This document shows, one piece after another, positions 1-64,000 of a DNA stretch of 64,000 nucleotides. Origin of the DNA: an uncultured Roseobacter sp. GTDB lineage: Bacteria > Pseudomonadota > Alphaproteobacteria > Rhodobacterales > Rhodobacteraceae. The translations under genes and the position numbers were made by a program. The notes under the pieces are model-generated. The model was not told the DNA's origin, searched no databases, and worked only from the letters and a program-made list of their open reading frames with translations. Within the stretch, counting starts at the first letter, position 1. Each line of letters opens with the position of its first letter. The stretch lies in NCBI RefSeq assembly GCF_947493125.1, contig NZ_CANLQB010000002.1, forward strand, positions 372,001 to 436,000, given 5' to 3'.

Positions 1-346
1 CATTAGCGTCAATACGGGATGCAGCCCGACGCGCCAGTTGAGGCTCCAAGGATTGACGCATGAAATCAAGTTGTTCGATGCAGTCTTCCGTCAGTTCTGG
101 AACGATGACGCGGCGATTTCCCAGCATGCTGAGCGCTCCATCCGAGATCAGCCGGCGAATGGCTTCGCGCACCGGAGTCATACCCGCGCCCAAACTGTCC
201 ACCAGCCCTTGAATGGTGACGGCCTGCCCGGGCGCAAGATCCCCGAACAGAATGCGCATCCTGAGTTGTTCATACACATGCTGGTGGGCGGGGCGGTCGG
301 CGCGGGGCTTTTCGGCGGAGGCTGCCGGTTTTCTGAGCAATTGCAT
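1..346 (-). CDS. GntR-family transcriptional regulator (3' end cut by window edge)
   Basis: The minus-strand frame starts at an ATG (344-346) behind a GGAGG-type ribosome site and stays open to the left edge, giving 115 residues. The N-terminal 70 or so residues form a winged helix-turn-helix of GntR type: a VYEQLR helix, a GDLAPG turn, and a recognition region with TPVREAIRRL. The part that follows (ELTEDCIEQL, ARRAASRI) looks like the start of an FCD effector-binding domain, as in the FadR subfamily. The gene is divergent from potF, so a role as local regulator of polyamine uptake is a reasonable inference. The effector is unknown and most of the ligand domain lies outside the window. Confidence 0.85.
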   Translation of the reverse strand, partial: MQLLRKPAASAEKPRADRPAHQHVYEQLRMRILFGDLAPGQAVTIQGLVDSLGAGMTPVREAIRRLISDGALSMLGNRRVIVPELTEDCIEQLDFMRQSLEPQLARRAASRIDAN

Positions 347-444
347 GAGTGGTCCTCCGTCGTTGGCCGGGGCCGCGCCCCCAGTCTCTTGCGCGGCCTG
401 TCATGGCGTGAAAGCATAAAGCATCTTGCCGCGAGGGACAAAAC

Positions 445-479
445 TTGATCAAAATTGACGAAACCGGGACAAACCCGGT
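445..479. promoter_or_regulatory. Inverted repeats in the gntR-potF divergent region, possible operator
   Basis: TTGATCAA at 445-452 is a perfect 8-base palindrome, and ACCGGG (463-468) pairs with CCCGGT (474-479) around a 5-base spacer. Between them TTGACG (455-460) could be a -35 element, but a matching -10 would place the transcript start almost on the potF ribosome site, so the promoter itself is uncertain. GntR proteins usually bind short palindromes near their own gene, which makes these candidate operators. Confidence 0.35.
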
Positions 480-500
480 CTATATCAACGGGAGTATGAT

Positions 501-1583
501 ATGAAAAAGCTCATGCTGAGCTGCGCCGCAATGGCGCTGTGCACAATGTCTGCGGTTGCGGATGAAGTGCGCGTTTACAACTGGTCCGACTACATTGATG
601 AGGCGTTGCTGGAGAAGTTTGAAGCCGAGACCGGTATCGACTTGGTCTATGACGTGTTCGACAGCAACGAAGTTCTGGAAACCAAGATGCTGGCAGGCGG
701 ATCGGGATATGACGTCGTTGTGCCGACCGGCACGTTCCTCCAACGCCAGATTTCTGCGGGGGCCTTCCAGAAGCTCGACAAGTCGCAGCTTCCCAATCTG
801 GAAAACATGTGGGCAACGATTGAAGAGCGGACGGCCCAATACGACCCCGGCAATGAGTATTCGATCAACTACATGTGGGGGACCACCGGCATCGGTGCGA
901 ATGTCGGAAAGGTTCAGGAATTGCTTGGTGCGGATGCCCCACTTGGATCGCTGAACTTGATCTTTGACCCGGCGAGCATGGAGAAGCTTTCCGAATGTGG
1001 TGTGCATTTCCTCGACGCCCCGACGGAGATGATTCCGGCCGCGCTCAAATACATCGGCGAGGACCCGGACAGTCATGACCCGGAGGTGATCGCCAAGGCG
1101 GAAGAGGTCTTCATGGGCGTGCGCCCTTACGTGCAGAAATTCCACAGTTCGGAATATATCAACGCGCTGGCCAATGGAGACATATGCGTGGCCTTTGGAT
1201 GGTCCGGTGACATCCTTCAAGCCCGTGATCGTGCGGCAGAGGCGGACAATGGGGTCGAGATTGTCTACAACGCGCCGTCCGAAGGGGCGCTGATGTGGTT
1301 CGACCAGATGGCGATCCCGGCGGATGCGCCGAACCCGGAAGCGGCCCATGCGTTCCTGAATTTCATCATGGATGCCGAGAACATGGCGGCAGCATCGAAC
1401 TATGTTTATTACGCCAACGGCAACGAGGCCTCCAAGCCGTTCCTCGAAGAGGATGTGATCGGTGACACCGCGATCTATCCGGATGAGGCGACGTTGCAGA
1501 ACCTCTATACCGTCACACCCTACCCGGCGAAGGTGCAGCGCGTGGTCACGCGCCTCTGGACCAAGATCAAGTCCGGCACCTGA
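501..1583 (+). CDS. potF: Putrescine-type ABC transporter periplasmic binding protein
   Basis: The protein has 360 residues with a signal peptide (residues 1-20, cleavage near SAVA-DE). The mature N-terminus carries YNWSDYIDE, followed by VYDVFDSNEVLE and GYDVVVPTGTFLQRQ, the typical early segments of PotF/PotD polyamine-binding proteins. Length is usual for the family. The ATG has GGGAG at 490-494. It would capture putrescine or a related polyamine in the periplasm and hand it to the PotH/PotI permease. It heads the operon potF-potG-potH-potI-puuB. Exact substrate (putrescine versus spermidine or another amine) cannot be read from sequence alone. Confidence 0.93.
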   Translation: MKKLMLSCAAMALCTMSAVADEVRVYNWSDYIDEALLEKFEAETGIDLVYDVFDSNEVLETKMLAGGSGYDVVVPTGTFLQRQISAGAFQKLDKSQLPNLENMWATIEERTAQYDPGNEYSINYMWGTTGIGANVGKVQELLGADAPLGSLNLIFDPASMEKLSECGVHFLDAPTEMIPAALKYIGEDPDSHDPEVIAKAEEVFMGVRPYVQKFHSSEYINALANGDICVAFGWSGDILQARDRAAEADNGVEIVYNAPSEGALMWFDQMAIPADAPNPEAAHAFLNFIMDAENMAAASNYVYYANGNEASKPFLEEDVIGDTAIYPDEATLQNLYTVTPYPAKVQRVVTRLWTKIKSGT

Positions 1584-1594
1584 GAGATGAACAC

Positions 1595-1623
1595 GGCGGG
1601 CGGGGCAGGATGCTCCGCCCGTC
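1595..1623 (+). terminator. GC-rich hairpin between potF and potG (attenuator or mRNA stabiliser)
   Basis: Bases 1595-1606 pair with 1612-1623 in a 12-base stem containing two G-U pairs, with the loop AGGAT. There is no following T tract, so full termination is unlikely. Such a hairpin after a binding-protein gene usually lets the binding protein be made in excess over the membrane subunits. Confidence 0.5.
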
Positions 1624-1661
1624 TCGCATGAGTTCGCGCTCAGGCACACGAAGGACATGAC

Positions 1662-2789
1662 GTGACGCAGACCGTCTTCGCCCCCTGGGACGACCCGAAT
1701 GAAAAACCGCTGATCCGATTTCGCGGTGTCACGAAGCGGTTTGGTGAGTTCACGGCCATAGATGACCTGACATTGGATATTTTCGAGCGCGAGTTCTTCG
1801 CGCTTCTTGGGCCCTCCGGCTGTGGCAAGACGACAATGATGCGGATGCTGGCCGGGTTCGAAACACCGACATCCGGGACGATTGAACTCTCCGGGCAGGA
1901 CATCGCTGCGGTCCCCCCCAATAAGCGCGCCGTGAACATGATGTTTCAGTCCTACGCACTGTTCCCACATTTGAGCGTTTACGAGAACATCGCCTTCGGG
2001 CTGCGGCGGGACAAGCTGCCGAAGGCAGAGATTGATGCGCGGGTTTTGGAGATGCTGAAACTCACGCGATTGGAGAAGTTCGCCCGCCGCAAGCCGCATC
2101 AGATCTCCGGCGGCCAGCGTCAACGTGTCGCCCTGGCGCGGAGCCTCGCGAAGGCGCCCAAGCTTCTCCTACTTGATGAGCCGCTCGGCGCATTGGACGC
2201 CAAGCTGCGGCAGGCGACGCAATTCGAACTGATGGATATTCAGGAGAAGACCGGCACCACCTTTGTGATCGTGACCCATGATCAGGAAGAAGCGATGACC
2301 GTCGCAAGCCGCGTGGCGGTCATGGATGAAGGTCGGGTCATGCAGGTGGCGACGCCCGAGAAAATCTATGAGGCGCCCAACAGCGTCTATGTCGCCGATT
2401 TCATCGGCGATGTGAACATCATATCCGGCAAGGCGCGACCGGCCGAGACAGGAACGTTCCAGCTACACTGGGCGGATGCGCATGCGCCCTTTGTTGCAGC
2501 CTCCGATCACGCTTTTTCGGATGGCCAGGCCTGTCATCTGGCCATTCGGCCCGAGAAGGTCGCAATCAGTTCCGAACGGCCGGCAGAGGCGGAGAATGCC
2601 GTCCAAGGCAAAGTGCTCGACATTGCCTATCTGGGCAATCTGAGCACCTATCACGTGGAGCTGTCGACGGGGCTCATCCTGAAGGCGCAGACGGCGAACA
2701 CCCGTCGCATATCTCGTCGGAGTTTCACCTGGGAAGATCCCGTCTGGGTTTCCTGGACGGCCACGGCTGGTGTCTTGCTGGGCCAGTGA
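1662..2789 (+). CDS. potG: Polyamine ABC transporter ATP-binding protein
   Basis: The 375-residue protein is a standard ABC ATPase: Walker A GPSGCGKT at 50-57, Q-loop near residue 96, signature SGGQ at 149-152, Walker B LLLLDEP at 168-174 and the switch histidine in VIVTHDQEEA. The C-terminal third (about 240-375) is a TOBE-like regulatory domain. The start is GTG at 1662, with AAGGA at 1651-1655; an ATG at 1657 is out of frame and closes at once. It powers polyamine import with potF, potH and potI. PotA-type subunits are very similar, but the PotF partner favours PotG. Confidence 0.92.
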   Translation: MTQTVFAPWDDPNEKPLIRFRGVTKRFGEFTAIDDLTLDIFEREFFALLGPSGCGKTTMMRMLAGFETPTSGTIELSGQDIAAVPPNKRAVNMMFQSYALFPHLSVYENIAFGLRRDKLPKAEIDARVLEMLKLTRLEKFARRKPHQISGGQRQRVALARSLAKAPKLLLLDEPLGALDAKLRQATQFELMDIQEKTGTTFVIVTHDQEEAMTVASRVAVMDEGRVMQVATPEKIYEAPNSVYVADFIGDVNIISGKARPAETGTFQLHWADAHAPFVAASDHAFSDGQACHLAIRPEKVAISSERPAEAENAVQGKVLDIAYLGNLSTYHVELSTGLILKAQTANTRRISRRSFTWEDPVWVSWTATAGVLLGQ

Positions 2790-2820
2790 GCCGACACACA
2801 CATATCGAGGTGCGGGCCTG

Positions 2821-3696
2821 ATGCAGCGGTTCATACTCATAGCGGTGCCCTACGCGTGGTTGCTCGCCCTGTTCCTGATCCCTTTCGTGATCGTCTTCAA
2901 GATATCTCTGTCGGATATCGCCTTGTCGATTCCGCCCTATGCTCCGATCTTGGATGATGGAATTGGCCCGTTCTTTGCGGCCTTGGATTTTGAGAACTTC
3001 GTCTTTCTGACATCAGACGATCTCTATTGGAAAGCCTATGTCAGCTCGCTGAGAATCGCGGCCATATCAACGGCCATAACGTTGCTGGTGGGCTACCCGA
3101 TCGCATATGCGATGGCCCGAGCACCCGAAGAATGGCGCCCGACCTTGATGATGCTGGTCATCCTGCCGTTTTGGACTTCGTTCCTGATCCGGGTTTACGC
3201 GTGGATGGGTATTCTCAGTCAAGAAGGGTTTCTCAACCAGTTCCTGCTTTGGCTTGGCGTGATCGGTGAGCCCCTGACGATCCTGAATACCACCACTGCG
3301 GTCTACATCGGCATCGTCTACACCTACCTGCCCTTCATGATCTTGCCGATATTCGCGGCGCTGGATCGGCTGGACGGATCGCTGATCGAGGCGGCGGAAG
3401 ATCTCGGCTGCTCACGGCTTCAGGCCTTTTGGCTGGTGACAATACCGCTGTCGAAGAACGGGATTGTCGCAGGCAGCTTTCTTGTGTTCATTCCCGCGCT
3501 GGGTGAATTTGTCATCCCATCGCTTCTCGGTGGCTCCGGTACGCTGATGATCGGGAAGGTGCTCTGGGAGGAGTTCTTCAACAACCGCGACTGGCCGGTT
3601 GCGAGCGCTGTTGCCGTCATCTTGCTGCTGATTCTGGTCATTCCGATTGTCCTCTTCCAGCGCAATCAGCAGCGTCAGGCGGAGGCAGAGACATGA
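2821..3696 (+). CDS. potH: Polyamine ABC transporter permease, PotH type
   Basis: This is a 291-residue integral membrane protein with about six transmembrane helices and the EAA-loop (LIEAAEDLGCSRLQAF near residue 190) that contacts the ATPase. The ATG at 2821 was chosen because the protein then begins with an ordinary first helix (MQRFILIAVPYAWLLAL) and GAGG lies just upstream; an in-frame ATG at 2770 would overlap potG. The 3' end overlaps potI by four bases (ATGA). PotH and PotI form the heterodimeric channel of the putrescine importer in the inner membrane. Confidence 0.92.
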   Translation: MQRFILIAVPYAWLLALFLIPFVIVFKISLSDIALSIPPYAPILDDGIGPFFAALDFENFVFLTSDDLYWKAYVSSLRIAAISTAITLLVGYPIAYAMARAPEEWRPTLMMLVILPFWTSFLIRVYAWMGILSQEGFLNQFLLWLGVIGEPLTILNTTTAVYIGIVYTYLPFMILPIFAALDRLDGSLIEAAEDLGCSRLQAFWLVTIPLSKNGIVAGSFLVFIPALGEFVIPSLLGGSGTLMIGKVLWEEFFNNRDWPVASAVAVILLLILVIPIVLFQRNQQRQAEAET

Positions 3697-4511
3697 ACAG
3701 ACTGAGTTGGTTCAATGCCACGTCCTTGACGCTCGGGTTTGCGTTTCTTTACCTGCCGATGATTATCCTGGTCGTCTACTCGTTCAATGAAAGCAAGCTG
3801 GTGACGGTCTGGGCCGGTTTCTCGACCAAGTGGTACGGTGAACTTCTTCAGAATGAGTCGTTTCTCGATGCCGCCTGGGTGACGATCAAGGTCGCGGTGC
3901 TGTCATCGACCTTTGCGACGGTGCTTGGAACGATGGCTGCCTATGTCCTCGTGCGAGGCGGGCGCTTTTTGGGTCGGACCGTGTTTTCGGGCATGATCTA
4001 CGCGCCCCTGGTGATGCCGGAGGTGATCACCGGCTTGTCGCTGCTGCTGCTTTTCATTGGTATCGGTCTGGATCGCGGGGTGATCACCATTGTGCTGGCC
4101 CATACCACCTTCTCCATGTGCTATGTTTCGGTTGTTGTGTCGTCGCGATTGATGACCTTCGACCGGTCGCTCGAAGAAGCGGCGCTGGATCTTGGCTGTT
4201 CGAGTTTCAATGCGTTTCGTTTGGTCACATTGCCGATCATCGCTCCCGCCGTCATTTCCGGATGGCTGCTTGCCTTCACGCTCAGCCTCGACGATCTGGT
4301 GATCGCGTCTTTCACGGCGGGGCCGTCCGCCACCACGTTGCCGATCAAGATCTTCTCGGCCGTCAGATTGGGTGTGTCTCCCGAGATCAACGCGCTTTCA
4401 ACACTCATGATCGGGATTGTGACGGTGGGCGTGATCAGCGCCTCCTTGATTTCCAAACGCAAGAGTGTCCGTCAGCAGCAGGAGGAGCAGGCCGCGGCGC
4501 GGGCGGCATGA
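3693..4511 (+). CDS. potI: Polyamine ABC transporter permease, PotI type
   Basis: The 272-residue permease has the PotC/PotI pattern: an N-terminal helix (LGFAFLYLPMIILVVYSF) with FNES after it, and an EAA loop LEEAALDLGCSSFNAF in the second half. It starts in an ATGA overlap with potH and ends in an ATGA overlap with the oxidoreductase gene, showing translational coupling through the operon. The last 20 residues are polar, rich in Q, E and A, and cytoplasmic. Confidence 0.92.
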   Translation: MNRLSWFNATSLTLGFAFLYLPMIILVVYSFNESKLVTVWAGFSTKWYGELLQNESFLDAAWVTIKVAVLSSTFATVLGTMAAYVLVRGGRFLGRTVFSGMIYAPLVMPEVITGLSLLLLFIGIGLDRGVITIVLAHTTFSMCYVSVVVSSRLMTFDRSLEEAALDLGCSSFNAFRLVTLPIIAPAVISGWLLAFTLSLDDLVIASFTAGPSATTLPIKIFSAVRLGVSPEINALSTLMIGIVTVGVISASLISKRKSVRQQQEEQAAARAA

Positions 4512-5839
4512 GACGCATTTTTTCGGACTACGCCTATGGCGACGGCCCGCGCAAAGGGTGCTGGTGGGATGAGACCAGCAAAAACCCTGATCGTCCGACG
4601 CTTTCGGGCGTCCGTGACGCCGAAGTGGTGATCATAGGAGCGGGATACACGGGTCTCTCTGCCGCCTACCATCTTGCGCGGGCTGGTTGGCAAACCCTCG
4701 TCCTCGAAGCGGAGGCTCCGGGCTGGGGCGCATCTGGACGCAACGGCGGCTTTTGCTGTTTGGGCGGCGGCATGTTGAGCGATGCCACGCTGGACGCGAG
4801 GTTCGGAAAGAAGGACCGGCTGGAGTTTCGCGCGGCCGAAAGGGCAGCTGTTGATCTCGTATCACGTCTTATAGAGAATCTTGGGCTTGACGTCGACCGG
4901 CACTCCAAAGGAGAGACCGAACTGGCACATCGCCCGCGCGACATGATCGGTTTGCGCTCCAAGGCCGAAACTATCGAAGAAAACTACGGTGTGCGTCCCG
5001 ATATTGTCGAGGCGTCGGATCTCGCCAGGTATGGTTTGAGCGGATCTTTTCACGGAGCATTGACGATTCCGATCGGGTTCGGACTCAATCCACTGAAGTA
5101 TCTGCATGGTCTTGCCGCAGCCGCCGAGGCGGAAGGGGCCGTGATCTGTCCTCATAGTCCGGTGATGGGCTTCGAGACTGAGGGGGCGCACCATTGCCTT
5201 CAGACACCCTCAGGGATTGTGCGGGCGCGACAGGTGATCGTTGCGACAAACGGCTATTCTTCCGAAGATCTTCCGGCGTGGCTGGCCGGTCGCTACATGC
5301 CGTTCCAGTCGAACGTCCTTGTTACCCGACCCCTGACCCCCTCCGAGATCGAGCGCCAAGGATGGACGAGTGATCAGATGTGCTACGATACCCGGCATCT
5401 TCTGCACTATTTCCGCTTGATGCCCGACGGTCGGTTTCTTTTTGGTATGCGCGGCGGGTTGATGACCGGTGCTCGTGCCGAGGCGCAGGCGCGCAAACGG
5501 ATCTGTCGGGATTTCGCGCGCTTGTTCCCGAAGTGGGCACAGGTTGACGTGTCGCATATTTGGTCCGGAATGGTTTGCCTCGCGCGGGGTTCTCTGCCCT
5601 TTGTCGGGGAAACGACACCGGGCTCTCGGATCTGGGCAGGGCTCTGCTATCATGGCAATGGGGTTGCCATGGCCAGCCTCGCTGGAAGAATTCTCGCAGA
5701 CTTGGTCCGAGGCGCACAGCCTCCGATTTGGCCGAAGGCTATGCAAATCCCCTTGAGAAGGTTTCCTTTTGGCCGCGCCAGACGCCTGATCATGCCGCCG
5801 ACCTATCTTGGTTTGATGCTCTCCGACTATGGCTCGTAA
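4508..5839 (+). CDS. puuB: FAD-dependent oxidoreductase, PuuB-like (gamma-glutamylputrescine oxidase family)
   Basis: The 443-residue protein opens with the family's typical lead (around residues 17-34, CWW) and then the dinucleotide motif GAGYTG at 44-49. It continues with GASGRNGG, a hallmark of the DAO/PuuB group. The start is the ATG that overlaps the potI stop by four bases; the frame is open farther upstream but only inside potI. In the puu pathway this enzyme oxidises gamma-glutamylated putrescine to an aldehyde using O2. Its place in a putrescine uptake operon supports that, although oxidation of another amine or amino acid is possible. The gene abuts the convergent flgD with no gap. 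Confidence 0.85.
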   Translation: MRRIFSDYAYGDGPRKGCWWDETSKNPDRPTLSGVRDAEVVIIGAGYTGLSAAYHLARAGWQTLVLEAEAPGWGASGRNGGFCCLGGGMLSDATLDARFGKKDRLEFRAAERAAVDLVSRLIENLGLDVDRHSKGETELAHRPRDMIGLRSKAETIEENYGVRPDIVEASDLARYGLSGSFHGALTIPIGFGLNPLKYLHGLAAAAEAEGAVICPHSPVMGFETEGAHHCLQTPSGIVRARQVIVATNGYSSEDLPAWLAGRYMPFQSNVLVTRPLTPSEIERQGWTSDQMCYDTRHLLHYFRLMPDGRFLFGMRGGLMTGARAEAQARKRICRDFARLFPKWAQVDVSHIWSGMVCLARGSLPFVGETTPGSRIWAGLCYHGNGVAMASLAGRILADLVRGAQPPIWPKAMQIPLRRFPFGRARRLIMPPTYLGLMLSDYGS

Positions 5840-6505
5840 TCAGGCTGGTTCCCGCAGGGCGCTGACGTCATCCGCCGTCACTGTGGTTCCACCTTCAAGC
5901 ACAAAAATCGTGTCGGCTCCTTCACGTCGGGCTTCCGTGATCCGGGCATAGGTCTCTGCAGGCGTGACGCTCAGCGTCTGGCCGACGGCGCGATGTTCGA
6001 CTTTAAAGCTGTAGAGCCCCTCCGGAAACGCTGTCCCGTTACTCGCGCGTCCTGCCCATTCCACAGGATCGCCACTCGTGGAAATCTGGCGGCGATCAAT
6101 CTCATTGCCGTCTGCGTTGTAGGCAATCAGAACCGCTTCATCCGCACCGGCAACGGTCTTTGGTGTTACTGTCAGCGGTGATCCGTCAAAAGGAACCGCA
6201 GACGTTGTTCTCGCTTCCATTCCGATCCAACCCGCAACCTGACCCATGCTGGCTGCATCCAGTTGGCTGCTCAAGGCTTGCAGAAGGTCGTTGGAAAGGA
6301 CCTGCTGCTCAACCATCGAAAACTGAGCCAACTGTGCGGCATACTCGGAGGAATCGATTGGTTCCAGCGGATCCTGATATCGGGCCTGAGCCGTCAGCAT
6401 CTGCAGAAAGGTTTCGAAGTCTGACGACAACACTGCTGCGGATTGTTCGCTTGCTGCAGCGCTGCGAGCCGCCGCCTGTGTCGCGGGGGAATTGGTGATC
6501 TCCAT
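5840..6505 (-). CDS. flgD: Flagellar hook-capping (hook assembly scaffold) protein FlgD
   Basis: The protein is 221 residues. The N-terminal part carries the FlgD signature: FLQMLTAQARYQDPLEP near residue 33, then SSEYAAQLAQFSMVEQQ. After it come Tudor/FnIII-like beta segments with a VEWAGRASNGTAFPEGLYSF turn. FlgD caps the growing hook and is shed later. It is cotranscribed downstream of fliK on the minus strand, a pairing that fits because both control hook assembly. The hook gene flgE itself is not in the window. Confidence 0.95.
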   Translation of the reverse strand: MEITNSPATQAAARSAAASEQSAAVLSSDFETFLQMLTAQARYQDPLEPIDSSEYAAQLAQFSMVEQQVLSNDLLQALSSQLDAASMGQVAGWIGMEARTTSAVPFDGSPLTVTPKTVAGADEAVLIAYNADGNEIDRRQISTSGDPVEWAGRASNGTAFPEGLYSFKVEHRAVGQTLSVTPAETYARITEARREGADTIFVLEGGTTVTADDVSALREPA

Positions 6506-6516
6506 TGGACTGCTCC

Positions 6517-7854
6517 TTAGACCCGAATATCCACGCCCGTGGCGGAGGCCATGGTCACCGGGATGGGGGTTTCTGTGTCAGCGTCGCCCGATATTGTTAT
6601 GGCCATATGCTGACCGCTGGTTTCATTCTGATCACCGCTGGCATTGTCGGATTGACCCTCGTTGAAGGCGAAGTTGATCGATTCATATCCCAGCGCCTCA
6701 AACTCGCGGGCGAGTTGATCGATATGCCGTCGCATCAGATCAAGTGTTTCCGGTCGCTCCGCGAGCACCTGAACGGTGATCCCACTCTCCGCTGCGGATA
6801 TACTGAGCCGAACCCGGCCAAGTTCCTCCGGGTTTAGCGAAAGCTCTACCGGTCGATCGGGGAATCTCTGCAGAATTTCGGCCATTTGCCGACCAATCAT
6901 GCCGGGCGTTTCCGGTCGAGCGAGCGTCTGCGTCAGAGAAGCAGGAGCGGCGGCTCGAGGGTCCCATGACGTTGGTGTATCGACATCGCCGATCGGTGAG
7001 AGTGGCACATCCATTGCCGGACCGTCGGATTGGGCCGTGAGAGGTGCAATCTGTTGTGTCTGCGTCACTGGAGCAGGAGGCGGCGTCTTCGCCGTTTGGC
7101 TCGGGCTCTGCGTCGTGTCGCGCTGGAGGCTCAGGCGCGCTTCATCGCTTGATTTGCGTCGCTCCCGAGGTTCGCCCGTTTGCTCCGCGCCTGGCAGCGG
7201 TTGTTTTGAAATGGACGCGGCCACCTCTGTGGCGGAGGCCGGTTCAGCAGCATGTGCCAAGGGTATTGGTTGGCCGGTCGGCATCTGCGTTGAGGGAGCC
7301 GCTTTCGGAGCTGGAACAGTACCGTCTACCTTAAGCGAAATAGGCCGCTCTTTTGCGACTGCGCTGGTGCCCTGACCCTCGGCTTTTAGGACCTTCTGCC
7401 CGTCAACGGCTGGCTCACCTTTCGTCTTGGTTGCGCCTTGTTCAGCACGCAGTTGCTGGACAAAGGCCAATTCGCTGGTATCCGTTCTGCGAGTTTTTGC
7501 GGCAGGTGGCTGTACGGCCGCCTCTTTCGACGCGGGGAGCGGCTCGTCTCCATCGACAAGATCTATGTCAGTGTCACCGCCGTCCTCAATTACTGACACG
7601 AGTTCTGACGTATCCGAGTTCTCAGCAGTTGGACCGGTAAGTTTCGGTGCTTCCTTCTCAGGAGCTTGCTTGTCGGCGGTGTCGTCGGCTGCCGATTTCG
7701 CCTCGCCTTCTGCATCGGCAGAGTAGGCTGCGTCGAAGTCAGCGTCAGACGTATCTCCATCCGAGTTTGACGACGCGACATCGTTTGATGGTGTCTTTTC
7801 ATTGCGGCCGACCTTGGCGGCCGGCTGTGTCATGGGAATCTCAAGCACTGACAT
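6517..7854 (-). CDS. fliK: Flagellar hook-length control protein FliK
   Basis: This 445-residue protein has a long, low-complexity N-terminal region rich in A, D, E, P and T, as expected for a molecular ruler. The conserved C-terminal Flg_hook domain is at about residues 310-410 (PVELSLNPEELGRVRLSIS, then IDQLAREFEALGYESINFAF). FliK sets hook length and switches export specificity through FlhB. The ATG at 7854 is divergent from the rod-binding gene, with about 110 bases between them. Another ATG eight codons in (7833) is a possible start. Only the C-terminal domain gives the identification. Confidence 0.9.
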   Translation of the reverse strand: MSVLEIPMTQPAAKVGRNEKTPSNDVASSNSDGDTSDADFDAAYSADAEGEAKSAADDTADKQAPEKEAPKLTGPTAENSDTSELVSVIEDGGDTDIDLVDGDEPLPASKEAAVQPPAAKTRRTDTSELAFVQQLRAEQGATKTKGEPAVDGQKVLKAEGQGTSAVAKERPISLKVDGTVPAPKAAPSTQMPTGQPIPLAHAAEPASATEVAASISKQPLPGAEQTGEPRERRKSSDEARLSLQRDTTQSPSQTAKTPPPAPVTQTQQIAPLTAQSDGPAMDVPLSPIGDVDTPTSWDPRAAAPASLTQTLARPETPGMIGRQMAEILQRFPDRPVELSLNPEELGRVRLSISAAESGITVQVLAERPETLDLMRRHIDQLAREFEALGYESINFAFNEGQSDNASGDQNETSGQHMAITISGDADTETPIPVTMASATGVDIRV

Positions 7855-7963
7855 CTCCGGGAGTTCTTCCTCGATTTGCCGACGTTATGACGCCTGTTGG
7901 TTACTGCATCTTTACCGATTGCCTGCATGCTCTCGAAAAATAGTTGCAATTGGAGATATCCGA

Positions 7964-8245
7964 ATGACAGCCCCTTCCCCCATTGGCATGCCGGCCAACA
8001 CCATGTCCCGGCAGGACCAGGCACTGAGAGAGGTCGCCGACAAACTCGAGGCCAGTTTTCTTGCGGAAATGCTGAAATCTGCGGGTTTGGGCAAAACAAG
8101 CGAGCATTTCGGAGGGGGCGCCGGAGAGGACCAGTTCAGCTCTTTCATGCTCCAGGAGCAGGCCATGCAAATGGTGAAAGCGGGTGGGATTGGGCTCAGC
8201 GAATCGCTGTTCCACGCATTGAAGGAGAAACAGAATGACCAATGA
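7964..8245 (+). CDS. flgJ: Rod-binding protein, FlgJ N-terminal-domain type
   Basis: The 93-residue product matches the rod-binding half of FlgJ: LEASFLAEMLKSAGLG, then a glycine-rich turn and FSSFMLQEQAMQMVKAGGIGLSE. It has no muramidase domain, which is normal in alphaproteobacteria, where a separate transglycosylase opens the peptidoglycan; the gene at 22906-23619 may serve that role. The ATG at 7964 follows GGAG at 7952-7955. It overlaps the next gene by 11 bases. Confidence 0.85.
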   Translation: MTAPSPIGMPANTMSRQDQALREVADKLEASFLAEMLKSAGLGKTSEHFGGGAGEDQFSSFMLQEQAMQMVKAGGIGLSESLFHALKEKQNDQ

Positions 8246-8594
8246 AGAGTTTGAAGACGTCATCGACGCTCTTGACGATTTGCTGGAAGCAGAGCGATCT
8301 GCCCTCTTGGCTGGTGATCTGGATGAGATCGGTCGCCTGCTGGAGCGAAAGGAATCACTAATTGAGCAACTCTCCGCGTTGGAGCAGGCAGACCATCAAC
8401 CTCTGGTCGACCTGCAGGTCAAGGTGCAGCGAAACCAGGTGCTCCTCGACCAGGCACTTGAGGGGATCCGGACGGTATCCCGACGTTTGGCAGCCCTGCG
8501 ACGCGTTCGGAGCTCATTGGAGACATATGATGAAAAAGGTGAGCGCCGTACCATCGATGTGGCGTCTGATGGATCTGTTGAAAAGCGGGCATAA
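8235..8594 (+). CDS. FlgN-like flagellar chaperone (coiled-coil)
   Basis: A 119-residue, strongly helical, charged protein (LDDLLEAERSALLAGDLD, then LLERKESLIEQLSALEQ) with the length and heptad character of FlgN, the cytosolic chaperone of hook-filament junction proteins. It sits between the rod-binding gene and flagellin and overlaps the former. The FlgN assignment rests on length, coiled-coil pattern and position rather than a unique motif. Its presumed clients FlgK and FlgL are not encoded in the window. Confidence 0.65.
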   Translation: MTNEEFEDVIDALDDLLEAERSALLAGDLDEIGRLLERKESLIEQLSALEQADHQPLVDLQVKVQRNQVLLDQALEGIRTVSRRLAALRRVRSSLETYDEKGERRTIDVASDGSVEKRA

Positions 8595-8770
8595 GGACCG
8601 ATTTGAATCAAAACCGAACAACAGCGGAGGCATGGTTTAAACACTCATTAGCCTTTGGAACTGCATGTTGGCGCTGCATCCGAGGTCGGGTGGCGCTTCG
8701 CCGAGAGCCGGTGACAGCATTGGTCAGAACGACAGTTTCGTTCCCGCGTGAAAACGCCGGGGGCATAATC

Positions 8771-8783
8771 CACGCAAAGCGTG
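8771..8783 (+). promoter_or_regulatory. Hairpin in the flagellin 5' leader, candidate FlbT target
   Basis: CACGC-AAA-GCGTG is a perfect 5-base stem ending 21 bases before the flagellin ATG (8805) and just upstream of its ribosome site AAAGGA (8791-8796). FlbT, encoded two genes downstream, is known in Caulobacter to act on the 5' untranslated region of flagellin mRNA, so this is a plausible site. That link is inference. No convincing sigma-28 or sigma-54 promoter was found in 8595-8770. Confidence 0.35.
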
Positions 8784-8804
8784 AATGATCAAAGGAACAT
8801 GCTT

Positions 8805-10148
8805 ATGTCGAGCATTCTTACCAACAACAGCGCAATGGTTGCGCTGCAGACCCTGAAGCAAATCAACATGAATCTGGGCAAAGTTCAGAGCGAAATTTCC
8901 ACCGGTAAGACCGTGGAAAGCGCCAAGGACAATGCCGCCGTTTGGGCAATCTCCAAGGTCATGTCTTCGGACGTGAAAGGCTTTGAAGCGATTTCCGACT
9001 CGCTGGCTCTTGGCCAGGCAACCGTGGGTGTTGCGCTGAATGCTTCCGAAAGCGTGACCGATCTGCTGACTGAAATCAAAGGCAAGATCGTGAACTCGCA
9101 AGAGGAAAATGTTGACCGCGCTAAAATCCAGACCGACATCAAAGCTCTGACCAATCAGATTAGCTCGATTGTTGGTGCTGCCCAGTTCAACGGCCTCAAC
9201 CTGCTGAATGATGATGGCATTGCGCTGGAAGATCAGACGTCGAACATCCTGTCTTCTCTCGATCGCGCCAGCGATGGCACGGTTACTTCGGGCGAAATCA
9301 GCGTTGATCGTGTCAACCTCGGTACGAACAAGGCGTCGTATCTTGAATCTGCTACGACCTTCGCAGCTGGTTCGGCAAACGGTGGTACTGTTGCCGCAAC
9401 ACTTGACGCTTCCGATGGGGCAACTACTGCGATCGAAGTAACCAACACTGGCGCGGCTGGCAACATCACGCAGACTGAAGGCACCGTGTTCGTGCTGCAG
9501 ATCACCGGTACCGACGTGGACTCCAGCAGCTTCACAGCTGCCGATTTCACAACCACAGATGGCGACGATGGCAACACTGCTGATATCGCTTATGTTGCTC
9601 AAGAGGGCGACACTGCTGTCGAGGTTGCAGCGGGATTGAAGGCGGCGTTTGATGTTTGGCGCGTAGAGAACGGCGTTGATGCCGACGACTTCAACGTGCT
9701 CGATGACGGTGATGGTTCGCTGACTGCAACATCTGTCAATGGCATCACAGACGCCACCGACACGATCGCAATCCAAGTGAACGTACGCGACTCTGATTTG
9801 TCGGCAGGCGCCACCACTCGGGCAGGTTCGCTTGCGATGCTTGATGCAATCGACGTCAGCACAAACGAAGGCGCTGAAGAAGCACTGGCGGCCATCGAAG
9901 GTCTGATCCAGACCTCCATCGACACAGCGGCCGCCTTGGGTTCCAGCGGCAGCCGGATCGAGACGCAAGCTGACTTCGTCAGCAAGCTGACCGATAACCT
10001 AACATCGGGTATCGGCGCTCTCGTCGACGCAGACATGGAAGCGGCCTCGGCTAAGCTTCAGGCACTGCAGACACAGCAGCAGCTGGGTGTTCAGGCTCTG
10101 TCGATTGCCAACCAGGCACCGCAGACCATCCTGTCGCTCTTCCGTTAA
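8805..10148 (+). CDS. fliC: Flagellin (filament subunit)
   Basis: This 447-residue flagellin has both conserved ends: ILTNNSAMVALQTLKQIN with SGKTVESAKDNAAVW-type D0/D1 helices at the start, and DADMEAASAKLQALQTQQQL with the terminal ILSLFR at the end. The variable middle (about 170-360) is rich in T, D, A and G and forms the exposed domain. The ATG at 8805 is eight bases from AAAGGA; in-frame starts at 8781 (GTG) and 8799 have poor spacing. The codons used are those of a highly expressed gene. It leads a flaF-flbT operon, the arrangement typical of alphaproteobacteria, and ends at a strong hairpin. Confidence 0.97.
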   Translation: MSSILTNNSAMVALQTLKQINMNLGKVQSEISTGKTVESAKDNAAVWAISKVMSSDVKGFEAISDSLALGQATVGVALNASESVTDLLTEIKGKIVNSQEENVDRAKIQTDIKALTNQISSIVGAAQFNGLNLLNDDGIALEDQTSNILSSLDRASDGTVTSGEISVDRVNLGTNKASYLESATTFAAGSANGGTVAATLDASDGATTAIEVTNTGAAGNITQTEGTVFVLQITGTDVDSSSFTAADFTTTDGDDGNTADIAYVAQEGDTAVEVAAGLKAAFDVWRVENGVDADDFNVLDDGDGSLTATSVNGITDATDTIAIQVNVRDSDLSAGATTRAGSLAMLDAIDVSTNEGAEEALAAIEGLIQTSIDTAAALGSSGSRIETQADFVSKLTDNLTSGIGALVDADMEAASAKLQALQTQQQLGVQALSIANQAPQTILSLFR

Positions 10149-10157
10149 GCGATACTT

Positions 10158-10183
10158 CAGGGGCGCGGTTTTTCGCGCCCCTG
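10158..10183 (+). terminator. Strong hairpin after flagellin
   Basis: CAGGGGCGCG pairs perfectly with CGCGCCCCTG around a GTTTTT loop. There is no T tract after the stem, so it may work as a partial terminator or 3' stabiliser, letting flagellin mRNA exceed that of flaF and flbT, which start 35 bases later without an obvious promoter of their own. Confidence 0.75.
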
Positions 10184-10217
10184 ATCCCAGTTTCCAGTTT
10201 TTGACAAAGGTTGCATC

Positions 10218-10589
10218 GTGAACGCATACGCACAGGCCCAGAGCGCATACGCGCCCGCCGCGGCCCCGACCAGAACGGCACGCAGTGCAGAATATGAAGT
10301 CATCGCGCGAATCTCTCATCGTTTGAAGAAGGCGATAAAGAACGATGATTTTCCCGCGCTTGCGGAAGCGTTGTACGAGAACAATAAGCTTTGGACAGCA
10401 CTCGCCATCGACGTTGCAGATGAGAACAACCTTCTTCCTGATGAGTTGCGGGCGCGGATCATCTACCTCGCCGATTTCACGCGAATTCACACCCAGAAGG
10501 TTTTGCGCAAACAGGATTCGGCCATTCCGCTTCTTGAAATCAATGCGCTCATTCTGGGCGGCCTGAAACAAGAAGGAGAGATGAAATGA
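10218..10589 (+). CDS. flaF: Flagellar biosynthesis regulator FlaF
   Basis: The 123-residue protein matches FlaF: an N-terminal NAYAQAQSAYAP, then RTARSAEYEVIARISHRLKKA and LWTALAIDVADENNLLPDELRARI. It starts at GTG 10218. FlaF is found in alphaproteobacteria and promotes flagellin synthesis or secretion, opposing FlbT. It overlaps flbT by four bases (ATGA), so the two are translationally coupled. Confidence 0.93.
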   Translation: MNAYAQAQSAYAPAAAPTRTARSAEYEVIARISHRLKKAIKNDDFPALAEALYENNKLWTALAIDVADENNLLPDELRARIIYLADFTRIHTQKVLRKQDSAIPLLEINALILGGLKQEGEMK

Positions 10590-10990
10590 GCGGTCTCGTC
10601 CTAAAGTTGAGCCCGAAGGAGCGCGTCTTGATCAACGGTGTCGTCATCGAAAACGGTGACCGTCGTAGCAGACTTGCGATCATGACGCCTGGTGCGAATA
10701 TCCTGAGACTCCGTGATGCAATTCATCCTGAAGACGCCAAGACGCCGGTGAGACGCGCATGCTTTGCGATGCAGCTCGTGTTGTCGGGCGACAAAAGCCC
10801 GGAAGAGTCCCATCTACCGCTGCTGCGTCAGATCGAAGAGTTGAGCCAGGTGTTTACGGATGCTGACAGTCGCAACGTCCTGGCGGAAGCGACACGTGGT
10901 ATTGTCGAGAAGCAGCATTATCGGTCACTGAAGGCCCTGCGCGCTCTGCTGCCGCGGGAAGAACGGCTTTTGGCGGCGAGGGTGAACTAG
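10586..10990 (+). CDS. flbT: Flagellin mRNA regulator FlbT
   Basis: The 134-residue protein shows the FlbT pattern: LVLKLSPKERVLINGVVIENGDRR at the N-terminus and a helical second half ending in ALRALLPREERLLAARV. FlbT is a post-transcriptional regulator that, in Caulobacter, destabilises flagellin mRNA through its 5' leader. It is coupled to flaF upstream, and its stop shares a base with the GTG of the DUF1217 gene. Confidence 0.93.
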   Translation: MSGLVLKLSPKERVLINGVVIENGDRRSRLAIMTPGANILRLRDAIHPEDAKTPVRRACFAMQLVLSGDKSPEESHLPLLRQIEELSQVFTDADSRNVLAEATRGIVEKQHYRSLKALRALLPREERLLAARVN

Positions 10991-12288
10991 TGTTTACGCC
11001 AGTTATTCCATCATCCGGTCTGACCGGGTGGCGGTTCCTGCAGAGGACCTACGATAGCCAATTGGAAAACTTCTCCAATTCGGCACAAATCGTGCGCAAT
11101 ACAGAATACTTCCGCGAAAATATAAGCAAGGTAACTTCGGCCGAGGACCTAACGTCCGATCGTCGCCTTCTGGAGGTCGCGCTCGGTGCCTTCGGCCTTC
11201 AAGACGACATCAATAACCGCTTCTTTATAAAGAAAATTTTAGAAGAAGGCACAACTGCAGACGATTCTCTTGCCAATCGTTTCTCGGACAATCGATACAA
11301 GGAATTTTCTGCTGCTTTTGGCCTAGGTCCAGGTGAAGATAGACAAACTGCAACCATTGGATTTGCGGATGACATGGTTTTGCGATTTCGGGCAAATAGC
11401 TTCGAAGTTTCCGCAGGTCAGCAAGACGAATCCATGCGGATTGCGCTATATGCTCAAAGGGTTTTGGGTGCTCTGGCCAGTCCTCCGCAAAAGTCGCAAG
11501 ATCGGTTGGACGCTGAAGCTGTCGCGCGCGCCGTTGCTGACTTTGCATCATCTGCGTCCGATGATATCGAGTACTTCGAGCAGAATATCGGCCAGATCGC
11601 GACACCGGAAGAACTGTTGAATGACCAGAGACTGTTGAAGGTCGCATTGGGTGCCTTTGGTCTTCAGGATGACTATGAGGCCATTGTCGAATTCGAGCCG
11701 AATGATGAGGTTTCCGTCAGCCCCGAATGGGTGAAAATCAAGGAAGTGCTTGAGGAAGGAAGCATCTCGGTGGTCGCACGGGCGAACGAACTCGAAAATC
11801 CGGCATATGCTGATTTGTCCCGTGCCTTTGGGTTTGGTATTGCCGAAGACTTTCAAGCCAATGACTTTGACTTTTCCGATGGCATAACAGACCTTTATAT
11901 CGCGCGAAGCTTCGGGATGCCCGATGGCTTGGAGTTCGATCAACCGGTTATCGTAACAAATGGACGGTTCGAGCTTGAGCCCTTTCGGGCCGATGATATG
12001 TCGAATGATGCGAAGTGGTTTACTCTGATGGGGGAGCCTCCATTGCGCAGCTTATTCGAAACAGCCCTAAATCTGCCACGTGAGTTTGGTCAGATAGATA
12101 TCGAGCAGCAGCTCACCGTGTTTAAGGAACGTGCACGCGCCATATTCGGTAGCGATGAGGTGAACCAGTTTTCGGACCCCGAGAAGTTAGATCAGCTGAT
12201 CACCCAGTACGTCGTTCGTTCGCAGATTTCATCTTTCAATAACGGTGCATCTTCTGCGGCTATCGCGCTTTCTTTGCTTCAATCCTGA
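10990..12288 (+). CDS. DUF1217-family protein with an internal duplication
   Basis: The 432-residue protein has no signal peptide and belongs to a family (DUF1217) found beside flagellar genes of Rhodobacterales and rhizobia. Two related units are visible: residues 36-110 and 190-283 each have EYF-x-NI, then RLLxVALGAFGLQDD, then VLEEG or ILEEG, then AF-GLG/GFG. A C-terminal helical segment follows (about 350-432). The start is GTG overlapping the flbT stop, and the gene ends the flagellin operon. The function is unknown. Its place among structural genes suggests a flagellar or export-related role, but nothing in it indicates catalysis. Confidence 0.7.
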   Translation: MFTPVIPSSGLTGWRFLQRTYDSQLENFSNSAQIVRNTEYFRENISKVTSAEDLTSDRRLLEVALGAFGLQDDINNRFFIKKILEEGTTADDSLANRFSDNRYKEFSAAFGLGPGEDRQTATIGFADDMVLRFRANSFEVSAGQQDESMRIALYAQRVLGALASPPQKSQDRLDAEAVARAVADFASSASDDIEYFEQNIGQIATPEELLNDQRLLKVALGAFGLQDDYEAIVEFEPNDEVSVSPEWVKIKEVLEEGSISVVARANELENPAYADLSRAFGFGIAEDFQANDFDFSDGITDLYIARSFGMPDGLEFDQPVIVTNGRFELEPFRADDMSNDAKWFTLMGEPPLRSLFETALNLPREFGQIDIEQQLTVFKERARAIFGSDEVNQFSDPEKLDQLITQYVVRSQISSFNNGASSAAIALSLLQS

Positions 12289-12296
12289 TCGCGGAT

Positions 12297-13673
12297 CTAG
12301 GCGGCAGATGTTGGGCGAATCGGTTTTCCGTTTCTCGCCCCGGCATTGCCCGTGCGTACACGCCGGAGGATCAGCTCAAGCTGTGTGAAACTGTTGTCGA
12401 CACCTTGTTTCTCGACCTTCGCCAAAAATCCATCCAATTCGGTCCATATTTGGACAGCGGCATCCAATTCAGGATCACTCCCAGCCGAGTAAAGGCCTGC
12501 GCGGACCATCATCGCATTGCGATCATAGATCGACAGAAGATTTCGGGCTTGTGTGATAAGGGCGTTTTGAGGTTCGCTTGCTGCCGCCGGCAGACTTCTG
12601 GACACGGAACGCAAAACATCGATTGCGGGATATCTTCCACGTTCGGCGATCTCTCTGTCTAAAACTATGTGGCCGTCCAGAACACCGCGAAGAATGTCGG
12701 CAATTGGCTCATCCATATCAGACCCAGCGACAAGAACGCTGAAAACGCCAGTGATGTCGCCTTGTTGGTTTTGGCCAGGTCCAGCGCGTTCGCAAAGCGA
12801 CATGATCAGATGGGCTGTCGACGGTGGGAAGCCGCGCAAAACCGGCGACTCTCCCGCTGCAACAGCGACTTCGCGATGCGCTTCTGCAAAACGCGTAATA
12901 GAATCTGACAGCAGCAGAACAGATTTGCCTTGATCGCGAAAGTGCTCGGCGACCGACATCGCTGCCCAAGCACAACGCCGCCGGATCAAAGGAGATTGAT
13001 CCGATGTTGCACAGATAATAACTGCTCGCTTCAGTCCGTCTTTCCCCAGTACATCTTCAATGAATTGGCGCAGTTCACGACCACGCTCTCCAATCAGGGC
13101 TATGACGACAACATCTGCGGTCATGTTTTGGGCGAGATGGCCAAGAAGGCTGGACTTGCCCACGCCCGAACCAGCGAACAGGCCGATGCGCTGCCCGCGT
13201 ACGATCGGTAACATCGTGTTGAGCCCCGCCATGCCTGTATTCAGCCGTTCGCCAAGCCCACGGCGTGCTCCCGGATCTGGAGGCGCCTGGCGCAACGGTC
13301 GTGCCGCAGCACCTCTCAGGAGCGGCTTGCCATCGATCGGATTGCCAAAGGGATCGATGATCCGACCGATCCAAGCGTTTGATGGCGCAATACCACGAGA
13401 TTCAAGAAGTGCTGCTCTGTCCCGCAAGGCGACACCATCGGGAGCCTGATCTGGCAACAGAACCAAGGTATCGCCTTTCAATTGCAGAACTTCTCCGGAA
13501 AGCGGTTCTCCTTGGCGATATACCACGATAAGGTCTCCGATCCTCGCTTTCCCGGAAAGCCCAGAGACATGTATCACTCCGCCTTCGACACGTAGCACTC
13601 GTCCAATCGCCCGGACTGGGTTCAGTTCAGTGATCTGGGCGGTCAACCCGTCGAAAGAAATTGGCTGATTCAT
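12297..13673 (-). CDS. fliI: Flagellum-specific export ATPase FliI
   Basis: The 458-residue protein is related to the F1 beta subunit. It has a beta-barrel N-terminus, Walker A GSGVGKS near 168-174, the LIGERGRELRQFIED segment, Walker B VLLLSDSITR near 250 and the family's GFPPSTAHL-type segment. The ATG at 13673 gives the usual FliI length; an in-frame start eight codons upstream lacks support. FliI with FliH unloads export substrates at the FlhA/FlhB gate. It stands alone on the minus strand between two plus-strand operons, convergent with the DUF1217 gene and divergent from flgB. Confidence 0.95.
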   Translation of the reverse strand: MNQPISFDGLTAQITELNPVRAIGRVLRVEGGVIHVSGLSGKARIGDLIVVYRQGEPLSGEVLQLKGDTLVLLPDQAPDGVALRDRAALLESRGIAPSNAWIGRIIDPFGNPIDGKPLLRGAAARPLRQAPPDPGARRGLGERLNTGMAGLNTMLPIVRGQRIGLFAGSGVGKSSLLGHLAQNMTADVVVIALIGERGRELRQFIEDVLGKDGLKRAVIICATSDQSPLIRRRCAWAAMSVAEHFRDQGKSVLLLSDSITRFAEAHREVAVAAGESPVLRGFPPSTAHLIMSLCERAGPGQNQQGDITGVFSVLVAGSDMDEPIADILRGVLDGHIVLDREIAERGRYPAIDVLRSVSRSLPAAASEPQNALITQARNLLSIYDRNAMMVRAGLYSAGSDPELDAAVQIWTELDGFLAKVEKQGVDNSFTQLELILRRVRTGNAGARNGKPIRPTSAA

Positions 13674-13754
13674 GGCAACCCTTCGGTCTTTGCACACTCT
13701 TTCTAAAGGAATCAGAGTTAAGCCTTGATGAAATCGTTCGAGGGAGAAGCCCGG

Positions 13755-14150
13755 ATGTTCAAAAACTTAGAAGTCTTTAAGATTTCACACGCCATGGCCG
13801 TTCATGCTGGCCAGAAACAGGCCGTTGCGGCGCAAAACGTCGCCAACTCCGATACACCCGAATACAAGGCGCGGGATGTCGCTCCTTTTGCAGATTCTTA
13901 TCGTACTCATGTCTCTATGGGAGACAGCGTTGGCCAGCGTGCGACGCGTGACCGCCATCTACATGGTGTGTCCGACGGGCATATGGCTGAGCCGACAATA
14001 GACGAAGATGCAATTGCATCGCCAAACGGAAACACCGTTTCGCTCGAAGGTGAAATGCTGAAATCGCTCGATGCAAAGCGACAGCATGATCGCGCCGTAG
14101 CAATCTACAAGTCATCGCTCGGCATTCTGCGCGCAACACTCAGCCGCTAG
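13755..14150 (+). CDS. flgB: Flagellar proximal rod protein FlgB
   Basis: The 131-residue protein contains the rod-protein motif AAQNVANSDTPEYKARDV near residue 25-45 and a C-terminal helix that would complete the rod packing. The ATG at 13755 (MFKNLEVF) is chosen because AGGGAG lies eight bases upstream; the frame is open to 13725. It opens a nine-gene rod and basal-body operon running to the second fliL. Confidence 0.93.
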   Translation: MFKNLEVFKISHAMAVHAGQKQAVAAQNVANSDTPEYKARDVAPFADSYRTHVSMGDSVGQRATRDRHLHGVSDGHMAEPTIDEDAIASPNGNTVSLEGEMLKSLDAKRQHDRAVAIYKSSLGILRATLSR

Positions 14151-14167
14151 TAAGAGGAGAACGTATC

Positions 14168-14560
14168 ATGAACGACTTTTCCAAAGCACTCAGTGTGACA
14201 TCAAGTGGCTTGAAAGCGCAGGCAACACGGTTGCGCCATCTCGCCGAGAACATATCGAATGCAGATACACCTGGCTACCGTCGCAAACTGGTGCCATTCG
14301 AAACGGCGTTCAACGCCGGGAATGGTGTGTCGATGGTGGAGACCGGTCGCGTCCAACTGGACCGCTCCACGCTTGAACGAGTCTATGATCCATCGCACCC
14401 CATGGCGGATGAGACAGGATACTTCGACAGCTCGAATGTGGATCTCATGATCGAGCTCGCTGACGCGAGAGAAGCACAGAGAAGCTACGAAGCAAACCTA
14501 AAAGTTTTTGAACAAACGCGCAAAATGTCCAGCGGTTTAATGGACATTTTGCGGAACTAG
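14168..14560 (+). CDS. flgC: Flagellar proximal rod protein FlgC
   Basis: The 130-residue protein shows the rod signature RLRHLAENISNADTPGYRRK and the C-terminal segment DLMIELADAREAQRSYEANL typical of FlgC. It follows flgB by 17 bases with AAGAGGAGAA upstream of the ATG. It polymerises in the rod between FlgB and FlgF. Confidence 0.95.
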   Translation: MNDFSKALSVTSSGLKAQATRLRHLAENISNADTPGYRRKLVPFETAFNAGNGVSMVETGRVQLDRSTLERVYDPSHPMADETGYFDSSNVDLMIELADAREAQRSYEANLKVFEQTRKMSSGLMDILRN

Positions 14561-14609
14561 AGCGAACCGATTCAGTCAACATAACGATGCGACTTGAAGG
14601 AGATCCAGA

Positions 14610-14936
14610 ATGGATATGAAAGCAGTCTCAGCAATTCAACGCTTTACTGACGCACGATCATCTTCGGCGATACAAAGCTACGCTCAGGCGCGGCCAGCAA
14701 CAGAGCCGACGCCAGAAGAACCAACAATGGTAGAAGCGGTGAGCAAAGTCGCTGTTGATTTTGCCCAAACCCTTGCGGAGAGCGAGGAGACCGCAAAAGC
14801 ATCTATGATCGGCGATGCCGACCCGCATGCTTTGGTTCAGGCGTTGGCTCAAACCGAATTGGCTGTCGAAGCCGCTGTTTCGGTACGAAACAAGGTGGTG
14901 GAAGCCTATCAGGAAATCCTACGTATGCCGGTTTGA
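14610..14936 (+). CDS. fliE: Flagellar hook-basal body protein FliE
   Basis: The 108-residue protein ends in the FliE pattern DPHALVQALAQTELAVEAAV with VRNKVVEAYQEILRMPV. FliE joins the MS ring and export gate to the rod. AAGGAG lies upstream of the ATG, and the stop is followed directly by the fliQ ATG. Confidence 0.92.
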   Translation: MDMKAVSAIQRFTDARSSSAIQSYAQARPATEPTPEEPTMVEAVSKVAVDFAQTLAESEETAKASMIGDADPHALVQALAQTELAVEAAVSVRNKVVEAYQEILRMPV

Positions 14937-14937
14937 T

Positions 14938-15207
14938 ATGTTAGATGAAGTCCTCTTCTTCGACACCTTGCGACAAGGCCTGTGGATTTCGGTGATCATA
15001 TCGCTCCCGATTCTTACGGCAGCGTTGATCACCGGCGTCTCGATCGGGCTCGTGCAGGCGTTGACCTCCATCCAGGAGATGACACTGACCTTCGTCCCGA
15101 AACTCGCGGCAATCGTCATCGTCTTCTGGATCTCGATGGGCTTCATGACACAAACGCTTGTTGCATTCTTCCAGAACCGCATCGTCCCGCTGATTATCGG
15201 AGGTTGA
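14938..15207 (+). CDS. fliQ: Flagellar export gate protein FliQ
   Basis: The 89-residue protein has two transmembrane helices separated by a short loop: VIISLPILTAALITGVSIGL, then LTSIQEMTLTFVPK and LAAIVIVFWISMGF. The ATG at 14938 gives the normal 89-residue length. FliQ assembles with FliP and FliR in the core of the export gate. In many bacteria fliQ is next to fliP and fliR; here fliP is 16 kb away, an arrangement seen in alphaproteobacteria. Confidence 0.95.
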   Translation: MLDEVLFFDTLRQGLWISVIISLPILTAALITGVSIGLVQALTSIQEMTLTFVPKLAAIVIVFWISMGFMTQTLVAFFQNRIVPLIIGG

Positions 15208-15208
15208 A

Positions 15209-15922
15209 ATGGAAAACGCTGGTTACACGACACTGACCCGCCAGTCGGGTTTGATGCGAGAAATGCGCATTGTTGCCAACAACATAGCGAATGCCGCAAC
15301 AAGCGGATATCGTCAAGAAGGCATGGTGTTTTCGGAATATGTCATGTCGGTGGACGGTGCATCCAGCCTATCGATGGGACAGGGCAATGTACGTAATACC
15401 TCGTTCGAGCAAGGGACACTCACTCAGACCGGTGGGACGTTTGACTTCGCGATTGAGGGTGATGGATTCTTTCTCATTGAAACGCCAGCCGGAGAAAGAC
15501 TTTCGCGCTCCGGCGCCTTTTCACCAAACGCTCAGGGCGACCTGGTCAACATGGATGGCTACCGTGTTTTGGACGCTGGAGGTGCACCAGTTTTTGTCCC
15601 GCCCGGTGCGGCCGATATCGCTGTGTCGGCAGATGGAACAATTTCGAGTGACGGCAACCCGATCGGGCAGATTGGCGTCGTTCAGCCTCTCAATCCCCGC
15701 GAGATGATCCGCGAAGACGGCGTAATGTTTCGCGCAGATGATGGCTATGAGCCTGCGGAAGGCGCCCGCGTGCTCCAGCGTTTTGTTGAGAATTCCAATG
15801 TGAATTCAATTCTTCAGATCACCCGCATGATCGAAGTTCAGCGTGCCTACGAGTTGGGCGCGAGTTTCCTTGAAGCAGAAGACGAGCGTGTGCGCCAAGC
15901 GCTTCGCACGATGTCCCAGTAA
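15209..15922 (+). CDS. flgF: Flagellar rod protein FlgF
   Basis: The 237-residue protein has the rod/hook N-terminus REMRIVANNIANAATSGYRQ, a central FlgF/FlgG D1 beta region (EGDGFFLIETPAGERLSRSG) and the C-terminal helix SNVNSILQITRMIEVQRAYE. Its length and position before flgG support FlgF rather than FlgG. GGAGG precedes the ATG. Confidence 0.93.
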   Translation: MENAGYTTLTRQSGLMREMRIVANNIANAATSGYRQEGMVFSEYVMSVDGASSLSMGQGNVRNTSFEQGTLTQTGGTFDFAIEGDGFFLIETPAGERLSRSGAFSPNAQGDLVNMDGYRVLDAGGAPVFVPPGAADIAVSADGTISSDGNPIGQIGVVQPLNPREMIREDGVMFRADDGYEPAEGARVLQRFVENSNVNSILQITRMIEVQRAYELGASFLEAEDERVRQALRTMSQ

Positions 15923-15946
15923 TTCGAAGTATTTAGGAGAGACAGT

Positions 15947-16732
15947 ATGCGTGCCCTAAAGATTGCAGCGACCGGCATGAGCGCACAACAGATGCGCGTG
16001 GAAACCATTTCGAACAACCTTTCCAACATGAGCACGACTGGCTACAACGCCCGCCGTGCAGAATTTGCGGATCTTCACTATCAGCAGATGACGCGACCGG
16101 GAACGATCAGTGCAACGGACGGAACCGTGATGCCGACCGGTGTGCAACTCGGGCTTGGTGTTCGTCCTGCAGCCGTCTCGGTGCAACTGCAGCAAGGCTC
16201 ATTGAGCCAGACCGGCGGTGATCTGGACCTCGCGATTGAAGGTAAAGGTTATCTCGAAATCACGCTTCCATCAGGCCTGAGCGCTTACACCCGCGATGGC
16301 GGTCTCAAGCGGACCGGAGAGGGACTGATCGTTACGTCTGACGGCTTTCCTGTAGAGCCGCAGATCGTCATCCCAGACGACGCGAGAAGTATTTCGATCA
16401 ATGCTGCCGGCGAGGTCTATGCCTATTTTGCCGACGCCCCAGATGCGCAGCTGCTCGGTCAGTTCAATATGGTCGGTTTTACCAACGCGAAGGGTCTTGA
16501 AGCACTTGGTGGCAATCTCTTTGGAGAGACCGAAGCCTCGGGCCCGCCTTTGATCTCGACGCCTGGTGAAGACGGTCTCGGAACCGTACGCCAAGGCTAT
16601 CTGGAAGACAGCTCCGTTGACGCCGTACGCGAAATCACAGAGCTGATCGAAGCGCAGCGCGGATATGAGATGAACGCCAAGGTGATCTCCGCTGCCGACC
16701 AGATGATGGGGGCGACGACGCAAATCCGATGA
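15947..16732 (+). CDS. flgG: Flagellar distal rod protein FlgG
   Basis: The 261-residue protein has the usual FlgG length, the motif VETISNNLSNMSTTGYNARR, the GTISATDGTVMPTGVQLG segment characteristic of the distal rod protein, and a C-terminus with VDAVREITELIEAQRGYEMN. It overlaps flgA by four bases. AGGAGA stands upstream of the start. Confidence 0.96.
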   Translation: MRALKIAATGMSAQQMRVETISNNLSNMSTTGYNARRAEFADLHYQQMTRPGTISATDGTVMPTGVQLGLGVRPAAVSVQLQQGSLSQTGGDLDLAIEGKGYLEITLPSGLSAYTRDGGLKRTGEGLIVTSDGFPVEPQIVIPDDARSISINAAGEVYAYFADAPDAQLLGQFNMVGFTNAKGLEALGGNLFGETEASGPPLISTPGEDGLGTVRQGYLEDSSVDAVREITELIEAQRGYEMNAKVISAADQMMGATTQIR

Positions 16733-17151
16733 CCAAAGCCTTTAGCTTTTTCCTTCTTTTGAGCATGACGGCGGCGGCTTGGTCTGACGTAGTGGTGCCG
16801 ACCCGCACCATTCGAGCGAATGCGATCATCACGGATATCGACGTGGGCCTCACTGCTGGCGATATCGCCAACGGGTTTGATCGCGTTGGTGATGTTATAG
16901 GGCAGGAAGCACGTACAACGCTCTACGCCGGTCGGCCGATCCGCGTTGATGAGATTGGGCCCCCTGCGCTCGTTACACGCAATCAGATCGTCTCCCTCAA
17001 ATTCCAGTCGGCAGGTCTCGTGATTATGACGGAAGGACGCTCATTGGAACGCGGAGGTGTGGGCGACAGAGTCAGGATAATGAACCTGTCGTCACGGGCG
17101 ACGTTGTTCGGACAAATCCAGCCTGATGGCTCGGTTGAAGTAAAGAAATAG
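16729..17151 (+). CDS. flgA: Flagellar P-ring assembly chaperone FlgA
   Basis: The 140-residue protein has a signal peptide (residues 1-19, ending near AAAWS) and then a SAF domain with VPTRTIRANAIITDIDV, ending in the classic tail RVRIMNLSSRATLFGQIQPDG. It is shorter than enterobacterial FlgA because the N-terminal domain is missing, as is common in alphaproteobacteria. It acts in the periplasm to help the P-ring protein FlgI polymerise; flgI is not in the window. Confidence 0.93.
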   Translation: MTKAFSFFLLLSMTAAAWSDVVVPTRTIRANAIITDIDVGLTAGDIANGFDRVGDVIGQEARTTLYAGRPIRVDEIGPPALVTRNQIVSLKFQSAGLVIMTEGRSLERGGVGDRVRIMNLSSRATLFGQIQPDGSVEVKK

Positions 17152-17159
17152 AGGTACTT

Positions 17160-17891
17160 ATGCTGTTGCGAAACTGTACGACCGTTGCTGGGATTCTGCT
17201 TATTGCCGCTTGCGGTCGCATGGATCATCTGGGCAAGCCACCGTCTTTTTCCTCACCCAGAGCTACGAGTGAGCATAACGCGATGATGTCTCCAGGTCTT
17301 CCGCTTCGCACAGATGCGCAAGGACCGACGGAACGGGCGTCGCTTTGGTCAGGCGCGAGACAGTCTCTTCTGGGAGATCGCCGCGCAGTGCAGCAGGGCG
17401 ACATCCTGACCGTGGTAATCGAAATCGATGAGGAAGCGGAGATTTCGAACGCGACCGATCGGTCGCGCTCGGGTTCCGAAAGCCTGGGTATTCCTGGCTT
17501 GTTTGGTTTGCCGCAGCGTATAGATGAACGCCTACCCGAAGGTGCATCGACCGCCGAAGCTGTTTCAATCAATTCAAGCAGCAGCTCATCCGGCGACGGT
17601 TCCGTTCGGCGCAATGAAAAACTGACACTCCGTGTCGCGGCTACGGTCGTCGATGTCCTTCCGAATGGTGTACTGTCCATTTCTGGTAGCCAGGAACTCC
17701 GCGTCAATTTTGAGATGCGGGAGCTCTTGGTGACAGGTTATGTCCGCCCGGAGGATATCTCCCGGCAGAATGAAATCACCTATGACAAGATCGCCACTGC
17801 GCGTGTGTCTTATGGCGGACGGGGTCAGATTTCAGACGTGCAGCAGCCCCGCATCGGTCAACAAGTCCTCGATTCCGTTTTACCTTTTTGA
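17160..17891 (+). CDS. flgH: Flagellar L-ring lipoprotein FlgH
   Basis: The 243-residue protein has a lipobox (LLIAAC, lipidated C18) and the FlgH segments SLWSGARQSLLGDRRAVQQG, DILTVVIEIDEEA and a C-terminal GGRGQISDVQQPRIGQQVLD. It forms the outer-membrane L ring, so the organism is Gram-negative with a complete basal body. It directly precedes a second fliL gene. Confidence 0.96.
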   Translation: MLLRNCTTVAGILLIAACGRMDHLGKPPSFSSPRATSEHNAMMSPGLPLRTDAQGPTERASLWSGARQSLLGDRRAVQQGDILTVVIEIDEEAEISNATDRSRSGSESLGIPGLFGLPQRIDERLPEGASTAEAVSINSSSSSSGDGSVRRNEKLTLRVAATVVDVLPNGVLSISGSQELRVNFEMRELLVTGYVRPEDISRQNEITYDKIATARVSYGGRGQISDVQQPRIGQQVLDSVLPF

Positions 17892-17901
17892 GGAGTTTGA
17901 G

Positions 17902-18423
17902 ATGAAAAAGCTGCTACCCATCGTCATGCTGCTCATTGGATCTGGAGCGGGTGTTGGAGCCGGAATCTTTCTTCGTCCCGAACCTGTTCAAGACGAAGTC
18001 GCCTCTGTCGATGCGGAGACCGGGGCTACTGAAGCCGAGAGCGAGACCGCTGACGCGCAAGCTTCAAATAGTCTGGACGATGCCGAGCCCGCCGATGGTA
18101 TGGAATACGTTAGGCTGCCAAACCAATTTGTAGTTCCCCTGGTCGACAATGAGCGTATCTCGGCACTGGTCGTCATGTCGCTCAGCATTGAGGTCTCGAT
18201 TGGTAATGCCGAGAGTGTCCTCGACAAGGAACCTAAGCTGCGGGATGGTTTTTTACGAGTGCTATTTGATCACGCAAGTATTGGCGGCTTTGATGGAGCG
18301 TTCATCAACAACGAAAACCTGGATGTGGTGCGGCGAAAATTGAGAGATGTCGCCAAAGCAGTTATGGGCTCGGATGTTGCAAAAGATGTTCTCATCTTCG
18401 AGGTGGCGCGACAGGATTACTGA
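17902..18423 (+). CDS. Second FliL-like basal-body membrane protein
   Basis: The 173-residue protein has one N-terminal transmembrane helix (IVMLLIGSGAGVGAGIFL), an acidic linker rich in A, E and D (about 33-75) and a FliL-like periplasmic domain (YVRLPNQFVVPLVDNE, then LRDGFLRVLFDHA). The ATG at 17902 follows GAGGAG. A more typical FliL is encoded at 27914-28399, so the island has two. FliL proteins ring the stator; this copy closes the rod/L-ring operon and may have a distinct role. The assignment rests on topology and domain resemblance. Confidence 0.75.
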   Translation: MKKLLPIVMLLIGSGAGVGAGIFLRPEPVQDEVASVDAETGATEAESETADAQASNSLDDAEPADGMEYVRLPNQFVVPLVDNERISALVVMSLSIEVSIGNAESVLDKEPKLRDGFLRVLFDHASIGGFDGAFINNENLDVVRRKLRDVAKAVMGSDVAKDVLIFEVARQDY

Positions 18424-18553
18424 TCCCGGCCGGACCATATGGATTACAACGACACAAAAACCTAACCAGATCTCGGTCACATATATCGACGCCATGCCCT
18501 GATCAATGCAGGGTATTGCTGCACATGCAGGTGCGCCAAATGGTCCGTAAGGG

Positions 18554-18970
18554 TCACTGTTGTTTTTCGTCCAGAATAGCTATCTCTACTGCGGCGTCCA
18601 GCTCGGCCTTTCGAAGCGTTTTGTTTCGTTCGCTTAACAGCCCCTTTAGAATTTCCTCTGTAGCAAGCACTTTGCCATAGGCTTGTTTGATCTGTCGCAT
18701 ATGCTGGTCTTTCTCCGCCAATATTAGGGCCAGTTGCATATTTAGCGACTTTCTGGTTTTGCCCAGCCAGGTTTTCCAGATCACATCAGCGCCGATCGAC
18801 TGCATCGTCCCGTCCGCTGACTGCTCTGCTGATCGCGCTTGCCGGTCTAATTTTTCCAGATCTGCTCTGACGACATTTTCGCGTTGCAGCAGACTTTGAA
18901 ACAGCTGTTGACGGGCTTGATATCTCGCATCGGCCAGTGCGTGTAGCCTACGCGCATCTTCTATACGCAT
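18554..18970 (-). CDS. FliJ-like coiled-coil export protein
   Basis: The 138-residue product is entirely helical and rich in A, R, E, L and Q (RIEDARRLHALADARYQARQ, then LLQRENVVRADLEKLDRQAR), the profile of FliJ, the export chaperone that works with FliI. It starts in an ATGA overlap with flhB and ends the long minus-strand operon. It is convergent with the second fliL, with about 130 bases between that hold only weak inverted repeats. The fliJ name is inferred from length, coiled coil and context. Confidence 0.65.
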   Translation of the reverse strand: MRIEDARRLHALADARYQARQQLFQSLLQRENVVRADLEKLDRQARSAEQSADGTMQSIGADVIWKTWLGKTRKSLNMQLALILAEKDQHMRQIKQAYGKVLATEEILKGLLSERNKTLRKAELDAAVEIAILDEKQQ

Positions 18971-20055
18971 CAAATTCGTCCTTTCGCCCGGCGGCGCATG
19001 GCCTCGGCAAATCGGATAGCGGCCGCAACAGCGCGATAGTGATCAGGTGATATCTGTTCGCCCAACTGTGTGGTCGCATGAATTGCGCGCGCTGTGGGCG
19101 GATCGCTGTGAATGGGCACACCGTTTTCCGTAGCAATTTCGCGGATGCGGAGGGCGATCTCATCAAGACCTTTGGCAACACAGACTGGAGCTTGCCCAGG
19201 CTTGCGGTCCCACTTCAAGGCGACGGCATAGTGGGTGGGGTTTACGATGATGACATCTGCCATAGGAACGTCTGCCATCATTTGCGCGCCTGCTATGCTC
19301 TGAGCCCGCTGTCGGCGTTCCTGCTTCATGTAGGGGTCGCCTTCGTTATTCTTTGTTTCGTCCATGACCTCTTTGCGAGACATCATGTTCTTGCGGAGAT
19401 GCTCGAAGTGTTGCCAGATTGCGTCGATTACTCCGATTACGCTGGAAACAATGACGACAACTAAGAGAAAGGATAGGCAGATCTCTGCGAGAAGCGAAAC
19501 GACAATTCGAGGATTAGTTTGCAAAACGGCAACCATCTCGTCGAGCCTGAGATGGATAAATAGCGCCAGACAGGCGGAGTAAATCATCAGCTTTGCAAAA
19601 CTGACCACGAACTGGAAAAGGCCGCGCCGACCGAACTTATTCTTTGCGTTGGCGATAATCGAGATGTTTGAGAGCTTGGGTGCGACTTTGGTCGGCGCAA
19701 AAACGATACCTCGCATGGCGAAGAGGCAAAGAAGCACGGCCAGCGCAGGGAACCCAAATATGGGAGACATCGACCATAGTATGCTGGCCAATATGCCTCC
19801 TGTTGGCGCGCCAGCAGCTCCGCCAAAAAAAAGCGGAGCCAACTGCGCAGACTGGTCAATCAAGACCATCATTGACGTGCCAAGATAAATGAGGCCGCTG
19901 CTACCGGCGGCCATGAATGCGACAAGCAACCCCGCGTAAGCGAATGCGGTCAATATCTCGGTAGAGCGAGCAATTTCGCCTTTTTTTCGGGCGTCAAGTA
20001 GCTTCTGCGGTGTCGCCTCATAGGTCTTGTCACTTTGATCTGTTGGCTCGCTCAT
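18970..20055 (-). CDS. flhB: Flagellar export switch protein FlhB
   Basis: The 361-residue protein has the FlhB N-terminus (TYEATPQKLLDARKKGEIAR), four transmembrane helices and the cytosolic domain with the autocleavage motif N272-P273-T274-H275. It continues with YAVALKWD and a basic tail. The ATG at 20055 overlaps the fliR stop; an upstream open stretch lies within fliR and is not used. FlhB cleavage at NPTH lets FliK switch export from hook to filament proteins. Confidence 0.96.
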   Translation of the reverse strand: MSEPTDQSDKTYEATPQKLLDARKKGEIARSTEILTAFAYAGLLVAFMAAGSSGLIYLGTSMMVLIDQSAQLAPLFFGGAAGAPTGGILASILWSMSPIFGFPALAVLLCLFAMRGIVFAPTKVAPKLSNISIIANAKNKFGRRGLFQFVVSFAKLMIYSACLALFIHLRLDEMVAVLQTNPRIVVSLLAEICLSFLLVVVIVSSVIGVIDAIWQHFEHLRKNMMSRKEVMDETKNNEGDPYMKQERRQRAQSIAGAQMMADVPMADVIIVNPTHYAVALKWDRKPGQAPVCVAKGLDEIALRIREIATENGVPIHSDPPTARAIHATTQLGEQISPDHYRAVAAAIRFAEAMRRRAKGRI

Positions 20056-20822
20056 GGGATTGGACCAAATGGGTTGGCAAGGAACCGGTCCATTGCCTGC
20101 ACCCATACCGACAGCATTAGTGGTGAGGCCACAAGAAGCAGAAAAAGTCCGCCCGCCGTAATGACCGGGGCGCCCACAAAGGCGACCATCAGCTGTGGCA
20201 TTGCCTTGTTTATCGCACCCAAGGCGACGTTGTAGAGAACGGACAGGATGACGAAGGGAGCGGCCAAGGTAAATGCAAGCGTGAAAGCACGCGCGACCTG
20301 TGCGACGCCCCAATCCGACAGGATCGACGCATCCGTGAAACGCCCCATCGGCATAAACTCATAAGAAAGGATGATAAGTTCGGCGGCCTTAACGTGAAGC
20401 CCTGTCATGACAGCCAGTGCAATTCCGCCAATAATGAGCACATAGCCCATTGCAGGCATTGGATCGACGCCAGCCCCGCCCAGGACCTGAGACAATGATG
20501 TCGCATGGGCGGCGATTGTTCCCGCTGTTTGGAGTGCCAGGATGAACAGCCGAATCCCAATACCCAAAGCAAGGCCTGAAAGAACTTCGGTCAATATGAG
20601 GAAAGTGCTTATACCAAAGGATGCCGGCATTTGCATGGCAGGTATCGCCGGCGCGACAATGAGCGTAAAGGCGAGTGCAATGATTAGCTTTACTCGAGCT
20701 GGTACGGTCTGCTCGCCGAAGGCTGGCAACATCGAGACAATTGCGGCAACCCTCAAAAACACAGCAAAGCCATGCCAAAGCGAGTCGTTCAGAAGAGGAA
20801 ATAGGTCAGCGAGACCACTCAT
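20052..20822 (-). CDS. fliR: Flagellar export gate protein FliR
   Basis: The 256-residue integral membrane protein has about six helices and FliR features: LWHGFAVFLRVAAIVSMLPA near the start, and LPAFGEQTVPARVKLIIALA. It overlaps flhA by four bases upstream and flhB by four downstream, so the export gate genes flhA-fliR-flhB are translationally coupled. It assembles with FliP and FliQ. Confidence 0.94.
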   Translation of the reverse strand: MSGLADLFPLLNDSLWHGFAVFLRVAAIVSMLPAFGEQTVPARVKLIIALAFTLIVAPAIPAMQMPASFGISTFLILTEVLSGLALGIGIRLFILALQTAGTIAAHATSLSQVLGGAGVDPMPAMGYVLIIGGIALAVMTGLHVKAAELIILSYEFMPMGRFTDASILSDWGVAQVARAFTLAFTLAAPFVILSVLYNVALGAINKAMPQLMVAFVGAPVITAGGLFLLLVASPLMLSVWVQAMDRFLANPFGPIP

Positions 20823-22903
20823 GCTGCGACAACACCCACAAGAGATGGCCGCGCATCAAGACCGATTTCTTCGAACGACAACACAGGATTGTTAATACCT
20901 TTGGCACGCATAACCGTCCTCAGGAATCGACGTCGACGCGTATTGGTGACAATTGCAGCATTAATACCGCTTTCGCTGACCGCCCGAAGCTTCTCGGACA
21001 TGTTCTCAGCCAGCTGATTGAAAATCTCCGGCGGTAAAGCAATATCCAAACCTCGGTCAGCTTCGACTTGATAGGTGTTGAAGGTTTCCTCCCACTCCGG
21101 TGCAAGTTGGACAAGCGGAAGGGTACCATCCTCCCGTTTCATATCTGCGATGAGCTGGAATCCAAGCCTCTGGCGAACGTGCTCGCAGATGGCCTCCGGC
21201 TGAGCGTTCTGGCCACGTGCTTCGGCAGTAGCTTCCAAGATGAGCGGTAGATTCCTGATCGAGACTTGTTCATCGAGCAAAAGCCGCAAAACGGCGTGCA
21301 AGACATCGATCGGCACTTTGTCTGGGATCATTTCGTCGAGTAGTTTGCGGTTTGCTTCAGCGCGTTTTGGGTCTGAGACGTTTGTCATCTCATGCAACAA
21401 GCGTCTAAGCGACTTTAAAGACAACAGTCGGCTGAAGTTTCGTTTTACGGTTTCCAAAACATGTGTTGCCAGGATTTCGGCTGGTGTCACGAGTGTTAGT
21501 CCGTCCAGTGAGGCTTGTTCTTGATCCCGCGCATTTATCCAACGCGCCGGAGCGCCATAGACCGGTTCAGTTGTATCGCGACCATCGGGCAGGCTCCCTG
21601 CATTCTCTGGTACAAGAGCTAGAATTTGGTCGGGGTTCAGTGAAGCCCGAGCTTGTTCAACGCCCTGGATCCGGAGAATGTAGGTACCAACCGGTAACGC
21701 CGTGTTGTCGGTCAGGCGGATCTCGGGAAGGATCAATCCGTAGACCGAAGCGACATGTGTGCGCATATTGGATATTCGCGCATCCAGCCCAGTACCGGGG
21801 TCCAGAACCATGTTGACCAGATCTGCGGCGAATTCGACATGAATGTCATCCAGTTCAAGAATATCTCCAAGAGGCTTTTCTTTGGGCAAATCTGTTTGAA
21901 CCATTTCAAGTTCTTCATTTTTCGCTTTTGCTTTTGCTTTTCTATCCAGCCAATAAGCGAGGCCGCCCATTGCCGCGCCACCGACAATGAACGGAGCAAA
22001 CGGTAGACCTGGAAACAACGCAAAAAGGATAAGCAACCCAGCAACAGTTGCGATGGCCGCGGGATGTTTGCCAAGCTGGTCGAAGACTGCCAAGTCGGTC
22101 GCACCTTGGGCCCCGCCTCGGGCCAATAGAAGAGCAGATGCAATCGAAATGACTACCGCGGGGATTTGTGAGACCAAGCCGTCGCCAACCGTCAGTATCG
22201 CGTACGTCTCAAAAGCCTGACCAATTGGCATATCATGCACGACGATACCCATGATCAGTCCAGCGACTAGGTTAAGTAGTGTGATCAGAAGACCCGCGAT
22301 AGCATCCCCTTTGACAAACTTGGATGCACCGTCGAGTGAGCCGAAAAACGTCGTTTCCTGTTGCTCCCTTTCGCGTCGCTCCCTTGCCTCAGTATGCGTA
22401 ATTGCGCCAGCTGACATGTCGCTATCGATCGCAAGCTGCTTGCCAGGCATACCATCAAGAGCAAATCTTGCGCCAACTTCTGCCATGCGAGTTGCGCCTT
22501 TGGTAATCACCATGAAGTTGACAATCAGGAGCACGCAAAAGACCACAAGACCAAGGAATACGCTTCCACCCATTACGAATTGGGCGAAACCCTCGATAAC
22601 GTCACCTGCCGCGTCCGTGCCGGTATGCCCCTCCCCAATGATCAATTTTGTAGAGGATACGTTTAGAGATAGTCGGAGCATCAGTGATGCAAGCAGGATT
22701 GTTGGAAAGGCCGAGAAGTCCAGCGGCCGCTCAATGAAAAGAGTTACAGTGAAGATCAGTATGGCAAGGGCAAAGGATGCCGCGAGCCCAACATCTAAGA
22801 CCCAAGCAGGCATCGGCAGGATCATCATGACGATAACGGCCATCAGGGCGACAGCGAGCATGACTGTTGGGTTAAATAGCGCTTTTGCAGTCAAATTCTG
22901 CAC
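20819..22903 (-). CDS. flhA: Flagellar export gate protein FlhA
   Basis: The 694-residue protein has an N-terminal membrane region with about eight helices (to residue 310 or so), including the FHIPEP-family segments LRLSLNVSSTKLIIGEGHTG and DGMPGKQLAIDSDMSAGAIT, and a C-terminal cytosolic domain that docks chaperone-substrate complexes. Length is normal. It follows the lytic transglycosylase gene by two bases and overlaps fliR. Confidence 0.97.
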   Translation of the reverse strand: MQNLTAKALFNPTVMLAVALMAVIVMMILPMPAWVLDVGLAASFALAILIFTVTLFIERPLDFSAFPTILLASLMLRLSLNVSSTKLIIGEGHTGTDAAGDVIEGFAQFVMGGSVFLGLVVFCVLLIVNFMVITKGATRMAEVGARFALDGMPGKQLAIDSDMSAGAITHTEARERREREQQETTFFGSLDGASKFVKGDAIAGLLITLLNLVAGLIMGIVVHDMPIGQAFETYAILTVGDGLVSQIPAVVISIASALLLARGGAQGATDLAVFDQLGKHPAAIATVAGLLILFALFPGLPFAPFIVGGAAMGGLAYWLDRKAKAKAKNEELEMVQTDLPKEKPLGDILELDDIHVEFAADLVNMVLDPGTGLDARISNMRTHVASVYGLILPEIRLTDNTALPVGTYILRIQGVEQARASLNPDQILALVPENAGSLPDGRDTTEPVYGAPARWINARDQEQASLDGLTLVTPAEILATHVLETVKRNFSRLLSLKSLRRLLHEMTNVSDPKRAEANRKLLDEMIPDKVPIDVLHAVLRLLLDEQVSIRNLPLILEATAEARGQNAQPEAICEHVRQRLGFQLIADMKREDGTLPLVQLAPEWEETFNTYQVEADRGLDIALPPEIFNQLAENMSEKLRAVSESGINAAIVTNTRRRRFLRTVMRAKGINNPVLSFEEIGLDARPSLVGVVAA

Positions 22904-22905
22904 AG

Positions 22906-23619
22906 CTAGATCTCTCCGATTGGTGGCAGAAGAATACTGGTGCCCGTCGTCTGCCCGAGCGGCACCAATGAGCCAAGGCTCGGCTGTGTATTGGACCTTT
23001 GGAGAAGTGGAAAGCGATTGCTGCGACTGGCCGGTGCTGATCCGTAACTTGGCCGAGCAATGCTATCCGCCAGTTGGGCATGAACTTCTGAAAACCGACG
23101 CTTATAGCGTGAGGCGTTTTCTTGCGTCCGGGAATGATAGGCGCCAACGGCTCCAATCCAGTCCTTTTTCTCGGCGTAAAGCTTTGACAAAAAGCCCGCT
23201 GCGTAGCGCGCGTTCTCGACGGGGTCGAACATGTGTTCTAAGTTCGAAAATGCATGACCATGCCATCGGTAATTCAGTTGAAAGCAACCGATGTCTATAT
23301 TTGTGGTCCCTTTGTTCAAACGAGCCTGAGCATGTTGAATGGCTTCCGATTTTGTATCGAACCAACGGCCTTCTCCACCGGTATTGGTCGCCCAGGGCCA
23401 AGGCTCAAAGTGGCCCGAACGCGTCCGACCTGTCTCAGTTCTCGTGATTGCACGCAGGATAGAAAGGGGGACATTTGTCTCTTGTGCCACGAGAGTTGCG
23501 GCTCGATCACAGGTGTTCGTCCCGCTGGCCTTTACAGGATAGCCACTTATGATGATGACGACTAGGACTGCCGATCCGACGCTCCAAACCCAACTCAAAA
23601 ACCAGATTCCCCGTGTCAT
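22906..23619 (-). CDS. Lytic transglycosylase (SLT domain), probably flagellar
   Basis: The 237-residue protein has an N-terminal hydrophobic segment (about 5-27) that is a signal peptide or anchor, then a single SLT domain. The likely catalytic glutamate is E62 in ITRTETG, followed by WPWATN, FDTKSEAIQHAQARL, and DIGCFQLNYRWHG, the substrate-cleft motif. It cleaves peptidoglycan in the periplasm. Placement within the motor/export operon fits a role in opening the wall for the rod, since the rod-binding protein here lacks its own enzyme domain. The ATG at 23619 has GAGAGGG upstream; a GTG six codons earlier is the alternative. Confidence 0.85.
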   Translation of the reverse strand: MTRGIWFLSWVWSVGSAVLVVIIISGYPVKASGTNTCDRAATLVAQETNVPLSILRAITRTETGRTRSGHFEPWPWATNTGGEGRWFDTKSEAIQHAQARLNKGTTNIDIGCFQLNYRWHGHAFSNLEHMFDPVENARYAAGFLSKLYAEKKDWIGAVGAYHSRTQENASRYKRRFSEVHAQLADSIARPSYGSAPASRSNRFPLLQRSNTQPSLGSLVPLGQTTGTSILLPPIGEI

Positions 23620-23726
23620 TCTGACCCTCTCACACACTGCGTTTTGCAGAGTCTCCTTTGTATCTATTCATGGTTTACAGGAGGTAACCGAAGCGCTGTT
23701 TCTGTGATCGCTGTGATCGAAGCTTG

Positions 23727-25982
23727 TCAGCGATCAACTGGGACGCGGTCCAGCAGGTCTTGCAGGGCCGAGCGAGCAGATGTGCTCTGTTCGACCGCTG
23801 CACCAATCGACTCCAACATCCCGTCACGCGGCCTTACGGTTGGAACTATCTCTTCAGCGAGTGAACGTGCACTACCGAAAACTGGAGTTTCAGGTGGCAT
23901 TATTTCGGTCCACTCACTTGCAAGCCAAGCCGACCTGACGGCCGCATCTTCAGAGTTCAGGGTTTGAAATAATTCAAACGCTTGCTCGTTCTCGCCAAGT
24001 TGAGACAAAGCGCGGGCGCGGACATCGTCTGACTGGTCAGCTTCGACCAGATCAAGGATCGTTAAGGCTGCCTCCGGCTGTTGTATAGCCACGAGTGATT
24101 CTGCGTGAAGCATACGAAGGTCATCATCTTTTTGACTAGAGGGTAGCTCTGCCAGTATGCTCTCCGCCTCGGTTGAGAAGCCAAGTTCTAAGAGTCGGGA
24201 CGTTGTTAGCTTGGTCGCCCTATTTGTCAGCGCTACTGGCGTCGAAGGAAACTGTGAAAAGAACGCCTCCAAAAAAGTTACGTCGTCAGCGCTGGAGGAC
24301 AGTGCGGAGAAGATATGTGACAAAAGTTCAGCGGTGAGTGCAGGGTCCTCGGAAACAAGATCACTGCGCATCGCATCGAATGCCTTTGAGAACTGACCGG
24401 AGTATGCTGATGCAATGACGTGGGTTCGATGAATATCCTTTGCGATTGGACTATCACGCAACTCAAACGCATATGTTTCAATTAGCAGTGCGATATCGGC
24501 TGGAATAGCATCTCCATCCCTTAGTCGGCTTTCCACGAAAGCGATCATCGCTTCGGGTGTTTCAGGAGTGTTGCTTGCAACAACGGCCGACAGAATTTTT
24601 TCTGCACGATCTCTGTTGCCATGCTGTTTCTCTATCATCGCCTGCGCAAGTTCGGTACTGCTGCTTTGAGTATCTTCATTCCATTCAAGATTGCGCAATG
24701 CGATGGACGCGGAATCTAAATCGCCGCGATCTGCAAGCCGTTGACTGAGCGCGGGTGCAATAAAGCGTTTCACGTGATCCGGAAGGCTAGCCAAAGCCCG
24801 AAGGGCGGCCGCTTCGTTCAGGATCTGATCGGGGGAGAGTTCTTTGGCGGCCATTGCTGCCCAAAGAGCTAAATCCGAGTCGCAATCTGCAAATTGATGT
24901 ACGAACCTAGGATTAACAGCAAAGCCATGTTCCATGATGCTTGCAAGATCGAATAACTCTGGGTTGGTGGCTAGCAAATCATCTGACAGCCTCAACACCT
25001 GCTTTGCTTCTGCGCCAAAGCCGAAGAAGATATACAAACGTGCGAGTTGCAAAGCAATGTCTTGGTCCAAGCGGTCAAATTCGGAGAATAGCTCACGGCG
25101 TAATTCTGCAACTTGAAGATGAAACGGCTTGTCGCTTCCCCAAGTTGAAACTTTCACTGTGGCTGGATCTGGGCAGACCGCTCCAGATGTCATGAACCCA
25201 CTATCATGGAAGGAAGTTGGGGTATCGCGGCTACTAGTTATCCGAATATTGCCTGTTTTGGGCGAAGCTTCGGACACTATTTCCTCGGAAGAGTCGTAGA
25301 TATCTTGCTCTGTTGGTTCTGTGGTATCGTTGAGTAATCCACCGAGATCTGGCGTGGCAGGTTCGAGAATGCCACGGGACGTGGCGTTACTAAGCCCGCG
25401 CAACAACTCTGTTCGCGTTTCTTCGATCAAGGTCGTTTCAATATCTGTAGCCGCCGAAGACCCACTGGCGACATCAGTTTGCGGACTCTCGGTCAGTTGG
25501 CTCTCTGAGTCATCGTCATCTTGGGACGCAAACTCAGACCAAAGTAAATCTCCAAAGTTGAATCGAGAAGCAGGACGCGCCGTTATGAAGCGAGCGGCAT
25601 CGGCTCGGATCATTGGCGGCAAAGGTGGGCCGTCCAGAATATCAATGACCAGAAAACGTCCGCGCTCCATGAATGTATTGATTCCGCACGCGCATGACAC
25701 CTCGAGTTCAAGGCGAGATGGATACGAGCGGACACTGGTGAGTTGGTCTCTTGGAATGACATCGAACACGCGGTTGATATCAAAACCTTCACTATGGTCG
25801 GAAATTGTAACAATTTTTAGGCCCGGATTTTCTGTAACTTGCCAGTCTGCATCATTTGGTAGCTGCATGACCAACCGCGTAAAGCCCTCGTGATCCCCAG
25901 ATCGCACAACAATGGGACTGGCGTATCCCATGGATGCGATACACAGACCAACCAGCAAACCTGAGGCGATAGCTCTGATCAT
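23727..25982 (-). CDS. Large periplasmic protein with AMIN-like domain and helical repeats, unknown function
   Basis: The 751-residue protein has a signal peptide (residues 1-21). Residues 26-115 resemble an AMIN-type beta domain (FTRLVMQLPNDADWQV, then FDINRVFDVIP and RFLVIDILDG), a fold that binds peptidoglycan or cell-surface machinery. A disordered acidic stretch (about 150-260) and a C-terminal half of helical, TPR-like repeats (ARLYIFFGFGAEAKQVL, SQRLADRGDLDSASIALRN, LGENEQAFELFQTLNSEDA) follow. It overlaps motA by four bases, so it is coupled to the stator gene. No named family was recognised. By position it could scaffold or tune the motor in the periplasm, which is inference. Confidence 0.7.
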   Translation of the reverse strand: MIRAIASGLLVGLCIASMGYASPIVVRSGDHEGFTRLVMQLPNDADWQVTENPGLKIVTISDHSEGFDINRVFDVIPRDQLTSVRSYPSRLELEVSCACGINTFMERGRFLVIDILDGPPLPPMIRADAARFITARPASRFNFGDLLWSEFASQDDDDSESQLTESPQTDVASGSSAATDIETTLIEETRTELLRGLSNATSRGILEPATPDLGGLLNDTTEPTEQDIYDSSEEIVSEASPKTGNIRITSSRDTPTSFHDSGFMTSGAVCPDPATVKVSTWGSDKPFHLQVAELRRELFSEFDRLDQDIALQLARLYIFFGFGAEAKQVLRLSDDLLATNPELFDLASIMEHGFAVNPRFVHQFADCDSDLALWAAMAAKELSPDQILNEAAALRALASLPDHVKRFIAPALSQRLADRGDLDSASIALRNLEWNEDTQSSSTELAQAMIEKQHGNRDRAEKILSAVVASNTPETPEAMIAFVESRLRDGDAIPADIALLIETYAFELRDSPIAKDIHRTHVIASAYSGQFSKAFDAMRSDLVSEDPALTAELLSHIFSALSSSADDVTFLEAFFSQFPSTPVALTNRATKLTTSRLLELGFSTEAESILAELPSSQKDDDLRMLHAESLVAIQQPEAALTILDLVEADQSDDVRARALSQLGENEQAFELFQTLNSEDAAVRSAWLASEWTEIMPPETPVFGSARSLAEEIVPTVRPRDGMLESIGAAVEQSTSARSALQDLLDRVPVDR

Positions 25983-26848
25983 GCAGCACCTTGCTTGACC
26001 GCTTTCAAAGCATCTTCGAGCTCTGCAAAGCTGGGTCGACAGTGAGACGGTGTATTTTGCCGACCTACTTCAATACAGATATTGGTGGCATGCGCATGAA
26101 GGTTCGCCACAAGAACTTCGCGGATCAATTGATAGAAATGTCCATCGTCCTCGGTGATAGTTTTCACCTTGGCGGCAAAAGGGCCAACAAATCCATAGGC
26201 GAGGAACACTCCCAAAAATGTTCCGACAAGTGCACCGCCGATCAGCTTACCAAGGACTTCTGGTGGCTGGTCGATGGATCCCATAGTCTTGATGATGCCC
26301 AGCACAGCCGCGACGATGCCCAATGCCGGCAAGCCGTCAGCAACAGTCTGCAGCGCATGCGCTGAATGCATTGCGTGGTGCATGTTGGCTTCCATACGCT
26401 TCTCAAGAACCTCTTCGACCTGATGCGGGTCGTCGTAGTTCATTGACGCCGACCTCATTGTGTCGCAGATCAATGCGATGGCTTCCCGATCTTTTAGTAT
26501 CTTGGGATACTTCGAAAAAATCGAAGATTCATCGGGCGCCTCGATATGCTCTTCAATTGCGACCGGGTTTTGGCGTGCCAGTCGGATCAGTTCGAATAGG
26601 AGGCAAAGCAGATCTTTATAATCATCATGGGCCCATTTCGGACCCTTGAAGACTTTGCCCATATCGCGGGCAGTCTGCTTGATCGCTGAGGAATCGTTAC
26701 TGATCAGAAAGGCGCCGAGCGCGGCACCGCCGATCATCGTCATTTCAAAGGGCAAAGCTTTGAAAATAATGCCCATCTTGCCTCCAGCGGCCAGATAGCC
26801 GCCAAAGACCATTGCGAACACACATACAATACCAATGATTCCGATCAT
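25979..26848 (-). CDS. motA: Flagellar stator protein MotA
   Basis: The 289-residue protein has four transmembrane helices: two near the N-terminus (IGIIGIVCVFAMVFGGYLAA, and around 35-50) and two near 170-220 (LPALGIVAAVLGIIKTMGSI, then FLGVFLAYGFVGPFAAK). Between them is the cytoplasmic loop with the basic/acidic residues that act on FliG. With MotB it forms the proton channel of the stator. motB is not next to it, which is unusual; the neighbour is the AMIN/helical-repeat gene. Confidence 0.95.
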   Translation of the reverse strand: MIGIIGIVCVFAMVFGGYLAAGGKMGIIFKALPFEMTMIGGAALGAFLISNDSSAIKQTARDMGKVFKGPKWAHDDYKDLLCLLFELIRLARQNPVAIEEHIEAPDESSIFSKYPKILKDREAIALICDTMRSASMNYDDPHQVEEVLEKRMEANMHHAMHSAHALQTVADGLPALGIVAAVLGIIKTMGSIDQPPEVLGKLIGGALVGTFLGVFLAYGFVGPFAAKVKTITEDDGHFYQLIREVLVANLHAHATNICIEVGRQNTPSHCRPSFAELEDALKAVKQGAA

Positions 26849-26914
26849 CTCGAACCCCAGTCATTACCGAGCGGTAGTGTCGCAAAAGGAAGTTAAAAAA
26901 GCCTCTGCGTCACT

Positions 26915-27511
26915 CTAGGTTTCTGGGACGTCCGCATTGCGGCCGGCTAAGATGACACTGATCGAATATGCAGTTTGCGGAGACAAGCCAGCCATAACAC
27001 CGGCGGCTGCATCAGGTCGCATGCGACCGAGAAAGCCTGCGGCAAATGCCGGCTCCATCTCCTCAAACAGAGCGGCGGCTTCCTTCGGTTTCATATTTTC
27101 GTAAACCGAGGTCAACCGCGCCAAGTCGTCTTCTGCGGCGGTGTTTGCGAGCGCGAGCAGTTCTCGCAGAGAGGCTTCGGCCTGCTGCAGGTTGACCAGT
27201 CGCCGTTCGATCTCTTCGTCTGCGACGGAGAGAGCTTTCATTCGCATGTCAATCTGCTCTTCCCGTTGGGCGAGCCGAGCTTCGCGTTCTTGGAAGGCCT
27301 GCAACATGTTTGATAGCCGATCCTTCTCGTTGGGCTCCATGGGCGTTTCATCAGCCATCGCTGTTTCAATTGCTGCAGATGGGTTTTCTGTCGCAACCGC
27401 CTGCCCTGCCCCAATCCCGATCCTCAGAACAGCGGATCCTACGAGAAGACTGGCGATCAACATGATGGACCCACGCCCGTTTCGAGCCATAAGAAATTTT
27501 GGGAGCTTCAT
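26915..27511 (-). CDS. motE: MotE-like periplasmic motility chaperone
   Basis: The 198-residue protein has an N-terminal membrane segment (SIMLIASLLVGSAVLRIGIG), a central coiled coil (QEREARLAQREEQIDMRMKA) and a C-terminal MgtE-N-like domain (YENMKPKEAAALFEEMEP, then LGRMRPDAAAGVMAGLSP). That architecture matches MotE, described in rhizobia as a chaperone for the periplasmic motility protein MotC. It lies upstream of motA. The large protein at 23727-25982 may be the client analogous to MotC, which is inference. It overlaps the upstream gene by one base. Confidence 0.75.
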   Translation of the reverse strand: MKLPKFLMARNGRGSIMLIASLLVGSAVLRIGIGAGQAVATENPSAAIETAMADETPMEPNEKDRLSNMLQAFQEREARLAQREEQIDMRMKALSVADEEIERRLVNLQQAEASLRELLALANTAAEDDLARLTSVYENMKPKEAAALFEEMEPAFAAGFLGRMRPDAAAGVMAGLSPQTAYSISVILAGRNADVPET

Positions 27512-27903
27512 CAGTGGGTCTCCGTGCCGCGGTGGCGGACAAACATGGGTTCGCTTGCAACGGGAGCCGGGGCCGGTGCCGGGGTGTGCTGTGGGCCGGG
27601 TGTCGGTGATTGCGGAACATCAGGGACGTCGTGAAGAGACGCCATCTGCAATTCAAGCTTGCGAGACATGTCTTCCGCCCGCTTTGTCAAATCGGTCAAG
27701 GTTTGCGCCGATGTCGCCGCGGTCGCCTGCGCGGCTGAGAGCGTCTTGGTCAGATCATCGACTTGCGCCGACAGGACTGCGACAGCCCCGCCAACTCCTT
27801 TCTCCAGATCGTTGAACCTGTTGAGTCGTCGACCGAGCACAAGACAATAAAGGCCAGCTCCAAGAGCTCCTGCAGCCAAAAGGACATCCGCTATAAGTTC
27901 CAT
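27511..27903 (-). CDS. Membrane-anchored coiled-coil protein (DUF6468-like)
   Basis: The 130-residue protein has one N-terminal transmembrane helix (residues 3-24), a short basic stretch (GRRLNRFNDLEKGVGG), a coiled coil (VDDLTKTLSAAQATAATSAQ) and a proline/alanine-rich tail (about 95-120). Proteins of this type, which I recall as DUF6468, occur between fliL and motE in alphaproteobacterial flagellar loci. The role is unknown. It lies 10 bases after fliL and overlaps motE. Confidence 0.6.
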   Translation of the reverse strand: MELIADVLLAAGALGAGLYCLVLGRRLNRFNDLEKGVGGAVAVLSAQVDDLTKTLSAAQATAATSAQTLTDLTKRAEDMSRKLELQMASLHDVPDVPQSPTPGPQHTPAPAPAPVASEPMFVRHRGTETH

Positions 27904-27913
27904 GTCACCCTCC

Positions 27914-28399
27914 TTAATTCAGTACAAATTCCATAATGAGCAGGTCTTTCACTTGCTCGGGGCCCGTGATCACCTGGACCCGCCTAAGCATCTGCGCTCG
28001 TAGCCGCGTCAGAGCCGAGGGATTTGTGATATCGTTCGCTTCGATGGCCCTTAGGTAGCCATTCAACACATCGATGATCCTTGGCAGAACGGCTTCAACA
28101 TCGGATGCGTGCTCTTGAGCGACTTCCAGCTCGGCGCGAAAGCGAAGGTGGCTTTGCGCGCTGCCGGGAGGTAAAGACACCGTGATCGGATCAATCGGCA
28201 CGAATTTGATCGATGGTCCGTCTTTCTCCTCGACCACTTCCGCTTTCGGCATTTCTGATTCGCCGCCAAAAAGCAGTCCGCTCCACGTCGCATAGAAACC
28301 GCCCCCGCCGCCGAGTACAAGCAAGACAAGCCCAAGTATCAAAGGCATTTTTGATGGTTTTGACTCACTTTCGTCTTCAATGGTCGCTGCGTCTGCCAT
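27914..28399 (-). CDS. fliL: Flagellar basal body-associated protein FliL
   Basis: The 161-residue protein has a cytosolic lead, one transmembrane helix (PLILGLVLLVLGGGGGFYAT) and a periplasmic FliL domain (IKFVPIDPITVSLPPGSAQS, then a C-terminus ending QVKDLLIMEFVLN, the FliL signature end). It heads the ten-gene minus-strand operon and is divergent from fliF. FliL surrounds and stabilises the stator. Confidence 0.92.
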   Translation of the reverse strand: MADAATIEDESESKPSKMPLILGLVLLVLGGGGGFYATWSGLLFGGESEMPKAEVVEEKDGPSIKFVPIDPITVSLPPGSAQSHLRFRAELEVAQEHASDVEAVLPRIIDVLNGYLRAIEANDITNPSALTRLRAQMLRRVQVITGPEQVKDLLIMEFVLN

Positions 28400-28445
28400 G
28401 GCTATCCCATTCTTGGTTACGAAATTTGTTATAAGCGCGATTGCA

Positions 28446-28460
28446 CTAACCGATTGTTAA
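28446..28460. promoter_or_regulatory. CtrA-like box in the fliL-fliF divergent region
   Basis: CTAA-CCGATTG-TTAA differs by one base from the CtrA consensus TTAA-N7-TTAA. CtrA governs flagellar genes in Rhodobacterales and Caulobacter, and the site lies 62 bases before the fliF start and 47 before fliL. A single near-match in a short region is suggestive only. Confidence 0.4.
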
Positions 28461-28521
28461 GCCAGATCGTTCATTGCTGTGCGCAGTGCTGAATAGAATG
28501 TTCGGCTTAACGGAGGCGATT

Positions 28522-30144
28522 GTGCAGCAATTACTGAACGCGTGGACGGGACTTGATTTACGCCGTCAGATCATCGTGATCGTAGCGACTGTGGCCATGT
28601 TTTTCGGAATTCTTGCGATGTCCCGCATGGCAACCGCTCCTTCCATGACTTTGCTGTACGCTGGGCTGGAAAATGGTGCCGCTGGCGATGTCGTGCGCGC
28701 TCTTGAACAGCGTGGTGCATCTTTTGAGGTTCGCGGCGGCTCCATCTTCGTGGCTGCGGACGAGCGCGATCAACTCCGTATGACATTGGCCAGCGAAGGC
28801 CTGCCTGCCAACTCCAATCGCGGGTATGAATTGCTCGATACGCTATCTGGTTTCGGCACGACATCGCAGATGTTCGATGCAGCATACTGGCGGGCAAAAG
28901 AGGGCGAGCTGGCCCGTACAATCGTGTCCAGCCCACACATAGCGATGGCACGCGTTCATATTGCAAGCACCGGATCGAACCCCTTCCAGCGCGGCGTAAC
29001 CCCAAAGGCGTCGGTGTCGGTGACGCCGACCGGAGCTGCAATAACAGCACCGCAAGCAAAGGCGATTCGGTTTCTTGTATCATCGGCCGTTGCTGGTCTG
29101 GCGTCCGAGGATGTGGCTGTGATCGATGCAAATGGAGCGCTCATAGGCACGGCGGATGAGGTTGCTCCAGCCGCTTTCGATGACAAAGCGCAGGTTTTGC
29201 GTGACAGAGTACAGCGATTGCTCGAGGCGCGCGTTGGTTTCGGGAATGCCGTCGTAGAAGTGAGCGTCGATACGGTCACTGAAAGCGAGGCGATCCGGGA
29301 ACGGACTTTTGATCCCGAGAGCCGTGTCGCCATCAGCACCGATACCGAGGAGCGAAACAATACCTCGAGCGAAGCTGGCGGCGGGAACGTCACCGTTGCG
29401 TCGAATCTGCCAGACGAAGAAGGTGGAAATGGAGAGAATTCATCATCGCAGAACAGCGAAACGCGCGAGCGGATCAACTATGAAGTCTCCGAAACCGAGC
29501 GTGAAATTGTCCGAGTACCTGGTGCGATAAAGAGGCTAACGGTCGCAGTACTCGTCAACGATGCGATCGTCGAAGACGAGAATGGTGCGCAGGAGCTGGC
29601 GCCACGCGATCAGGTTGAACTTGATGCCCTGCGAGATCTGGTGGCCTCAGCCGTTGGCTTTGACGAAGCCAGAGGTGACATCATTACGATAAAGTCAATG
29701 GCGTTGCAGAGCGTGCCACCACAGGGCACGGTCGCGAGCACATCTTTCTTCGATGGGATGCACCTTGATGTGATGTCAGCGATCCAGATGGCGGTTCTGG
29801 CATTGGTCACGTTGATACTTGGTCTCTTTGTGGTCCGGCCACTGCTAAGCAAACCGGCGCTGCCAGAAGAGCAAGATATTCCGGCTCTACCTCCCGGGGA
29901 CTTGGCTTCGGCCGATGATGCTGGCCTGAACGGCGAGGTAGAGTCGGATGACTTCGAGCTGCCGGAATTGCCAATGATCTCTGGTTTTGGCGGTGACCCT
30001 TCAGGTGAGCTTCCGGAGCTGCCTATGGGTGGAAGCATGTCGGAAGATCCGGTTGATCGCCTAAGGTCCATGATCGGAGAGCGCCAAGAGGAAACGGTTG
30101 AAATTCTTCGAAGCTGGTTGGAAGACAAAGAGGAGAATGCCTGA
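28522..30144 (+). CDS. fliF: Flagellar MS-ring protein FliF
   Basis: The 540-residue protein has a first transmembrane helix (about 15-40), the periplasmic ring-building motifs (TLLYAGLENGAAGDVVRALE, then YELLDTLSGFGTTSQMFDAA), a flexible middle rich in N, E and S, a second transmembrane helix near 425-450, and an acidic C-terminal FliG-binding tail. The GTG at 28522 is preferred: GGAGG lies at 28512-28516, and the protein then begins with the expected short lead. ATG codons upstream in frame lack such a site. It is coupled to fliH (TGATG overlap). Confidence 0.95.
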   Translation: MQQLLNAWTGLDLRRQIIVIVATVAMFFGILAMSRMATAPSMTLLYAGLENGAAGDVVRALEQRGASFEVRGGSIFVAADERDQLRMTLASEGLPANSNRGYELLDTLSGFGTTSQMFDAAYWRAKEGELARTIVSSPHIAMARVHIASTGSNPFQRGVTPKASVSVTPTGAAITAPQAKAIRFLVSSAVAGLASEDVAVIDANGALIGTADEVAPAAFDDKAQVLRDRVQRLLEARVGFGNAVVEVSVDTVTESEAIRERTFDPESRVAISTDTEERNNTSSEAGGGNVTVASNLPDEEGGNGENSSSQNSETRERINYEVSETEREIVRVPGAIKRLTVAVLVNDAIVEDENGAQELAPRDQVELDALRDLVASAVGFDEARGDIITIKSMALQSVPPQGTVASTSFFDGMHLDVMSAIQMAVLALVTLILGLFVVRPLLSKPALPEEQDIPALPPGDLASADDAGLNGEVESDDFELPELPMISGFGGDPSGELPELPMGGSMSEDPVDRLRSMIGERQEETVEILRSWLEDKEENA

Positions 30145-30743
30145 TGTCACTCTCGCACAGGTATCGGAACTTTGGTGGACCAAAGGCGCCGGATCCGCAG
30201 GAAGCGGAAGCCAACATTGCAGTGACAGAGGATCAACAACTGGAAGCTTTCGAAAAAGGCTACCAGGCGGGTTGGGATGACGCCGTCAAAGCGCAGTCAG
30301 ATTCGACAGCGAAGATAAGCGCTGAACTCGGTCAAAACTTGCAGGATATGTCGTTCACCTACAACGAAGCTCTGTCCAAGCTGACGCTGTCGCTCAAGCC
30401 CATCCTGACAGAAATCGTTGACAAGCTTTTGCCGTCTATTGCCCAGAGCACACTTGGTCCGAAAATCGTCGATCAACTTATGGAGATGATCAAAGAGCAG
30501 CCACATCAACCGATTGAGATCGTGGTCTCTCCAGTAAATATCGAGGCAATACAAACCCTTGCAGCCGAGAAGCTTAAGGACCCGTTCGAAGTTGTCGGGG
30601 AGCCGTCGTTGGGCGACGGCCAGGCTTACGTCCGGATCGGAGATACCGAACGCAGTGTCGATTTGGAGGCTGTCCTGTCGGGTGTCAGCAGCGCACTGAC
30701 GGCGTTTTTCCATGAAACCGAGCAGGAGAACAAAAATGGATGA
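30144..30743 (+). CDS. fliH: FliH-like flagellar export regulator
   Basis: The 199-residue protein has an N-terminal segment with the FliH-type GYQAGWDDAVK box near residue 40, a helical middle (ISAELGQNLQDMSFTYNEAL) and a C-terminal domain resembling the FliH/V-ATPase E-subunit end. FliH binds FliI and holds it at the export gate. It starts in a TGATG overlap with fliF and overlaps the start of fliN. The sequence is diverged from enterobacterial FliH, and position supports the call. Confidence 0.75.
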   Translation: MSLSHRYRNFGGPKAPDPQEAEANIAVTEDQQLEAFEKGYQAGWDDAVKAQSDSTAKISAELGQNLQDMSFTYNEALSKLTLSLKPILTEIVDKLLPSIAQSTLGPKIVDQLMEMIKEQPHQPIEIVVSPVNIEAIQTLAAEKLKDPFEVVGEPSLGDGQAYVRIGDTERSVDLEAVLSGVSSALTAFFHETEQENKNG

Positions 30744-31029
30744 TGCACCCACGGCCCGGAACGCCAGCGCTGAAACAAGCAATCCCTTTACGTCTGTTCC
30801 GATTGAGGTGAGCGTTTGCGTGGGCAAAGCGCGTCCATTGATTCGCGATTTGGTCGCATTGGGAGAAGATGCAGTTTTGCCTCTGGACAAGACCGTCGAT
30901 GACCCTGTCGAACTCTATGTCGGAGATCGGTTGATCGCCCGCGGGACGCTAGAGGAAAAAGATGGCGAGAGCAGTGGACAACTTGTCGTGCGACTGACCG
31001 AAATTGTCGATCTGCAGGCTGGTCACTAG
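30736..31029 (+). CDS. fliN: Flagellar switch protein FliN
   Basis: The 97-residue protein has the SpoA/FliN C-terminal fold: VPIEVSVCVGKARPLIRDLV, then LPLDKTVDDPVELYVGDRLI and ARGTLEEKDG. The ATG at 30736 follows AGGAG and overlaps fliH by eight bases. FliN forms the C ring with FliM and FliG, neither of which is encoded here. Confidence 0.93.
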   Translation: MDDAPTARNASAETSNPFTSVPIEVSVCVGKARPLIRDLVALGEDAVLPLDKTVDDPVELYVGDRLIARGTLEEKDGESSGQLVVRLTEIVDLQAGH

Positions 31030-31035
31030 AACCAA

Positions 31036-31770
31036 ATGCGCCCCATACGGTTTTCATGGCTCTTGGCTGCAGTCTCGCTGCTGTCGCCCACAGTGGCGGT
31101 TGCACAGGAGATCTCTTTTTCTCTTGGAGATGATGGATCGATCAGTGCGAGAACTATCCAACTCTTCGCACTGATTACTGTCCTTAGCCTGGCGCCTGGA
31201 TTGGCGATCATGGTGACCTGTTTTCCATTCCTTGTAACGGTGCTCTCAATTCTCAGACAAGCTATCGGCTTGCAGCAATCGCCACCGAATATGCTAATCG
31301 TCAGCTTAGCTCTCTTTCTGACCTATTTCATCATGGAACCGGTATTTACCGATGCTTGGCAAAACGGCATCGTGCCCCTCAATGACGATCTTATAGATGT
31401 CGAAACCGCTTTCACGCGCACTCTGGAACCGTTCAGAATCTTTATGGCGGGACGTTTAGATCCTGAGACCTTTTACGCCATGGCCGAACTTCGACCAGAC
31501 ACGGTCGACGCTACCCCAACGCCGGATGCGCCATTGTCGGTACTGGTGCCCAGTTTTTTATTGTCTGAGATATCTCGCGCATTTCAGATTGGCTTTTTGA
31601 TATTCCTGCCGTTTCTGATCATCGATCTTGTCGTTGCCGCCATCTTGATGTCCATGGGGATGATGATGGTACCGCCTGTGATCGTCTCCTTGCCATTCAA
31701 GCTAGCCTTTTTTGTAGTCGCTGATGGCTGGAGCCTCATTGCCGGCAGTTTGGTGCGAAGTTACTTCTGA
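31036..31770 (+). CDS. fliP: Flagellar export gate protein FliP
   Basis: The 244-residue protein has a signal-like first segment (residues 1-23) and FliP blocks: LFALITVLSLAPGLAIMVTC, ILRQAIGLQQSPPNMLIVSL, and near the C-terminus FLIIDLVVAAILMSMGMMMV with PPVIVSLPFKLAFFV. It is the last flagellar gene in this direction; the next gene belongs to a glycan cluster, so the flagellar island is broken at this point. Confidence 0.96.
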   Translation: MRPIRFSWLLAAVSLLSPTVAVAQEISFSLGDDGSISARTIQLFALITVLSLAPGLAIMVTCFPFLVTVLSILRQAIGLQQSPPNMLIVSLALFLTYFIMEPVFTDAWQNGIVPLNDDLIDVETAFTRTLEPFRIFMAGRLDPETFYAMAELRPDTVDATPTPDAPLSVLVPSFLLSEISRAFQIGFLIFLPFLIIDLVVAAILMSMGMMMVPPVIVSLPFKLAFFVVADGWSLIAGSLVRSYF

Positions 31771-32078
31771 CCACTACAATTTTGGCATCGCCGGAATATG
31801 GCGTAGTAACTTATCTTTAGGAGGACACAAATTTCTTGATCTGAAGTGCTAGTTGCCAGCTCAAGAAGTTCTACAAAATCATGTTGATAGTAATAGGATC
31901 TACGTGAGCCACCGACCCCGCAACAAAAGCTTTGGGAATCTGGGCAAAAGCCAATGCAAATTGATCGCACCGCCTTCCATTGCCTAATGTCTTTGCCCAA
32001 AATCTTATTGAGCAGAAGGATTTACGATCATAGCACAATCACTATTTTTTGCATAATCGCTTGAACGCAATATCACTA
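31771..32078. other. 308-base gap after fliP without recognisable gene
   Basis: This gap is richer in A+T than its neighbours and separates the flagellar island from the glycan cluster. A 79-codon minus-strand frame is cysteine-rich and resembles no known protein, so it is not called. No terminator hairpin with a T tract was found after fliP, and no mobile-element end was recognised. Confidence 0.5.
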
Positions 32079-32972
32079 TTAAACTAAGCTGGAAAACCGG
32101 CTTGGTATCTGGTAGAGTTTATTTGATTTTGCATTTCCCCAAATATAGTTATTCACATATTTTGGTCGTTGCTTCTTCATTTTTTCCCTAAACTCAGGCA
32201 ATTTGATATTCTCTTCTGCAAGTATGAATTGATTTCGCAGCTCCTGATACGATGCCAGCGTCTTTTCTCGCCGGACTTTGTCGACGTCAACAGCTCCGCC
32301 GATGACCATGTCATCCATAAAGCCATTTTTGTTTTGCGTTCTGGTGACGATGTCAGTGAAGTCGCAGAACTTCAAATGGATGAGATAGAGATCATCAGAC
32401 AAAGTGCGTGGTCCGAGGTTGTTCCGATGCCCGCCGGGGCCAAAAATCACCGGAGCACGAACAAGGGTTGGCTTGCTGTAAACCCGACTGGGGTAGAAGT
32501 AGCGACGGCGGGATAGGATCGTTTGATCTGAAACGATCGGCAAGGGCTCCTCCTCCGGTACATGAACAATGTTCAACCCAAGTGGGCTTATACTGGTCGG
32601 CGCGGTAGAAATATCGCTGAATTTGCTCTCCAGATACTCGACGAGCGAGGGTGATACCTCTGGATCAACAGCAAAAATCTCGTCGATATCGGTGACCAGC
32701 ATCCAGTTGTAATAGTTCAGATATCCGCTGGCAAAGTGACTCATCATTCGCCAACGGCGCGCGTCGAATTTGATGACATCACGGTCTCTAGGCACGCCAA
32801 TCACATGCGCGCCCTTGGCTATGGCGTGGTGCTGTGGATCATTACCGTGGCTGAAGAGATACAGGTTTTCAGCGCCGACTTGCGCGGCATAATAGTCAAA
32901 CCACCTTTGCAGCATAGCATAGTCGCCGAAAACCATACCGATGACACCAAGTGGTCTTTTCGAATTGTCCAT
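32079..32972 (-). CDS. Glycosyltransferase, family 2-like (Glyco_tranf_2_4 type)
   Basis: The 297-residue protein has the features of a group of small glycosyltransferases common in roseobacters: RWFDYYAAQVGAENLYLFSH near residue 23, the metal-binding D-x-D in MLVTDIDEIF near 91-100, and FKFDARRWRMM-like basic segments before it. The C-terminus is basic and contains KKQRPKYVNN. AAAGG lies seven bases from the start. The sugar donor and acceptor are unknown; neighbours point to a surface polysaccharide or a glycoprotein. Confidence 0.75.
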   Translation of the reverse strand: MDNSKRPLGVIGMVFGDYAMLQRWFDYYAAQVGAENLYLFSHGNDPQHHAIAKGAHVIGVPRDRDVIKFDARRWRMMSHFASGYLNYYNWMLVTDIDEIFAVDPEVSPSLVEYLESKFSDISTAPTSISPLGLNIVHVPEEEPLPIVSDQTILSRRRYFYPSRVYSKPTLVRAPVIFGPGGHRNNLGPRTLSDDLYLIHLKFCDFTDIVTRTQNKNGFMDDMVIGGAVDVDKVRREKTLASYQELRNQFILAEENIKLPEFREKMKKQRPKYVNNYIWGNAKSNKLYQIPSRFSSLV

Positions 32973-33011
32973 AGAGGTGCCTTTCCGTCTGCAGACCGGC
33001 CGGCAAAGCGG

Positions 33012-34325
33012 CTATTCCAACTCATACTCCATCCCGTATTCGGCGCAGGTCGAGATCAAGCTATCCTGCATCTCGGCAAAGGCCGGGTGGTCTAACCCCA
33101 AGCTTTTTAAGTTCCAGATATCATCTGTCAGGTCAAAAAGCTGTGTGCTCCCGTCCATATATCGCGCAAAACGGAAACTACCCTTCCGAACGGAAGCGTT
33201 ATCATAGCGAAAGGTGGGCACTGCGCGATCCGGCAGCGATGCCCCAGCTATCTGCTCGCTCAAGGAGCGGCCGATCATCTGCTCGGACGGTAAAATACCT
33301 GCGTATTCGAGAATTGTGGGGCCAACATCCAGCAAGGCCACAGGGTCGTTGACCACTGTAGCAGCATGTTCCGGATCATAGATGATCAGCGGAACACCGG
33401 CAGATTGCTCCCAGACAGTGCTCTTGTAGAAGCGGTTTCGCGCACCCAGAAGAAACCCATGATCAGTCAGTATGATGACAATCGTGTTCTCGGCGAATCT
33501 GGAGGAATGAAGCGCGTCCCAAACTCGACCAAGATGATAATCACCATGACTAAGGCCGGAGAAATAATTGCGGACGTTGCGGCGCCACCAGTCCTCATTG
33601 CCCGATGCGAGCGCAGGCGTTTGCGGCCAGTGCTCTTCAGTATAAGGATGATCATCAAATCCGGTGCGCCAAACCTCCGGTATCTCGAACTTGTCAAGAG
33701 CGTATATCTCCTTGAACCGAGCCGGCGTGAAGCGTGGACCGTGCGGGCTGAAGAATCCGACTTCTCGATAGAAGGGCTCGTCGCGATCATAGGATTGCAG
33801 GAATTCAATCGCCGAATTGGCAGATTTTGCATCATAATAGATATCATCGTCCAGTGGGTCCGTGGTGCCCCAGCCGCCTCTTATCCCGCCATAACGCTGT
33901 TTGGCCACATCGGGCGGCAACGAGAAGTCGCTACCAAAACGTTTTTGTTCGTCGGAATAAAGAACATCGTGAATTTGTTTTGGAAGCGGGCTGTAGCCGT
34001 GATGGACCTTTCCACCGGAAGAGCAATAATATCCGCTTTCCTTGAGTTGATAGGACCATATGTCTTTGGGCCCGAGTTTTTGAAAAACGTCGTGATCGTT
34101 GTTAAACAACTGTAGCTGATGCGGGGTCCGACCGCTCATCAGGCTCGCGCGAGACGGGCCGCAGATCGGGGCCTGGCAATAGGCCGACTGAAATTGCGTG
34201 GCGGACGCCGCAATTCGGTCAAGGTTTGGGACCTGCAAGGTCTCCCCAAAGGCGGACCGATAGTGGTGATAGGCAAAGCAATCGTCGAAGCTGATGAGCA
34301 GAATGTTCTTGCGCGGATCGGTCAT
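33012..34325 (-). CDS. Type I sulfatase (formylglycine-dependent)
   Basis: The 437-residue protein has the sulfatase fold: metal-binding SFDD at 12-15, the C55-x-P-S-R59 motif in which the cysteine is oxidised to formylglycine, SLMSGRTP directly after it, a conserved K-V-H-H segment (GGKVHHGYSP), and the second metal site ILTDHGFLLG in the last third. No signal peptide is seen, so it may act in the cytosol. It would remove sulfate groups from sugars or similar esters. In a glycan cluster this suggests turnover or editing of sulfated polysaccharide. The formylglycine-generating enzyme is not in the window. Confidence 0.88.
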   Translation of the reverse strand: MTDPRKNILLISFDDCFAYHHYRSAFGETLQVPNLDRIAASATQFQSAYCQAPICGPSRASLMSGRTPHQLQLFNNDHDVFQKLGPKDIWSYQLKESGYYCSSGGKVHHGYSPLPKQIHDVLYSDEQKRFGSDFSLPPDVAKQRYGGIRGGWGTTDPLDDDIYYDAKSANSAIEFLQSYDRDEPFYREVGFFSPHGPRFTPARFKEIYALDKFEIPEVWRTGFDDHPYTEEHWPQTPALASGNEDWWRRNVRNYFSGLSHGDYHLGRVWDALHSSRFAENTIVIILTDHGFLLGARNRFYKSTVWEQSAGVPLIIYDPEHAATVVNDPVALLDVGPTILEYAGILPSEQMIGRSLSEQIAGASLPDRAVPTFRYDNASVRKGSFRFARYMDGSTQLFDLTDDIWNLKSLGLDHPAFAEMQDSLISTCAEYGMEYELE

Positions 34326-34398
34326 GTCCCAAGACCCCGCAGAATGTGTATATGGCTGTCGCGGATCTCCATCATGGCATATTCATCTCGAGCGGGGG

Positions 34399-35097
34399 TC
34401 ACACGTAGTGGCTCTGAACCACCGGAGAGGGTGCGTGGTCCCGTGGCTGTTTCTGTACAACATAGAAGATGAACTGCGGCGTCTCATAGCGATGCTCGGC
34501 GCCCCGGGCGCGATGGGTCGGATCTTCGATCACGCGGGGGGCTCCCCGTCCCGCACGATCAAATGTCCAGCACCCCAGCATGTTATAGCCCATGCTGGCC
34601 ACCCAGTATCGCCACGGGACATCCGGGCCAATTTGGTAAAACCCATGTCCAAACCACCCATCTGATCCCACACAGGACACGAAAATACCGCCGTCCATCA
34701 GCATCTGGTCCACGTTACGAAAGGATTGCGCAATATCGAAGACATGCTCGGTTGTGCCACCGTCATAAACCAGGTCAAACCTTCCAGACAGCCTATCGTC
34801 GAGCGCACGGTTCAGGTCGTGAACATACTCGGCCCCTTCCGCATCGGTGAAATCCAGGCTGTCGAGTTGTGGCCAGCCGATAGTCTCGAGATAGGTCTCG
34901 CAATAGCCATCAGGCTGAAAAATGTCTTCGGGCGTTGCGTTAATGCCCAACCGTCCGAGGCTCTCGATCAGGCGCGGCGTCCAACCCCGGGGAGCGAAAT
35001 GCATCTTTTGGCGGCCCAGCATGACTCCGTTTTGGCAGCGTGACACGAGAGGGGCAATTCGAGCGAGCTGTGTCGCGATATTTATGCTGATACCCAT
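34399..35097 (-). CDS. SAM-methyltransferase-like protein of the glycan cluster
   Basis: The 232-residue protein has a degenerate Rossmann-type pattern: FDLVYDGGTTEHVFDIAQSF near 105-124 resembles the motif II and post-motif region of class I methyltransferases, and MDGGIFVSCVGSDGWFGHGF follows. A clear glycine-rich motif I is not obvious, so catalysis is uncertain. The ATG has GGAG nine bases upstream. It is probably cotranscribed with the sulfatase and the glycosyltransferase downstream. Confidence 0.6.
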   Translation of the reverse strand: MGISINIATQLARIAPLVSRCQNGVMLGRQKMHFAPRGWTPRLIESLGRLGINATPEDIFQPDGYCETYLETIGWPQLDSLDFTDAEGAEYVHDLNRALDDRLSGRFDLVYDGGTTEHVFDIAQSFRNVDQMLMDGGIFVSCVGSDGWFGHGFYQIGPDVPWRYWVASMGYNMLGCWTFDRAGRGAPRVIEDPTHRARGAEHRYETPQFIFYVVQKQPRDHAPSPVVQSHYV

Positions 35098-35439
35098 GTC
35101 AGCCTACTCCGTCGGATTGGCCCAAAAGGTGAAGTCTTGCCGCGCATGCGCTTGGATGTGCACTTTCTTTTCGTACGATAGGGATAACTCGACAAGCGCG
35201 ACCTAGGAGATAAACGGCAAGCGCGGCATATTGGCCATAGACGTCTGCTAAAGTGGCTATTGGGGCAGCCTATTGACCGTCGAGCCGTTGCCGCTTTTAC
35301 CGCCTTCATGTTAGCGTTGTGGTCCATGATACGCATTTGGAAACCCCATACCAGCAGAACTCTGGGCTGCTATCACATTGACCTGGTTTAATTATTCCCA
35401 AGCTCTCCAACACAGCTTCGGCGGATAGAGAGCCACTTC
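35098..35439. other. 342-base gap with a possible gene remnant
   Basis: No complete gene was found. On the plus strand a frame open from about 35193 to the TAA near 35390 encodes some 62 residues without a usable start near its beginning. It includes RRLLKWLLGQPIDRRAVAAF and a hydrophobic stretch (TAFMLALWSMIRIW) and may be the tail of a lost gene. An overlapping minus-strand frame looks random. No promoter for the downstream gene is convincing. Confidence 0.3.
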
Positions 35440-36363
35440 ATGTCACTCACGCTTTTTTTCATCGTTGAGCCGCCCGCGTATCAATATCTTGCTTGCTATC
35501 TTGCGGCTTCGATCCGAGAAAACTTACCGGACGAGGTTCAACTGGTCGGCTACTGTCCGGCGCATCGTTTGGCCGAGGTTGATCCGGACGCTGCCGAGAC
35601 GCTGCGGCGCATGCGGTGCGACTTACGCACGATCCAGGCTGAGGGCAGGTTTGCCCCAGATTATCCGCACGGGAACAAGATTCTGGCCTGCCTGGAGCCT
35701 CGAGAAACCGAGTATTCCGGATTTATGGACTCAGATGTTCTGATGATCCGGCGGAATAGCATCGAGACGCTCATCAAGCCCAATCATGTGTCAGCTTCTG
35801 CTGCCGCGTCGATGCACTGGGCGCCGCAGAGTATCTGGGAAACGATCTACGATGCCTTCGATATGGAGATACCGACCGAGCGGATCACCCTTATGCGCGA
35901 CAAACGCAAACCGGTCGTTCCCTACTACAGTTCGGGTTTTGTAGTTTTCCCAGAAGGTTATCGAACGACGCTTGGCCTCAGCTTTCCGCAGATATGGATG
36001 GACACCGCTCAGCGGATCGACGCCATCGACGGTTTGATCCGCAGGCGTCCCTACCTCGACCAAATGAGTCTGCCATTGGCCATTCGGCGGTCTGGCCTTG
36101 CGTGGAATGAATTCCCGGAGGAACAGCATTACATCCTAGGTGGGCGATTGCGTGGGAAGCCTTTTCCAAAGACGCGTGAGATTTTCACCGTGCACTATCG
36201 CAAATGGGAGGTCCTAAAAGAAAACGAACTCGCCGAGCGAGGTTATAAATATCTCAAGCGACAGGTCGGCGCCCGCAGGGTCAGCAACATCAGCGGCAAA
36301 CCGCTGCCAGCAGGAATTGCCCCAAATCCAAACTACTCAGGGAACGACCATTTTCAGTTGTGA
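35440..36363 (+). CDS. Glycosyltransferase-like protein with DxD motif
   Basis: The 307-residue protein begins LTLFFIVEPPAYQYLACYLA and carries the nucleotide-sugar metal motif in FMDSDVLMI (D-S-D near residue 98). The segment VVPYYSSGFVVFPEGY, with an acceptor-side PYLDQMSLPLAI, recalls GT8-type or related retaining transferases, where a conserved D-Q pair follows the acceptor pocket. The exact family was not recognised. It starts the plus-strand half of the glycan cluster and is followed by 170 bases before the next gene. Confidence 0.65.
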   Translation: MSLTLFFIVEPPAYQYLACYLAASIRENLPDEVQLVGYCPAHRLAEVDPDAAETLRRMRCDLRTIQAEGRFAPDYPHGNKILACLEPRETEYSGFMDSDVLMIRRNSIETLIKPNHVSASAAASMHWAPQSIWETIYDAFDMEIPTERITLMRDKRKPVVPYYSSGFVVFPEGYRTTLGLSFPQIWMDTAQRIDAIDGLIRRRPYLDQMSLPLAIRRSGLAWNEFPEEQHYILGGRLRGKPFPKTREIFTVHYRKWEVLKENELAERGYKYLKRQVGARRVSNISGKPLPAGIAPNPNYSGNDHFQL

Positions 36364-36533
36364 GCTTTTGCGTATAGCAGAGCGGCTACACAACCGATTG
36401 GGTATTTGGGCGATGTGGGCCTTCAAGCCTCCAACCAAATCTGCGCAAAAAAAGCTGATGGAAGATATCACCCAGCCGCTTTACCCTGCTATTTGCAGCG
36501 CACCGACAGCGTATTAGGAACTCTGGATGGCTG

Positions 36534-38573
36534 ATGCCCGCAGATAAAACGGATGCCCTCAATCAGCCATCGGTCGTTGCGACAGCGCAGATCGCCGCCG
36601 CAAAGGACTCGTTTGTGCTCAGCACAGACCTAGTGGATGCGCAGTTTCACCGTCGCTCACCAGTTCTTTTTGTCACCTTTGACAATCTCGGGTCCGTCGG
36701 TGAATACGACCCTCCGCAACCTTGGTTACATGCTCGCGTGGCCAAGGCAGGGTTTTCGATCCTCGGGCTCATCGCCCGTCGAAAGGACTGGTATCGAAAC
36801 GCCGATACTCCACGCCTGCTTGAAGACCTGCGTGATGCCGGCCTTTTCGACGGCTTTCAACGCATTGTTTTTACGGGCACTTCAATGGGGGCCTACGCCG
36901 CGCTGACCTACGCGCGCATCGTTCCAGGATCTGACGTTCTGGCTTTCAGTCCGCAGACGACACTGAACCAAAAAATTGCGCCGTTTGAGCACCGATTCAA
37001 ATACGCACTTCGCAAATGGGACTGGGAGGCCCCTGCGTTTTTGGACGCCGCCGAAGCGATCCCGCGAGCCGGTCAAATTCTCCTATTTTACGATCCTTTC
37101 GTACGCGAGGATCGTGCGCACGCGATGCGCCTGCAAGATCCGCGTGTCATCCATGTCAAATGCCGACACTTCGGTCATCGACTGATCCGGCAACTCAAAT
37201 CTTGCGGAGTTCTTGAGGATCTGATTGCACACGTCGGCAATGGTCGGTTTGACGAAGTCGCATTTCAAAAGAGCCTGCGAAACCGACGTGATATACGCGC
37301 TTGGTGCCGCGAGATGCTCGAAAACAGCATCAAGGCCCATCATTTGAAGCTCACCGACGCTGCCCTCGGTCATCTTGAAAAACGTGAACCTGGAGCGCGC
37401 CACCTGGCCAAACTACGCGACAGGCTTGATGCGCGGCGTGCGATCCCAATCGCGCGGGACATCATTTATACAGACGGTAGCCCGCAGCAGCCATTCTCTG
37501 GACGAATCGTCAAAGCCGGTTACGCAAAAGTCGTTCCGGAGCGACCGCATGACACCAAGCTCGCATCCGGCGTATTGCTTGCCGATGGTCGCTATTGCGA
37601 CCTGTCTCGCACGTGGATCCGTGCCTCAAAAGCGACACCGCCCCCTGTTTTGTCTCGTGAAGAACCACTTCAGACGCTGAGCGGCACGCATCTTTTTGGC
37701 GGTCATATACGGGGACATTTCGGCCACTTCCTGGTCGAATCCACTGCGCGCTTATGGGCGCTGGAAAAACTCGACACCGAGATAGAGAGCTTGCTCTATC
37801 TGCCGTTCCGGGGCGCGGCCGGAAAAGCACGTCGCGCGCGCCGCGCGCTAAAGAGCTTCTTTGATCAACTTAATCTCAAGGTGCCAATTCGCATCGTCGA
37901 CAAAACGGTCGAGGTCGAAGCGCTTTACGTCCCCGAACTTGGTTTTGGCTGGCGGGACAGATACGCGGGCTCACCTCTATATCGCCAGCTTGTGCGCGAC
38001 CGTTTGGGTCGCGATGTCCAAGCCGAAGGATGCGAGAAGCTCTATATCAGTCGAGCCCGCCTGCCGTCGCAACGCGGTGGTATTCTCGGAGAACAGTTTG
38101 TGGAGGATAATCTGGCTCAGCAGGGCTACGATATTTTCCACCCGGAGAGACATCCACTCGAGGTTCAGATCGCCCGTTACAAGGCCGCAAGACAGGTGGT
38201 CGCGCTTGACGGCTCTGCATTGCATTTCGCCGCCTTCTGTCTGCCCTTGCGACCAAAACTCTGCATTATCCTGCGCAGGTCGCAAGCCAATGTGGCCGAC
38301 TACATCAAGCAATATCAGACCTTCTGCGAGGTGACGCCGGATGTCATTGATGTGGTCTGCAACGATTTGGTCTCCCGTGATGCGAAACGGGTCAATTTCC
38401 GCTCCGTCGGTGAGCTCGATTTTCAGGCTCTCTTTGAAGAACTCAAGAGACTGGATTATGTCGCGCATGCATTCAAACCGGTCCTCCCATCCTCTGCCGA
38501 TCTGAACCGACTGGCGATGGAGGTCCCGGAAGGGGCCGATAGGGACTACGCGGCGGGCAATCAAAAAGACTAG
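36534..38573 (+). CDS. Esterase-like / GT61 glycosyltransferase fusion
   Basis: The 679-residue protein appears to have two parts. Residues 40-240 look like an alpha/beta-hydrolase: a first strand PVLFVTFDNLGS and a nucleophile elbow G-T-S117-M-G inside VFTGTSMGAYAALTYA. Residues 320-620 match the GT61 (DUF563) family: LFGGHIRGHFGHFLVESTAR, then YISRARLPSQRGGILGEQ and ARQVVALDGSALHFAAFCLP. A coupled acyl hydrolase/acyl transferase and sugar transferase is plausible, but the remaining triad residues were not traced. The gene ends four bases into the convergent neighbour. Confidence 0.75.
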   Translation: MPADKTDALNQPSVVATAQIAAAKDSFVLSTDLVDAQFHRRSPVLFVTFDNLGSVGEYDPPQPWLHARVAKAGFSILGLIARRKDWYRNADTPRLLEDLRDAGLFDGFQRIVFTGTSMGAYAALTYARIVPGSDVLAFSPQTTLNQKIAPFEHRFKYALRKWDWEAPAFLDAAEAIPRAGQILLFYDPFVREDRAHAMRLQDPRVIHVKCRHFGHRLIRQLKSCGVLEDLIAHVGNGRFDEVAFQKSLRNRRDIRAWCREMLENSIKAHHLKLTDAALGHLEKREPGARHLAKLRDRLDARRAIPIARDIIYTDGSPQQPFSGRIVKAGYAKVVPERPHDTKLASGVLLADGRYCDLSRTWIRASKATPPPVLSREEPLQTLSGTHLFGGHIRGHFGHFLVESTARLWALEKLDTEIESLLYLPFRGAAGKARRARRALKSFFDQLNLKVPIRIVDKTVEVEALYVPELGFGWRDRYAGSPLYRQLVRDRLGRDVQAEGCEKLYISRARLPSQRGGILGEQFVEDNLAQQGYDIFHPERHPLEVQIARYKAARQVVALDGSALHFAAFCLPLRPKLCIILRRSQANVADYIKQYQTFCEVTPDVIDVVCNDLVSRDAKRVNFRSVGELDFQALFEELKRLDYVAHAFKPVLPSSADLNRLAMEVPEGADRDYAAGNQKD

Positions 38574-40309
38574 GCGCGCGCCCGTTCCAAAACGAGTATG
38601 CCCGATTTATGTGGCTCAACTGATGCCGCGACTCCAATGGATGTAAGCTCTCCCGGCCAGAGACTGGAGTCCAACCTCGTACTGATCATGACACGCTTCA
38701 CAGCTGGTGTGAGAGCGGTGGCCAAAGCCTCGGGCAAGATCCGCGGGTCATCGAGGAAGATCAAGGATGGCCGAAAGTCCTCCACCAAAGCCCGTAGGCC
38801 CGAAGCCGTCTTGGTGGGATCCTCCGTCGGGAAGAATAAGGGACCATCGATGATTTTGAGTCTGTCGCTTGCCAGATCCTGTGCCGACGCGATTTCGCGC
38901 CCGAAGCGCGCAAGATCGGTGTGTGATTCGTGCGCCAAGGCAATCAACCCAGGCTTTTCAAGACAGGCCAGCACCGGCAGGAAACACACACCCGCTCCCA
39001 GCACCAATAACCTGTCAGTGTCATTGATCAGCCCCGGCAAATGGCGGGCGTGTCGCCTGTCAAATTTGCCATTTCGGACTTCTTCGAGCGCCTCGGCACT
39101 GAACACGCGCGGATCGGCGGGCAACATGATCCCGTGATTGGCGACCTGCTCGACCATTGCATCCCCGGTTCGGTCGATCCGTCCGGCAACGTAGCAGGCG
39201 CTTTCAAAGGCGGCGTTGCTGATCTCAGGCGCCGGTCGATTGCGGCGCTCGGACTTGGGCCGTGCGGCAGCGGTCTGCTCGACCTCGCTCATCAAAGCCG
39301 CGATCTTGGCTGGGTCACGCGCCTTGGGTGGTTTGGCATTTACCTTCGCCAGTGGCACTTGGGATGCGGCAATGAGACTTTCCTTGAGGGTTTCATAGTC
39401 CTCCGTCTGCTTGAAGACCGCCAACTGTGCCTCGACACGTTCCAGCGCGGCATGGTGCAGACGATTCAGGACCGGATCTTTCAACAACTCCGCGGCGATC
39501 CTTGCACGCTCTGAGGCATAGCGCAGGATCGCCGTATCGCGGACCTCATTGCGATCCTGCAGTGCCCAGTAGTCCGCGTTGTATTTGTCGGCTTTGAGGT
39601 TCACATTTCCGCGGAACTTGCGCACGGCGTAGGCGTCAATGGATTTGACCGCATAGTGGTTCATCTGCGCCCAGTCATAACCCACCGTACGCCGGATGGA
39701 CCGCCAGCCACGGAACTTGAAGTAGTCTTCCATCGGCACGCCCGACCCGTTGAGCCAGCGCACGCTATCTGGGAAGTCGGTCTTCAGATGCTTGGCTTTG
39801 ATCTTGGGCCGGTGAATGCCCAGCTTCCAGTAATGCGGGTCGTGTTTGAAGAGGGCCTTGACCCCCCAACCCTTGTTCCAGAACGTGGGTGCTGCACGCT
39901 GATACTGCTCGGTCACCGGCGCACGGCTCCAATCCACCACGCCACTTGACCCAAAGATGCGCCAGGTGATCACGACGCCATTGGCCTCCCCTGCAGCATC
40001 CAGAAGGCTGTCGATCCGCCCGTCCCCGTAGTTGATGCAGAGAAACTCGTCGGCATCAAAAAGGAGCACCCAATCCGCCTGCTGCACGATGGGTTCATCC
40101 TGCGCATGCTTGATTGCCGATGGCTGCGGTTTGCGACCTTCCGGGATCACGTTGCGCCGGTGATGCCCAAGCCCAAGCTCCTGCAGCCGGATCAGCATGT
40201 CATCTGTGCCGTCGGTACAGTCGTTGGTGTAGACCAATATATCCGTGAATCCGACCGCCAGGTGATGCGCCACCCATTCGATCAGGTAGGGCGCCTCGTC
40301 CTTCATCAT
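38570..40309 (-). CDS. GT2 glycosyltransferase fused to an FkbM-like C-terminal domain
   Basis: From the first ATG the protein has 579 residues: a family 2 transferase (MMKDEAPYLIEWVAHHLAVG, D-A-D at 85-87 in VLLFDADEF), a linker (about 300-370) and a C-terminal Rossmann-like domain (LLVLGAGVCFLPVLACLEKP, then LIFLDDPRILPEAL) resembling a diverged methyltransferase. The in-frame bases upstream also look coding (HGTTLAVS joins the first M), and a strong GGAGG at 40368-40372 lies seven bases before an ATA codon (40358-40360) that would give a natural N-terminus of 17 more residues. The true start may therefore be a non-standard ATA. It follows the upstream gene's stop in the same frame. Confidence 0.78.
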   Translation of the reverse strand: MMKDEAPYLIEWVAHHLAVGFTDILVYTNDCTDGTDDMLIRLQELGLGHHRRNVIPEGRKPQPSAIKHAQDEPIVQQADWVLLFDADEFLCINYGDGRIDSLLDAAGEANGVVITWRIFGSSGVVDWSRAPVTEQYQRAAPTFWNKGWGVKALFKHDPHYWKLGIHRPKIKAKHLKTDFPDSVRWLNGSGVPMEDYFKFRGWRSIRRTVGYDWAQMNHYAVKSIDAYAVRKFRGNVNLKADKYNADYWALQDRNEVRDTAILRYASERARIAAELLKDPVLNRLHHAALERVEAQLAVFKQTEDYETLKESLIAASQVPLAKVNAKPPKARDPAKIAALMSEVEQTAAARPKSERRNRPAPEISNAAFESACYVAGRIDRTGDAMVEQVANHGIMLPADPRVFSAEALEEVRNGKFDRRHARHLPGLINDTDRLLVLGAGVCFLPVLACLEKPGLIALAHESHTDLARFGREIASAQDLASDRLKIIDGPLFFPTEDPTKTASGLRALVEDFRPSLIFLDDPRILPEALATALTPAVKRVMISTRLDSSLWPGELTSIGVAASVEPHKSGILVLERARA

Positions 40310-40378
40310 TGAGACAGCCAGCGTCGTACCATGCGCGCTTATATGCTTTTCAAGGTCTATCCCGGTGCCTCCGACGGG

Positions 40379-41233
40379 TCACTCTTCCAGCGCTTCCGCC
40401 GGATCAATACCCACCTGCAGGCACATGCGGGCGGCATAGGAGCCCGGTTCCGGTGTGCGCTTGCGCCACCACCGGCGCGTGCCGCTGGTATATAGGTGCA
40501 CGGAAAGCGTGTTCTGGGTGAAGTGGCCCTCCACATGACCATGCGGGTCGAAGAACACATCGTTGAGTTGGAACGGCACAGGGTAGAGCACGTCCTGTGA
40601 GCTGGCTTTGTCAAAGATGCCCGCGACCTTCGCAAAATGGGTGAGCGCCTGTGGCCCGAAGGCCGTCCGCTCCGTCGCGTAGATCCGCGCGGCATGCGAG
40701 ATATCCCGATCCGAGAGCGCCTCCATCTTCTTGCGTTGCCGCTTGCCCCACCACGGCGGATAGTCGGGCAGGCTTTCGTAGTAGTCGAGCAAAAGCGCCA
40801 GCACCTCGCTGTCCTGCGGCAGGCCGATCACCCCGCAATTCAGCGCCCCGCGATAGCTGTGTTTTCCGAAAATATACCCTTGATCCTCTGGAAACGGCTT
40901 GTGGCAAAAGGCGTCGCAGTCGATCCAGATTGCCCCGGTTTTCTCGATCATTTTGTAACGAAAAACATTCGACAGAAAGGAGGGGCTGGTTTTGCCCACC
41001 AGGCCCATGTCGATGTTGTAGATCTCCGAAGCCGGGCGGCACACAACCCCCTCGGGAACATTTACGACCTCATCCGTACAGTAAAGCGTGGTGGGGTGGC
41101 CTGCCACGACATGCGATTTCAGACAAAGCTGGTTGAGATAGTGCAGCCGCGTGCCGATCCAGAGGGAAGCCACGGGACGGCGCGTTAAATCAGCCATGAT
41201 GTCGCCCGTTATTTTGCGTTTGTCGATGCTCAT
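40379..41233 (-). CDS. Glycosyltransferase with DXD sugar-binding motif (GT32-like)
   Basis: The 284-residue protein has SLWIGTRLHYLNQLCLKSHV near the start, a D-C-D motif in GAIWIDCDAFCHKPF near residue 100, and LNCGVIGLPQDSEV plus GPQALTHFAKVAG later, a set typical of Gly_transf_sug (GT32) enzymes. An internal ATG at 41197 is an alternative start, as neither has a strong ribosome site. It lies just upstream of the GT2 fusion gene and is probably cotranscribed with it. Confidence 0.75.
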   Translation of the reverse strand: MSIDKRKITGDIMADLTRRPVASLWIGTRLHYLNQLCLKSHVVAGHPTTLYCTDEVVNVPEGVVCRPASEIYNIDMGLVGKTSPSFLSNVFRYKMIEKTGAIWIDCDAFCHKPFPEDQGYIFGKHSYRGALNCGVIGLPQDSEVLALLLDYYESLPDYPPWWGKRQRKKMEALSDRDISHAARIYATERTAFGPQALTHFAKVAGIFDKASSQDVLYPVPFQLNDVFFDPHGHVEGHFTQNTLSVHLYTSGTRRWWRKRTPEPGSYAARMCLQVGIDPAEALEE

Positions 41234-41406
41234 GGCTGCGATACTACATCTGTGCCTGACAACAAAGGTTTACTTGTCTGGCTCGGGTTTGCTGACGTGC
41301 AGTGGAAACCATGCCTTTGACCGGCCGCGCTTGCTGCTCTAAGCGGTCATGAGAGACGGCAGAGTGATCCCATCTTTGTACGAGGGCGGCTGACAAGGAG
41401 GCACAT

Positions 41407-42084
41407 ATGGCGCAGATGTCAGCGGCGGAGGAGCTTGCAAAGCTCAAGCGCCGGCAGGAGCGCAATATGCGGCGCGCCCACGCGAAGGGGCTCATGCAGG
41501 GTATCCTATCCATGCTCAAACCGGGCGATATGGTGCTGGATTGTGGGGCCAACATCGGCGAGGTGGCCACCCCGCTGGCTGACACCGGCGCAACTCTGCA
41601 CGCGTTCGAACCGGACCCCTATGCCTTTGGAGAGTTGGAACGCGCAATTGCCGACCGACCCAACGTGACCCTGCACAATGCGGCGGTGGGCCTCTCTGAT
41701 GGGAGCACCCGACTGATGCGGGCTGTGAATTTCGCCGACCGGCCAAAAGGCGCTTCGGTGAAAAGCACCGTGATCCCGGGCGGTCGCAAGATCGACGAGA
41801 CAGCGGATCGTACGATCGAGGTTGCGCTTGTCGACCTCCGCCGGGTGATCCGCGAAGCTATCGCGCAGTGTGGTGAGGTTGCGTTTCTTAAAATGGACAT
41901 CGAAGGTGCCGAACTGGAGTTGCTTGAGCACATGCTGGCCGAGGATCTTTTTGCCAACGTGAGACTGACTGTTGCCGAAACGCACGAACGAAAGTTTCGC
42001 CACCTCGCCCCACGTTTTCAGGCGCTGCGCACGACAGTCGCAGAACGATATCCAACAACCCAAGTCTATCTCGACTGGATATGA
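41407..42084 (+). CDS. FkbM-family methyltransferase
   Basis: The 225-residue protein has an N-terminal basic helix, then the SAM motif DCGANIGE (45-52), the acidic AFEPDPYAFGELE, the FkbM sign LKMDIEGAELELLEHM near residue 165 and a C-terminal AETHERKFRHLAPRF. AAGGAGG lies six bases before the ATG. FkbM enzymes O-methylate sugars and secondary metabolites, so it may decorate the glycan made by the neighbours. It is divergent from the GT32-like gene. Confidence 0.88.
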   Translation: MAQMSAAEELAKLKRRQERNMRRAHAKGLMQGILSMLKPGDMVLDCGANIGEVATPLADTGATLHAFEPDPYAFGELERAIADRPNVTLHNAAVGLSDGSTRLMRAVNFADRPKGASVKSTVIPGGRKIDETADRTIEVALVDLRRVIREAIAQCGEVAFLKMDIEGAELELLEHMLAEDLFANVRLTVAETHERKFRHLAPRFQALRTTVAERYPTTQVYLDWI

Positions 42085-42189
42085 GTCGTCCCACCTCAGG
42101 CCTCTTTGTGATTTGCGCGTGACCCTTTGATCGGTTTCTGGAAGAGATGGAAACGAGGAAGGTGCGAAGCCCCAAGAAGGTAGTGGCGT

Positions 42190-42891
42190 GTGACAGATCG
42201 GCCCCCCAATATCATCGCCGAGTACCATGGCATTGAAGTGCCCGAGGCCCCGCATTTCGGGCCCGGTATGATCCGCTCCATGAAAGAGGGCAGCTACGAA
42301 GGTAAGGAGGTTCGCGCCGGGCTGTCTACCCTGCGGCCCGGCGCGCGCATTCTGGAAATGGGGGCAGGGTCCGGGATCGTAGGTGCTGTGCTCGCCAAGA
42401 ACTGCCACCCCGAGAAGATGCTGGCCATTGAAGCCAATCCGAACCTGATCCCGCACATAACACAACTCTATGCGCACAATGGTTTGTCGGGCCTGATCGA
42501 AGTCCGGCACGCGGTTGTGCTTTCCGATCCGACCGCTCCTGCGCGGGTTGATTTCTTTCTACGCGGCAACTTTCTGGGGTCGGCTCTGACTGTCCTGAAA
42601 ATGCCTGAAAAGGCAGAAAGGGTGTCGGTGCCTGTCCTCCGCTATGGCGACCTCAAGCAGGCCTTTCCCCACTCAGTGATCGTTATGGACATTGAGGGGG
42701 CAGAGCGCGAGTTCCTGCGCCATGCCGATCTGGAAGGTGTTGAAACCCTTATCTTCGAGATACACCGCAAGATCTACGGACGCGCAGGCATGCAGGAGAT
42801 ACGCGATGTTCTGGCACGGCAGGGCTTTCGCATGGATGATGAAGCGTCTGTGCCCGGCGTTCATGTCTATCACTGCGCTGATCCGCGCTGA
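42190..42891 (+). CDS. FkbM-family methyltransferase, second copy
   Basis: The 233-residue protein starts at GTG 42190. It has the motif EMGAGSGIVG (56-65), then AIEANPNLIPHITQLYAHN, VIVMDIEGAEREFLRHADLE and a C-terminal FEIHRKIYG. It is related to, but clearly diverged from, the preceding FkbM gene, 105 bases upstream. It closes the glycan cluster. Substrate unknown. Confidence 0.88.
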   Translation: MTDRPPNIIAEYHGIEVPEAPHFGPGMIRSMKEGSYEGKEVRAGLSTLRPGARILEMGAGSGIVGAVLAKNCHPEKMLAIEANPNLIPHITQLYAHNGLSGLIEVRHAVVLSDPTAPARVDFFLRGNFLGSALTVLKMPEKAERVSVPVLRYGDLKQAFPHSVIVMDIEGAEREFLRHADLEGVETLIFEIHRKIYGRAGMQEIRDVLARQGFRMDDEASVPGVHVYHCADPR

Positions 42892-43257
42892 CACTGTGGC
42901 ACTTGGATCACCAAAGTCGATCCTAGTCCATCTTACCGTCTAAACCTTTGATATAGAGTCTGTCTAGGTGTCGCACCGACACTACGGCGCGGCGCGTAAC
43001 GCATAGTCTCGCAGAGAGAATGCCTTGCCGGAAATTGAGTTTGCCTTGTGATGCAATCAGTGAAAGTTGCTGTTCACATCGGTCGAAATGACGCGCTCGG
43101 CGGGTATCGCAGCGACCCACACCGCACTGATTTCGCAGTTGCTTAGGATGTTTTTGCAGAGGCGCACCACGGTTTAGCTGTTTTTGGGACCGTTAACCAA
43201 AGATCAAATGACGCGCGGGTACTCCGGTGTTAGGTTGCCACCATAAGGAGAATCCTC
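42892..43257. other. 366-base gap between the glycan cluster and the eCIS-linked operon
   Basis: No gene was recognised. GTGTCG-CAC-CGACAC (42968-42982) is a perfect 6-base inverted repeat that could end transcription of the methyltransferase, though it lacks a T tract. Near the right end, GTTAAC (43192-43197) is a palindrome resembling a CtrA half-site, and AAGGAG (43245-43250) is the ribosome site of the DUF4157 gene. The promoter of the following operon must lie here but is not evident. Confidence 0.45.
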
Positions 43258-43794
43258 GTGGCCAAAGTTTTTGCCCCCAACCGTGGTTCCGTTCAGAAAT
43301 CGCCCAAACGCCCGTCTGAAGTAACGCGCAACGCGCAGGGGGGCGGCTTGGGCGCATTGCAGCGGAAGGCGGATAGCAGTGTGGTGGTGCAGCGACTGAC
43401 CCGGTGGTCAGGCGGAGGGGTTGCCCAGCGTCAGCCTCATGAAGAGGAAACTGCTGGCGGCTTGCCCGCGGCGCTCAAAGGCGGGGTCGAGAGCCTCTCC
43501 GGCGTCGATATGAGCGACGTAAAAGTGCAGTATAATTCCAGCAAGCCCGCCCAGATCCAGGCGCATGCCTATGCGCAGGGTACAGACATTCATCTGGCCG
43601 CCGGTCAGGAGAAACATCTGCCGCATGAAGCCTGGCATGTGGCCCAGCAAAAACAGGGCCGGGTACAGGCAACCACGCAGATGAGGGGTGTGAGCATCAA
43701 TGACGATGCGGCGCTAGAAAGAGAGGCCGATACGATGGGGGCCAAGGCTGCATCGGCCCCCGCGCAGATGGTTGAGGACACCAAGGACGGCTGA
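43258..43794 (+). CDS. Small DUF4157-domain protein with HExxH motif, eCIS-associated
   Basis: The 178-residue protein has a basic, disordered N-terminus (1-65) and a DUF4157 domain at about 66-160: LPAALKGGVESLSGVDMSDV, then the zinc motif H123-E-A-W-H127 inside LPHEAWHVAQQ, and a downstream EREAD (154-158) that may supply the third ligand. DUF4157 is strongly associated with eCIS loci, where it usually heads large toxins; here it stands alone with no toxin domain. It starts at GTG with AAGGAG seven bases upstream. Its stop overlaps the next ATG (TGATG). Confidence 0.9.
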   Translation: MAKVFAPNRGSVQKSPKRPSEVTRNAQGGGLGALQRKADSSVVVQRLTRWSGGGVAQRQPHEEETAGGLPAALKGGVESLSGVDMSDVKVQYNSSKPAQIQAHAYAQGTDIHLAAGQEKHLPHEAWHVAQQKQGRVQATTQMRGVSINDDAALEREADTMGAKAASAPAQMVEDTKDG

Positions 43795-45080
43795 TGCGGG
43801 ACCACGTGATCCGACTGCTGGCCTTAACGGGTCTGCTGCTGATGGGGCTGCTTGCGCCGGTGCTGGCCCAGGCCTGCGAAGCACCCGAGGGCGCGCACGA
43901 TCTTGTGGTGGCGATCCGCTCAGCGGAGCCGTTCACCTATGCCGGTCCCGACGGATTGCCGCGCGGGTTTGCGGTGGACCTGTGGCATTCGATATCCACC
44001 GACATCGACAAGACCACCGCCTTTGTGAGTTGTGACAGCATCGATGCGCAGGAGCAGGCGCTGCGCCGTGGGGATGTGGATGTGGTGATCTCGCCGCTGA
44101 CGATCACGGCGGAGCGGATGCTGACCTATGATTTCAGCCAGCAGTATCTGTCGTCGGGTCTGACCCTGGCGGTGGCGCAGACCGGGGCGATTGATTTCGA
44201 GGTGGCCATCGAGACGATCACCGACACCGTGTTTCAGCCCACCGTCGCGCGGGCGATCATCCTGTTTTTGCTGCTGAACCTGATCACGGCCTACCTGTTG
44301 CGTGCGCTCATGCGGAGCCTGCCGGATGATCTCGATGCAGAGGGCGAGGTGGGCCGGGGGCGGGCATTCATGGCCTATATGCTGGAGGCCGTTGCACGCA
44401 CCTCGGGGCTGAAAGGGGTTGGCAACGGGTTTCGGACGCTGCTGGGCAAGGTCTTCGAGATGATCATGGCGGTGGTGGGCACGGCGCTGTCGGCGATGAT
44501 TCTGGGTGTGATCACTTCGGCCTTTGTGGGGGCCATTGGAGAGAACCCGCCGGTCTCCTCCCAGGCGCTGCCCGGGCTGAGCATCGCGGTGCTGCGCTGT
44601 TCGACGGCACAGGAATTCCTGCGGCAGGAGGTGACGGAGGCTGCGTTTCGCGCCGATGAAGGCAGCGAGGCACAAGAGTTGTTGAAGGCGCGGGCGGCAT
44701 GGCTCGATTGCGCAGCGCATCAGGATGACAATATCCGCAAGGTGGACGCGATGCCCGAGGATGGCTTGCCCGGGGGGGTGGTACTGACGCCCACATGGAA
44801 AGAGGCGGTCGAGCAGCTCTATCAGGGCAAGGTCGAGGCGGTTTTGGGCGATTGGATTGCACTGTCGTATATGGCGCGGCGGGCGCCTTATGATGGCCAG
44901 ATCAGCGTACAAAACAGTGTCTATCGCAATGAACCTTATGGCTGGGCGATCACGCGGGCAGGCGGCAATGAGGATCTGCGCCGGGCCATCGACAGCGCAC
45001 TGATCGTGCGGATGCGGGATACTGATTGGCGCAAGCGGATTGAGAACACGCTGGGCTCGGGGGCGATTGCGCCGAACTGA
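43794..45080 (+). CDS. Prokaryotic ionotropic glutamate receptor-like channel
   Basis: The 428-residue protein has a signal peptide (1-26) and a split periplasmic amino-acid-binding domain: lobe one (about 30-140, with ISPLTITAERMLTYDFSQQY, where R108 matches the carboxylate-binding arginine of this fold) and lobe two (about 250-420). Between them lie a first membrane helix (150-172), a pore-like segment with G-V-G-N-G (208-212) and a second helix (217-247). This is the S1-M1-P-M2-S2 layout of GluR0. The filter-like VGNG differs from the TVGYG of potassium channels, so selectivity is uncertain. It is coupled to DUF4157 and to the following methyltransferase. Confidence 0.75.
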   Translation: MRDHVIRLLALTGLLLMGLLAPVLAQACEAPEGAHDLVVAIRSAEPFTYAGPDGLPRGFAVDLWHSISTDIDKTTAFVSCDSIDAQEQALRRGDVDVVISPLTITAERMLTYDFSQQYLSSGLTLAVAQTGAIDFEVAIETITDTVFQPTVARAIILFLLLNLITAYLLRALMRSLPDDLDAEGEVGRGRAFMAYMLEAVARTSGLKGVGNGFRTLLGKVFEMIMAVVGTALSAMILGVITSAFVGAIGENPPVSSQALPGLSIAVLRCSTAQEFLRQEVTEAAFRADEGSEAQELLKARAAWLDCAAHQDDNIRKVDAMPEDGLPGGVVLTPTWKEAVEQLYQGKVEAVLGDWIALSYMARRAPYDGQISVQNSVYRNEPYGWAITRAGGNEDLRRAIDSALIVRMRDTDWRKRIENTLGSGAIAPN

Positions 45081-45868
45081 TGGGACGTCACCAGGATATC
45101 CGCCCGGCACCGCCGGAGAACCCGACGGAGGGGTCGTATCGGCTCTATTTCACGTCAGGGCATTACGACCGGCGCTATCCCAACCCGAACCTGAGCACCT
45201 GGCGGCGGATCGTCGAGCTGCTGCCGCCGGGCGGGCATGTGATCGATTATGGCTGCGGCAACGGGCGGTATCTGCTGCGTTTGCGGGAGCGGGCCGGGGT
45301 GGCGGCGGGGTTCGACATCAACGCGGCTGCGCTGGAGATGCTGGCCGAGCGCGCGGTGGAAATGGGGTGGACAGATCTGAAGGTGCTGGGCCCGGATGCG
45401 GATGCGCTGGCCGCCCATGTGCGCTCGCGCGGGCCGGCGGATTTGATGCTGTGTCTCTTCGGCGTGCTGGCGCATATCGAGGCGCGCGAGGAACGGCTGG
45501 CCGTGCTGCGGCAGATGCGGCGTTTGCTGAAGAAAGACACCGGGCGGTTGTTGATTTCCGTGCCGAACCGGCGGCGCCGGTTCCGGCGCGAGCAGCGGCA
45601 GGCGGGGCCGGGCGCCAAGGGGCTGATCCGGTATACGCGCGTCATGCAGGGGGCGGAGGTGACCTTGCCCTACCAGCTTTATGACCCGAACCGGCTGCAG
45701 GAAGAGCTGGCCGAGGCGGGGTTCTGGATCCAGGGCATCCGTGCGGAAAGCGTGCTGCCCGAGAGTGTGCTGACCACCTATCCGACGATGCGCTGGCTCG
45801 ACAGCCTGCTGACGCGGGTCTGCCCGGCAGCCTTGGGGTACGGTCTGATCGCTGTGGCGGTGCCATGA
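45080..45868 (+). CDS. Class I SAM-dependent methyltransferase
   Basis: The 262-residue protein has SAM motif I DYGCGNG (56-62), AAGFDINAAALEMLAERAVE after it, and the acidic motif LMLCLFGVLAHIEAREER near 130. The shape is of the Methyltransf_11/25 type used for small molecules or lipids. The substrate is unknown. The gene lies inside an operon of membrane receptor and permease genes, starting in a TGATG overlap and ending in an ATGA overlap, so it is produced with them. Confidence 0.85.
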   Translation: MGRHQDIRPAPPENPTEGSYRLYFTSGHYDRRYPNPNLSTWRRIVELLPPGGHVIDYGCGNGRYLLRLRERAGVAAGFDINAAALEMLAERAVEMGWTDLKVLGPDADALAAHVRSRGPADLMLCLFGVLAHIEAREERLAVLRQMRRLLKKDTGRLLISVPNRRRRFRREQRQAGPGAKGLIRYTRVMQGAEVTLPYQLYDPNRLQEELAEAGFWIQGIRAESVLPESVLTTYPTMRWLDSLLTRVCPAALGYGLIAVAVP

Positions 45869-47478
45869 CATGGGCGGTGCGGGCGCTTTGCGTTGTTCTG
45901 GGCCTGCTGGGGCAGGGGGCTGGCGCTGAAGTCCAACTGCCTGAGGCGCCGGACGGGCGACTGGCGCATATCCTGCAACGCGGCACGCTGATCGTGGGCG
46001 TCAAGACGGATTATCCGCCCTGGGGCATGCTGGATGCCGAGGGGGCGATCATCGGGCTGGAGCCGGACCTCGCGCAGGTGCTGGCGGACCGCATGGGCGT
46101 CGGGCTGCAGCTGGTCTCGGTCAGCGCGTCCAACCGGTTGGGGCGTCTGGAGCAGGGTGTGGTGGACGTGGTGATCGCCACGATGGGCGACACCGAGACG
46201 CGGCGGGCGCAATCAGGCTTGTTAGAGCCGAGTTATTACTCGAGCGGGGTCGTCGCCTATGGGCCAGAGGACCGCCCGCACCAGTCCTGGGACGACCTGC
46301 GCGGGCAGCCGGTTTGTATGACGCAGGGCGCCTATTACAACCGGACGCTGGAGGAAACCTATGGTGTGGAGGGGCGCTATTTCCCGGCGAACCGCGAGGC
46401 GAAGATGGCGCTGTCCTTCGGGCGCTGCGTGGCCTGGGCCTTTGACGACACGGCGCTGGTACAGCGGGTTCTGACCAACCCCGAGGACGGCTATAGCGTC
46501 ATGGAAGAGCGCATCCTGGTGACGCCTTGGGCCATCGCCGTGGCACGGGCCGAGCGGGAGGCGACGCTGGGGCGCTTTGTCTCGGCGATGATCGGCGAGT
46601 GGCACGCGACCGGCGCGCTGCTGGCGCTGGAGCGGAAGTGGCAGATCGGCGAGAGCGCTTATCTGCAGGCGCTGAACCGGGCCTGGGCGCAGCCGGGCGC
46701 CTGCGCGGAGGGGCCGGAGGGGTTGCCGCCTGTGTGCCAGGGCGCGCCGCCGTTTCCCGCCGCGGAAGACCCGGCCACGCCCCCGGCGTGGATCACGGGT
46801 CTGCGCGACACCACGGGCGTTGATCTGCTGGTGCTGCACGAGGCCTACACGCGGGGGCGGCTGACCCAAGGTCTGGGCCTCACGCTGGCGCTGTCGGCCA
46901 CGGCGATCCTCGGCGCGCTGACGGTGGGGCTGCTGCTGGGCACGATGGATGCGGCGCTGCGCGGACGCGGCTGGTGGGGGCGGGCGCTTCTGGTCCCGCA
47001 AAAGCTGCTGGTGACGGTGGCGCGGATGACGCCGCCCATTCTGCAGATGTATATCGTCTTCTTCGGGCTTGGGGGCGTGCTGGCGCAATCGGCGATGATC
47101 ACGCCCGGCGCCTTTGCCACGGCGGCGCTAATCCTGTCGCTCTATGCAGGCTCTACCAACGCGGTTTTGATCGCTCACGCGCTGGCGCTGGAGCGCGCGG
47201 CGCATCCCGAGGCGGGCGTCTGGGCCTTGCTGCCAAGGGCGTTTCAGCGCGCTTATGACGGGCTGGTCGCGGCCTGCGTCAACATCGTGAAAGCGGCGGG
47301 GATGGCGAGTGCCATCGCGCTGGCCGAGCTGGTGTCGACCGTGAACCTGATCGTCTCGGAAGGGGGCGATGTAGCCACCTTCATGAACGGGCTGCTGGTC
47401 TTCTACTTCCTGCTGATGCTGGGGGTGCTCTGGCTTTTCCGACGGTTGCGGCGCTGGATCTTGGGGGCGGGGGCATGA
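45865..47478 (+). CDS. Amino-acid-type solute-binding protein fused to an ABC permease
   Basis: The 537-residue protein has a signal segment (1-21), a family 3 solute-binding domain (about 35-280: LIVGVKTDYPPWGML, then EPDLAQVLADRMGVGLQLVS and VVDVVIATMGDTETRRAQSG) and a HisM-type permease domain (about 345-535: LTLALSATAILGALTVGLLL, and an EAA-like loop near LPRAFQRAYDGLVAACVNIV). Fusions of these two are known in polar amino acid uptake, but they need an ATPase, and none is encoded in this operon. Overlaps of four bases on both sides show coupling. Confidence 0.82.
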   Translation: MTWAVRALCVVLGLLGQGAGAEVQLPEAPDGRLAHILQRGTLIVGVKTDYPPWGMLDAEGAIIGLEPDLAQVLADRMGVGLQLVSVSASNRLGRLEQGVVDVVIATMGDTETRRAQSGLLEPSYYSSGVVAYGPEDRPHQSWDDLRGQPVCMTQGAYYNRTLEETYGVEGRYFPANREAKMALSFGRCVAWAFDDTALVQRVLTNPEDGYSVMEERILVTPWAIAVARAEREATLGRFVSAMIGEWHATGALLALERKWQIGESAYLQALNRAWAQPGACAEGPEGLPPVCQGAPPFPAAEDPATPPAWITGLRDTTGVDLLVLHEAYTRGRLTQGLGLTLALSATAILGALTVGLLLGTMDAALRGRGWWGRALLVPQKLLVTVARMTPPILQMYIVFFGLGGVLAQSAMITPGAFATAALILSLYAGSTNAVLIAHALALERAAHPEAGVWALLPRAFQRAYDGLVAACVNIVKAAGMASAIALAELVSTVNLIVSEGGDVATFMNGLLVFYFLLMLGVLWLFRRLRRWILGAGA

Positions 47479-48077
47479 TCGAGCTTCTGCTGAGCCACAC
47501 CAATTACCTGGCGCGCGGGTTTGCCACCAACTTGCTGATCTCGGTGCTGTCCATGAGCTTCGGCACGGTGCTGGGCGGGCTACTGGGCTGGCTGCGTGCG
47601 CGCCGAGTGACCGCGCTGGGGCCCGCGGCGCATATGGCCACGAATGTCTGCCGCAACGTGCCCAGTTTTGTGCTGCTCTTCTACATGGCGTCGATGATCC
47701 CCAGCGAGGTCACGATCAGCGGCACAATCATGGCGGTGCCGCTCTGGATCAAGGCGACACTGGCGCTGACCTTTCCCGTCATCGGCTTCACCTCGGACCA
47801 GTCGCGCGGCTATTTCGAGCAGCGCCGCGCGGGCCTTTCGGGTGCTGCGGAAACCTTTGTGGTAGCCTGGGTGCAATACTTCTTAATCATTATCATGGCT
47901 TCTGCGACGGCCTCGGTGATCGGCGCAGACGAGATCGTGGGGCGCGCAAATATCGTTATTTCTCAAAACGAAAGCCCGCAGTTCCTGCTCATCACCTACC
48001 TCTATGTATCGCTGTGGTTCCTGATGGCCGGACTGCTCATGACCAGTGCCGTTAAGCTTCTGACCCGCCCCCGTTAA
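47475..48077 (+). CDS. ABC transporter permease subunit, polar amino acid type
   Basis: The 200-residue protein has about five transmembrane helices (LARGFATNLLISVLSMSFGT at the start, then LWFLMAGLLMTSAVKLL at the end) and a HisM-like NVCRNVPSFVLLFYMASMIP segment, with an EAA-like region near GAAETFVVAWVQ. It would pair with the permease half of the preceding fusion. It ends the five-gene operon. The missing ATPase is notable: the pair may borrow one or serve as a receptor rather than a transporter. Confidence 0.8.
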   Translation: MIELLLSHTNYLARGFATNLLISVLSMSFGTVLGGLLGWLRARRVTALGPAAHMATNVCRNVPSFVLLFYMASMIPSEVTISGTIMAVPLWIKATLALTFPVIGFTSDQSRGYFEQRRAGLSGAAETFVVAWVQYFLIIIMASATASVIGADEIVGRANIVISQNESPQFLLITYLYVSLWFLMAGLLMTSAVKLLTRPR

Positions 48078-48127
48078 CTTTACCTTAGGGAAAGGACGCT
48101 TGCTTTTTAGCGACTCATCGGTACGGT

Positions 48128-48152
48128 AAATTTCAAACTGAGGTTGAAATTT
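48128..48152. promoter_or_regulatory. Perfect 9-base inverted repeat upstream of the eCIS structural operon
   Basis: AAATTTCAA (48128-48136) and TTGAAATTT (48144-48152) are perfect inverted copies around ACTGAGG. Symmetric AT-rich arms with a 7-base centre suit a dimeric repressor or activator. It lies 50 bases from the DUF4255 start, so it is a candidate operator for the injection system. Confidence 0.55.
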
Positions 48153-48185
48153 CCGGGCGGACACACGTGTGTTTGCCCGCCCGGA
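48152..48185. promoter_or_regulatory. GC-rich inverted repeat adjoining the operator-like site
   Basis: TCCGGGCGG (48152-48160) pairs with CCGCCCGGA (48177-48185), and between them ACACAC pairs with GTGTGT (48161-48172). In RNA it would be a long hairpin ending 17 bases before the DUF4255 ATG. It may terminate the upstream permease operon or control the translation of the first structural gene. There is no T tract. Confidence 0.5.
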
Positions 48186-48201
48186 CCATGGAATGCTGCC
48201 G

Positions 48202-48774
48202 ATGATCGACCAGGCACTACAACTCGTACGGGATCGGTTGAACGATCACCTGCGCGTACGATTTGCAGTTGCCGAAGACCTCGTCAGCCTCTCTCCACTG
48301 ACCGATGCAGAAGGCAAACCGGCGCAGGAAGCGCGCAACCGGCTGGCGCTGTTCCTGATCAACATTGCGCGCGATGCGGTGCCGCGGGCGCGGCGCGGGC
48401 AGGGGGCCGCCGTGATCACCCAGCATCAGCCGCTGCACATGGACGTCTATTTCATGATCGCCTCGGGGCATGATGCGGATCTCTATCCCGAGGGGCTGAA
48501 GCTCGTGTCGGCGGCGCTGATGTTCTTTCAGTCGCAGCCGGTGTTCACGCCGCAGACCACGCCCGACATGCCGCAGGGGCTGACGCAGCTGACGGTCGAA
48601 GTGAGCAACATGGCATTGGAGGAGATCGGGCAGATCTGGTCGAACCTCGGCAGCCGCTATGTGCCCTCGGTGATGTTCAAGATGCGCTCGGTCATGATCG
48701 ACGCGAGCGTGGTCACGGGCGTGGTGCCGACGATCACGGCGCCGTCGCAGCGCGCGCAGCCGGAAGAGGTCTGA
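48202..48774 (+). CDS. eCIS DUF4255 (Pvc16/cap-type) protein
   Basis: The 190-residue protein matches the DUF4255 family found in eCIS clusters: MIDQALQLVRDRLNDHLR at the start, then HQPLHMDVYFMIASGHDADLY and a C-terminal SLGSRYVPSVMFKMR-type stretch. In PVC-type particles this family supplies the sheath cap. The ATG at 48202 gives the family-typical N-terminus; upstream in-frame starts lie inside the hairpin. It is the first gene of the structural operon and overlaps the next gene by one base. Confidence 0.85.
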   Translation: MIDQALQLVRDRLNDHLRVRFAVAEDLVSLSPLTDAEGKPAQEARNRLALFLINIARDAVPRARRGQGAAVITQHQPLHMDVYFMIASGHDADLYPEGLKLVSAALMFFQSQPVFTPQTTPDMPQGLTQLTVEVSNMALEEIGQIWSNLGSRYVPSVMFKMRSVMIDASVVTGVVPTITAPSQRAQPEEV

Positions 48775-49511
48775 TGGCCTACTCGGAGATCCTGCGACTG
48801 AGCCTCAGACATGCGTATTTCGGTGCCGATGTGCCCCCGGTGATGGTGCAACCCGGCGATGCGCGCGCTTTCGAGCGCGCCGGGTGCCTGCTGCGCCAGC
48901 GCGGCGCGGTGAGCCATGTGCTGGTCGATGACGATGAGACGCGGCCCGAGGCGGTCGCGCTGACCCTGGTGGCGGGCACGCAGGACATGTTTGCCGTGAC
49001 CAAGGGGGCGGCTTGGGGCGCGCAGCGGCAGATCACCGCCCCGCTCGATCAGGACGAGATTGCCTTTGCCGCCGGTGAAACCCCCGAGACAGAGCCGTTT
49101 TCGGGCCGGTTCGTGCCCGAGATGGCAACGCTCGAGATTGCGCTGCCCGAGGCCGGGCGCCGTGATCTGGTGCTAAGCTTCGAGGCGGTGGCCAGTCATT
49201 GGGCCTATCACCTGATCGGCGTGCCCGAGGCCGAGGGCCTGACCGTGATCGATACGGCGGGCGTGGTCGCTTTCGAGGATCTGGGCACCCAGGATTTGCC
49301 CAACGGCCAGGCGGCGCGGGTGATCCGCTCGGCCCAGACCGTGGCGGCGCGGGCCCGGCCCGTGGAGCGCTTTGCGTTGCAGAAAGCGGGGGCCTTCGGG
49401 CCGGAGACATTGGTGTCTGTGCTGCCTGCGGGCGCGCCTCCGTTCAAACCCATCCCTGATGCGGGCGCGGAAGGGCGCCTGCAATCCGACATTTTCGTCA
49501 CGCTTTGGTAA
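48774..49511 (+). CDS. eCIS-cluster protein of unknown function
   Basis: The 245-residue protein has no signal peptide. It begins AYSEILRLSLRHAYFGADVP and is predominantly beta, with repeated short strands (FSGRFVPEMATLEIALPEAG, then FVTLW at the end). No family was recognised. It sits between the DUF4255 cap gene and the sheath gene, coupled to the former by TGATG, and so is probably a structural or assembly protein of the particle. Confidence 0.7.
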   Translation: MAYSEILRLSLRHAYFGADVPPVMVQPGDARAFERAGCLLRQRGAVSHVLVDDDETRPEAVALTLVAGTQDMFAVTKGAAWGAQRQITAPLDQDEIAFAAGETPETEPFSGRFVPEMATLEIALPEAGRRDLVLSFEAVASHWAYHLIGVPEAEGLTVIDTAGVVAFEDLGTQDLPNGQAARVIRSAQTVAARARPVERFALQKAGAFGPETLVSVLPAGAPPFKPIPDAGAEGRLQSDIFVTLW

Positions 49512-49524
49512 AGGAGAGCCCAGA

Positions 49525-51699
49525 ATGGCTATGAAGACCCCCGGTGTATACATCGTTGAGAAGAGCGCGTTTCCCAATTCGGTGGTCCAGGTGGCCACCG
49601 CCGTGCCGGCCTTCATCGGCTATACAGAGATGGCGATGAACGGGAATGTTTCGCTCAAGGGCACGCCTTGGCGCATCACCTCGATGTCGGAGTTCCACAG
49701 CTATTTCGGCGGTGCGCCGGAGCCGATGTTCGAGATCAAGCCGTTTGAGGCCTTCGATGGGGTCTCGCCCTTGTCGGCGGATGGCGCGGACAAGAAGCCG
49801 ACGATGCCGCGGGCGGTCTTTACCACCCAAGGGCCGCGCGGGGCGGAAGAGTTCGAGTTGGTGCAGACCAACCCGGCCTATGCGCTTTACGGGGCCATGC
49901 GGCTTTTCTTCCAGAACGGCGGCGGCGCCTGCTATGTGACTTCGATTGGCTCTTATGCCGATGACATCGACGCGGATGCGATGATGGCGGCGATCACCCG
50001 GCTGAAGAAGGAGCCGGAGCCGACGATGGTGGTGATCCCCGAGACGACGCGGCTGGTGCGGCAGAACGCGGTCAAGGTGCAGCAGGCGATGCTGAAGCAC
50101 TGCGGCAATGACATGAAGAACCGCTTTGCGATCCTCGATATCTCGGGCGGCTACCTGCCGCAGTCAGATCCCTTAGGCAATCCGGTGGCGACCTTCCGCA
50201 ACGATGTGGGGATCAACAATCTCGATTTCGGCGCGGCCTATTACCCGTGGCTCGACAGTTCGATCTATCAGTCGCGCGACTTCACGTTCGAGAACATCGA
50301 GCCGGGCAGCCGCAAGACGCTGATCGGGCTGATGCGCCGGTCGGTCGGCAAGTCGGACGAGCTGCGCACCGAGATAGAGCGCATTTCGGCCCCTTCGATC
50401 ATGGGTGATTTTACCCTGTCGGTGCCCAAGGGCGGCACGATTGCGGTGACGACCACCGACATTACCGCGACGGATGACGAGAGTGATGCCGAGGGGCTGA
50501 CCTATAGCGTCGAAGGCAGCGAAGACAGCATGGCCGGCAAGCTGGTCAAGACCGGGTCCACAGACGCGCTCAACAGCTTTACGCAAGCCCAGCTAGAGGC
50601 GGGTGAGGTGAGCTTTATCCACGATCCGTCCAAGGGCAATATGGGCCAGTTCGATCTGGTGGTGAGCGACGAGAACGAGATCGCCACCGATGCGCGCACC
50701 ATCGCCGTGGAAGTTGTGGGCGGTCTGCTGGATGCGCCCGCGGTGGCCGCCGGAACATCGGTCGTCGTCGATGTGCCCGCCGATCATCCCGATGGCGACA
50801 AGGCGACCGTGAAGCTGGTCGAGGCCGATGACGATGCGGGCAAGAACAAGGCCGTCGAAGGCGTGGGCACCTGGAAGGTGGGATCGGGCGGTAAGGTGAC
50901 CTTTGCGCCCGATCCGGCCTTCATCGGGCCTGAAGCCTCGGTGAGTTACACCATCGAAGTCGGCGGGGCGACACAGCCGCCTCAGCAGATCCGCATCCTG
51001 ATGAACGACAGCGAGGCGGGCGTGGAAGAGGGCAGCCCCTCGGCCGCGACCATCGACAAGACGCTGCGTGCGGTGGTGCCGCTCTACACGGAGGTGATGA
51101 ACGAGATCACCGGGTATATGAATTCGATGCCGCCGTCCGCGGCGATGGCCGGGCTCTATACGATGGTCGACAACAGCCGCGGGGTCTGGAAGGCGCCTGC
51201 GAATGTCTCGGTCAACTCGGTGGTGGCTCCGATGGTCAACATCAGCCACGAGGAGCAGGAGAACCTCAACGTCTCGACCACGGGCAAATCGATCAACGCG
51301 ATCCGGCCGTTTGTGGGCGAGGGCACGCTGGTCTGGGGTGCGCGCACGTTGGACGGCAACTCGCTCGATTGGCGTTACATCAACGTGCGCCGGACCATGA
51401 TCATGATCGAGGAATCGATCCGGCTCGCCTCGAAAGCTTATGTGTTCGAGCCCAACACGGCGCAGACCTGGGTCACCATGCGCTCGATGATCGAGAACTT
51501 CCTGACCTCGATCTGGAAGCAAGGCGGCTTGGCGGGCGCTGTGCCCACCGACGCGTTCTCCGTGCATGTGGGCCTCGGCGAGACCATGACACCGGTGGAT
51601 ATTCTGGAAGGCATTCTGCGCATCACCGTGCTTGTGGCGGTCACGCGGCCTGCGGAATTCATCGAGATCACCTTCCAGCAGCAAATGCAGAAATCGTAA
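49525..51699 (+). CDS. eCIS contractile sheath protein with adhesin-like insertion
   Basis: The 724-residue protein starts like phage/eCIS sheath proteins (KTPGVYIVEKSAFPNSVVQV) and ends with the sheath handshake region (FVGEGTLVWGARTLDG, then WRYINVRRTMIMIEESIRLA and EFIEITFQQQMQK). Between residues 295 and 500 lies an extra segment with two Ig-like modules: 298-398 resembles a CSPG/cadherin-like repeat (FTQAQLEAGEVSFIHDPSKG) and 400-494 resembles a CshA-type fibril repeat (GTWKVGSGGKVTFAPDPAFI). AAGGAG lies eight bases before the ATG. The insertion should face outwards on the particle. Confidence 0.93.
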   Translation: MAMKTPGVYIVEKSAFPNSVVQVATAVPAFIGYTEMAMNGNVSLKGTPWRITSMSEFHSYFGGAPEPMFEIKPFEAFDGVSPLSADGADKKPTMPRAVFTTQGPRGAEEFELVQTNPAYALYGAMRLFFQNGGGACYVTSIGSYADDIDADAMMAAITRLKKEPEPTMVVIPETTRLVRQNAVKVQQAMLKHCGNDMKNRFAILDISGGYLPQSDPLGNPVATFRNDVGINNLDFGAAYYPWLDSSIYQSRDFTFENIEPGSRKTLIGLMRRSVGKSDELRTEIERISAPSIMGDFTLSVPKGGTIAVTTTDITATDDESDAEGLTYSVEGSEDSMAGKLVKTGSTDALNSFTQAQLEAGEVSFIHDPSKGNMGQFDLVVSDENEIATDARTIAVEVVGGLLDAPAVAAGTSVVVDVPADHPDGDKATVKLVEADDDAGKNKAVEGVGTWKVGSGGKVTFAPDPAFIGPEASVSYTIEVGGATQPPQQIRILMNDSEAGVEEGSPSAATIDKTLRAVVPLYTEVMNEITGYMNSMPPSAAMAGLYTMVDNSRGVWKAPANVSVNSVVAPMVNISHEEQENLNVSTTGKSINAIRPFVGEGTLVWGARTLDGNSLDWRYINVRRTMIMIEESIRLASKAYVFEPNTAQTWVTMRSMIENFLTSIWKQGGLAGAVPTDAFSVHVGLGETMTPVDILEGILRITVLVAVTRPAEFIEITFQQQMQKS

Positions 51700-51719
51700 G
51701 TTAGAGAGGATTATCAGAC

Positions 51720-52178
51720 ATGGCAGACGACGGTTCCGCACAAACGCAGGCCATCTGGCCGCTTCCCAAGTTCCATTTTCAGGTGAAATGGGACGACACC
51801 GAGCTGGCCTTTCAGGAGGTCTCGGGCCTCGATATCGAGAGCGAGCCGATCGAGTACCGGGCGGGCAACAACCCGGTCTTCTCGACCATCAAGATGCCGG
51901 GCATGATCAAGACCAGCAACATCACCATGAAGAAGGGCGTCTTCGTGAAGGACAATGCCATCTGGGACTGGTTCAACGAGATCAAGATGAACACGATCAC
52001 CCGCAAGGCGCTGACGATTTCGCTGCTCGATGAGGGGCAGAACCCCACAATGGTCTGGAAGGTGCAGAACGCCTTCCCGGTCAAAGTGACGGGGACCGAC
52101 CTGAAAGCCGATGGCAACGAGGTCGCGGTCGAGACCATCGAGATTGCGCATGAAGGGTTCGTGATCGAGAACGCGTAA
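51720..52178 (+). CDS. eCIS inner tube protein (gp19-like), first copy
   Basis: The 152-residue protein has the T4 gp19-like tube fold pattern: FHFQVKWDDTELAFQEVSGL, then IKTSNITMKKGVFVKDNAIW and DWFNEIKMNT. The C-terminus is VAVETIEIAHEGFVIEN. It forms the inner tube, stacked inside the sheath, through which cargo is delivered. Ribosome site GAGGA precedes the ATG. Confidence 0.93.
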   Translation: MADDGSAQTQAIWPLPKFHFQVKWDDTELAFQEVSGLDIESEPIEYRAGNNPVFSTIKMPGMIKTSNITMKKGVFVKDNAIWDWFNEIKMNTITRKALTISLLDEGQNPTMVWKVQNAFPVKVTGTDLKADGNEVAVETIEIAHEGFVIENA

Positions 52179-52184
52179 CATCGC

Positions 52185-52640
52185 ATGGCTGATTTTGATC
52201 TGCCCGTCGCCTTCCATTTCTCGGTGAGCTTCACCGGGGCGGGGCCTTCCATCTCGGACGCTGCCTTTCAGGAGGTGTCCGGGCTGGAGTCCTCCATTGA
52301 GGTGGAACCACTTGTGGAGGGCGGTGAGAACCGGTTCATTCATCAGCTGCCCAAGCCCGCCAAGCGCAATAACATCGTGCTGAAACGCGGGCTGACGGAG
52401 AATTCCAGCGGTTTGGTCAAATGGTGCAAGGCGACGCTCGAGGGCGACTTCGCAAAGAAGATCGAGCCGAAGAACCTGGTGATTTCGCTGCTCGATGAGG
52501 AGGCCAACCCGGTGGCGAGCTGGTCGGTGGGCAATGCCTATCCGGTCAAGTGGTCGGTCGGGGGATTTGACGCAATGAAAAATGAGCTGGCCATCGAGAC
52601 CATCGAACTGGCCGCCACAACACTCAAGAGGGACACATAA
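52185..52640 (+). CDS. eCIS inner tube protein (gp19-like), second copy
   Basis: The 151-residue protein is a paralogue of the preceding gene (FHFSVSFTGAGPSISDAAFQ, then EVSGLESSIEVEPLVEGGEN and a C-terminal LAIETIELAATTLKR). eCIS usually carry two or three tube paralogues, one building the tube and another adapting it to the baseplate. It lies seven bases after the first copy, and its stop overlaps the next start. Confidence 0.92.
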   Translation: MADFDLPVAFHFSVSFTGAGPSISDAAFQEVSGLESSIEVEPLVEGGENRFIHQLPKPAKRNNIVLKRGLTENSSGLVKWCKATLEGDFAKKIEPKNLVISLLDEEANPVASWSVGNAYPVKWSVGGFDAMKNELAIETIELAATTLKRDT

Positions 52641-52813
52641 TGGCAATTGAGATTGGATCTTTGGTGGTGAAGGGCCAGTTTGGCCCACCCACTCGCGATA
52701 GCCGGGACGGTCGGCTCGAGACCGAACGCGCGCTGGCAGAGATGCGCCGTGACATTCTGGAGGACGTACGCGAGATGATGGCAGAGGCGGCCCGCCGATC
52801 CAAGGACCGGTGA
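52640..52813 (+). CDS. Small DUF5908-like eCIS protein
   Basis: This 57-residue gene runs from an ATG overlapping the tube stop (TAATG) to TGA at 52811-52813. The product begins AIEIGSLVVKGQFG and continues as one charged amphipathic helix (ERALAEMRRDILEDVREMMA). A small protein with an N-terminal VEIRELVVKA-type lead stands at this point in most eCIS operons (DUF5908). Its role is unknown; it may help the tube-baseplate junction. Confidence 0.8.
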   Translation: MAIEIGSLVVKGQFGPPTRDSRDGRLETERALAEMRRDILEDVREMMAEAARRSKDR

Positions 52814-52816
52814 TCC

Positions 52817-53509
52817 ATGGCCAAGCTCAAGATCATCCGCTGCAGGATTCAGAACGGTCAGATCAAGGAGCAGAAGGGGTCGTCGAACACCTTTGAAGCC
52901 ACGATCAACCCCCAGGATTATTCGCACACCTTCGGGCTGAAATACTCGGGCACCGGCGAGGGCAGCAGCAGCGCGAGTGCCGTGGGAAAATCGGCGCCGG
53001 TGGCGAAATTCGCCAGTTCTGAGGCGGAGAAGCTCAGCTTTTCCATCGTGCTCGACGGCACCGGTGTGGTGGCGGATGCGGCCAATACAACCGTCGCCAA
53101 GCAGGTCGATAAGCTGCGCGGCATCGCCTATGACTATGATGGCGACGAGCATGAGCCAACGCCGGTCAAGGTGGTTTGGGGCAAGGGCCTCAAGGCGTTT
53201 TACGGGCGGCTGACCTCTCTGAGCGTGGATTACAATCTCTTCCATCCCGATGGCACCGCGCTGCGGGCAAAGATCAAGCTGGATTTCGTCGAGGCCAAAA
53301 CGGACGCCGAGGAGGCCCGGGAGGCCAAGCGCAAGTCCCCCGATATGACCCATGTGATCCGTGTGCGCGAGGGCGATACGCTGCCGCTGCTCTGTCAGCG
53401 GGTCTACAAGGATGTGAGCAAATACCTGGAGATTGCGCGGATCAACGAGCTCGACACATTCCGCGACCTGGAGCCCAACACACTGTTGCGCTTCCCGCCG
53501 ATGCGATGA
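52817..53509 (+). CDS. eCIS baseplate hub protein with LysM domain (Pvc7-like)
   Basis: The 230-residue protein has an N-terminal domain with beta strands (about 1-165, starting AKLKIIRCRIQNGQIKEQKG) and a C-terminal LysM domain (about 177-228: VIRVREGDTLPLLCQRVYKD, then YLEIARINELDTFRDLEPN). T4 gp53 and PVC Pvc7 share this make-up; the protein connects tube and spike at the baseplate. It follows the DUF5908-like gene by three bases. Confidence 0.88.
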   Translation: MAKLKIIRCRIQNGQIKEQKGSSNTFEATINPQDYSHTFGLKYSGTGEGSSSASAVGKSAPVAKFASSEAEKLSFSIVLDGTGVVADAANTTVAKQVDKLRGIAYDYDGDEHEPTPVKVVWGKGLKAFYGRLTSLSVDYNLFHPDGTALRAKIKLDFVEAKTDAEEAREAKRKSPDMTHVIRVREGDTLPLLCQRVYKDVSKYLEIARINELDTFRDLEPNTLLRFPPMR

Positions 53510-53518
53510 GGATTGGCG

Positions 53519-55282
53519 ATGGCGGATAGTCCTCTCGACAACGCGGATGGGCCGATTTCGGTCACCATCAAGGTCGCGGGCAGCGCCATTGATGACGCGC
53601 TGCAAATCCTGCGCGTGCAGGTCGACAGCGCGGTGGGGCAGATCCCCGAGGCGCAGGTTGTGCTGCAAGCGGGCTCGATTGCGGAGAACGAGTTTCCCGA
53701 GGCCGATGGCAATGATTTCAAGATCGGATCGGAGATCTCTATCGCCGCGGCCTATGGCAGCGGCTCGGATCAGGATCTCTTCAAGGGGGTGATCGTCTCC
53801 AAGCGGATGCGGATCACGCGGGGCGCGCCCCGGCTGGAACTGGGCTGCATCGACAAGGCGGCGAAGCTGACCTACACGCGCAAATCTGCGCTCTATGAGG
53901 CGAAGAAAGACAGCGACGTGATGAGCCAGATCATCTCGGACGCTGGGCTGAGCGCGGATGTGAGTTCCACCACCGATACGGAGCGGGACATCCTGCGCTA
54001 CGCTTGCAGCGATTGGGGCTATCTGCGCAGCCTTTCCGACCGCGCGGGGCATGTGATCACGATCACCGGTGGCAAGGTCACCTCCAAGCCGCCGGCTACA
54101 TCGGAGGCGGCGGTGCTGGTCGTGACGCTGGGCGTCGATATCATCAGCTTCGATGCGCGGGTCGATGCGGAGATGAGCCTCAAGGGTGCGAAAGCATCTG
54201 CTTGGGATTCCAGCACACAGGAGGTTGCGGAGGGCACAGGGAAAACTCCAGCGGCGCCGGAGTGGGGCAATTACACGCCCTCCGCGCTCGCTGAAGTCTT
54301 GGGCGATCGGGAGTTTCACGTGAGCACCGCGCGCGAAGTGCCCTCGGCTGATCTGACGATCGCGACGAATGCGCGGACGCTGCGGACGGCACTGGCCTCG
54401 ATCCAGGGCGAGTGCACCTTCCAGGGCTCCGGCAAGGCGGTGCCTGGGGTGGTGATCGAGCTAGCGGGGTTGGGCGACCGGTTCAGCGGCGACGCCTATG
54501 TGAGCGGGGTGCGGCAACTCGTCGAGGAAGGGGCCTGGACCACCGAGGTGGCGCTGGGGCTGCCCGACAGCTGGAACGTGGATTCCGGGACCTTCGCCAG
54601 CGAGAGTGCGGCGGGCCTCGCGGCGCCGATCCACGGGTTGCAGGTGGGCACGGTGCTGCAGATCAATGAGGACCCCGACAGCAAGGCGCGCTTCAAGATC
54701 AGCCTGCCGATGGTGGCGGACCCGGCGCCGCAGGTCTGGGCGCGCTATGCCCAGCCCTATGCGACGAAGGAGGCAGGCTTTGAGTTCTACCCGGAAGTCG
54801 GAGACGAGGTGCTTGTGGGGTTCCTCAACGCCGATCCGAATGCGCCGGTGGTGCTGGGCTCGGTGCACAACGGCAAGGCCGCGCGGCCCGATGAGCCGAC
54901 AGCGGATAACTTCATCAAGCAGATCGTGACCAACCAGAAGATGAAGCTGATCTTTGATGACGAGAAGAAGATCATCACCATCGAAACCCCAGGTGGCCAT
55001 TCGGTCGTGATGGACGACGATGCAACCTCGATCACCCTGAAGGATTCCACCGGCAACAAGATCGAGATGGCCAGCGGCGGGATCAGCATAAACAGTCCCG
55101 GCGATATCACCCTGTCCGCCGATGGGGCGATCAGCATCGCGGCGACGACCGATGCCACCCTGACCGGCATGAATGTGACCGCCGAGGCCGACACGGCCTT
55201 TACCGGCAAGGGCGGGGCGACCGCCGAAGTCAGCGCCAGCGGTCAGATGACCGTCAAGGGCGGCATCGTGATGATCAACTAG
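53519..55282 (+). CDS. eCIS spike protein, VgrG/gp5-gp27-like (Pvc8)
   Basis: The 587-residue protein begins with a gp27-like part (about 1-330), goes on to an OB-fold/gp5-like part (LQINEDPDSKARFKISLPMV near 385, then EVGDEVLVGFLNADPNAPVV) and ends in a beta-helix-like repeat region (ISINSPGDITLSADGAISIA). It forms the trimeric spike. The ATG at 53519 follows GAGG; a TTG two codons before is the alternative. It is followed by the PAAR tip gene. VgrG is also found in type VI secretion, but the surrounding genes are eCIS. Confidence 0.92.
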   Translation: MADSPLDNADGPISVTIKVAGSAIDDALQILRVQVDSAVGQIPEAQVVLQAGSIAENEFPEADGNDFKIGSEISIAAAYGSGSDQDLFKGVIVSKRMRITRGAPRLELGCIDKAAKLTYTRKSALYEAKKDSDVMSQIISDAGLSADVSSTTDTERDILRYACSDWGYLRSLSDRAGHVITITGGKVTSKPPATSEAAVLVVTLGVDIISFDARVDAEMSLKGAKASAWDSSTQEVAEGTGKTPAAPEWGNYTPSALAEVLGDREFHVSTAREVPSADLTIATNARTLRTALASIQGECTFQGSGKAVPGVVIELAGLGDRFSGDAYVSGVRQLVEEGAWTTEVALGLPDSWNVDSGTFASESAAGLAAPIHGLQVGTVLQINEDPDSKARFKISLPMVADPAPQVWARYAQPYATKEAGFEFYPEVGDEVLVGFLNADPNAPVVLGSVHNGKAARPDEPTADNFIKQIVTNQKMKLIFDDEKKIITIETPGGHSVVMDDDATSITLKDSTGNKIEMASGGISINSPGDITLSADGAISIAATTDATLTGMNVTAEADTAFTGKGGATAEVSASGQMTVKGGIVMIN

Positions 55283-55291
55283 GAGGAACAG

Positions 55292-55582
55292 ATGCCACCA
55301 GCCGCACGACTGACCGATATGCAGACCTGTCCGATGGTGACCGGCGTGGTGCCGCATGTAGGCGGGCCAGTCATCGGGCCGGGCGAGGCGACCGTTCTGA
55401 TCGTGAGCCTGCCCGCCGCTGTTGTCGGCGACAATTGCACTTGCGTGGGACCGCCCGCGACCATCGTGAAGGGCTCAGCCACGGTGATGATCGGCGGCAA
55501 GCCCGCGGCGCGCATGGGCGACACGACTTCGCACGGCGGCAGCATCGTCGCGGGCGCTCCAACCGTGATCATCGGAGGGTAA
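55292..55582 (+). CDS. PAAR-domain spike tip protein
   Basis: The 96-residue protein is a single PAAR domain: the N-terminal MPPAARLTDMQTC, then several zinc-ligand-bearing turns (CTCVGPPATIVKGSATVMIG) and GKPAARMGDTTSHGGSIVAG, the PAAR name motif. It caps the VgrG-like spike with a sharp tip. AGGAGG lies before the ATG. It carries no toxin extension. Confidence 0.95.
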   Translation: MPPAARLTDMQTCPMVTGVVPHVGGPVIGPGEATVLIVSLPAAVVGDNCTCVGPPATIVKGSATVMIGGKPAARMGDTTSHGGSIVAGAPTVIIGG

Positions 55583-55583
55583 G

Positions 55584-56021
55584 ATGGCAGACGCAGACCC
55601 TTCCTTCCTCGGGCGCGGTTGGGCTTTCCCACCCGCGTTTGACAGCGGCACCGGGCAGGCGAAGCTGGTGCAGGCCGAGGAGGACATCGTCGAGAGCGTC
55701 CGCATCCTGATGGAGACGCGGCCCGGCGAGCGCGTGATGCACCCGACCTATGGCTGTCGCCTGCATGATCTGGTGTTCGAGCCGATGGATGGCGAGACTG
55801 AAGCCGAGATCGAGGTGGCGATCCGCCGCGCGATCCTGTTCTTCGAGCCGCGCATCAAGATTGGCGAGATTGCGGTGGATATCCAGAACGCGCTGGAAGG
55901 GCACCTTGGTGTCACGCTGAGCTATACGGTGATCGAGACCAACGAGCGGCACAACATGGTCTTTCCCTTCTACATCACCGAGGGCACCCTGGTGTCGCAA
56001 AAGCCGGTGCCCGCAGCGTGA
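55584..56021 (+). CDS. eCIS baseplate wedge protein, gp25-like (Pvc9)
   Basis: The 145-residue protein matches the GPW/gp25 family: GWAFPPAFDSGTGQAKLVQA, then ILMETRPGERVMHPTYGCRL and the acidic VAIRRAILFFEPRIKIGEIA. It nucleates sheath polymerisation at the baseplate. It overlaps the following lipoprotein gene by four bases (GTGA). Confidence 0.94.
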   Translation: MADADPSFLGRGWAFPPAFDSGTGQAKLVQAEEDIVESVRILMETRPGERVMHPTYGCRLHDLVFEPMDGETEAEIEVAIRRAILFFEPRIKIGEIAVDIQNALEGHLGVTLSYTVIETNERHNMVFPFYITEGTLVSQKPVPAA

Positions 56022-56929
56022 GGCTGATGGGCGCATATCTGGCGCTTGGGCTGCTTGCGGGCTGTGGCGCGGTGGAGGCGGTGCAGACCAGCAAGACCTT
56101 CGAACTGCTGGGCCTCGCGCCGGATGATCCCTGCGTGGTCACGCGCCGCGAGGGCAAGCGGCTCGCGGGCTCCTACCTGCGGCAGGCCGCGGCCTCCGAG
56201 GGGAGCGAGGTGTTCTTTGTCACCGGCAAAAGCTCGCGCCAGGGGTTGCCCCGCAATCTGGAATTCAACGATCTGACCGTGCGCCGGATTCGTCCGACGG
56301 GCGAGGGCCCGCTGGAAGGGGCGCGGCGGTCGGTGGCGACGCCCATTCAGGGCATTGGCGTCTCGGGCGCCTTGCCCGCCGCCTATACGCTCGCCTATCG
56401 CGCGGAGCGGATCGACTATGAAGGCCCGGTGGTCGTAGGGCCCAGCCCGACGGGATTTGAAATCCCCACCACGGGGCAGGTGGTCTATGAAGGCGATGTG
56501 CAGCTGACGCTCACCACGGCGACGGCCGAGGGGACCACCGAGACCGTGCAGCTCGCCAAGTTCATCACCGAGATTGGCTATGGCTCGCAGCAGGCGCGGT
56601 TCTCCATCGACACCAGCGGCGCCGGTCTGCCCTTTGACGGGGTGCGATGGACGCGGCTGGGCATCTGCGGCACGCGGGTAACAAGCTCGGGCCAGGGGCA
56701 GGTGCTGTTCGTCGCGGCGGACGGGTCGCGCGCGGTGCCGTTTCAGGCGGGCCGGGACGCCACACCGATTCGCGCTTTACTAGAATCATCACAGTTTGCG
56801 AGCGAGGATCGTCCGGGGCCACCGGACAGCTATGGGGGAACTTTTGTGATTGCGGGCGACATCGGCACCCTGACCGGCGTCTTCATTGCAACACAATCAA
56901 AAAGTGAGGTGAATACCGACCCGTTATGA
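56018..56929 (+). CDS. Predicted lipoprotein in the eCIS operon
   Basis: The 303-residue protein has a lipoprotein signal (LALGLLAGC, C16 lipidated), a middle with beta strands (about 60-200) and a C-terminal domain ending in YGGTFVIAGDIGTLTGVFIA. No family was recognised. The GTG overlaps the gp25 stop; the ATG at 56027 is an alternative that keeps the lipobox. A lipoprotein inside an eCIS structural operon is unusual, because the particle is assembled in the cytosol. It may tether particles to the membrane, which is inference. Confidence 0.72.
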   Translation: MRLMGAYLALGLLAGCGAVEAVQTSKTFELLGLAPDDPCVVTRREGKRLAGSYLRQAAASEGSEVFFVTGKSSRQGLPRNLEFNDLTVRRIRPTGEGPLEGARRSVATPIQGIGVSGALPAAYTLAYRAERIDYEGPVVVGPSPTGFEIPTTGQVVYEGDVQLTLTTATAEGTTETVQLAKFITEIGYGSQQARFSIDTSGAGLPFDGVRWTRLGICGTRVTSSGQGQVLFVAADGSRAVPFQAGRDATPIRALLESSQFASEDRPGPPDSYGGTFVIAGDIGTLTGVFIATQSKSEVNTDPL

Positions 56930-57035
56930 GGGCGCACGGCGCGGTTTTGCTTGCGTCTGTCACATGGGGTCATAGAGTTGCAGGGGCTCTGCTTTTCTCA
57001 ACTGTTTATGATTGCTCACGTTTTCGCGGTCCGGG

Positions 57036-60000
57036 GTGGCCGTTTCTTTTGAATTGCCAAAGGTGTCGATAGCTGCCGTGCATCGGAAATGGGACGATAT
57101 TCTTGTAACACCAGGGTCGCTGTGCAGTGACCGCCTGCCGCCTGCGCTGGCTGAGGACCGGCGCGACGTACGGCCCGAAACGCTGGCCGAGGCCTTCTGC
57201 AAGGCGGGGCGCCGGTTGCACGCTAAAGATGTGCCGCAAGGTGTGCTCGATAAACGCTCTGGGCCCTGGGTGCGGCTCTTCCGGGCGGAGCCGGCCTATA
57301 CCTATTCGGAGCTGATTGCCTTTAACGTGCACCATGCGGCCTTTGCCTTTGACCGGGCAATTGAGACTGATCCGGAGGAGGCAGGCCAGCTCATCTGGGA
57401 GCTGGCGCGGCAGCTCAAGGACTGGATCGCGCGATTGCCGGTGCGCCAGCCGTCGCAGTTTTCCAAGCAGGTGCAGCAGCTCAATGCCGAGGCCGATCTG
57501 GAGGCGCGGCTGGAGACATTGGCGGGCGTGGCGCCCACCGGGGTGATGCGTGTCATTCGCAGCACCACGCCAATCATCAGCCGCCGCCGGGGCGATGCGT
57601 TGTCGCAGGCGCGGGCGCTGTTGACGGCGTACCGTTCGACCCATGCGCTGTTGCGCAATGCGGTGGAGACGCTGCGGCCCCATGCTTTGGCGGCATTTGA
57701 GGCGCGCATCAAGTCGGGGGATATGGATCCGTCGCTGGGGTTGCTGATCGCGGAGTTGCGGGCGGCCTTGCTGGTCGACGGGGCGATCAACGATGTGGTC
57801 GAGCGGGTCGTGCAGTTCTACTATCAGGACATCATCGGACAGACCCCGGCGCGCGCCTCACCCGAGCGGGTGCTCTTGCATCTGGGCGCAGGGCGGCAGG
57901 CGTTGGTGGTGCCGGATAGTGCGCGGCTGACGGCGCGCAAGGCGGACAACACGGTGCAGAGTTTCGCGACCGAAGCGCCGGTGCATGTGAGCTCATCGCA
58001 GCTCAAATCGGTGGCGACGCTGACCTATGAGACCGACCCGCAGATTTCCTTCAACGCGGAGCTGGGCGGCATCACCGGGCTGCAGGTGACCCATTGGCAG
58101 CCGGGGGCCGAGGTGCCCCTTGACCAGCCGGGTATCGAGGCCGCGGGGCAGGGGGTCTTTGGCGTTGGCACGATGGGGCCGGCGCGCATGGGGCTCGACA
58201 TCAGCTCGCCCATGCTGGCGCTGGCGCAGGGGCAGCGGCGCATCACCATGTCGCTGAACCTTCAACGCGCCTCTGGGCTGCCCGCGCTACCGGAACCAGT
58301 TGAGACCGGCGCGGTCTCTGAGGATGGGTTGGCCGGGGCAGAGACGCTCGTCACACTGCAGTCGGACCCCGCGCTGGTGCAGGCCTTTCACCCCGACCGG
58401 CCGCAGCGGGGCCTGTTGCGCATCGCCAGGGAGGCCGAGCAGATGGCGGCCGAGGCTGGCCAGACCATCTGTCTCAGCGGGCTCTACCATTGTCTCGCGA
58501 CGCAGGTTGAGACGGCGGATCAGCTGCGCCTGCTGCTGGGTCGGGTTGTGACGCTCTGCCTGATTGAGCGGGTGCCGTTTCCGAGCGGGGCGTTTCGGAG
58601 CCTGCTGAACACACTGATCGGCACGCATCACAAGGCGCTCTCCGAAGGGGTGCGGCAGGTGGCGCGGGACGGCGGTGCGCCAGGCTCGATGATCCTCGAT
58701 CTCTTTGCCGAGGGGCAGGAGACGCTGACGCCGGAGGATCTGTTCCAGAAGCTTTTGGGCGATGCTTTCGAGGCGACGCTCAGCACCAAGGATGGCCCGA
58801 TCCGCGCCGCGGTCACCCAGGTGCTGCCGTCGATGCAGACCGGCGTGGCGGGCATGACGCTGGTGCTGGAGCTGACCTCGGGCATGCCGGAGATTGCGGC
58901 GGGCGAGGGCATGCCCGCGCCCACGCTTTTTTTGCGCAACGCGGCCAACCCGCGGATCTGCCCGGTGTCGTTCTTTGAAAGCTATACGCTCGAATCCATC
59001 GGCATCGAGGTCACGGTTGCCGGCATGCAAAAACTGCGGGCCTGGTCGGATGACGGCCCGCTTGCGGTGGACCAGTCCTTCCTACCCTTCGGCGCCCGCC
59101 CGCAGGATGGTGCCACCTTCATCGTGGCCAGTCCGGAGATGGCGCAGAAGCCGGTGACCGAGATCGGGGTGGAGCTGGTCTGGGCCGACCGGCCCGATCC
59201 TCTGGGTGGGTTCGAGGCCCATTACAAGGATTATGCGGGCAAACCGGACACGCCACAGCCAACCCTCTCGGTGAGCTATCTCAGTGGGGACGGCTGGAAG
59301 CCGGTGGCCGAACCCGAATTGCCGCTGTTCGAGACGGAGCCGGTCACGGGCGAGCTGATGGCCGAGCGCAGCTTTGGCGGGCGCGTCAAGGGCCATTCGG
59401 TGCGGGCTACCGGCCGGGTGCGGCCCGAGATGTTTGCGGCGCGCCAGAGCCTGCCCGCAGGTGCCGTGCGCCTGTCGCTGATGGGTACGGCGGGTGGATT
59501 TCATGCAGACCAGTACCCGCTGGCGCTGGTCGAGGCGATGCGGCCTCGGCTCATGCCATTTGGCGAGCGTAAGATCCCGCCGCCGCCGTTCGTGCCCAAG
59601 ATCGATGTGTTTTCGCTGTACTACACGGCGCAGGCGACGATCGAGGTGAACGCGCCGGATGCGGCCAACCCTGGCGAGCGCATCATCCAAATCAACCCCT
59701 TCGGACAGGTCGAGGTTTTCCCCAAGAGGATGCTGCGCGAGATCGGGCTCTTTCCGCCCCGGCTGGGCTATGGGCATCTCTTCCTACATCTGACGGGTGA
59801 TCAGGCCACGGGGCCTGTGCCGCTGCTCTTCAATATGGCCGAGAGCGGGCATCTGCGGCTTGTGCCGCGGCCCAACCCGGTGAAGTGGTACTACCTCGCC
59901 GCCCATGGCTGGGCCGAGCTGCCGGATACGGCGATCTCCTCGGATACCACCTCGGGGCTGATGCGGTCGGGGCTGGTGATGGTCGATCTGCCGGAGGACG

Positions 60001-61004
60001 CCGCCGCGCATTCGCCCGAGATGCCGGAGGGTGGTGTGTGGATGGCGGCGGTGGCGACCGAGCCGGACCTCAGCGCCTTCCCGACGCTCGCGGGGCTGCA
60101 GACCAACGGGGTCTGGGCGCGCTGCACCGACGAGAGTTACCACGGGCAGGACCGCGACCGGGTCTGGACCTTTGATCCGGCGCAGCCGGGGGTGGCGTCG
60201 ATCACCGAAATCCCCACGCCGGCCGAGGTGCGCCCGCCTGAGCAGCGCGACGCCTTCGTGGCGCGGGTGTCGGAACGGCTGCGCCATCGCAAACGCGCTG
60301 TGACCCCGTGGGACGTGGAACGGCTGGTGCTCGACGCCTTCCCAGAGGTCTGGATGGCGAAATGCCTCGCAGGCATGCGGCGCGACGACCCGGACCCGGC
60401 GCCGGGGCAGGCGATGCTGGTGGTCGTGCGGCAACCGCCCAGCGAGCCCTCGGCGCAGATGTTTGACGTTGGTACCTTGCAGCGCATCCGAGACTATGTG
60501 CAGGCGCATGCCTCGGGCTTTGCCGAGATCGAGGTCGCAAACCCCGCCTATGACCGGCTCTATGTGCGCGCGAAGCTGGCCTTTGACCCGTATCGCGACG
60601 ACGGGGCGATGGCGCAACGGCTGCAGCGCGATCTGCGGCGGTATCTGTCGGTCTGGACCGCGCCGCCGACGCTGGGCCGGTTCGGCTGGTCGATCAATCT
60701 GAAGATGCTGAACGCCTACGTGAACGATCTGGAATACGTGCGCGGCGTCACCGATTTCTCGCTCCTGCATCTGGCGGCGGATGATGCGGGCGCGCATGTG
60801 CTGCTCGATTCCGCGCAAGGAGATTGGCGTGGCACGATCGGGCCGGTGCTCCGCGGTTCGCGGCCCTGGAGTCTGCCTCTCTCAGCACGGGAACACGCGC
60901 TGACCATCGTGCAGGCGACGCAGACCGAGACACCGGTGCAGAGCGGCATCGGGCGCTTGTCGGTGGGCGACAATCTCATCGTCGGGCAAAGGAGTCCCTC
61001 GTGA
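57036..61004 (+). CDS. Very large eCIS baseplate protein with J-like C-terminus (Pvc11-like)
   Basis: From the GTG at 57036 the protein has 1322 residues. The C-terminal third shows baseplate-J features: VARVSERLRHRKRAVTPWDV, then ERLVLDAFPEVWMAKCL, LRRYLSVWTAPPTLGRFGWS and DLEYVRGVTDFSLLHL. The N-terminal two thirds are helical (about 1-270) and then beta-rich, without a recognised family. Start choice is weak: a TTG at 57012 is in frame too, and neither has a clear ribosome site. It is the largest gene in the window and builds the baseplate wedges with gp25 and the next gene but one. Confidence 0.85.
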   Translation: MAVSFELPKVSIAAVHRKWDDILVTPGSLCSDRLPPALAEDRRDVRPETLAEAFCKAGRRLHAKDVPQGVLDKRSGPWVRLFRAEPAYTYSELIAFNVHHAAFAFDRAIETDPEEAGQLIWELARQLKDWIARLPVRQPSQFSKQVQQLNAEADLEARLETLAGVAPTGVMRVIRSTTPIISRRRGDALSQARALLTAYRSTHALLRNAVETLRPHALAAFEARIKSGDMDPSLGLLIAELRAALLVDGAINDVVERVVQFYYQDIIGQTPARASPERVLLHLGAGRQALVVPDSARLTARKADNTVQSFATEAPVHVSSSQLKSVATLTYETDPQISFNAELGGITGLQVTHWQPGAEVPLDQPGIEAAGQGVFGVGTMGPARMGLDISSPMLALAQGQRRITMSLNLQRASGLPALPEPVETGAVSEDGLAGAETLVTLQSDPALVQAFHPDRPQRGLLRIAREAEQMAAEAGQTICLSGLYHCLATQVETADQLRLLLGRVVTLCLIERVPFPSGAFRSLLNTLIGTHHKALSEGVRQVARDGGAPGSMILDLFAEGQETLTPEDLFQKLLGDAFEATLSTKDGPIRAAVTQVLPSMQTGVAGMTLVLELTSGMPEIAAGEGMPAPTLFLRNAANPRICPVSFFESYTLESIGIEVTVAGMQKLRAWSDDGPLAVDQSFLPFGARPQDGATFIVASPEMAQKPVTEIGVELVWADRPDPLGGFEAHYKDYAGKPDTPQPTLSVSYLSGDGWKPVAEPELPLFETEPVTGELMAERSFGGRVKGHSVRATGRVRPEMFAARQSLPAGAVRLSLMGTAGGFHADQYPLALVEAMRPRLMPFGERKIPPPPFVPKIDVFSLYYTAQATIEVNAPDAANPGERIIQINPFGQVEVFPKRMLREIGLFPPRLGYGHLFLHLTGDQATGPVPLLFNMAESGHLRLVPRPNPVKWYYLAAHGWAELPDTAISSDTTSGLMRSGLVMVDLPEDAAAHSPEMPEGGVWMAAVATEPDLSAFPTLAGLQTNGVWARCTDESYHGQDRDRVWTFDPAQPGVASITEIPTPAEVRPPEQRDAFVARVSERLRHRKRAVTPWDVERLVLDAFPEVWMAKCLAGMRRDDPDPAPGQAMLVVVRQPPSEPSAQMFDVGTLQRIRDYVQAHASGFAEIEVANPAYDRLYVRAKLAFDPYRDDGAMAQRLQRDLRRYLSVWTAPPTLGRFGWSINLKMLNAYVNDLEYVRGVTDFSLLHLAADDAGAHVLLDSAQGDWRGTIGPVLRGSRPWSLPLSAREHALTIVQATQTETPVQSGIGRLSVGDNLIVGQRSPS

Positions 61005-61840
61005 CCAAACAGGATCGCACCACTCTGAAATCGTTCTTTCGCGATGGGGCGCTGCCCACGGCGCGCGAATATCGCGACTTGATCGACAGCAGCGTGAACC
61101 AGGTCGAGGACGGCTTTGCCAAGACGCCGGGAGACGGGCTGCAGTTAAATTCCGTGGGCACGTCGCTGCGGATCATGAGCTTTTACAAAGGGCTCGGGGC
61201 ACCACGCGCGTCCTGGGTCATGGAACATGGCAAGGCTGAGGGCGCGCTGCATCTGCGGCCCGAACCCTCGCTGTTGGATGACCCCGCGGCACCTGGCGCA
61301 CCGCCGCAACCGCTGGGCCTCTGTCTGACAGCGGATGGGCGCACGGGGTTGAACACGGACGCGCCTGACTGGCGGCTGGATGTGGATGGCGTGGCGCGGA
61401 TGGGCGGGCGCATCGGCGTGCAGTCCACCGATATTCCGCATGTGCCCGCCGACGGCAAATGGCATGACATCACGCCTGATATCACCGGCTGTCAGGCCTT
61501 TGAGGTCATGGCGGGCGTCGGCGGCACGCCGCGCACCGGGCGCTATTCGATGCTGCATGCGATTGCGATGAACGCGTTTCACCCGCGCAACCCGATCCTG
61601 AACTGGCTGTTCCGGCGGCGCAGCATCCGCGCGCAGACCGCCGTATACGGCAGCTATGCGGACCGGCTAAAGCTGCGCTGGGTCGCAGGCGAGGGGCGGC
61701 ATTTCTTCAAGCTGCAGATCCGCTCGAACGCGCGGTTCGGCAAGGGCATGGTGATCCGCTATGGGCTCACGCGGTTATGGTTCGACACGACCATGGGTGG
61801 CTCGCGCGGTGAGGGCGACCGAGACGAGGGGCTGTTGTGA
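61001..61840 (+). CDS. eCIS tail-fibre-like accessory protein
   Basis: The 279-residue protein begins with a motif seen at the start of many tail-fibre proteins (LKSFFRDGALPTAREYRDLI, then DSSVNQVEDG). A middle part LGLCLTADGRTGLNTDAPDW and a C-terminal globular part (about 160-279: WHDITPDITGCQAFEVMAGV) follow. AAAGGAG lies six bases before the GTG. It may give host or surface recognition or attach the fibre. Named families beyond the N-terminal motif were not recognised. Confidence 0.7.
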   Translation: MTKQDRTTLKSFFRDGALPTAREYRDLIDSSVNQVEDGFAKTPGDGLQLNSVGTSLRIMSFYKGLGAPRASWVMEHGKAEGALHLRPEPSLLDDPAAPGAPPQPLGLCLTADGRTGLNTDAPDWRLDVDGVARMGGRIGVQSTDIPHVPADGKWHDITPDITGCQAFEVMAGVGGTPRTGRYSMLHAIAMNAFHPRNPILNWLFRRRSIRAQTAVYGSYADRLKLRWVAGEGRHFFKLQIRSNARFGKGMVIRYGLTRLWFDTTMGGSRGEGDRDEGLL

Positions 61841-64000
61841 GCGGCCCTGTCGCCACCGATTTCGACAGCCTGCGCGCGCAGGCGATTGCCTTTGCGCAAG
61901 CGGCCTCTGGCAACATCTGGACGGATTACAACCTGCATGATCCGGGCGTGACCCTGCTGGAGCAGACCTGCTTTGCCCTCAGCGAGATCGGCTATCAGGC
62001 GGCGCATCCGATCCGTGATTTGCTGACCGATGAGCAGGGCAGGCTGCGCTATACGGATCTGGCGCTCTATGACCCGCGCAGTGTATTGCCCGGCGCACCG
62101 GTGACCGATCTGGACCTCACTTCCTATCTGTCAGACCAGCCCGACGTGACCCGCGCATGGGTGTCGCAGACCGCGACGCCTGGCCTCTATTCTGTTGTCG
62201 TGATTCCAGCCGAGCAGGAGGATCTGGACGAGGCGGTGCTGGCCGAACGTGTGCGGGGGTGTTTTGCGCGCGTCCGGCCTCTTGCGACCGATCTGGCCGA
62301 GGTGGTGATTGCACGCAAACGCGAGACGGTGCTGACCTGCGAGATCGAGATCAGCCCGACGGCAGACCCGGAGCGCGTGGCGGCCTGGTTCTACTACAAC
62401 GTCTCGGCCATCCTGCGCGGGCGTGCGGCCGAAGAGACGGCGAAGGCCAGTGCGACGCGCGCGGCGGTCTATTCCGCGCCCGAGCTTTTCTTCCGGCCCC
62501 GCGCCGAGACGGGCGCGCGGATGCCGGATATCGATGTGCATCTGGCTCGGCTACGCGCCATCCCCGGTATCCGGGACATCGGGCCGCTGTCGTTCCGTGA
62601 ATTGCCGCTCGGGCCGGGGCAGGACACGCTCAAACTGACCTATCCGGCCCTGGTGCTACCCGCTGCTGCGGATGAAATCGAGCTGCAGTTGCGGGTGGGC
62701 GATAATATCCTGACGCTCGATCACAACCGCATTCAGGAGGAATACATCCGCGTAGCCGCCGAGAGCATTTCGCGCGCACACCACCATCTGGACGATGGGG
62801 ATTGGTCGGTGCTGAAAGACGGGCGGCGGCGACGGTTCGATCGGAGCCATGTGGATGACATGCTGCCCGCGATCTATCGCATCTATGGTGATGGGCGCGC
62901 GCAGGGTCGGGCGGTGCAGAACCTGCAGCCAAAGGTGCCGCGGGAGGACGACCTCTTTCTACAGTATCGCGGGGCGATCAATGCTCAACTCGATGATATG
63001 TCCACAGCGCTCGCGGAGCTGCCCCGGCTCTTCACCGCAGAGACGGACCGTACGACCGATGATCCCGCGCTGCACGCCGGGCGGGTCAAGTTGCTTGACC
63101 TGCTGCTGGCGCTGCAAGGTGAGACACTGCCATCAATCCGGCATGCTGGGCTACATCAGTATCGCTCCGCCGCCGCGCGGCAGGCGTTCGATCTGCACTG
63201 GCGGTTGTCGATACTGCGTGCCTTGCCGGAGCTGAACGCTGCGCGTGGAACCGCGCCGGAGGGAGCAGCCCCCGGTGGCTTCATGGCGCGGCTCGGACTG
63301 CTGGCAGATCTATCGGTGCAACTGTCGACAGACCCAACCGCGGGTTTGGCGGCGCTCGGATGGGAACTTGACCAAACCTCCGAAGCACCCGCGCCTGATT
63401 TTCCGCGCAAGGACTTGCTCTTGCCGCTTAACCCGTTTGAAATGATCGTGCCCCGTGATGATCACGCAGAGCCTTTGGCGCCCGAGGACCTCAAGTCGCA
63501 AAGTCCGTGGGTTGCAGATGACAAGTTGCAGCCAGCGTTCTTCCAGCGTGCGGCAACCCCCGATGCCTTTGCCATCACGCCGGTGAGCGGCGGGCGCTAT
63601 GCGGTAGTTTTTGACAGCGGCGACGAGGACGCGCTCTACCGAGTACAGACGATGCAGGATAAGGCACAGGCCATCGCATGTGTGAACCGGCTGCGTGCAA
63701 GCTGGCGTGCGCTGCATGAGGAGGCGGAGGTCGCCTATCTGGTTGAGGACGTGCTTTTGCGTGGCACTGGACGCGTTTTCGAAGCAAACCGATGCACGTT
63801 GGTGCTGACAGGATGGACAGCGCGCACGGCTCTGGACAGCTATCGCAGCTATGTGGCCGAACTGGTCCAGCAGCTGGCGCCAGTTCACGTTGTCATCTCG
63901 TTGGTCTGGCTCGATGTGGCCGAGATGACGCGCTTCCACGGGCTCAAGGCAAAAGTGGAGAGCCCAGAGGCAAGCTCCGATGACTGTGAAGCGTTGCGAC
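61837..64000 (+). CDS. Second eCIS baseplate protein (Pvc12-like), cut by the right edge
   Basis: The frame opens at a GTG that overlaps the preceding stop (GTGA) and stays open to the window end, giving at least 721 residues. Near the N-terminus is the baseplate motif IWTDYNLHDPGVTLLEQ (about 28-43), which marks the J/Pvc12 group, followed by FALSEIGYQAAHPIRDLL. The part beyond residue 330 (VDDMLPAIYRIYGDGRAQGR) recalls gpI-like tail proteins. The end of the gene and everything after it is outside the window. Confidence 0.88.
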   Translation, partial: MSGPVATDFDSLRAQAIAFAQAASGNIWTDYNLHDPGVTLLEQTCFALSEIGYQAAHPIRDLLTDEQGRLRYTDLALYDPRSVLPGAPVTDLDLTSYLSDQPDVTRAWVSQTATPGLYSVVVIPAEQEDLDEAVLAERVRGCFARVRPLATDLAEVVIARKRETVLTCEIEISPTADPERVAAWFYYNVSAILRGRAAEETAKASATRAAVYSAPELFFRPRAETGARMPDIDVHLARLRAIPGIRDIGPLSFRELPLGPGQDTLKLTYPALVLPAAADEIELQLRVGDNILTLDHNRIQEEYIRVAAESISRAHHHLDDGDWSVLKDGRRRRFDRSHVDDMLPAIYRIYGDGRAQGRAVQNLQPKVPREDDLFLQYRGAINAQLDDMSTALAELPRLFTAETDRTTDDPALHAGRVKLLDLLLALQGETLPSIRHAGLHQYRSAAARQAFDLHWRLSILRALPELNAARGTAPEGAAPGGFMARLGLLADLSVQLSTDPTAGLAALGWELDQTSEAPAPDFPRKDLLLPLNPFEMIVPRDDHAEPLAPEDLKSQSPWVADDKLQPAFFQRAATPDAFAITPVSGGRYAVVFDSGDEDALYRVQTMQDKAQAIACVNRLRASWRALHEEAEVAYLVEDVLLRGTGRVFEANRCTLVLTGWTARTALDSYRSYVAELVQQLAPVHVVISLVWLDVAEMTRFHGLKAKVESPEASSDDCEALR

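Follow-up and report, generated by a model that had tools for sequence, protein, structure and literature searches.

A four-gene cassette with a glutamate-receptor-like protein and importer-derived permeases adjoins an eCIS lineage of Roseobacteraceae and Paracoccaceae

The window analysed here is a stretch of 64,000 nt from an uncultured Roseobacter sp. (assembly GCF_947493125.1, contig NZ_CANLQB010000002.1, positions 372,001-436,000), and coordinates below are those of the window. It contains five open reading frames in a row, overlapping in order by 1, 1, 4 and 4 bases (TGATG, TGATG, ATGA, ATGA). A gap and, according to Pfam annotation, the structural operon of an eCIS lie downstream. Both the coupling at every junction and this succession had been noticed in a first-pass annotation and are confirmed here. 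The features are as follows (other loci are labelled L and genomes G):

43258-43794, + strand: DUF4157/eCIS_core protein of 178 aa with an HEAWH motif (PF13699, E = 9.9e-11)
43794-45080, + strand: g2, iGluR-like protein (SBP_bac_3 split over residues 38-414, Pfam)
45080-45868, + strand: g3, class I SAM methyltransferase (Methyltransf_23, E = 3e-13)
45865-47478, + strand: g4, SBP_bac_3 (PF00497, E = 5.4e-20) fused to a PAAT-type permease domain
47475-48077, + strand: g5, second PAAT-type permease (AlphaFold model, PDB fold match, NCBIfam)
48078-48192, + strand: gap carrying two inverted repeats that may act as operator or attenuator (folding against shuffles)
48169-48774, + strand: pvc16, with which the eCIS structural genes begin; its start codon is uncertain (PF14065, Pvc16_N, E = 1.4e-29)
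49372-51699, + strand: eCIS sheath with an adhesin-like insert (coordinates of the listed ORF; translation probably starts near 49500)
51720-52640, + strand: two tandem tube genes (PF06841 twice)
52817-61840, + strand: rest of the eCIS operon in the window (CIS_tube, spike base, PAAR, gp25, h303, h1330, h338)
56018-56929, + strand: h303, lipoprotein-like (N-terminus judged by eye)
57012-61004, + strand: h1330, without a Pfam match of its own
60824-61840, + strand: h338, which we take to be fibre-like

The gap extends from 48078 to the start of pvc16, either GTG at 48169 or an in-frame ATG at 48193 or 48202. Compared with 200 shuffled versions, the segment 48078-48192 folds better than every one of them (z = -2.87), and a consensus scan of it revealed no terminator-like or sigma-70-like site. 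By eye, a TTCAA...TTGAA repeat is present in five of the 16 gaps listed (window, L002, L004, L006 and L007). The sheath ORF matches PF17482, PF16184, PF19076 and PF17963 above the cut-off and PF04984 below it, and the homologue of h1330 at L021 matches Baseplate_J below cut-off (E = 0.0011). With the tape measure and AAA genes, located downstream beyond the window, the set comprises sheath, tube, spike, gp25, terminator, tape measure and AAA. Pvc16, sheath, tubes, CIS_tube, spike, PAAR, gp25, tape measure, AAA and DUF4157 are shared with the eCIS described by Geller et al. 2021 (PMC8213781); relative to that description, the lineage of the window adds the genes g2-g5, a lipoprotein-like gene and a gene for a 1099-aa membrane protein. 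The last two, h303 and the 1099-aa protein with its hydrophobic C-terminus, are envelope-like. Both match in eight of the 14 genomes searched, namely the five assigned to the lineage, which is defined by sheath similarity, and those of L012, L018 and L019 (h303 matching weakly in G160 and over part of its length in G001), and in none of the six with another eCIS. With these envelope-like genes in the lineage, its particles may or may not be released from the cell.

The five ORFs had been read as a single module. The first of them, with its PF13699 match, its HExxH motif and the eCIS operon next door, is an eCIS gene, as the first-pass annotation had stated. Among related loci, L009, L013 and L016 carry it in the opposite orientation, in L019 and L034 it precedes pvc16, and at L020 and L021 no copy was detected. 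Since DUF4157 varies in strand and place, it is no fixed member of the group, and the five-gene unit has to be given up in favour of two things: the DUF4157 gene, belonging to the eCIS, and a separate four-gene cassette, g2-g5.

To collect relatives of g5, we scanned 84,980 species genomes with two short peptide patterns, a procedure that misses divergent relatives. It yielded 28 loci, 18 of them beside eCIS genes, eight without such genes in the flanks and two on contigs too short to tell. Wherever the contig reaches, g3 and then g4 precede g5 in the same order, so that the arrangement is more than chance; g2 is absent at L026 and L029 and follows g5 at L027. Of the 11 genomes whose tube genes are in tandem (two PF06841 starts less than 600 bases apart), four have the cassette, versus two of 383 others (one-sided Fisher p = 4.9e-6). 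When any tube gene is counted, the figures are 5/42 versus 1/352 (p = 6.1e-5), one of the five genomes, G139, having tube and permease on different contigs. Distances between g4 sequences correlate moderately with those between sheaths (rho = 0.48, 71 of 5000 permutations as high, species descent uncontrolled). At two eCIS loci, L019 and L021, the cassette shares 4 bases with an adjoining eCIS gene (overlaps gp25-g2 and g5-h303). In G160, a genome of the same eCIS lineage that is 83% complete, the cassette was not detected. Thus, of the five-gene order proposed earlier, the g2-g5 part is conserved and its tie to eCIS in Roseobacteraceae and Paracoccaceae is supported, but DUF4157 is not fixed. 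The recurrence of the genes without eCIS, named beforehand as an observation that would speak against the module, was encountered in part, because the cassette also occurs in Gammaproteobacteria and elsewhere at loci without flanking eCIS genes. Six of the genomes concerned have no PF06841 match at all (seven if that of L017 is included), several of these PF06841-free genomes being draft or metagenome assemblies. The cassette therefore does not need an eCIS, and with 8/28 loci lacking an eCIS gene in the flanks, exclusivity to eCIS can be rejected.

The pair g4-g5 derives from an amino-acid ABC importer. A family-3 solute-binding protein (PF00497) forms the first part of g4, and its R113 and D194 are invariant in 22/22 sequences. 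No Pfam match was obtained for g5 at E = 0.01; its AlphaFold model (pLDDT 89.3) has the type I importer permease fold, with the amino-acid importer 4yms as the best PDB match (TM 0.76), and NCBIfam HEQRo_perm_3TM matches both g4 (E = 6.4e-6) and g5 (E = 6e-9) under its curated cut-off. Yet the EAA loop, by which importer permeases dock their ATPase, is deleted in both halves: the segment measures 14 residues in g4 and 9 in g5, against 25 in ordinary permeases. As a yardstick we used two ordinary importer operons from a tblastn search of plasmids with g4, which returned 39 records, all with less than 80% query coverage. Among relatives the length is bimodal, with 25 residues in both permeases at eight loci and, at the EAA-less loci, 8-16 residues in g4 (40/41 loci, L012 left out) and 2-9 in g5 (39/41, L077 and L081 left out). 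A PAAT ATPase (>200 bits, within 6 kb) was found at none of the 41 EAA-less loci, 29 with full flanks, including the window, and 12 with cut flanks. It is present at nine of ten EAA-bearing loci, and four of these nine (L047, L048, L082 and L092) built the ATPase model and match it by construction. Weaker ABC-ATPase matches (53-142 bits) occur within 6 kb at four of the 41, L015, L022, L075 and L077, that of L022 adjoining an FtsX/MacB gene. The 51 loci of this survey were chosen by likeness to g4, and neighbourhoods were fetched solely for g4 matches spanning both binding and permease parts (G441 of three genomes, 15 of 36 genomes, and three further of nine in a third search); the remaining matches covered the binding part alone, belonged to G000 or G011, or had been fetched already. 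In the g5 tree, from which L073 and L077 were left out, L082 has 21% of the columns and is misplaced with the long-branched L029. With the docking loop gone, the label 'permease' given to these genes earlier is unproven.

Next to the g4-g5 pair, the 41 EAA-less loci encode an iGluR-like protein (22 loci), a Cache-pentameric channel (2), a SpoIIE phosphatase (3) or a cyclase (5); four have no recognised partner and five lie on contigs too short. The Cache-pentameric channel replaces the g2-type channel in L029 and L073; its pentameric part was recognised by profile search, Pfam giving no identification for the C-terminal half. HAMP-SpoIIE phosphatases and cyclases were identified by Pfam, which is the independent evidence at the loci whose own sequences built the models and match them by construction (L075, L076, L078, L079 and L081 for SpoIIE, L086 and L039 for the cyclase); the cyclase calls at L087-L089 come from the model alone. 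The methyltransferase g3 is also found at the Cache-channel loci and at some SpoIIE loci. Compared by eye with the amino-acid motif of dCache receptors, the Marinomonas dCache domain does not fit cleanly. Prokaryotic Cys-loop-type channels with Cache fusions and in operons with PBP-II genes, as at the loci here, have been described and proposed to be chemoreceptors (Tasneem et al. 2004, PMC549065); the permease-like pair and the methyltransferase are particular to the present loci, neither term occurring in the text of that paper.

The swapping of partners bears on the idea that the cassette is a membrane docking or firing complex, holding the particle at the inner membrane or setting it off there, with sensing secondary. 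The 4-base overlaps with eCIS genes in L019 and L021 and the envelope-like h303 and 1099-aa protein would suit such a role, for which CisA, proposed to anchor or trigger the Streptomyces CIS at the inner membrane, offers a precedent (PMC12237407). CisA too is a membrane protein encoded with a CIS, but it is described there as a bitopic protein needed for firing, which sets it apart from the cassette. Moreover, g2-g5 occur in genomes without a tube match (L022-L025, L028) and the g4-g5 pair adjoins phosphatases and cyclases elsewhere, so docking is not the general role of the cassette, and G160, in which the cassette was not found, likewise has matches to the envelope-like parts. We consider this explanation unlikely.

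By sequence and predicted structure, g2 keeps the amino-acid-binding residues and the architecture of an iGluR, but not the K+ filter. An N-terminal signal-like helix is followed by SBP lobe 1, M1, P-helix, filter loop, M2 and SBP lobe 2, and the split of the clamshell by M1-P-M2 is seen in the predicted model (pLDDT 87.9) and agrees with the fold search, whose 50 listed PDB matches all belong to AMPA/NMDA receptors (TM 0.40-0.50). A bacterial iGluR ligand-binding domain, 2pyy, is among the best sequence matches. The binding Arg, Ser/Thr and acidic residue are present as R108, S270-T271 and D353, invariant in 62/62 aligned sequences and kept in 21/21 cassette g2 inspected (L012, where g2 is split, was not included); presumably they correspond to R485, S654-T655 and E705 of GluA2. 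In its clamshell, M1-P-M2 insert and binding residues g2 resembles GluR0-type bacterial iGluRs. It differs from them in having an RTxGL[KR]GVGD-like sequence instead of the K+-type TVGYGD filter and, at the loci read here, in having genes for a permease-like pair and a methyltransferase alongside. The filter loop reads RTSGLKGVGN, against TTVGYGD in an iGluR relative, in an ambiguous register, and the canonical filter is missing from 87 of 88 relatives; the filter may be non-conducting. The earlier suggestion of an amino-acid-sensing or pore-forming module survives in its first half, which is the best reading, 'pore-forming' being unproven with the filter not conserved.

A leak, in which g2 and the permease pair passively pass ions or amino acids, shift the membrane potential and help lysis and particle release, would accord with the full M1-P-M2 pore domain predicted for g2 and with its replacement by another ligand-gated channel family in L029 and L073, but given the lost canonical filter and the non-channel partners (SpoIIE, cyclase) of other relatives it appears quite improbable. 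An ordinary amino-acid uptake operon that hitch-hikes beside the eCIS, its importer fold kept by g5 and its ligand residues by g2 and g4, could borrow an ATPase from another genomic locus, but this is the least credible of the alternatives and highly improbable, because at each EAA-less locus that allowed measurement neither half has the EAA loop, whereas ordinary operons with an ATPase retain it.

We consider it rather probable that g2-g5 form an ABC-importer-derived alpha-amino-acid receptor complex, recruited by one eCIS lineage to control the timing of its particles' production, release or firing; receptor function, signal path and eCIS control are what we infer from the combined data. An importer without its ATP-driven part, joined with a glutamate-receptor-like channel, probably senses rather than imports. 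Like PAAT importers such as 4yms, the cassette has a family-3 binding protein, the permease fold and the order SBP-permease-permease; unlike them, it lacks the EAA loop in both permeases and a nearby ATPase gene, has the SBP fused to a permease, and includes a methyltransferase and a signalling partner. The periplasmic binding domain and permease half of g4 would pair with the other half, g5, as in the former polar amino-acid importer. With the EAA loop lost and no companion ATPase gene, ligand closure could not drive ordinary import; most likely it reshapes the g4-g5 pair, and a neighbouring partner would read out this change. Here g2 would be that partner: this iGluR-type subunit has an amino-acid clamshell of its own and a two-helix pore domain with a non-canonical filter, and we propose that it associates physically with g4 and g5; in relatives the partner would be the Cache-pentameric channel, the HAMP-SpoIIE phosphatase or the cyclase. 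Possible tasks of the methyltransferase g3 are adaptation of the receptor or synthesis of its ligand. With the cassette taken up by the eCIS lineage of Roseobacteraceae and Paracoccaceae, amino acids would control the making, release or firing of its particles.

The first-pass annotation knew of no described eCIS with such a gene set, and our literature search, a weak one as it covered open-licence papers, likewise gave no description of it; 'transporter' and 'permease' are not mentioned in the main texts of PMC8213781, PMC11297309, PMC12923769 and PMC12961389. More tentatively, importers that have lost their engine, ATPase and docking loop, might be a general amino-acid co-receptor working with varied signalling partners (iGluR channel, Cache-pentameric channel, phosphatase or cyclase) and gating one eCIS lineage via an ion channel; a bacterial relative of glutamate receptors would then decide when a weapon is built or fired.

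To our knowledge, what leads producer cells to build or fire eCIS particles is largely an open question. If the receptor reading is true, the cassette would offer one candidate for the signal input of an eCIS, and a glutamate-receptor-like protein would be placed within a known bacterial process. The ABC-importer fold would be reusable as a pure receptor with swappable output.

On re-reading, the five overlapping open reading frames of the first-pass annotation were borne out in all coordinates and junctions: a DUF4157 gene followed by genes for an iGluR-like protein (g2), a methyltransferase (g3), a fusion of a binding protein (SBP) and a permease (g4), and a second permease (g5). Pfam backs the identities of DUF4157, the SBP domains and the methyltransferase, and the permease halves are visible solely as NCBIfam matches under the cut-off. 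The downstream eCIS includes, within the window, Pvc16, sheath, two tubes, CIS_tube, spike base, PAAR and gp25; its tape measure and AAA genes are located just past the window end. The sheath carries a Cadherin_3/CshA/Big_9-like insert, possibly a surface decoration. The features discussed are as follows:

36534-42891, glycosyltransferase and FkbM methyltransferase genes, upstream of the eCIS region
43258-48077 (+), DUF4157 gene and g2-g5
49372-51699, sheath gene with insert
56018-56929, h303, a lipoprotein-like gene after gp25, recognized by eye
L030:11102-14401 (locus coordinates, past the window), gene for a 1099-aa protein with a signal-like N-terminus and hydrophobic C-terminal segments

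Permeases g4 and g5 form an importer pair without coupling to an engine, i.e. the ATPase and the EAA loop on which it docks. Two ordinary plasmid relatives have the order SBP, permease, permease, ATPase, and compared with them the EAA loop is ~11 residues shorter in g4 and ~20 residues shorter in g5. At eight loci both permeases carry a 25-residue EAA segment, whereas at the other 41 the segment has 8-16 residues in g4 (40 measured; frameshifted L012 dropped) and 2-9 in g5 (39 measured; L077 and L081, with nothing aligned, dropped). An ATPase of the polar amino-acid importer (PAAT) type, scoring >200 bits within 6 kb, was found at 9/10 EAA-bearing loci, the two plasmids counted in (242 bits at L078, 238 at L079 and 401-538 at the remaining seven). 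Not one of the 41 EAA-less loci has such a match; both 6-kb flanks are complete at 29 of them and cut short at 12. Weaker ABC-ATPase matches (53-142 bits) lie in the same range at four of the 41 (L015, L022, L075 and L077), the one at L022 adjoining an FtsX/MacB gene. In the predicted g5 model (pLDDT 89.3), best matched by the amino-acid importer 4yms (TM 0.76), helix 90-118 runs directly into helix 124-149. In the g5 tree, a 100/100 branch separates nine EAA-bearing rows from all others; the tenth, L082, has poor column coverage and is misplaced.

The ligand sites of g2 are conserved. R108, S270-T271 and D353 are invariant in all 62 aligned sequences (the alignment took in 62 of 89), and the three ligand-site motifs are present in 21/21 cassette proteins inspected. 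TVGYGD is absent from 87 of 88 relatives, which instead carry sequences more or less close to RTxGL[KR]GVGD; the one relative with PF00060 retains TTVGYGD. The RTxGL[KR]GVGD-like motif diverges further at eCIS-free loci and is gone in L027. The predicted model consists of lobe 1 (37-128), M1 (149-175), P-helix (188-204), M2 (216-247) and lobe 2 (from 263). The best 50 of its 1674 PDB matches are all AMPA/NMDA receptors, aligned over 407-448 columns at TM 0.40-0.50, so that the modelled g2 shares their architecture and differs in domain arrangement.

The partner of the engine-less pair is not always g2. Among the 41 EAA-less loci, it is g2 at 22 (16 adjoining eCIS genes, 6 not), a Cache-pentameric channel at two (L029, L073), a HAMP-SpoIIE phosphatase at three (L075, L076, L081) and a cyclase at five (L039, L086-L089); none was recognized at four (L026, L077, L090, L091; the L077 contig stops inside g5), and five are truncated by contig ends (L007, L008, L011, L017, L018). 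Pfam supports the SpoIIE calls and the cyclases at L039 and L086; the cyclases at L087-L089 were called by our own profile model only. L086-L089 come from four different genomes within the class, each with the pair adjoining a cyclase gene, and Pfam finds dCache and cyclase domains in the L086 protein. The Cache-channel genes (L029:10594-12732, L073:5896-7557) replace the iGluR beside the same methyltransferase and permease pair. Pfam found the Cache part alone in their products; we read the C-terminal half as a pentameric channel because profile searches matched it to acetylcholine receptor gamma (E 0.0016) and, more weakly (E 0.05-0.11), to a GLIC chimera and bacterial Neur_chan_LBD channels. 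The iGluR, the L086 cyclase and the Cache channel each have a periplasmic sensor domain; in the SpoIIE proteins, a long stretch without domain assignment comes ahead of HAMP. Since L078 and L079 keep both EAA loop and ATPase with SpoIIE and methyltransferase already there, the signalling partner may have arrived ahead of engine loss, with the caveat of an unrooted tree.

A pattern scan with the g5 alignment, one genome per species across 84,980 species, yielded 114 matching stretches and 28 loci. With window proteins as phmmer queries, eCIS genes were found in the 10-kb flanks of 18 loci (L002-L016, L019-L021; L016 on pvc16 alone, where its contig ends) and at none of eight (L022-L029); L017 and L018 are short contigs. 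The five-gene unit previously proposed does not hold: DUF4157 lies outside the cassette g2-g5, being detected at 13/28 loci, on the opposite strand at L009, L013 and L016, before pvc16 at L019, and at 0/8 eCIS-free loci in the same flanks. Tube genes were absent from the genomes of L017, L022-L026 and L028 (14 genomes checked, that of L029 excluded; several are metagenome assemblies), and in the L027 genome the eCIS sits on a different contig from the cassette. Directly upstream of this Desulfobacterales cassette, L027:6305-7135 encodes a peptidoglycan-binding protein with a weak Pesticin-like domain. Broken frames at L012 (Rhodovulum marinum) and a stop within g4 at L026 (Sediminimonas) may reflect either decay or sequencing error.

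The suggested co-occurrence with eCIS was upheld for the cassette within the family. Among 394 family genomes, six have a g5-profile match >200 bits (next best 99.7), 42 have tube genes and 11 have tandem tube genes (starts <600 bases apart). The cassette is present in 4/11 tandem-tube genomes versus 2/383 others (one-sided Fisher p 4.9e-6), or, with any tube gene as criterion, in 5/42 versus 1/352 (p 6.1e-5), the 5 including G139, where permease and tube gene are on separate contigs. The two outside the tandem-tube set are G139, with a g4-g5 pair adjoining a cyclase, and G368, where a stop interrupts g4. By sheath similarity, five of the 11 belong to the eCIS lineage of the window, and four of these have the cassette versus 0/6 in other lineages (p 0.015); no cassette was found in the fifth, G160, an assembly 83% complete. 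In G144, 22 kb separate tubes and cassette, and baseplate-like genes immediately follow g5. Four-base overlaps join gp25 stop to g2 start at L019 and g5 stop to h303 start at L021; thus, the cassette precedes pvc16 at most loci and abuts other eCIS genes at two. Distances of g4 and sheath correlate over 14 loci (rho 0.48; 71/5000 permutations equally high, kinship ignored).

As a less likely alternative to a receptor role, the cassette might anchor or trigger the particle at the inner membrane, with sensing secondary. Consistent with this, h303 and the 1099-aa protein have matches in 8/14 genomes searched and in 0/6 with other eCIS, and the particle of this lineage may act at the cell envelope; however, both also match in G160, where the cassette was not found.

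Transporters converted to receptors are known from other families. Our literature searches found no paper describing this gene set. According to Tasneem et al. 2004 (PMC549065), genes for bacterial Cys-loop channels share operons with genes of the PBP-II and Cache types, and a chemoreceptive role was proposed; the CisA study (PMC12237407) shows that a CIS can require a membrane partner. In the favoured reading, the g4-g5 pair would be a receptor that signals to g2, and the output would steer eCIS production, release or firing; g3 might, at a guess, adapt the receptor or make the ligand. What would be new is an engine-less ABC importer serving as a receptor, together with an iGluR-like partner and an eCIS.
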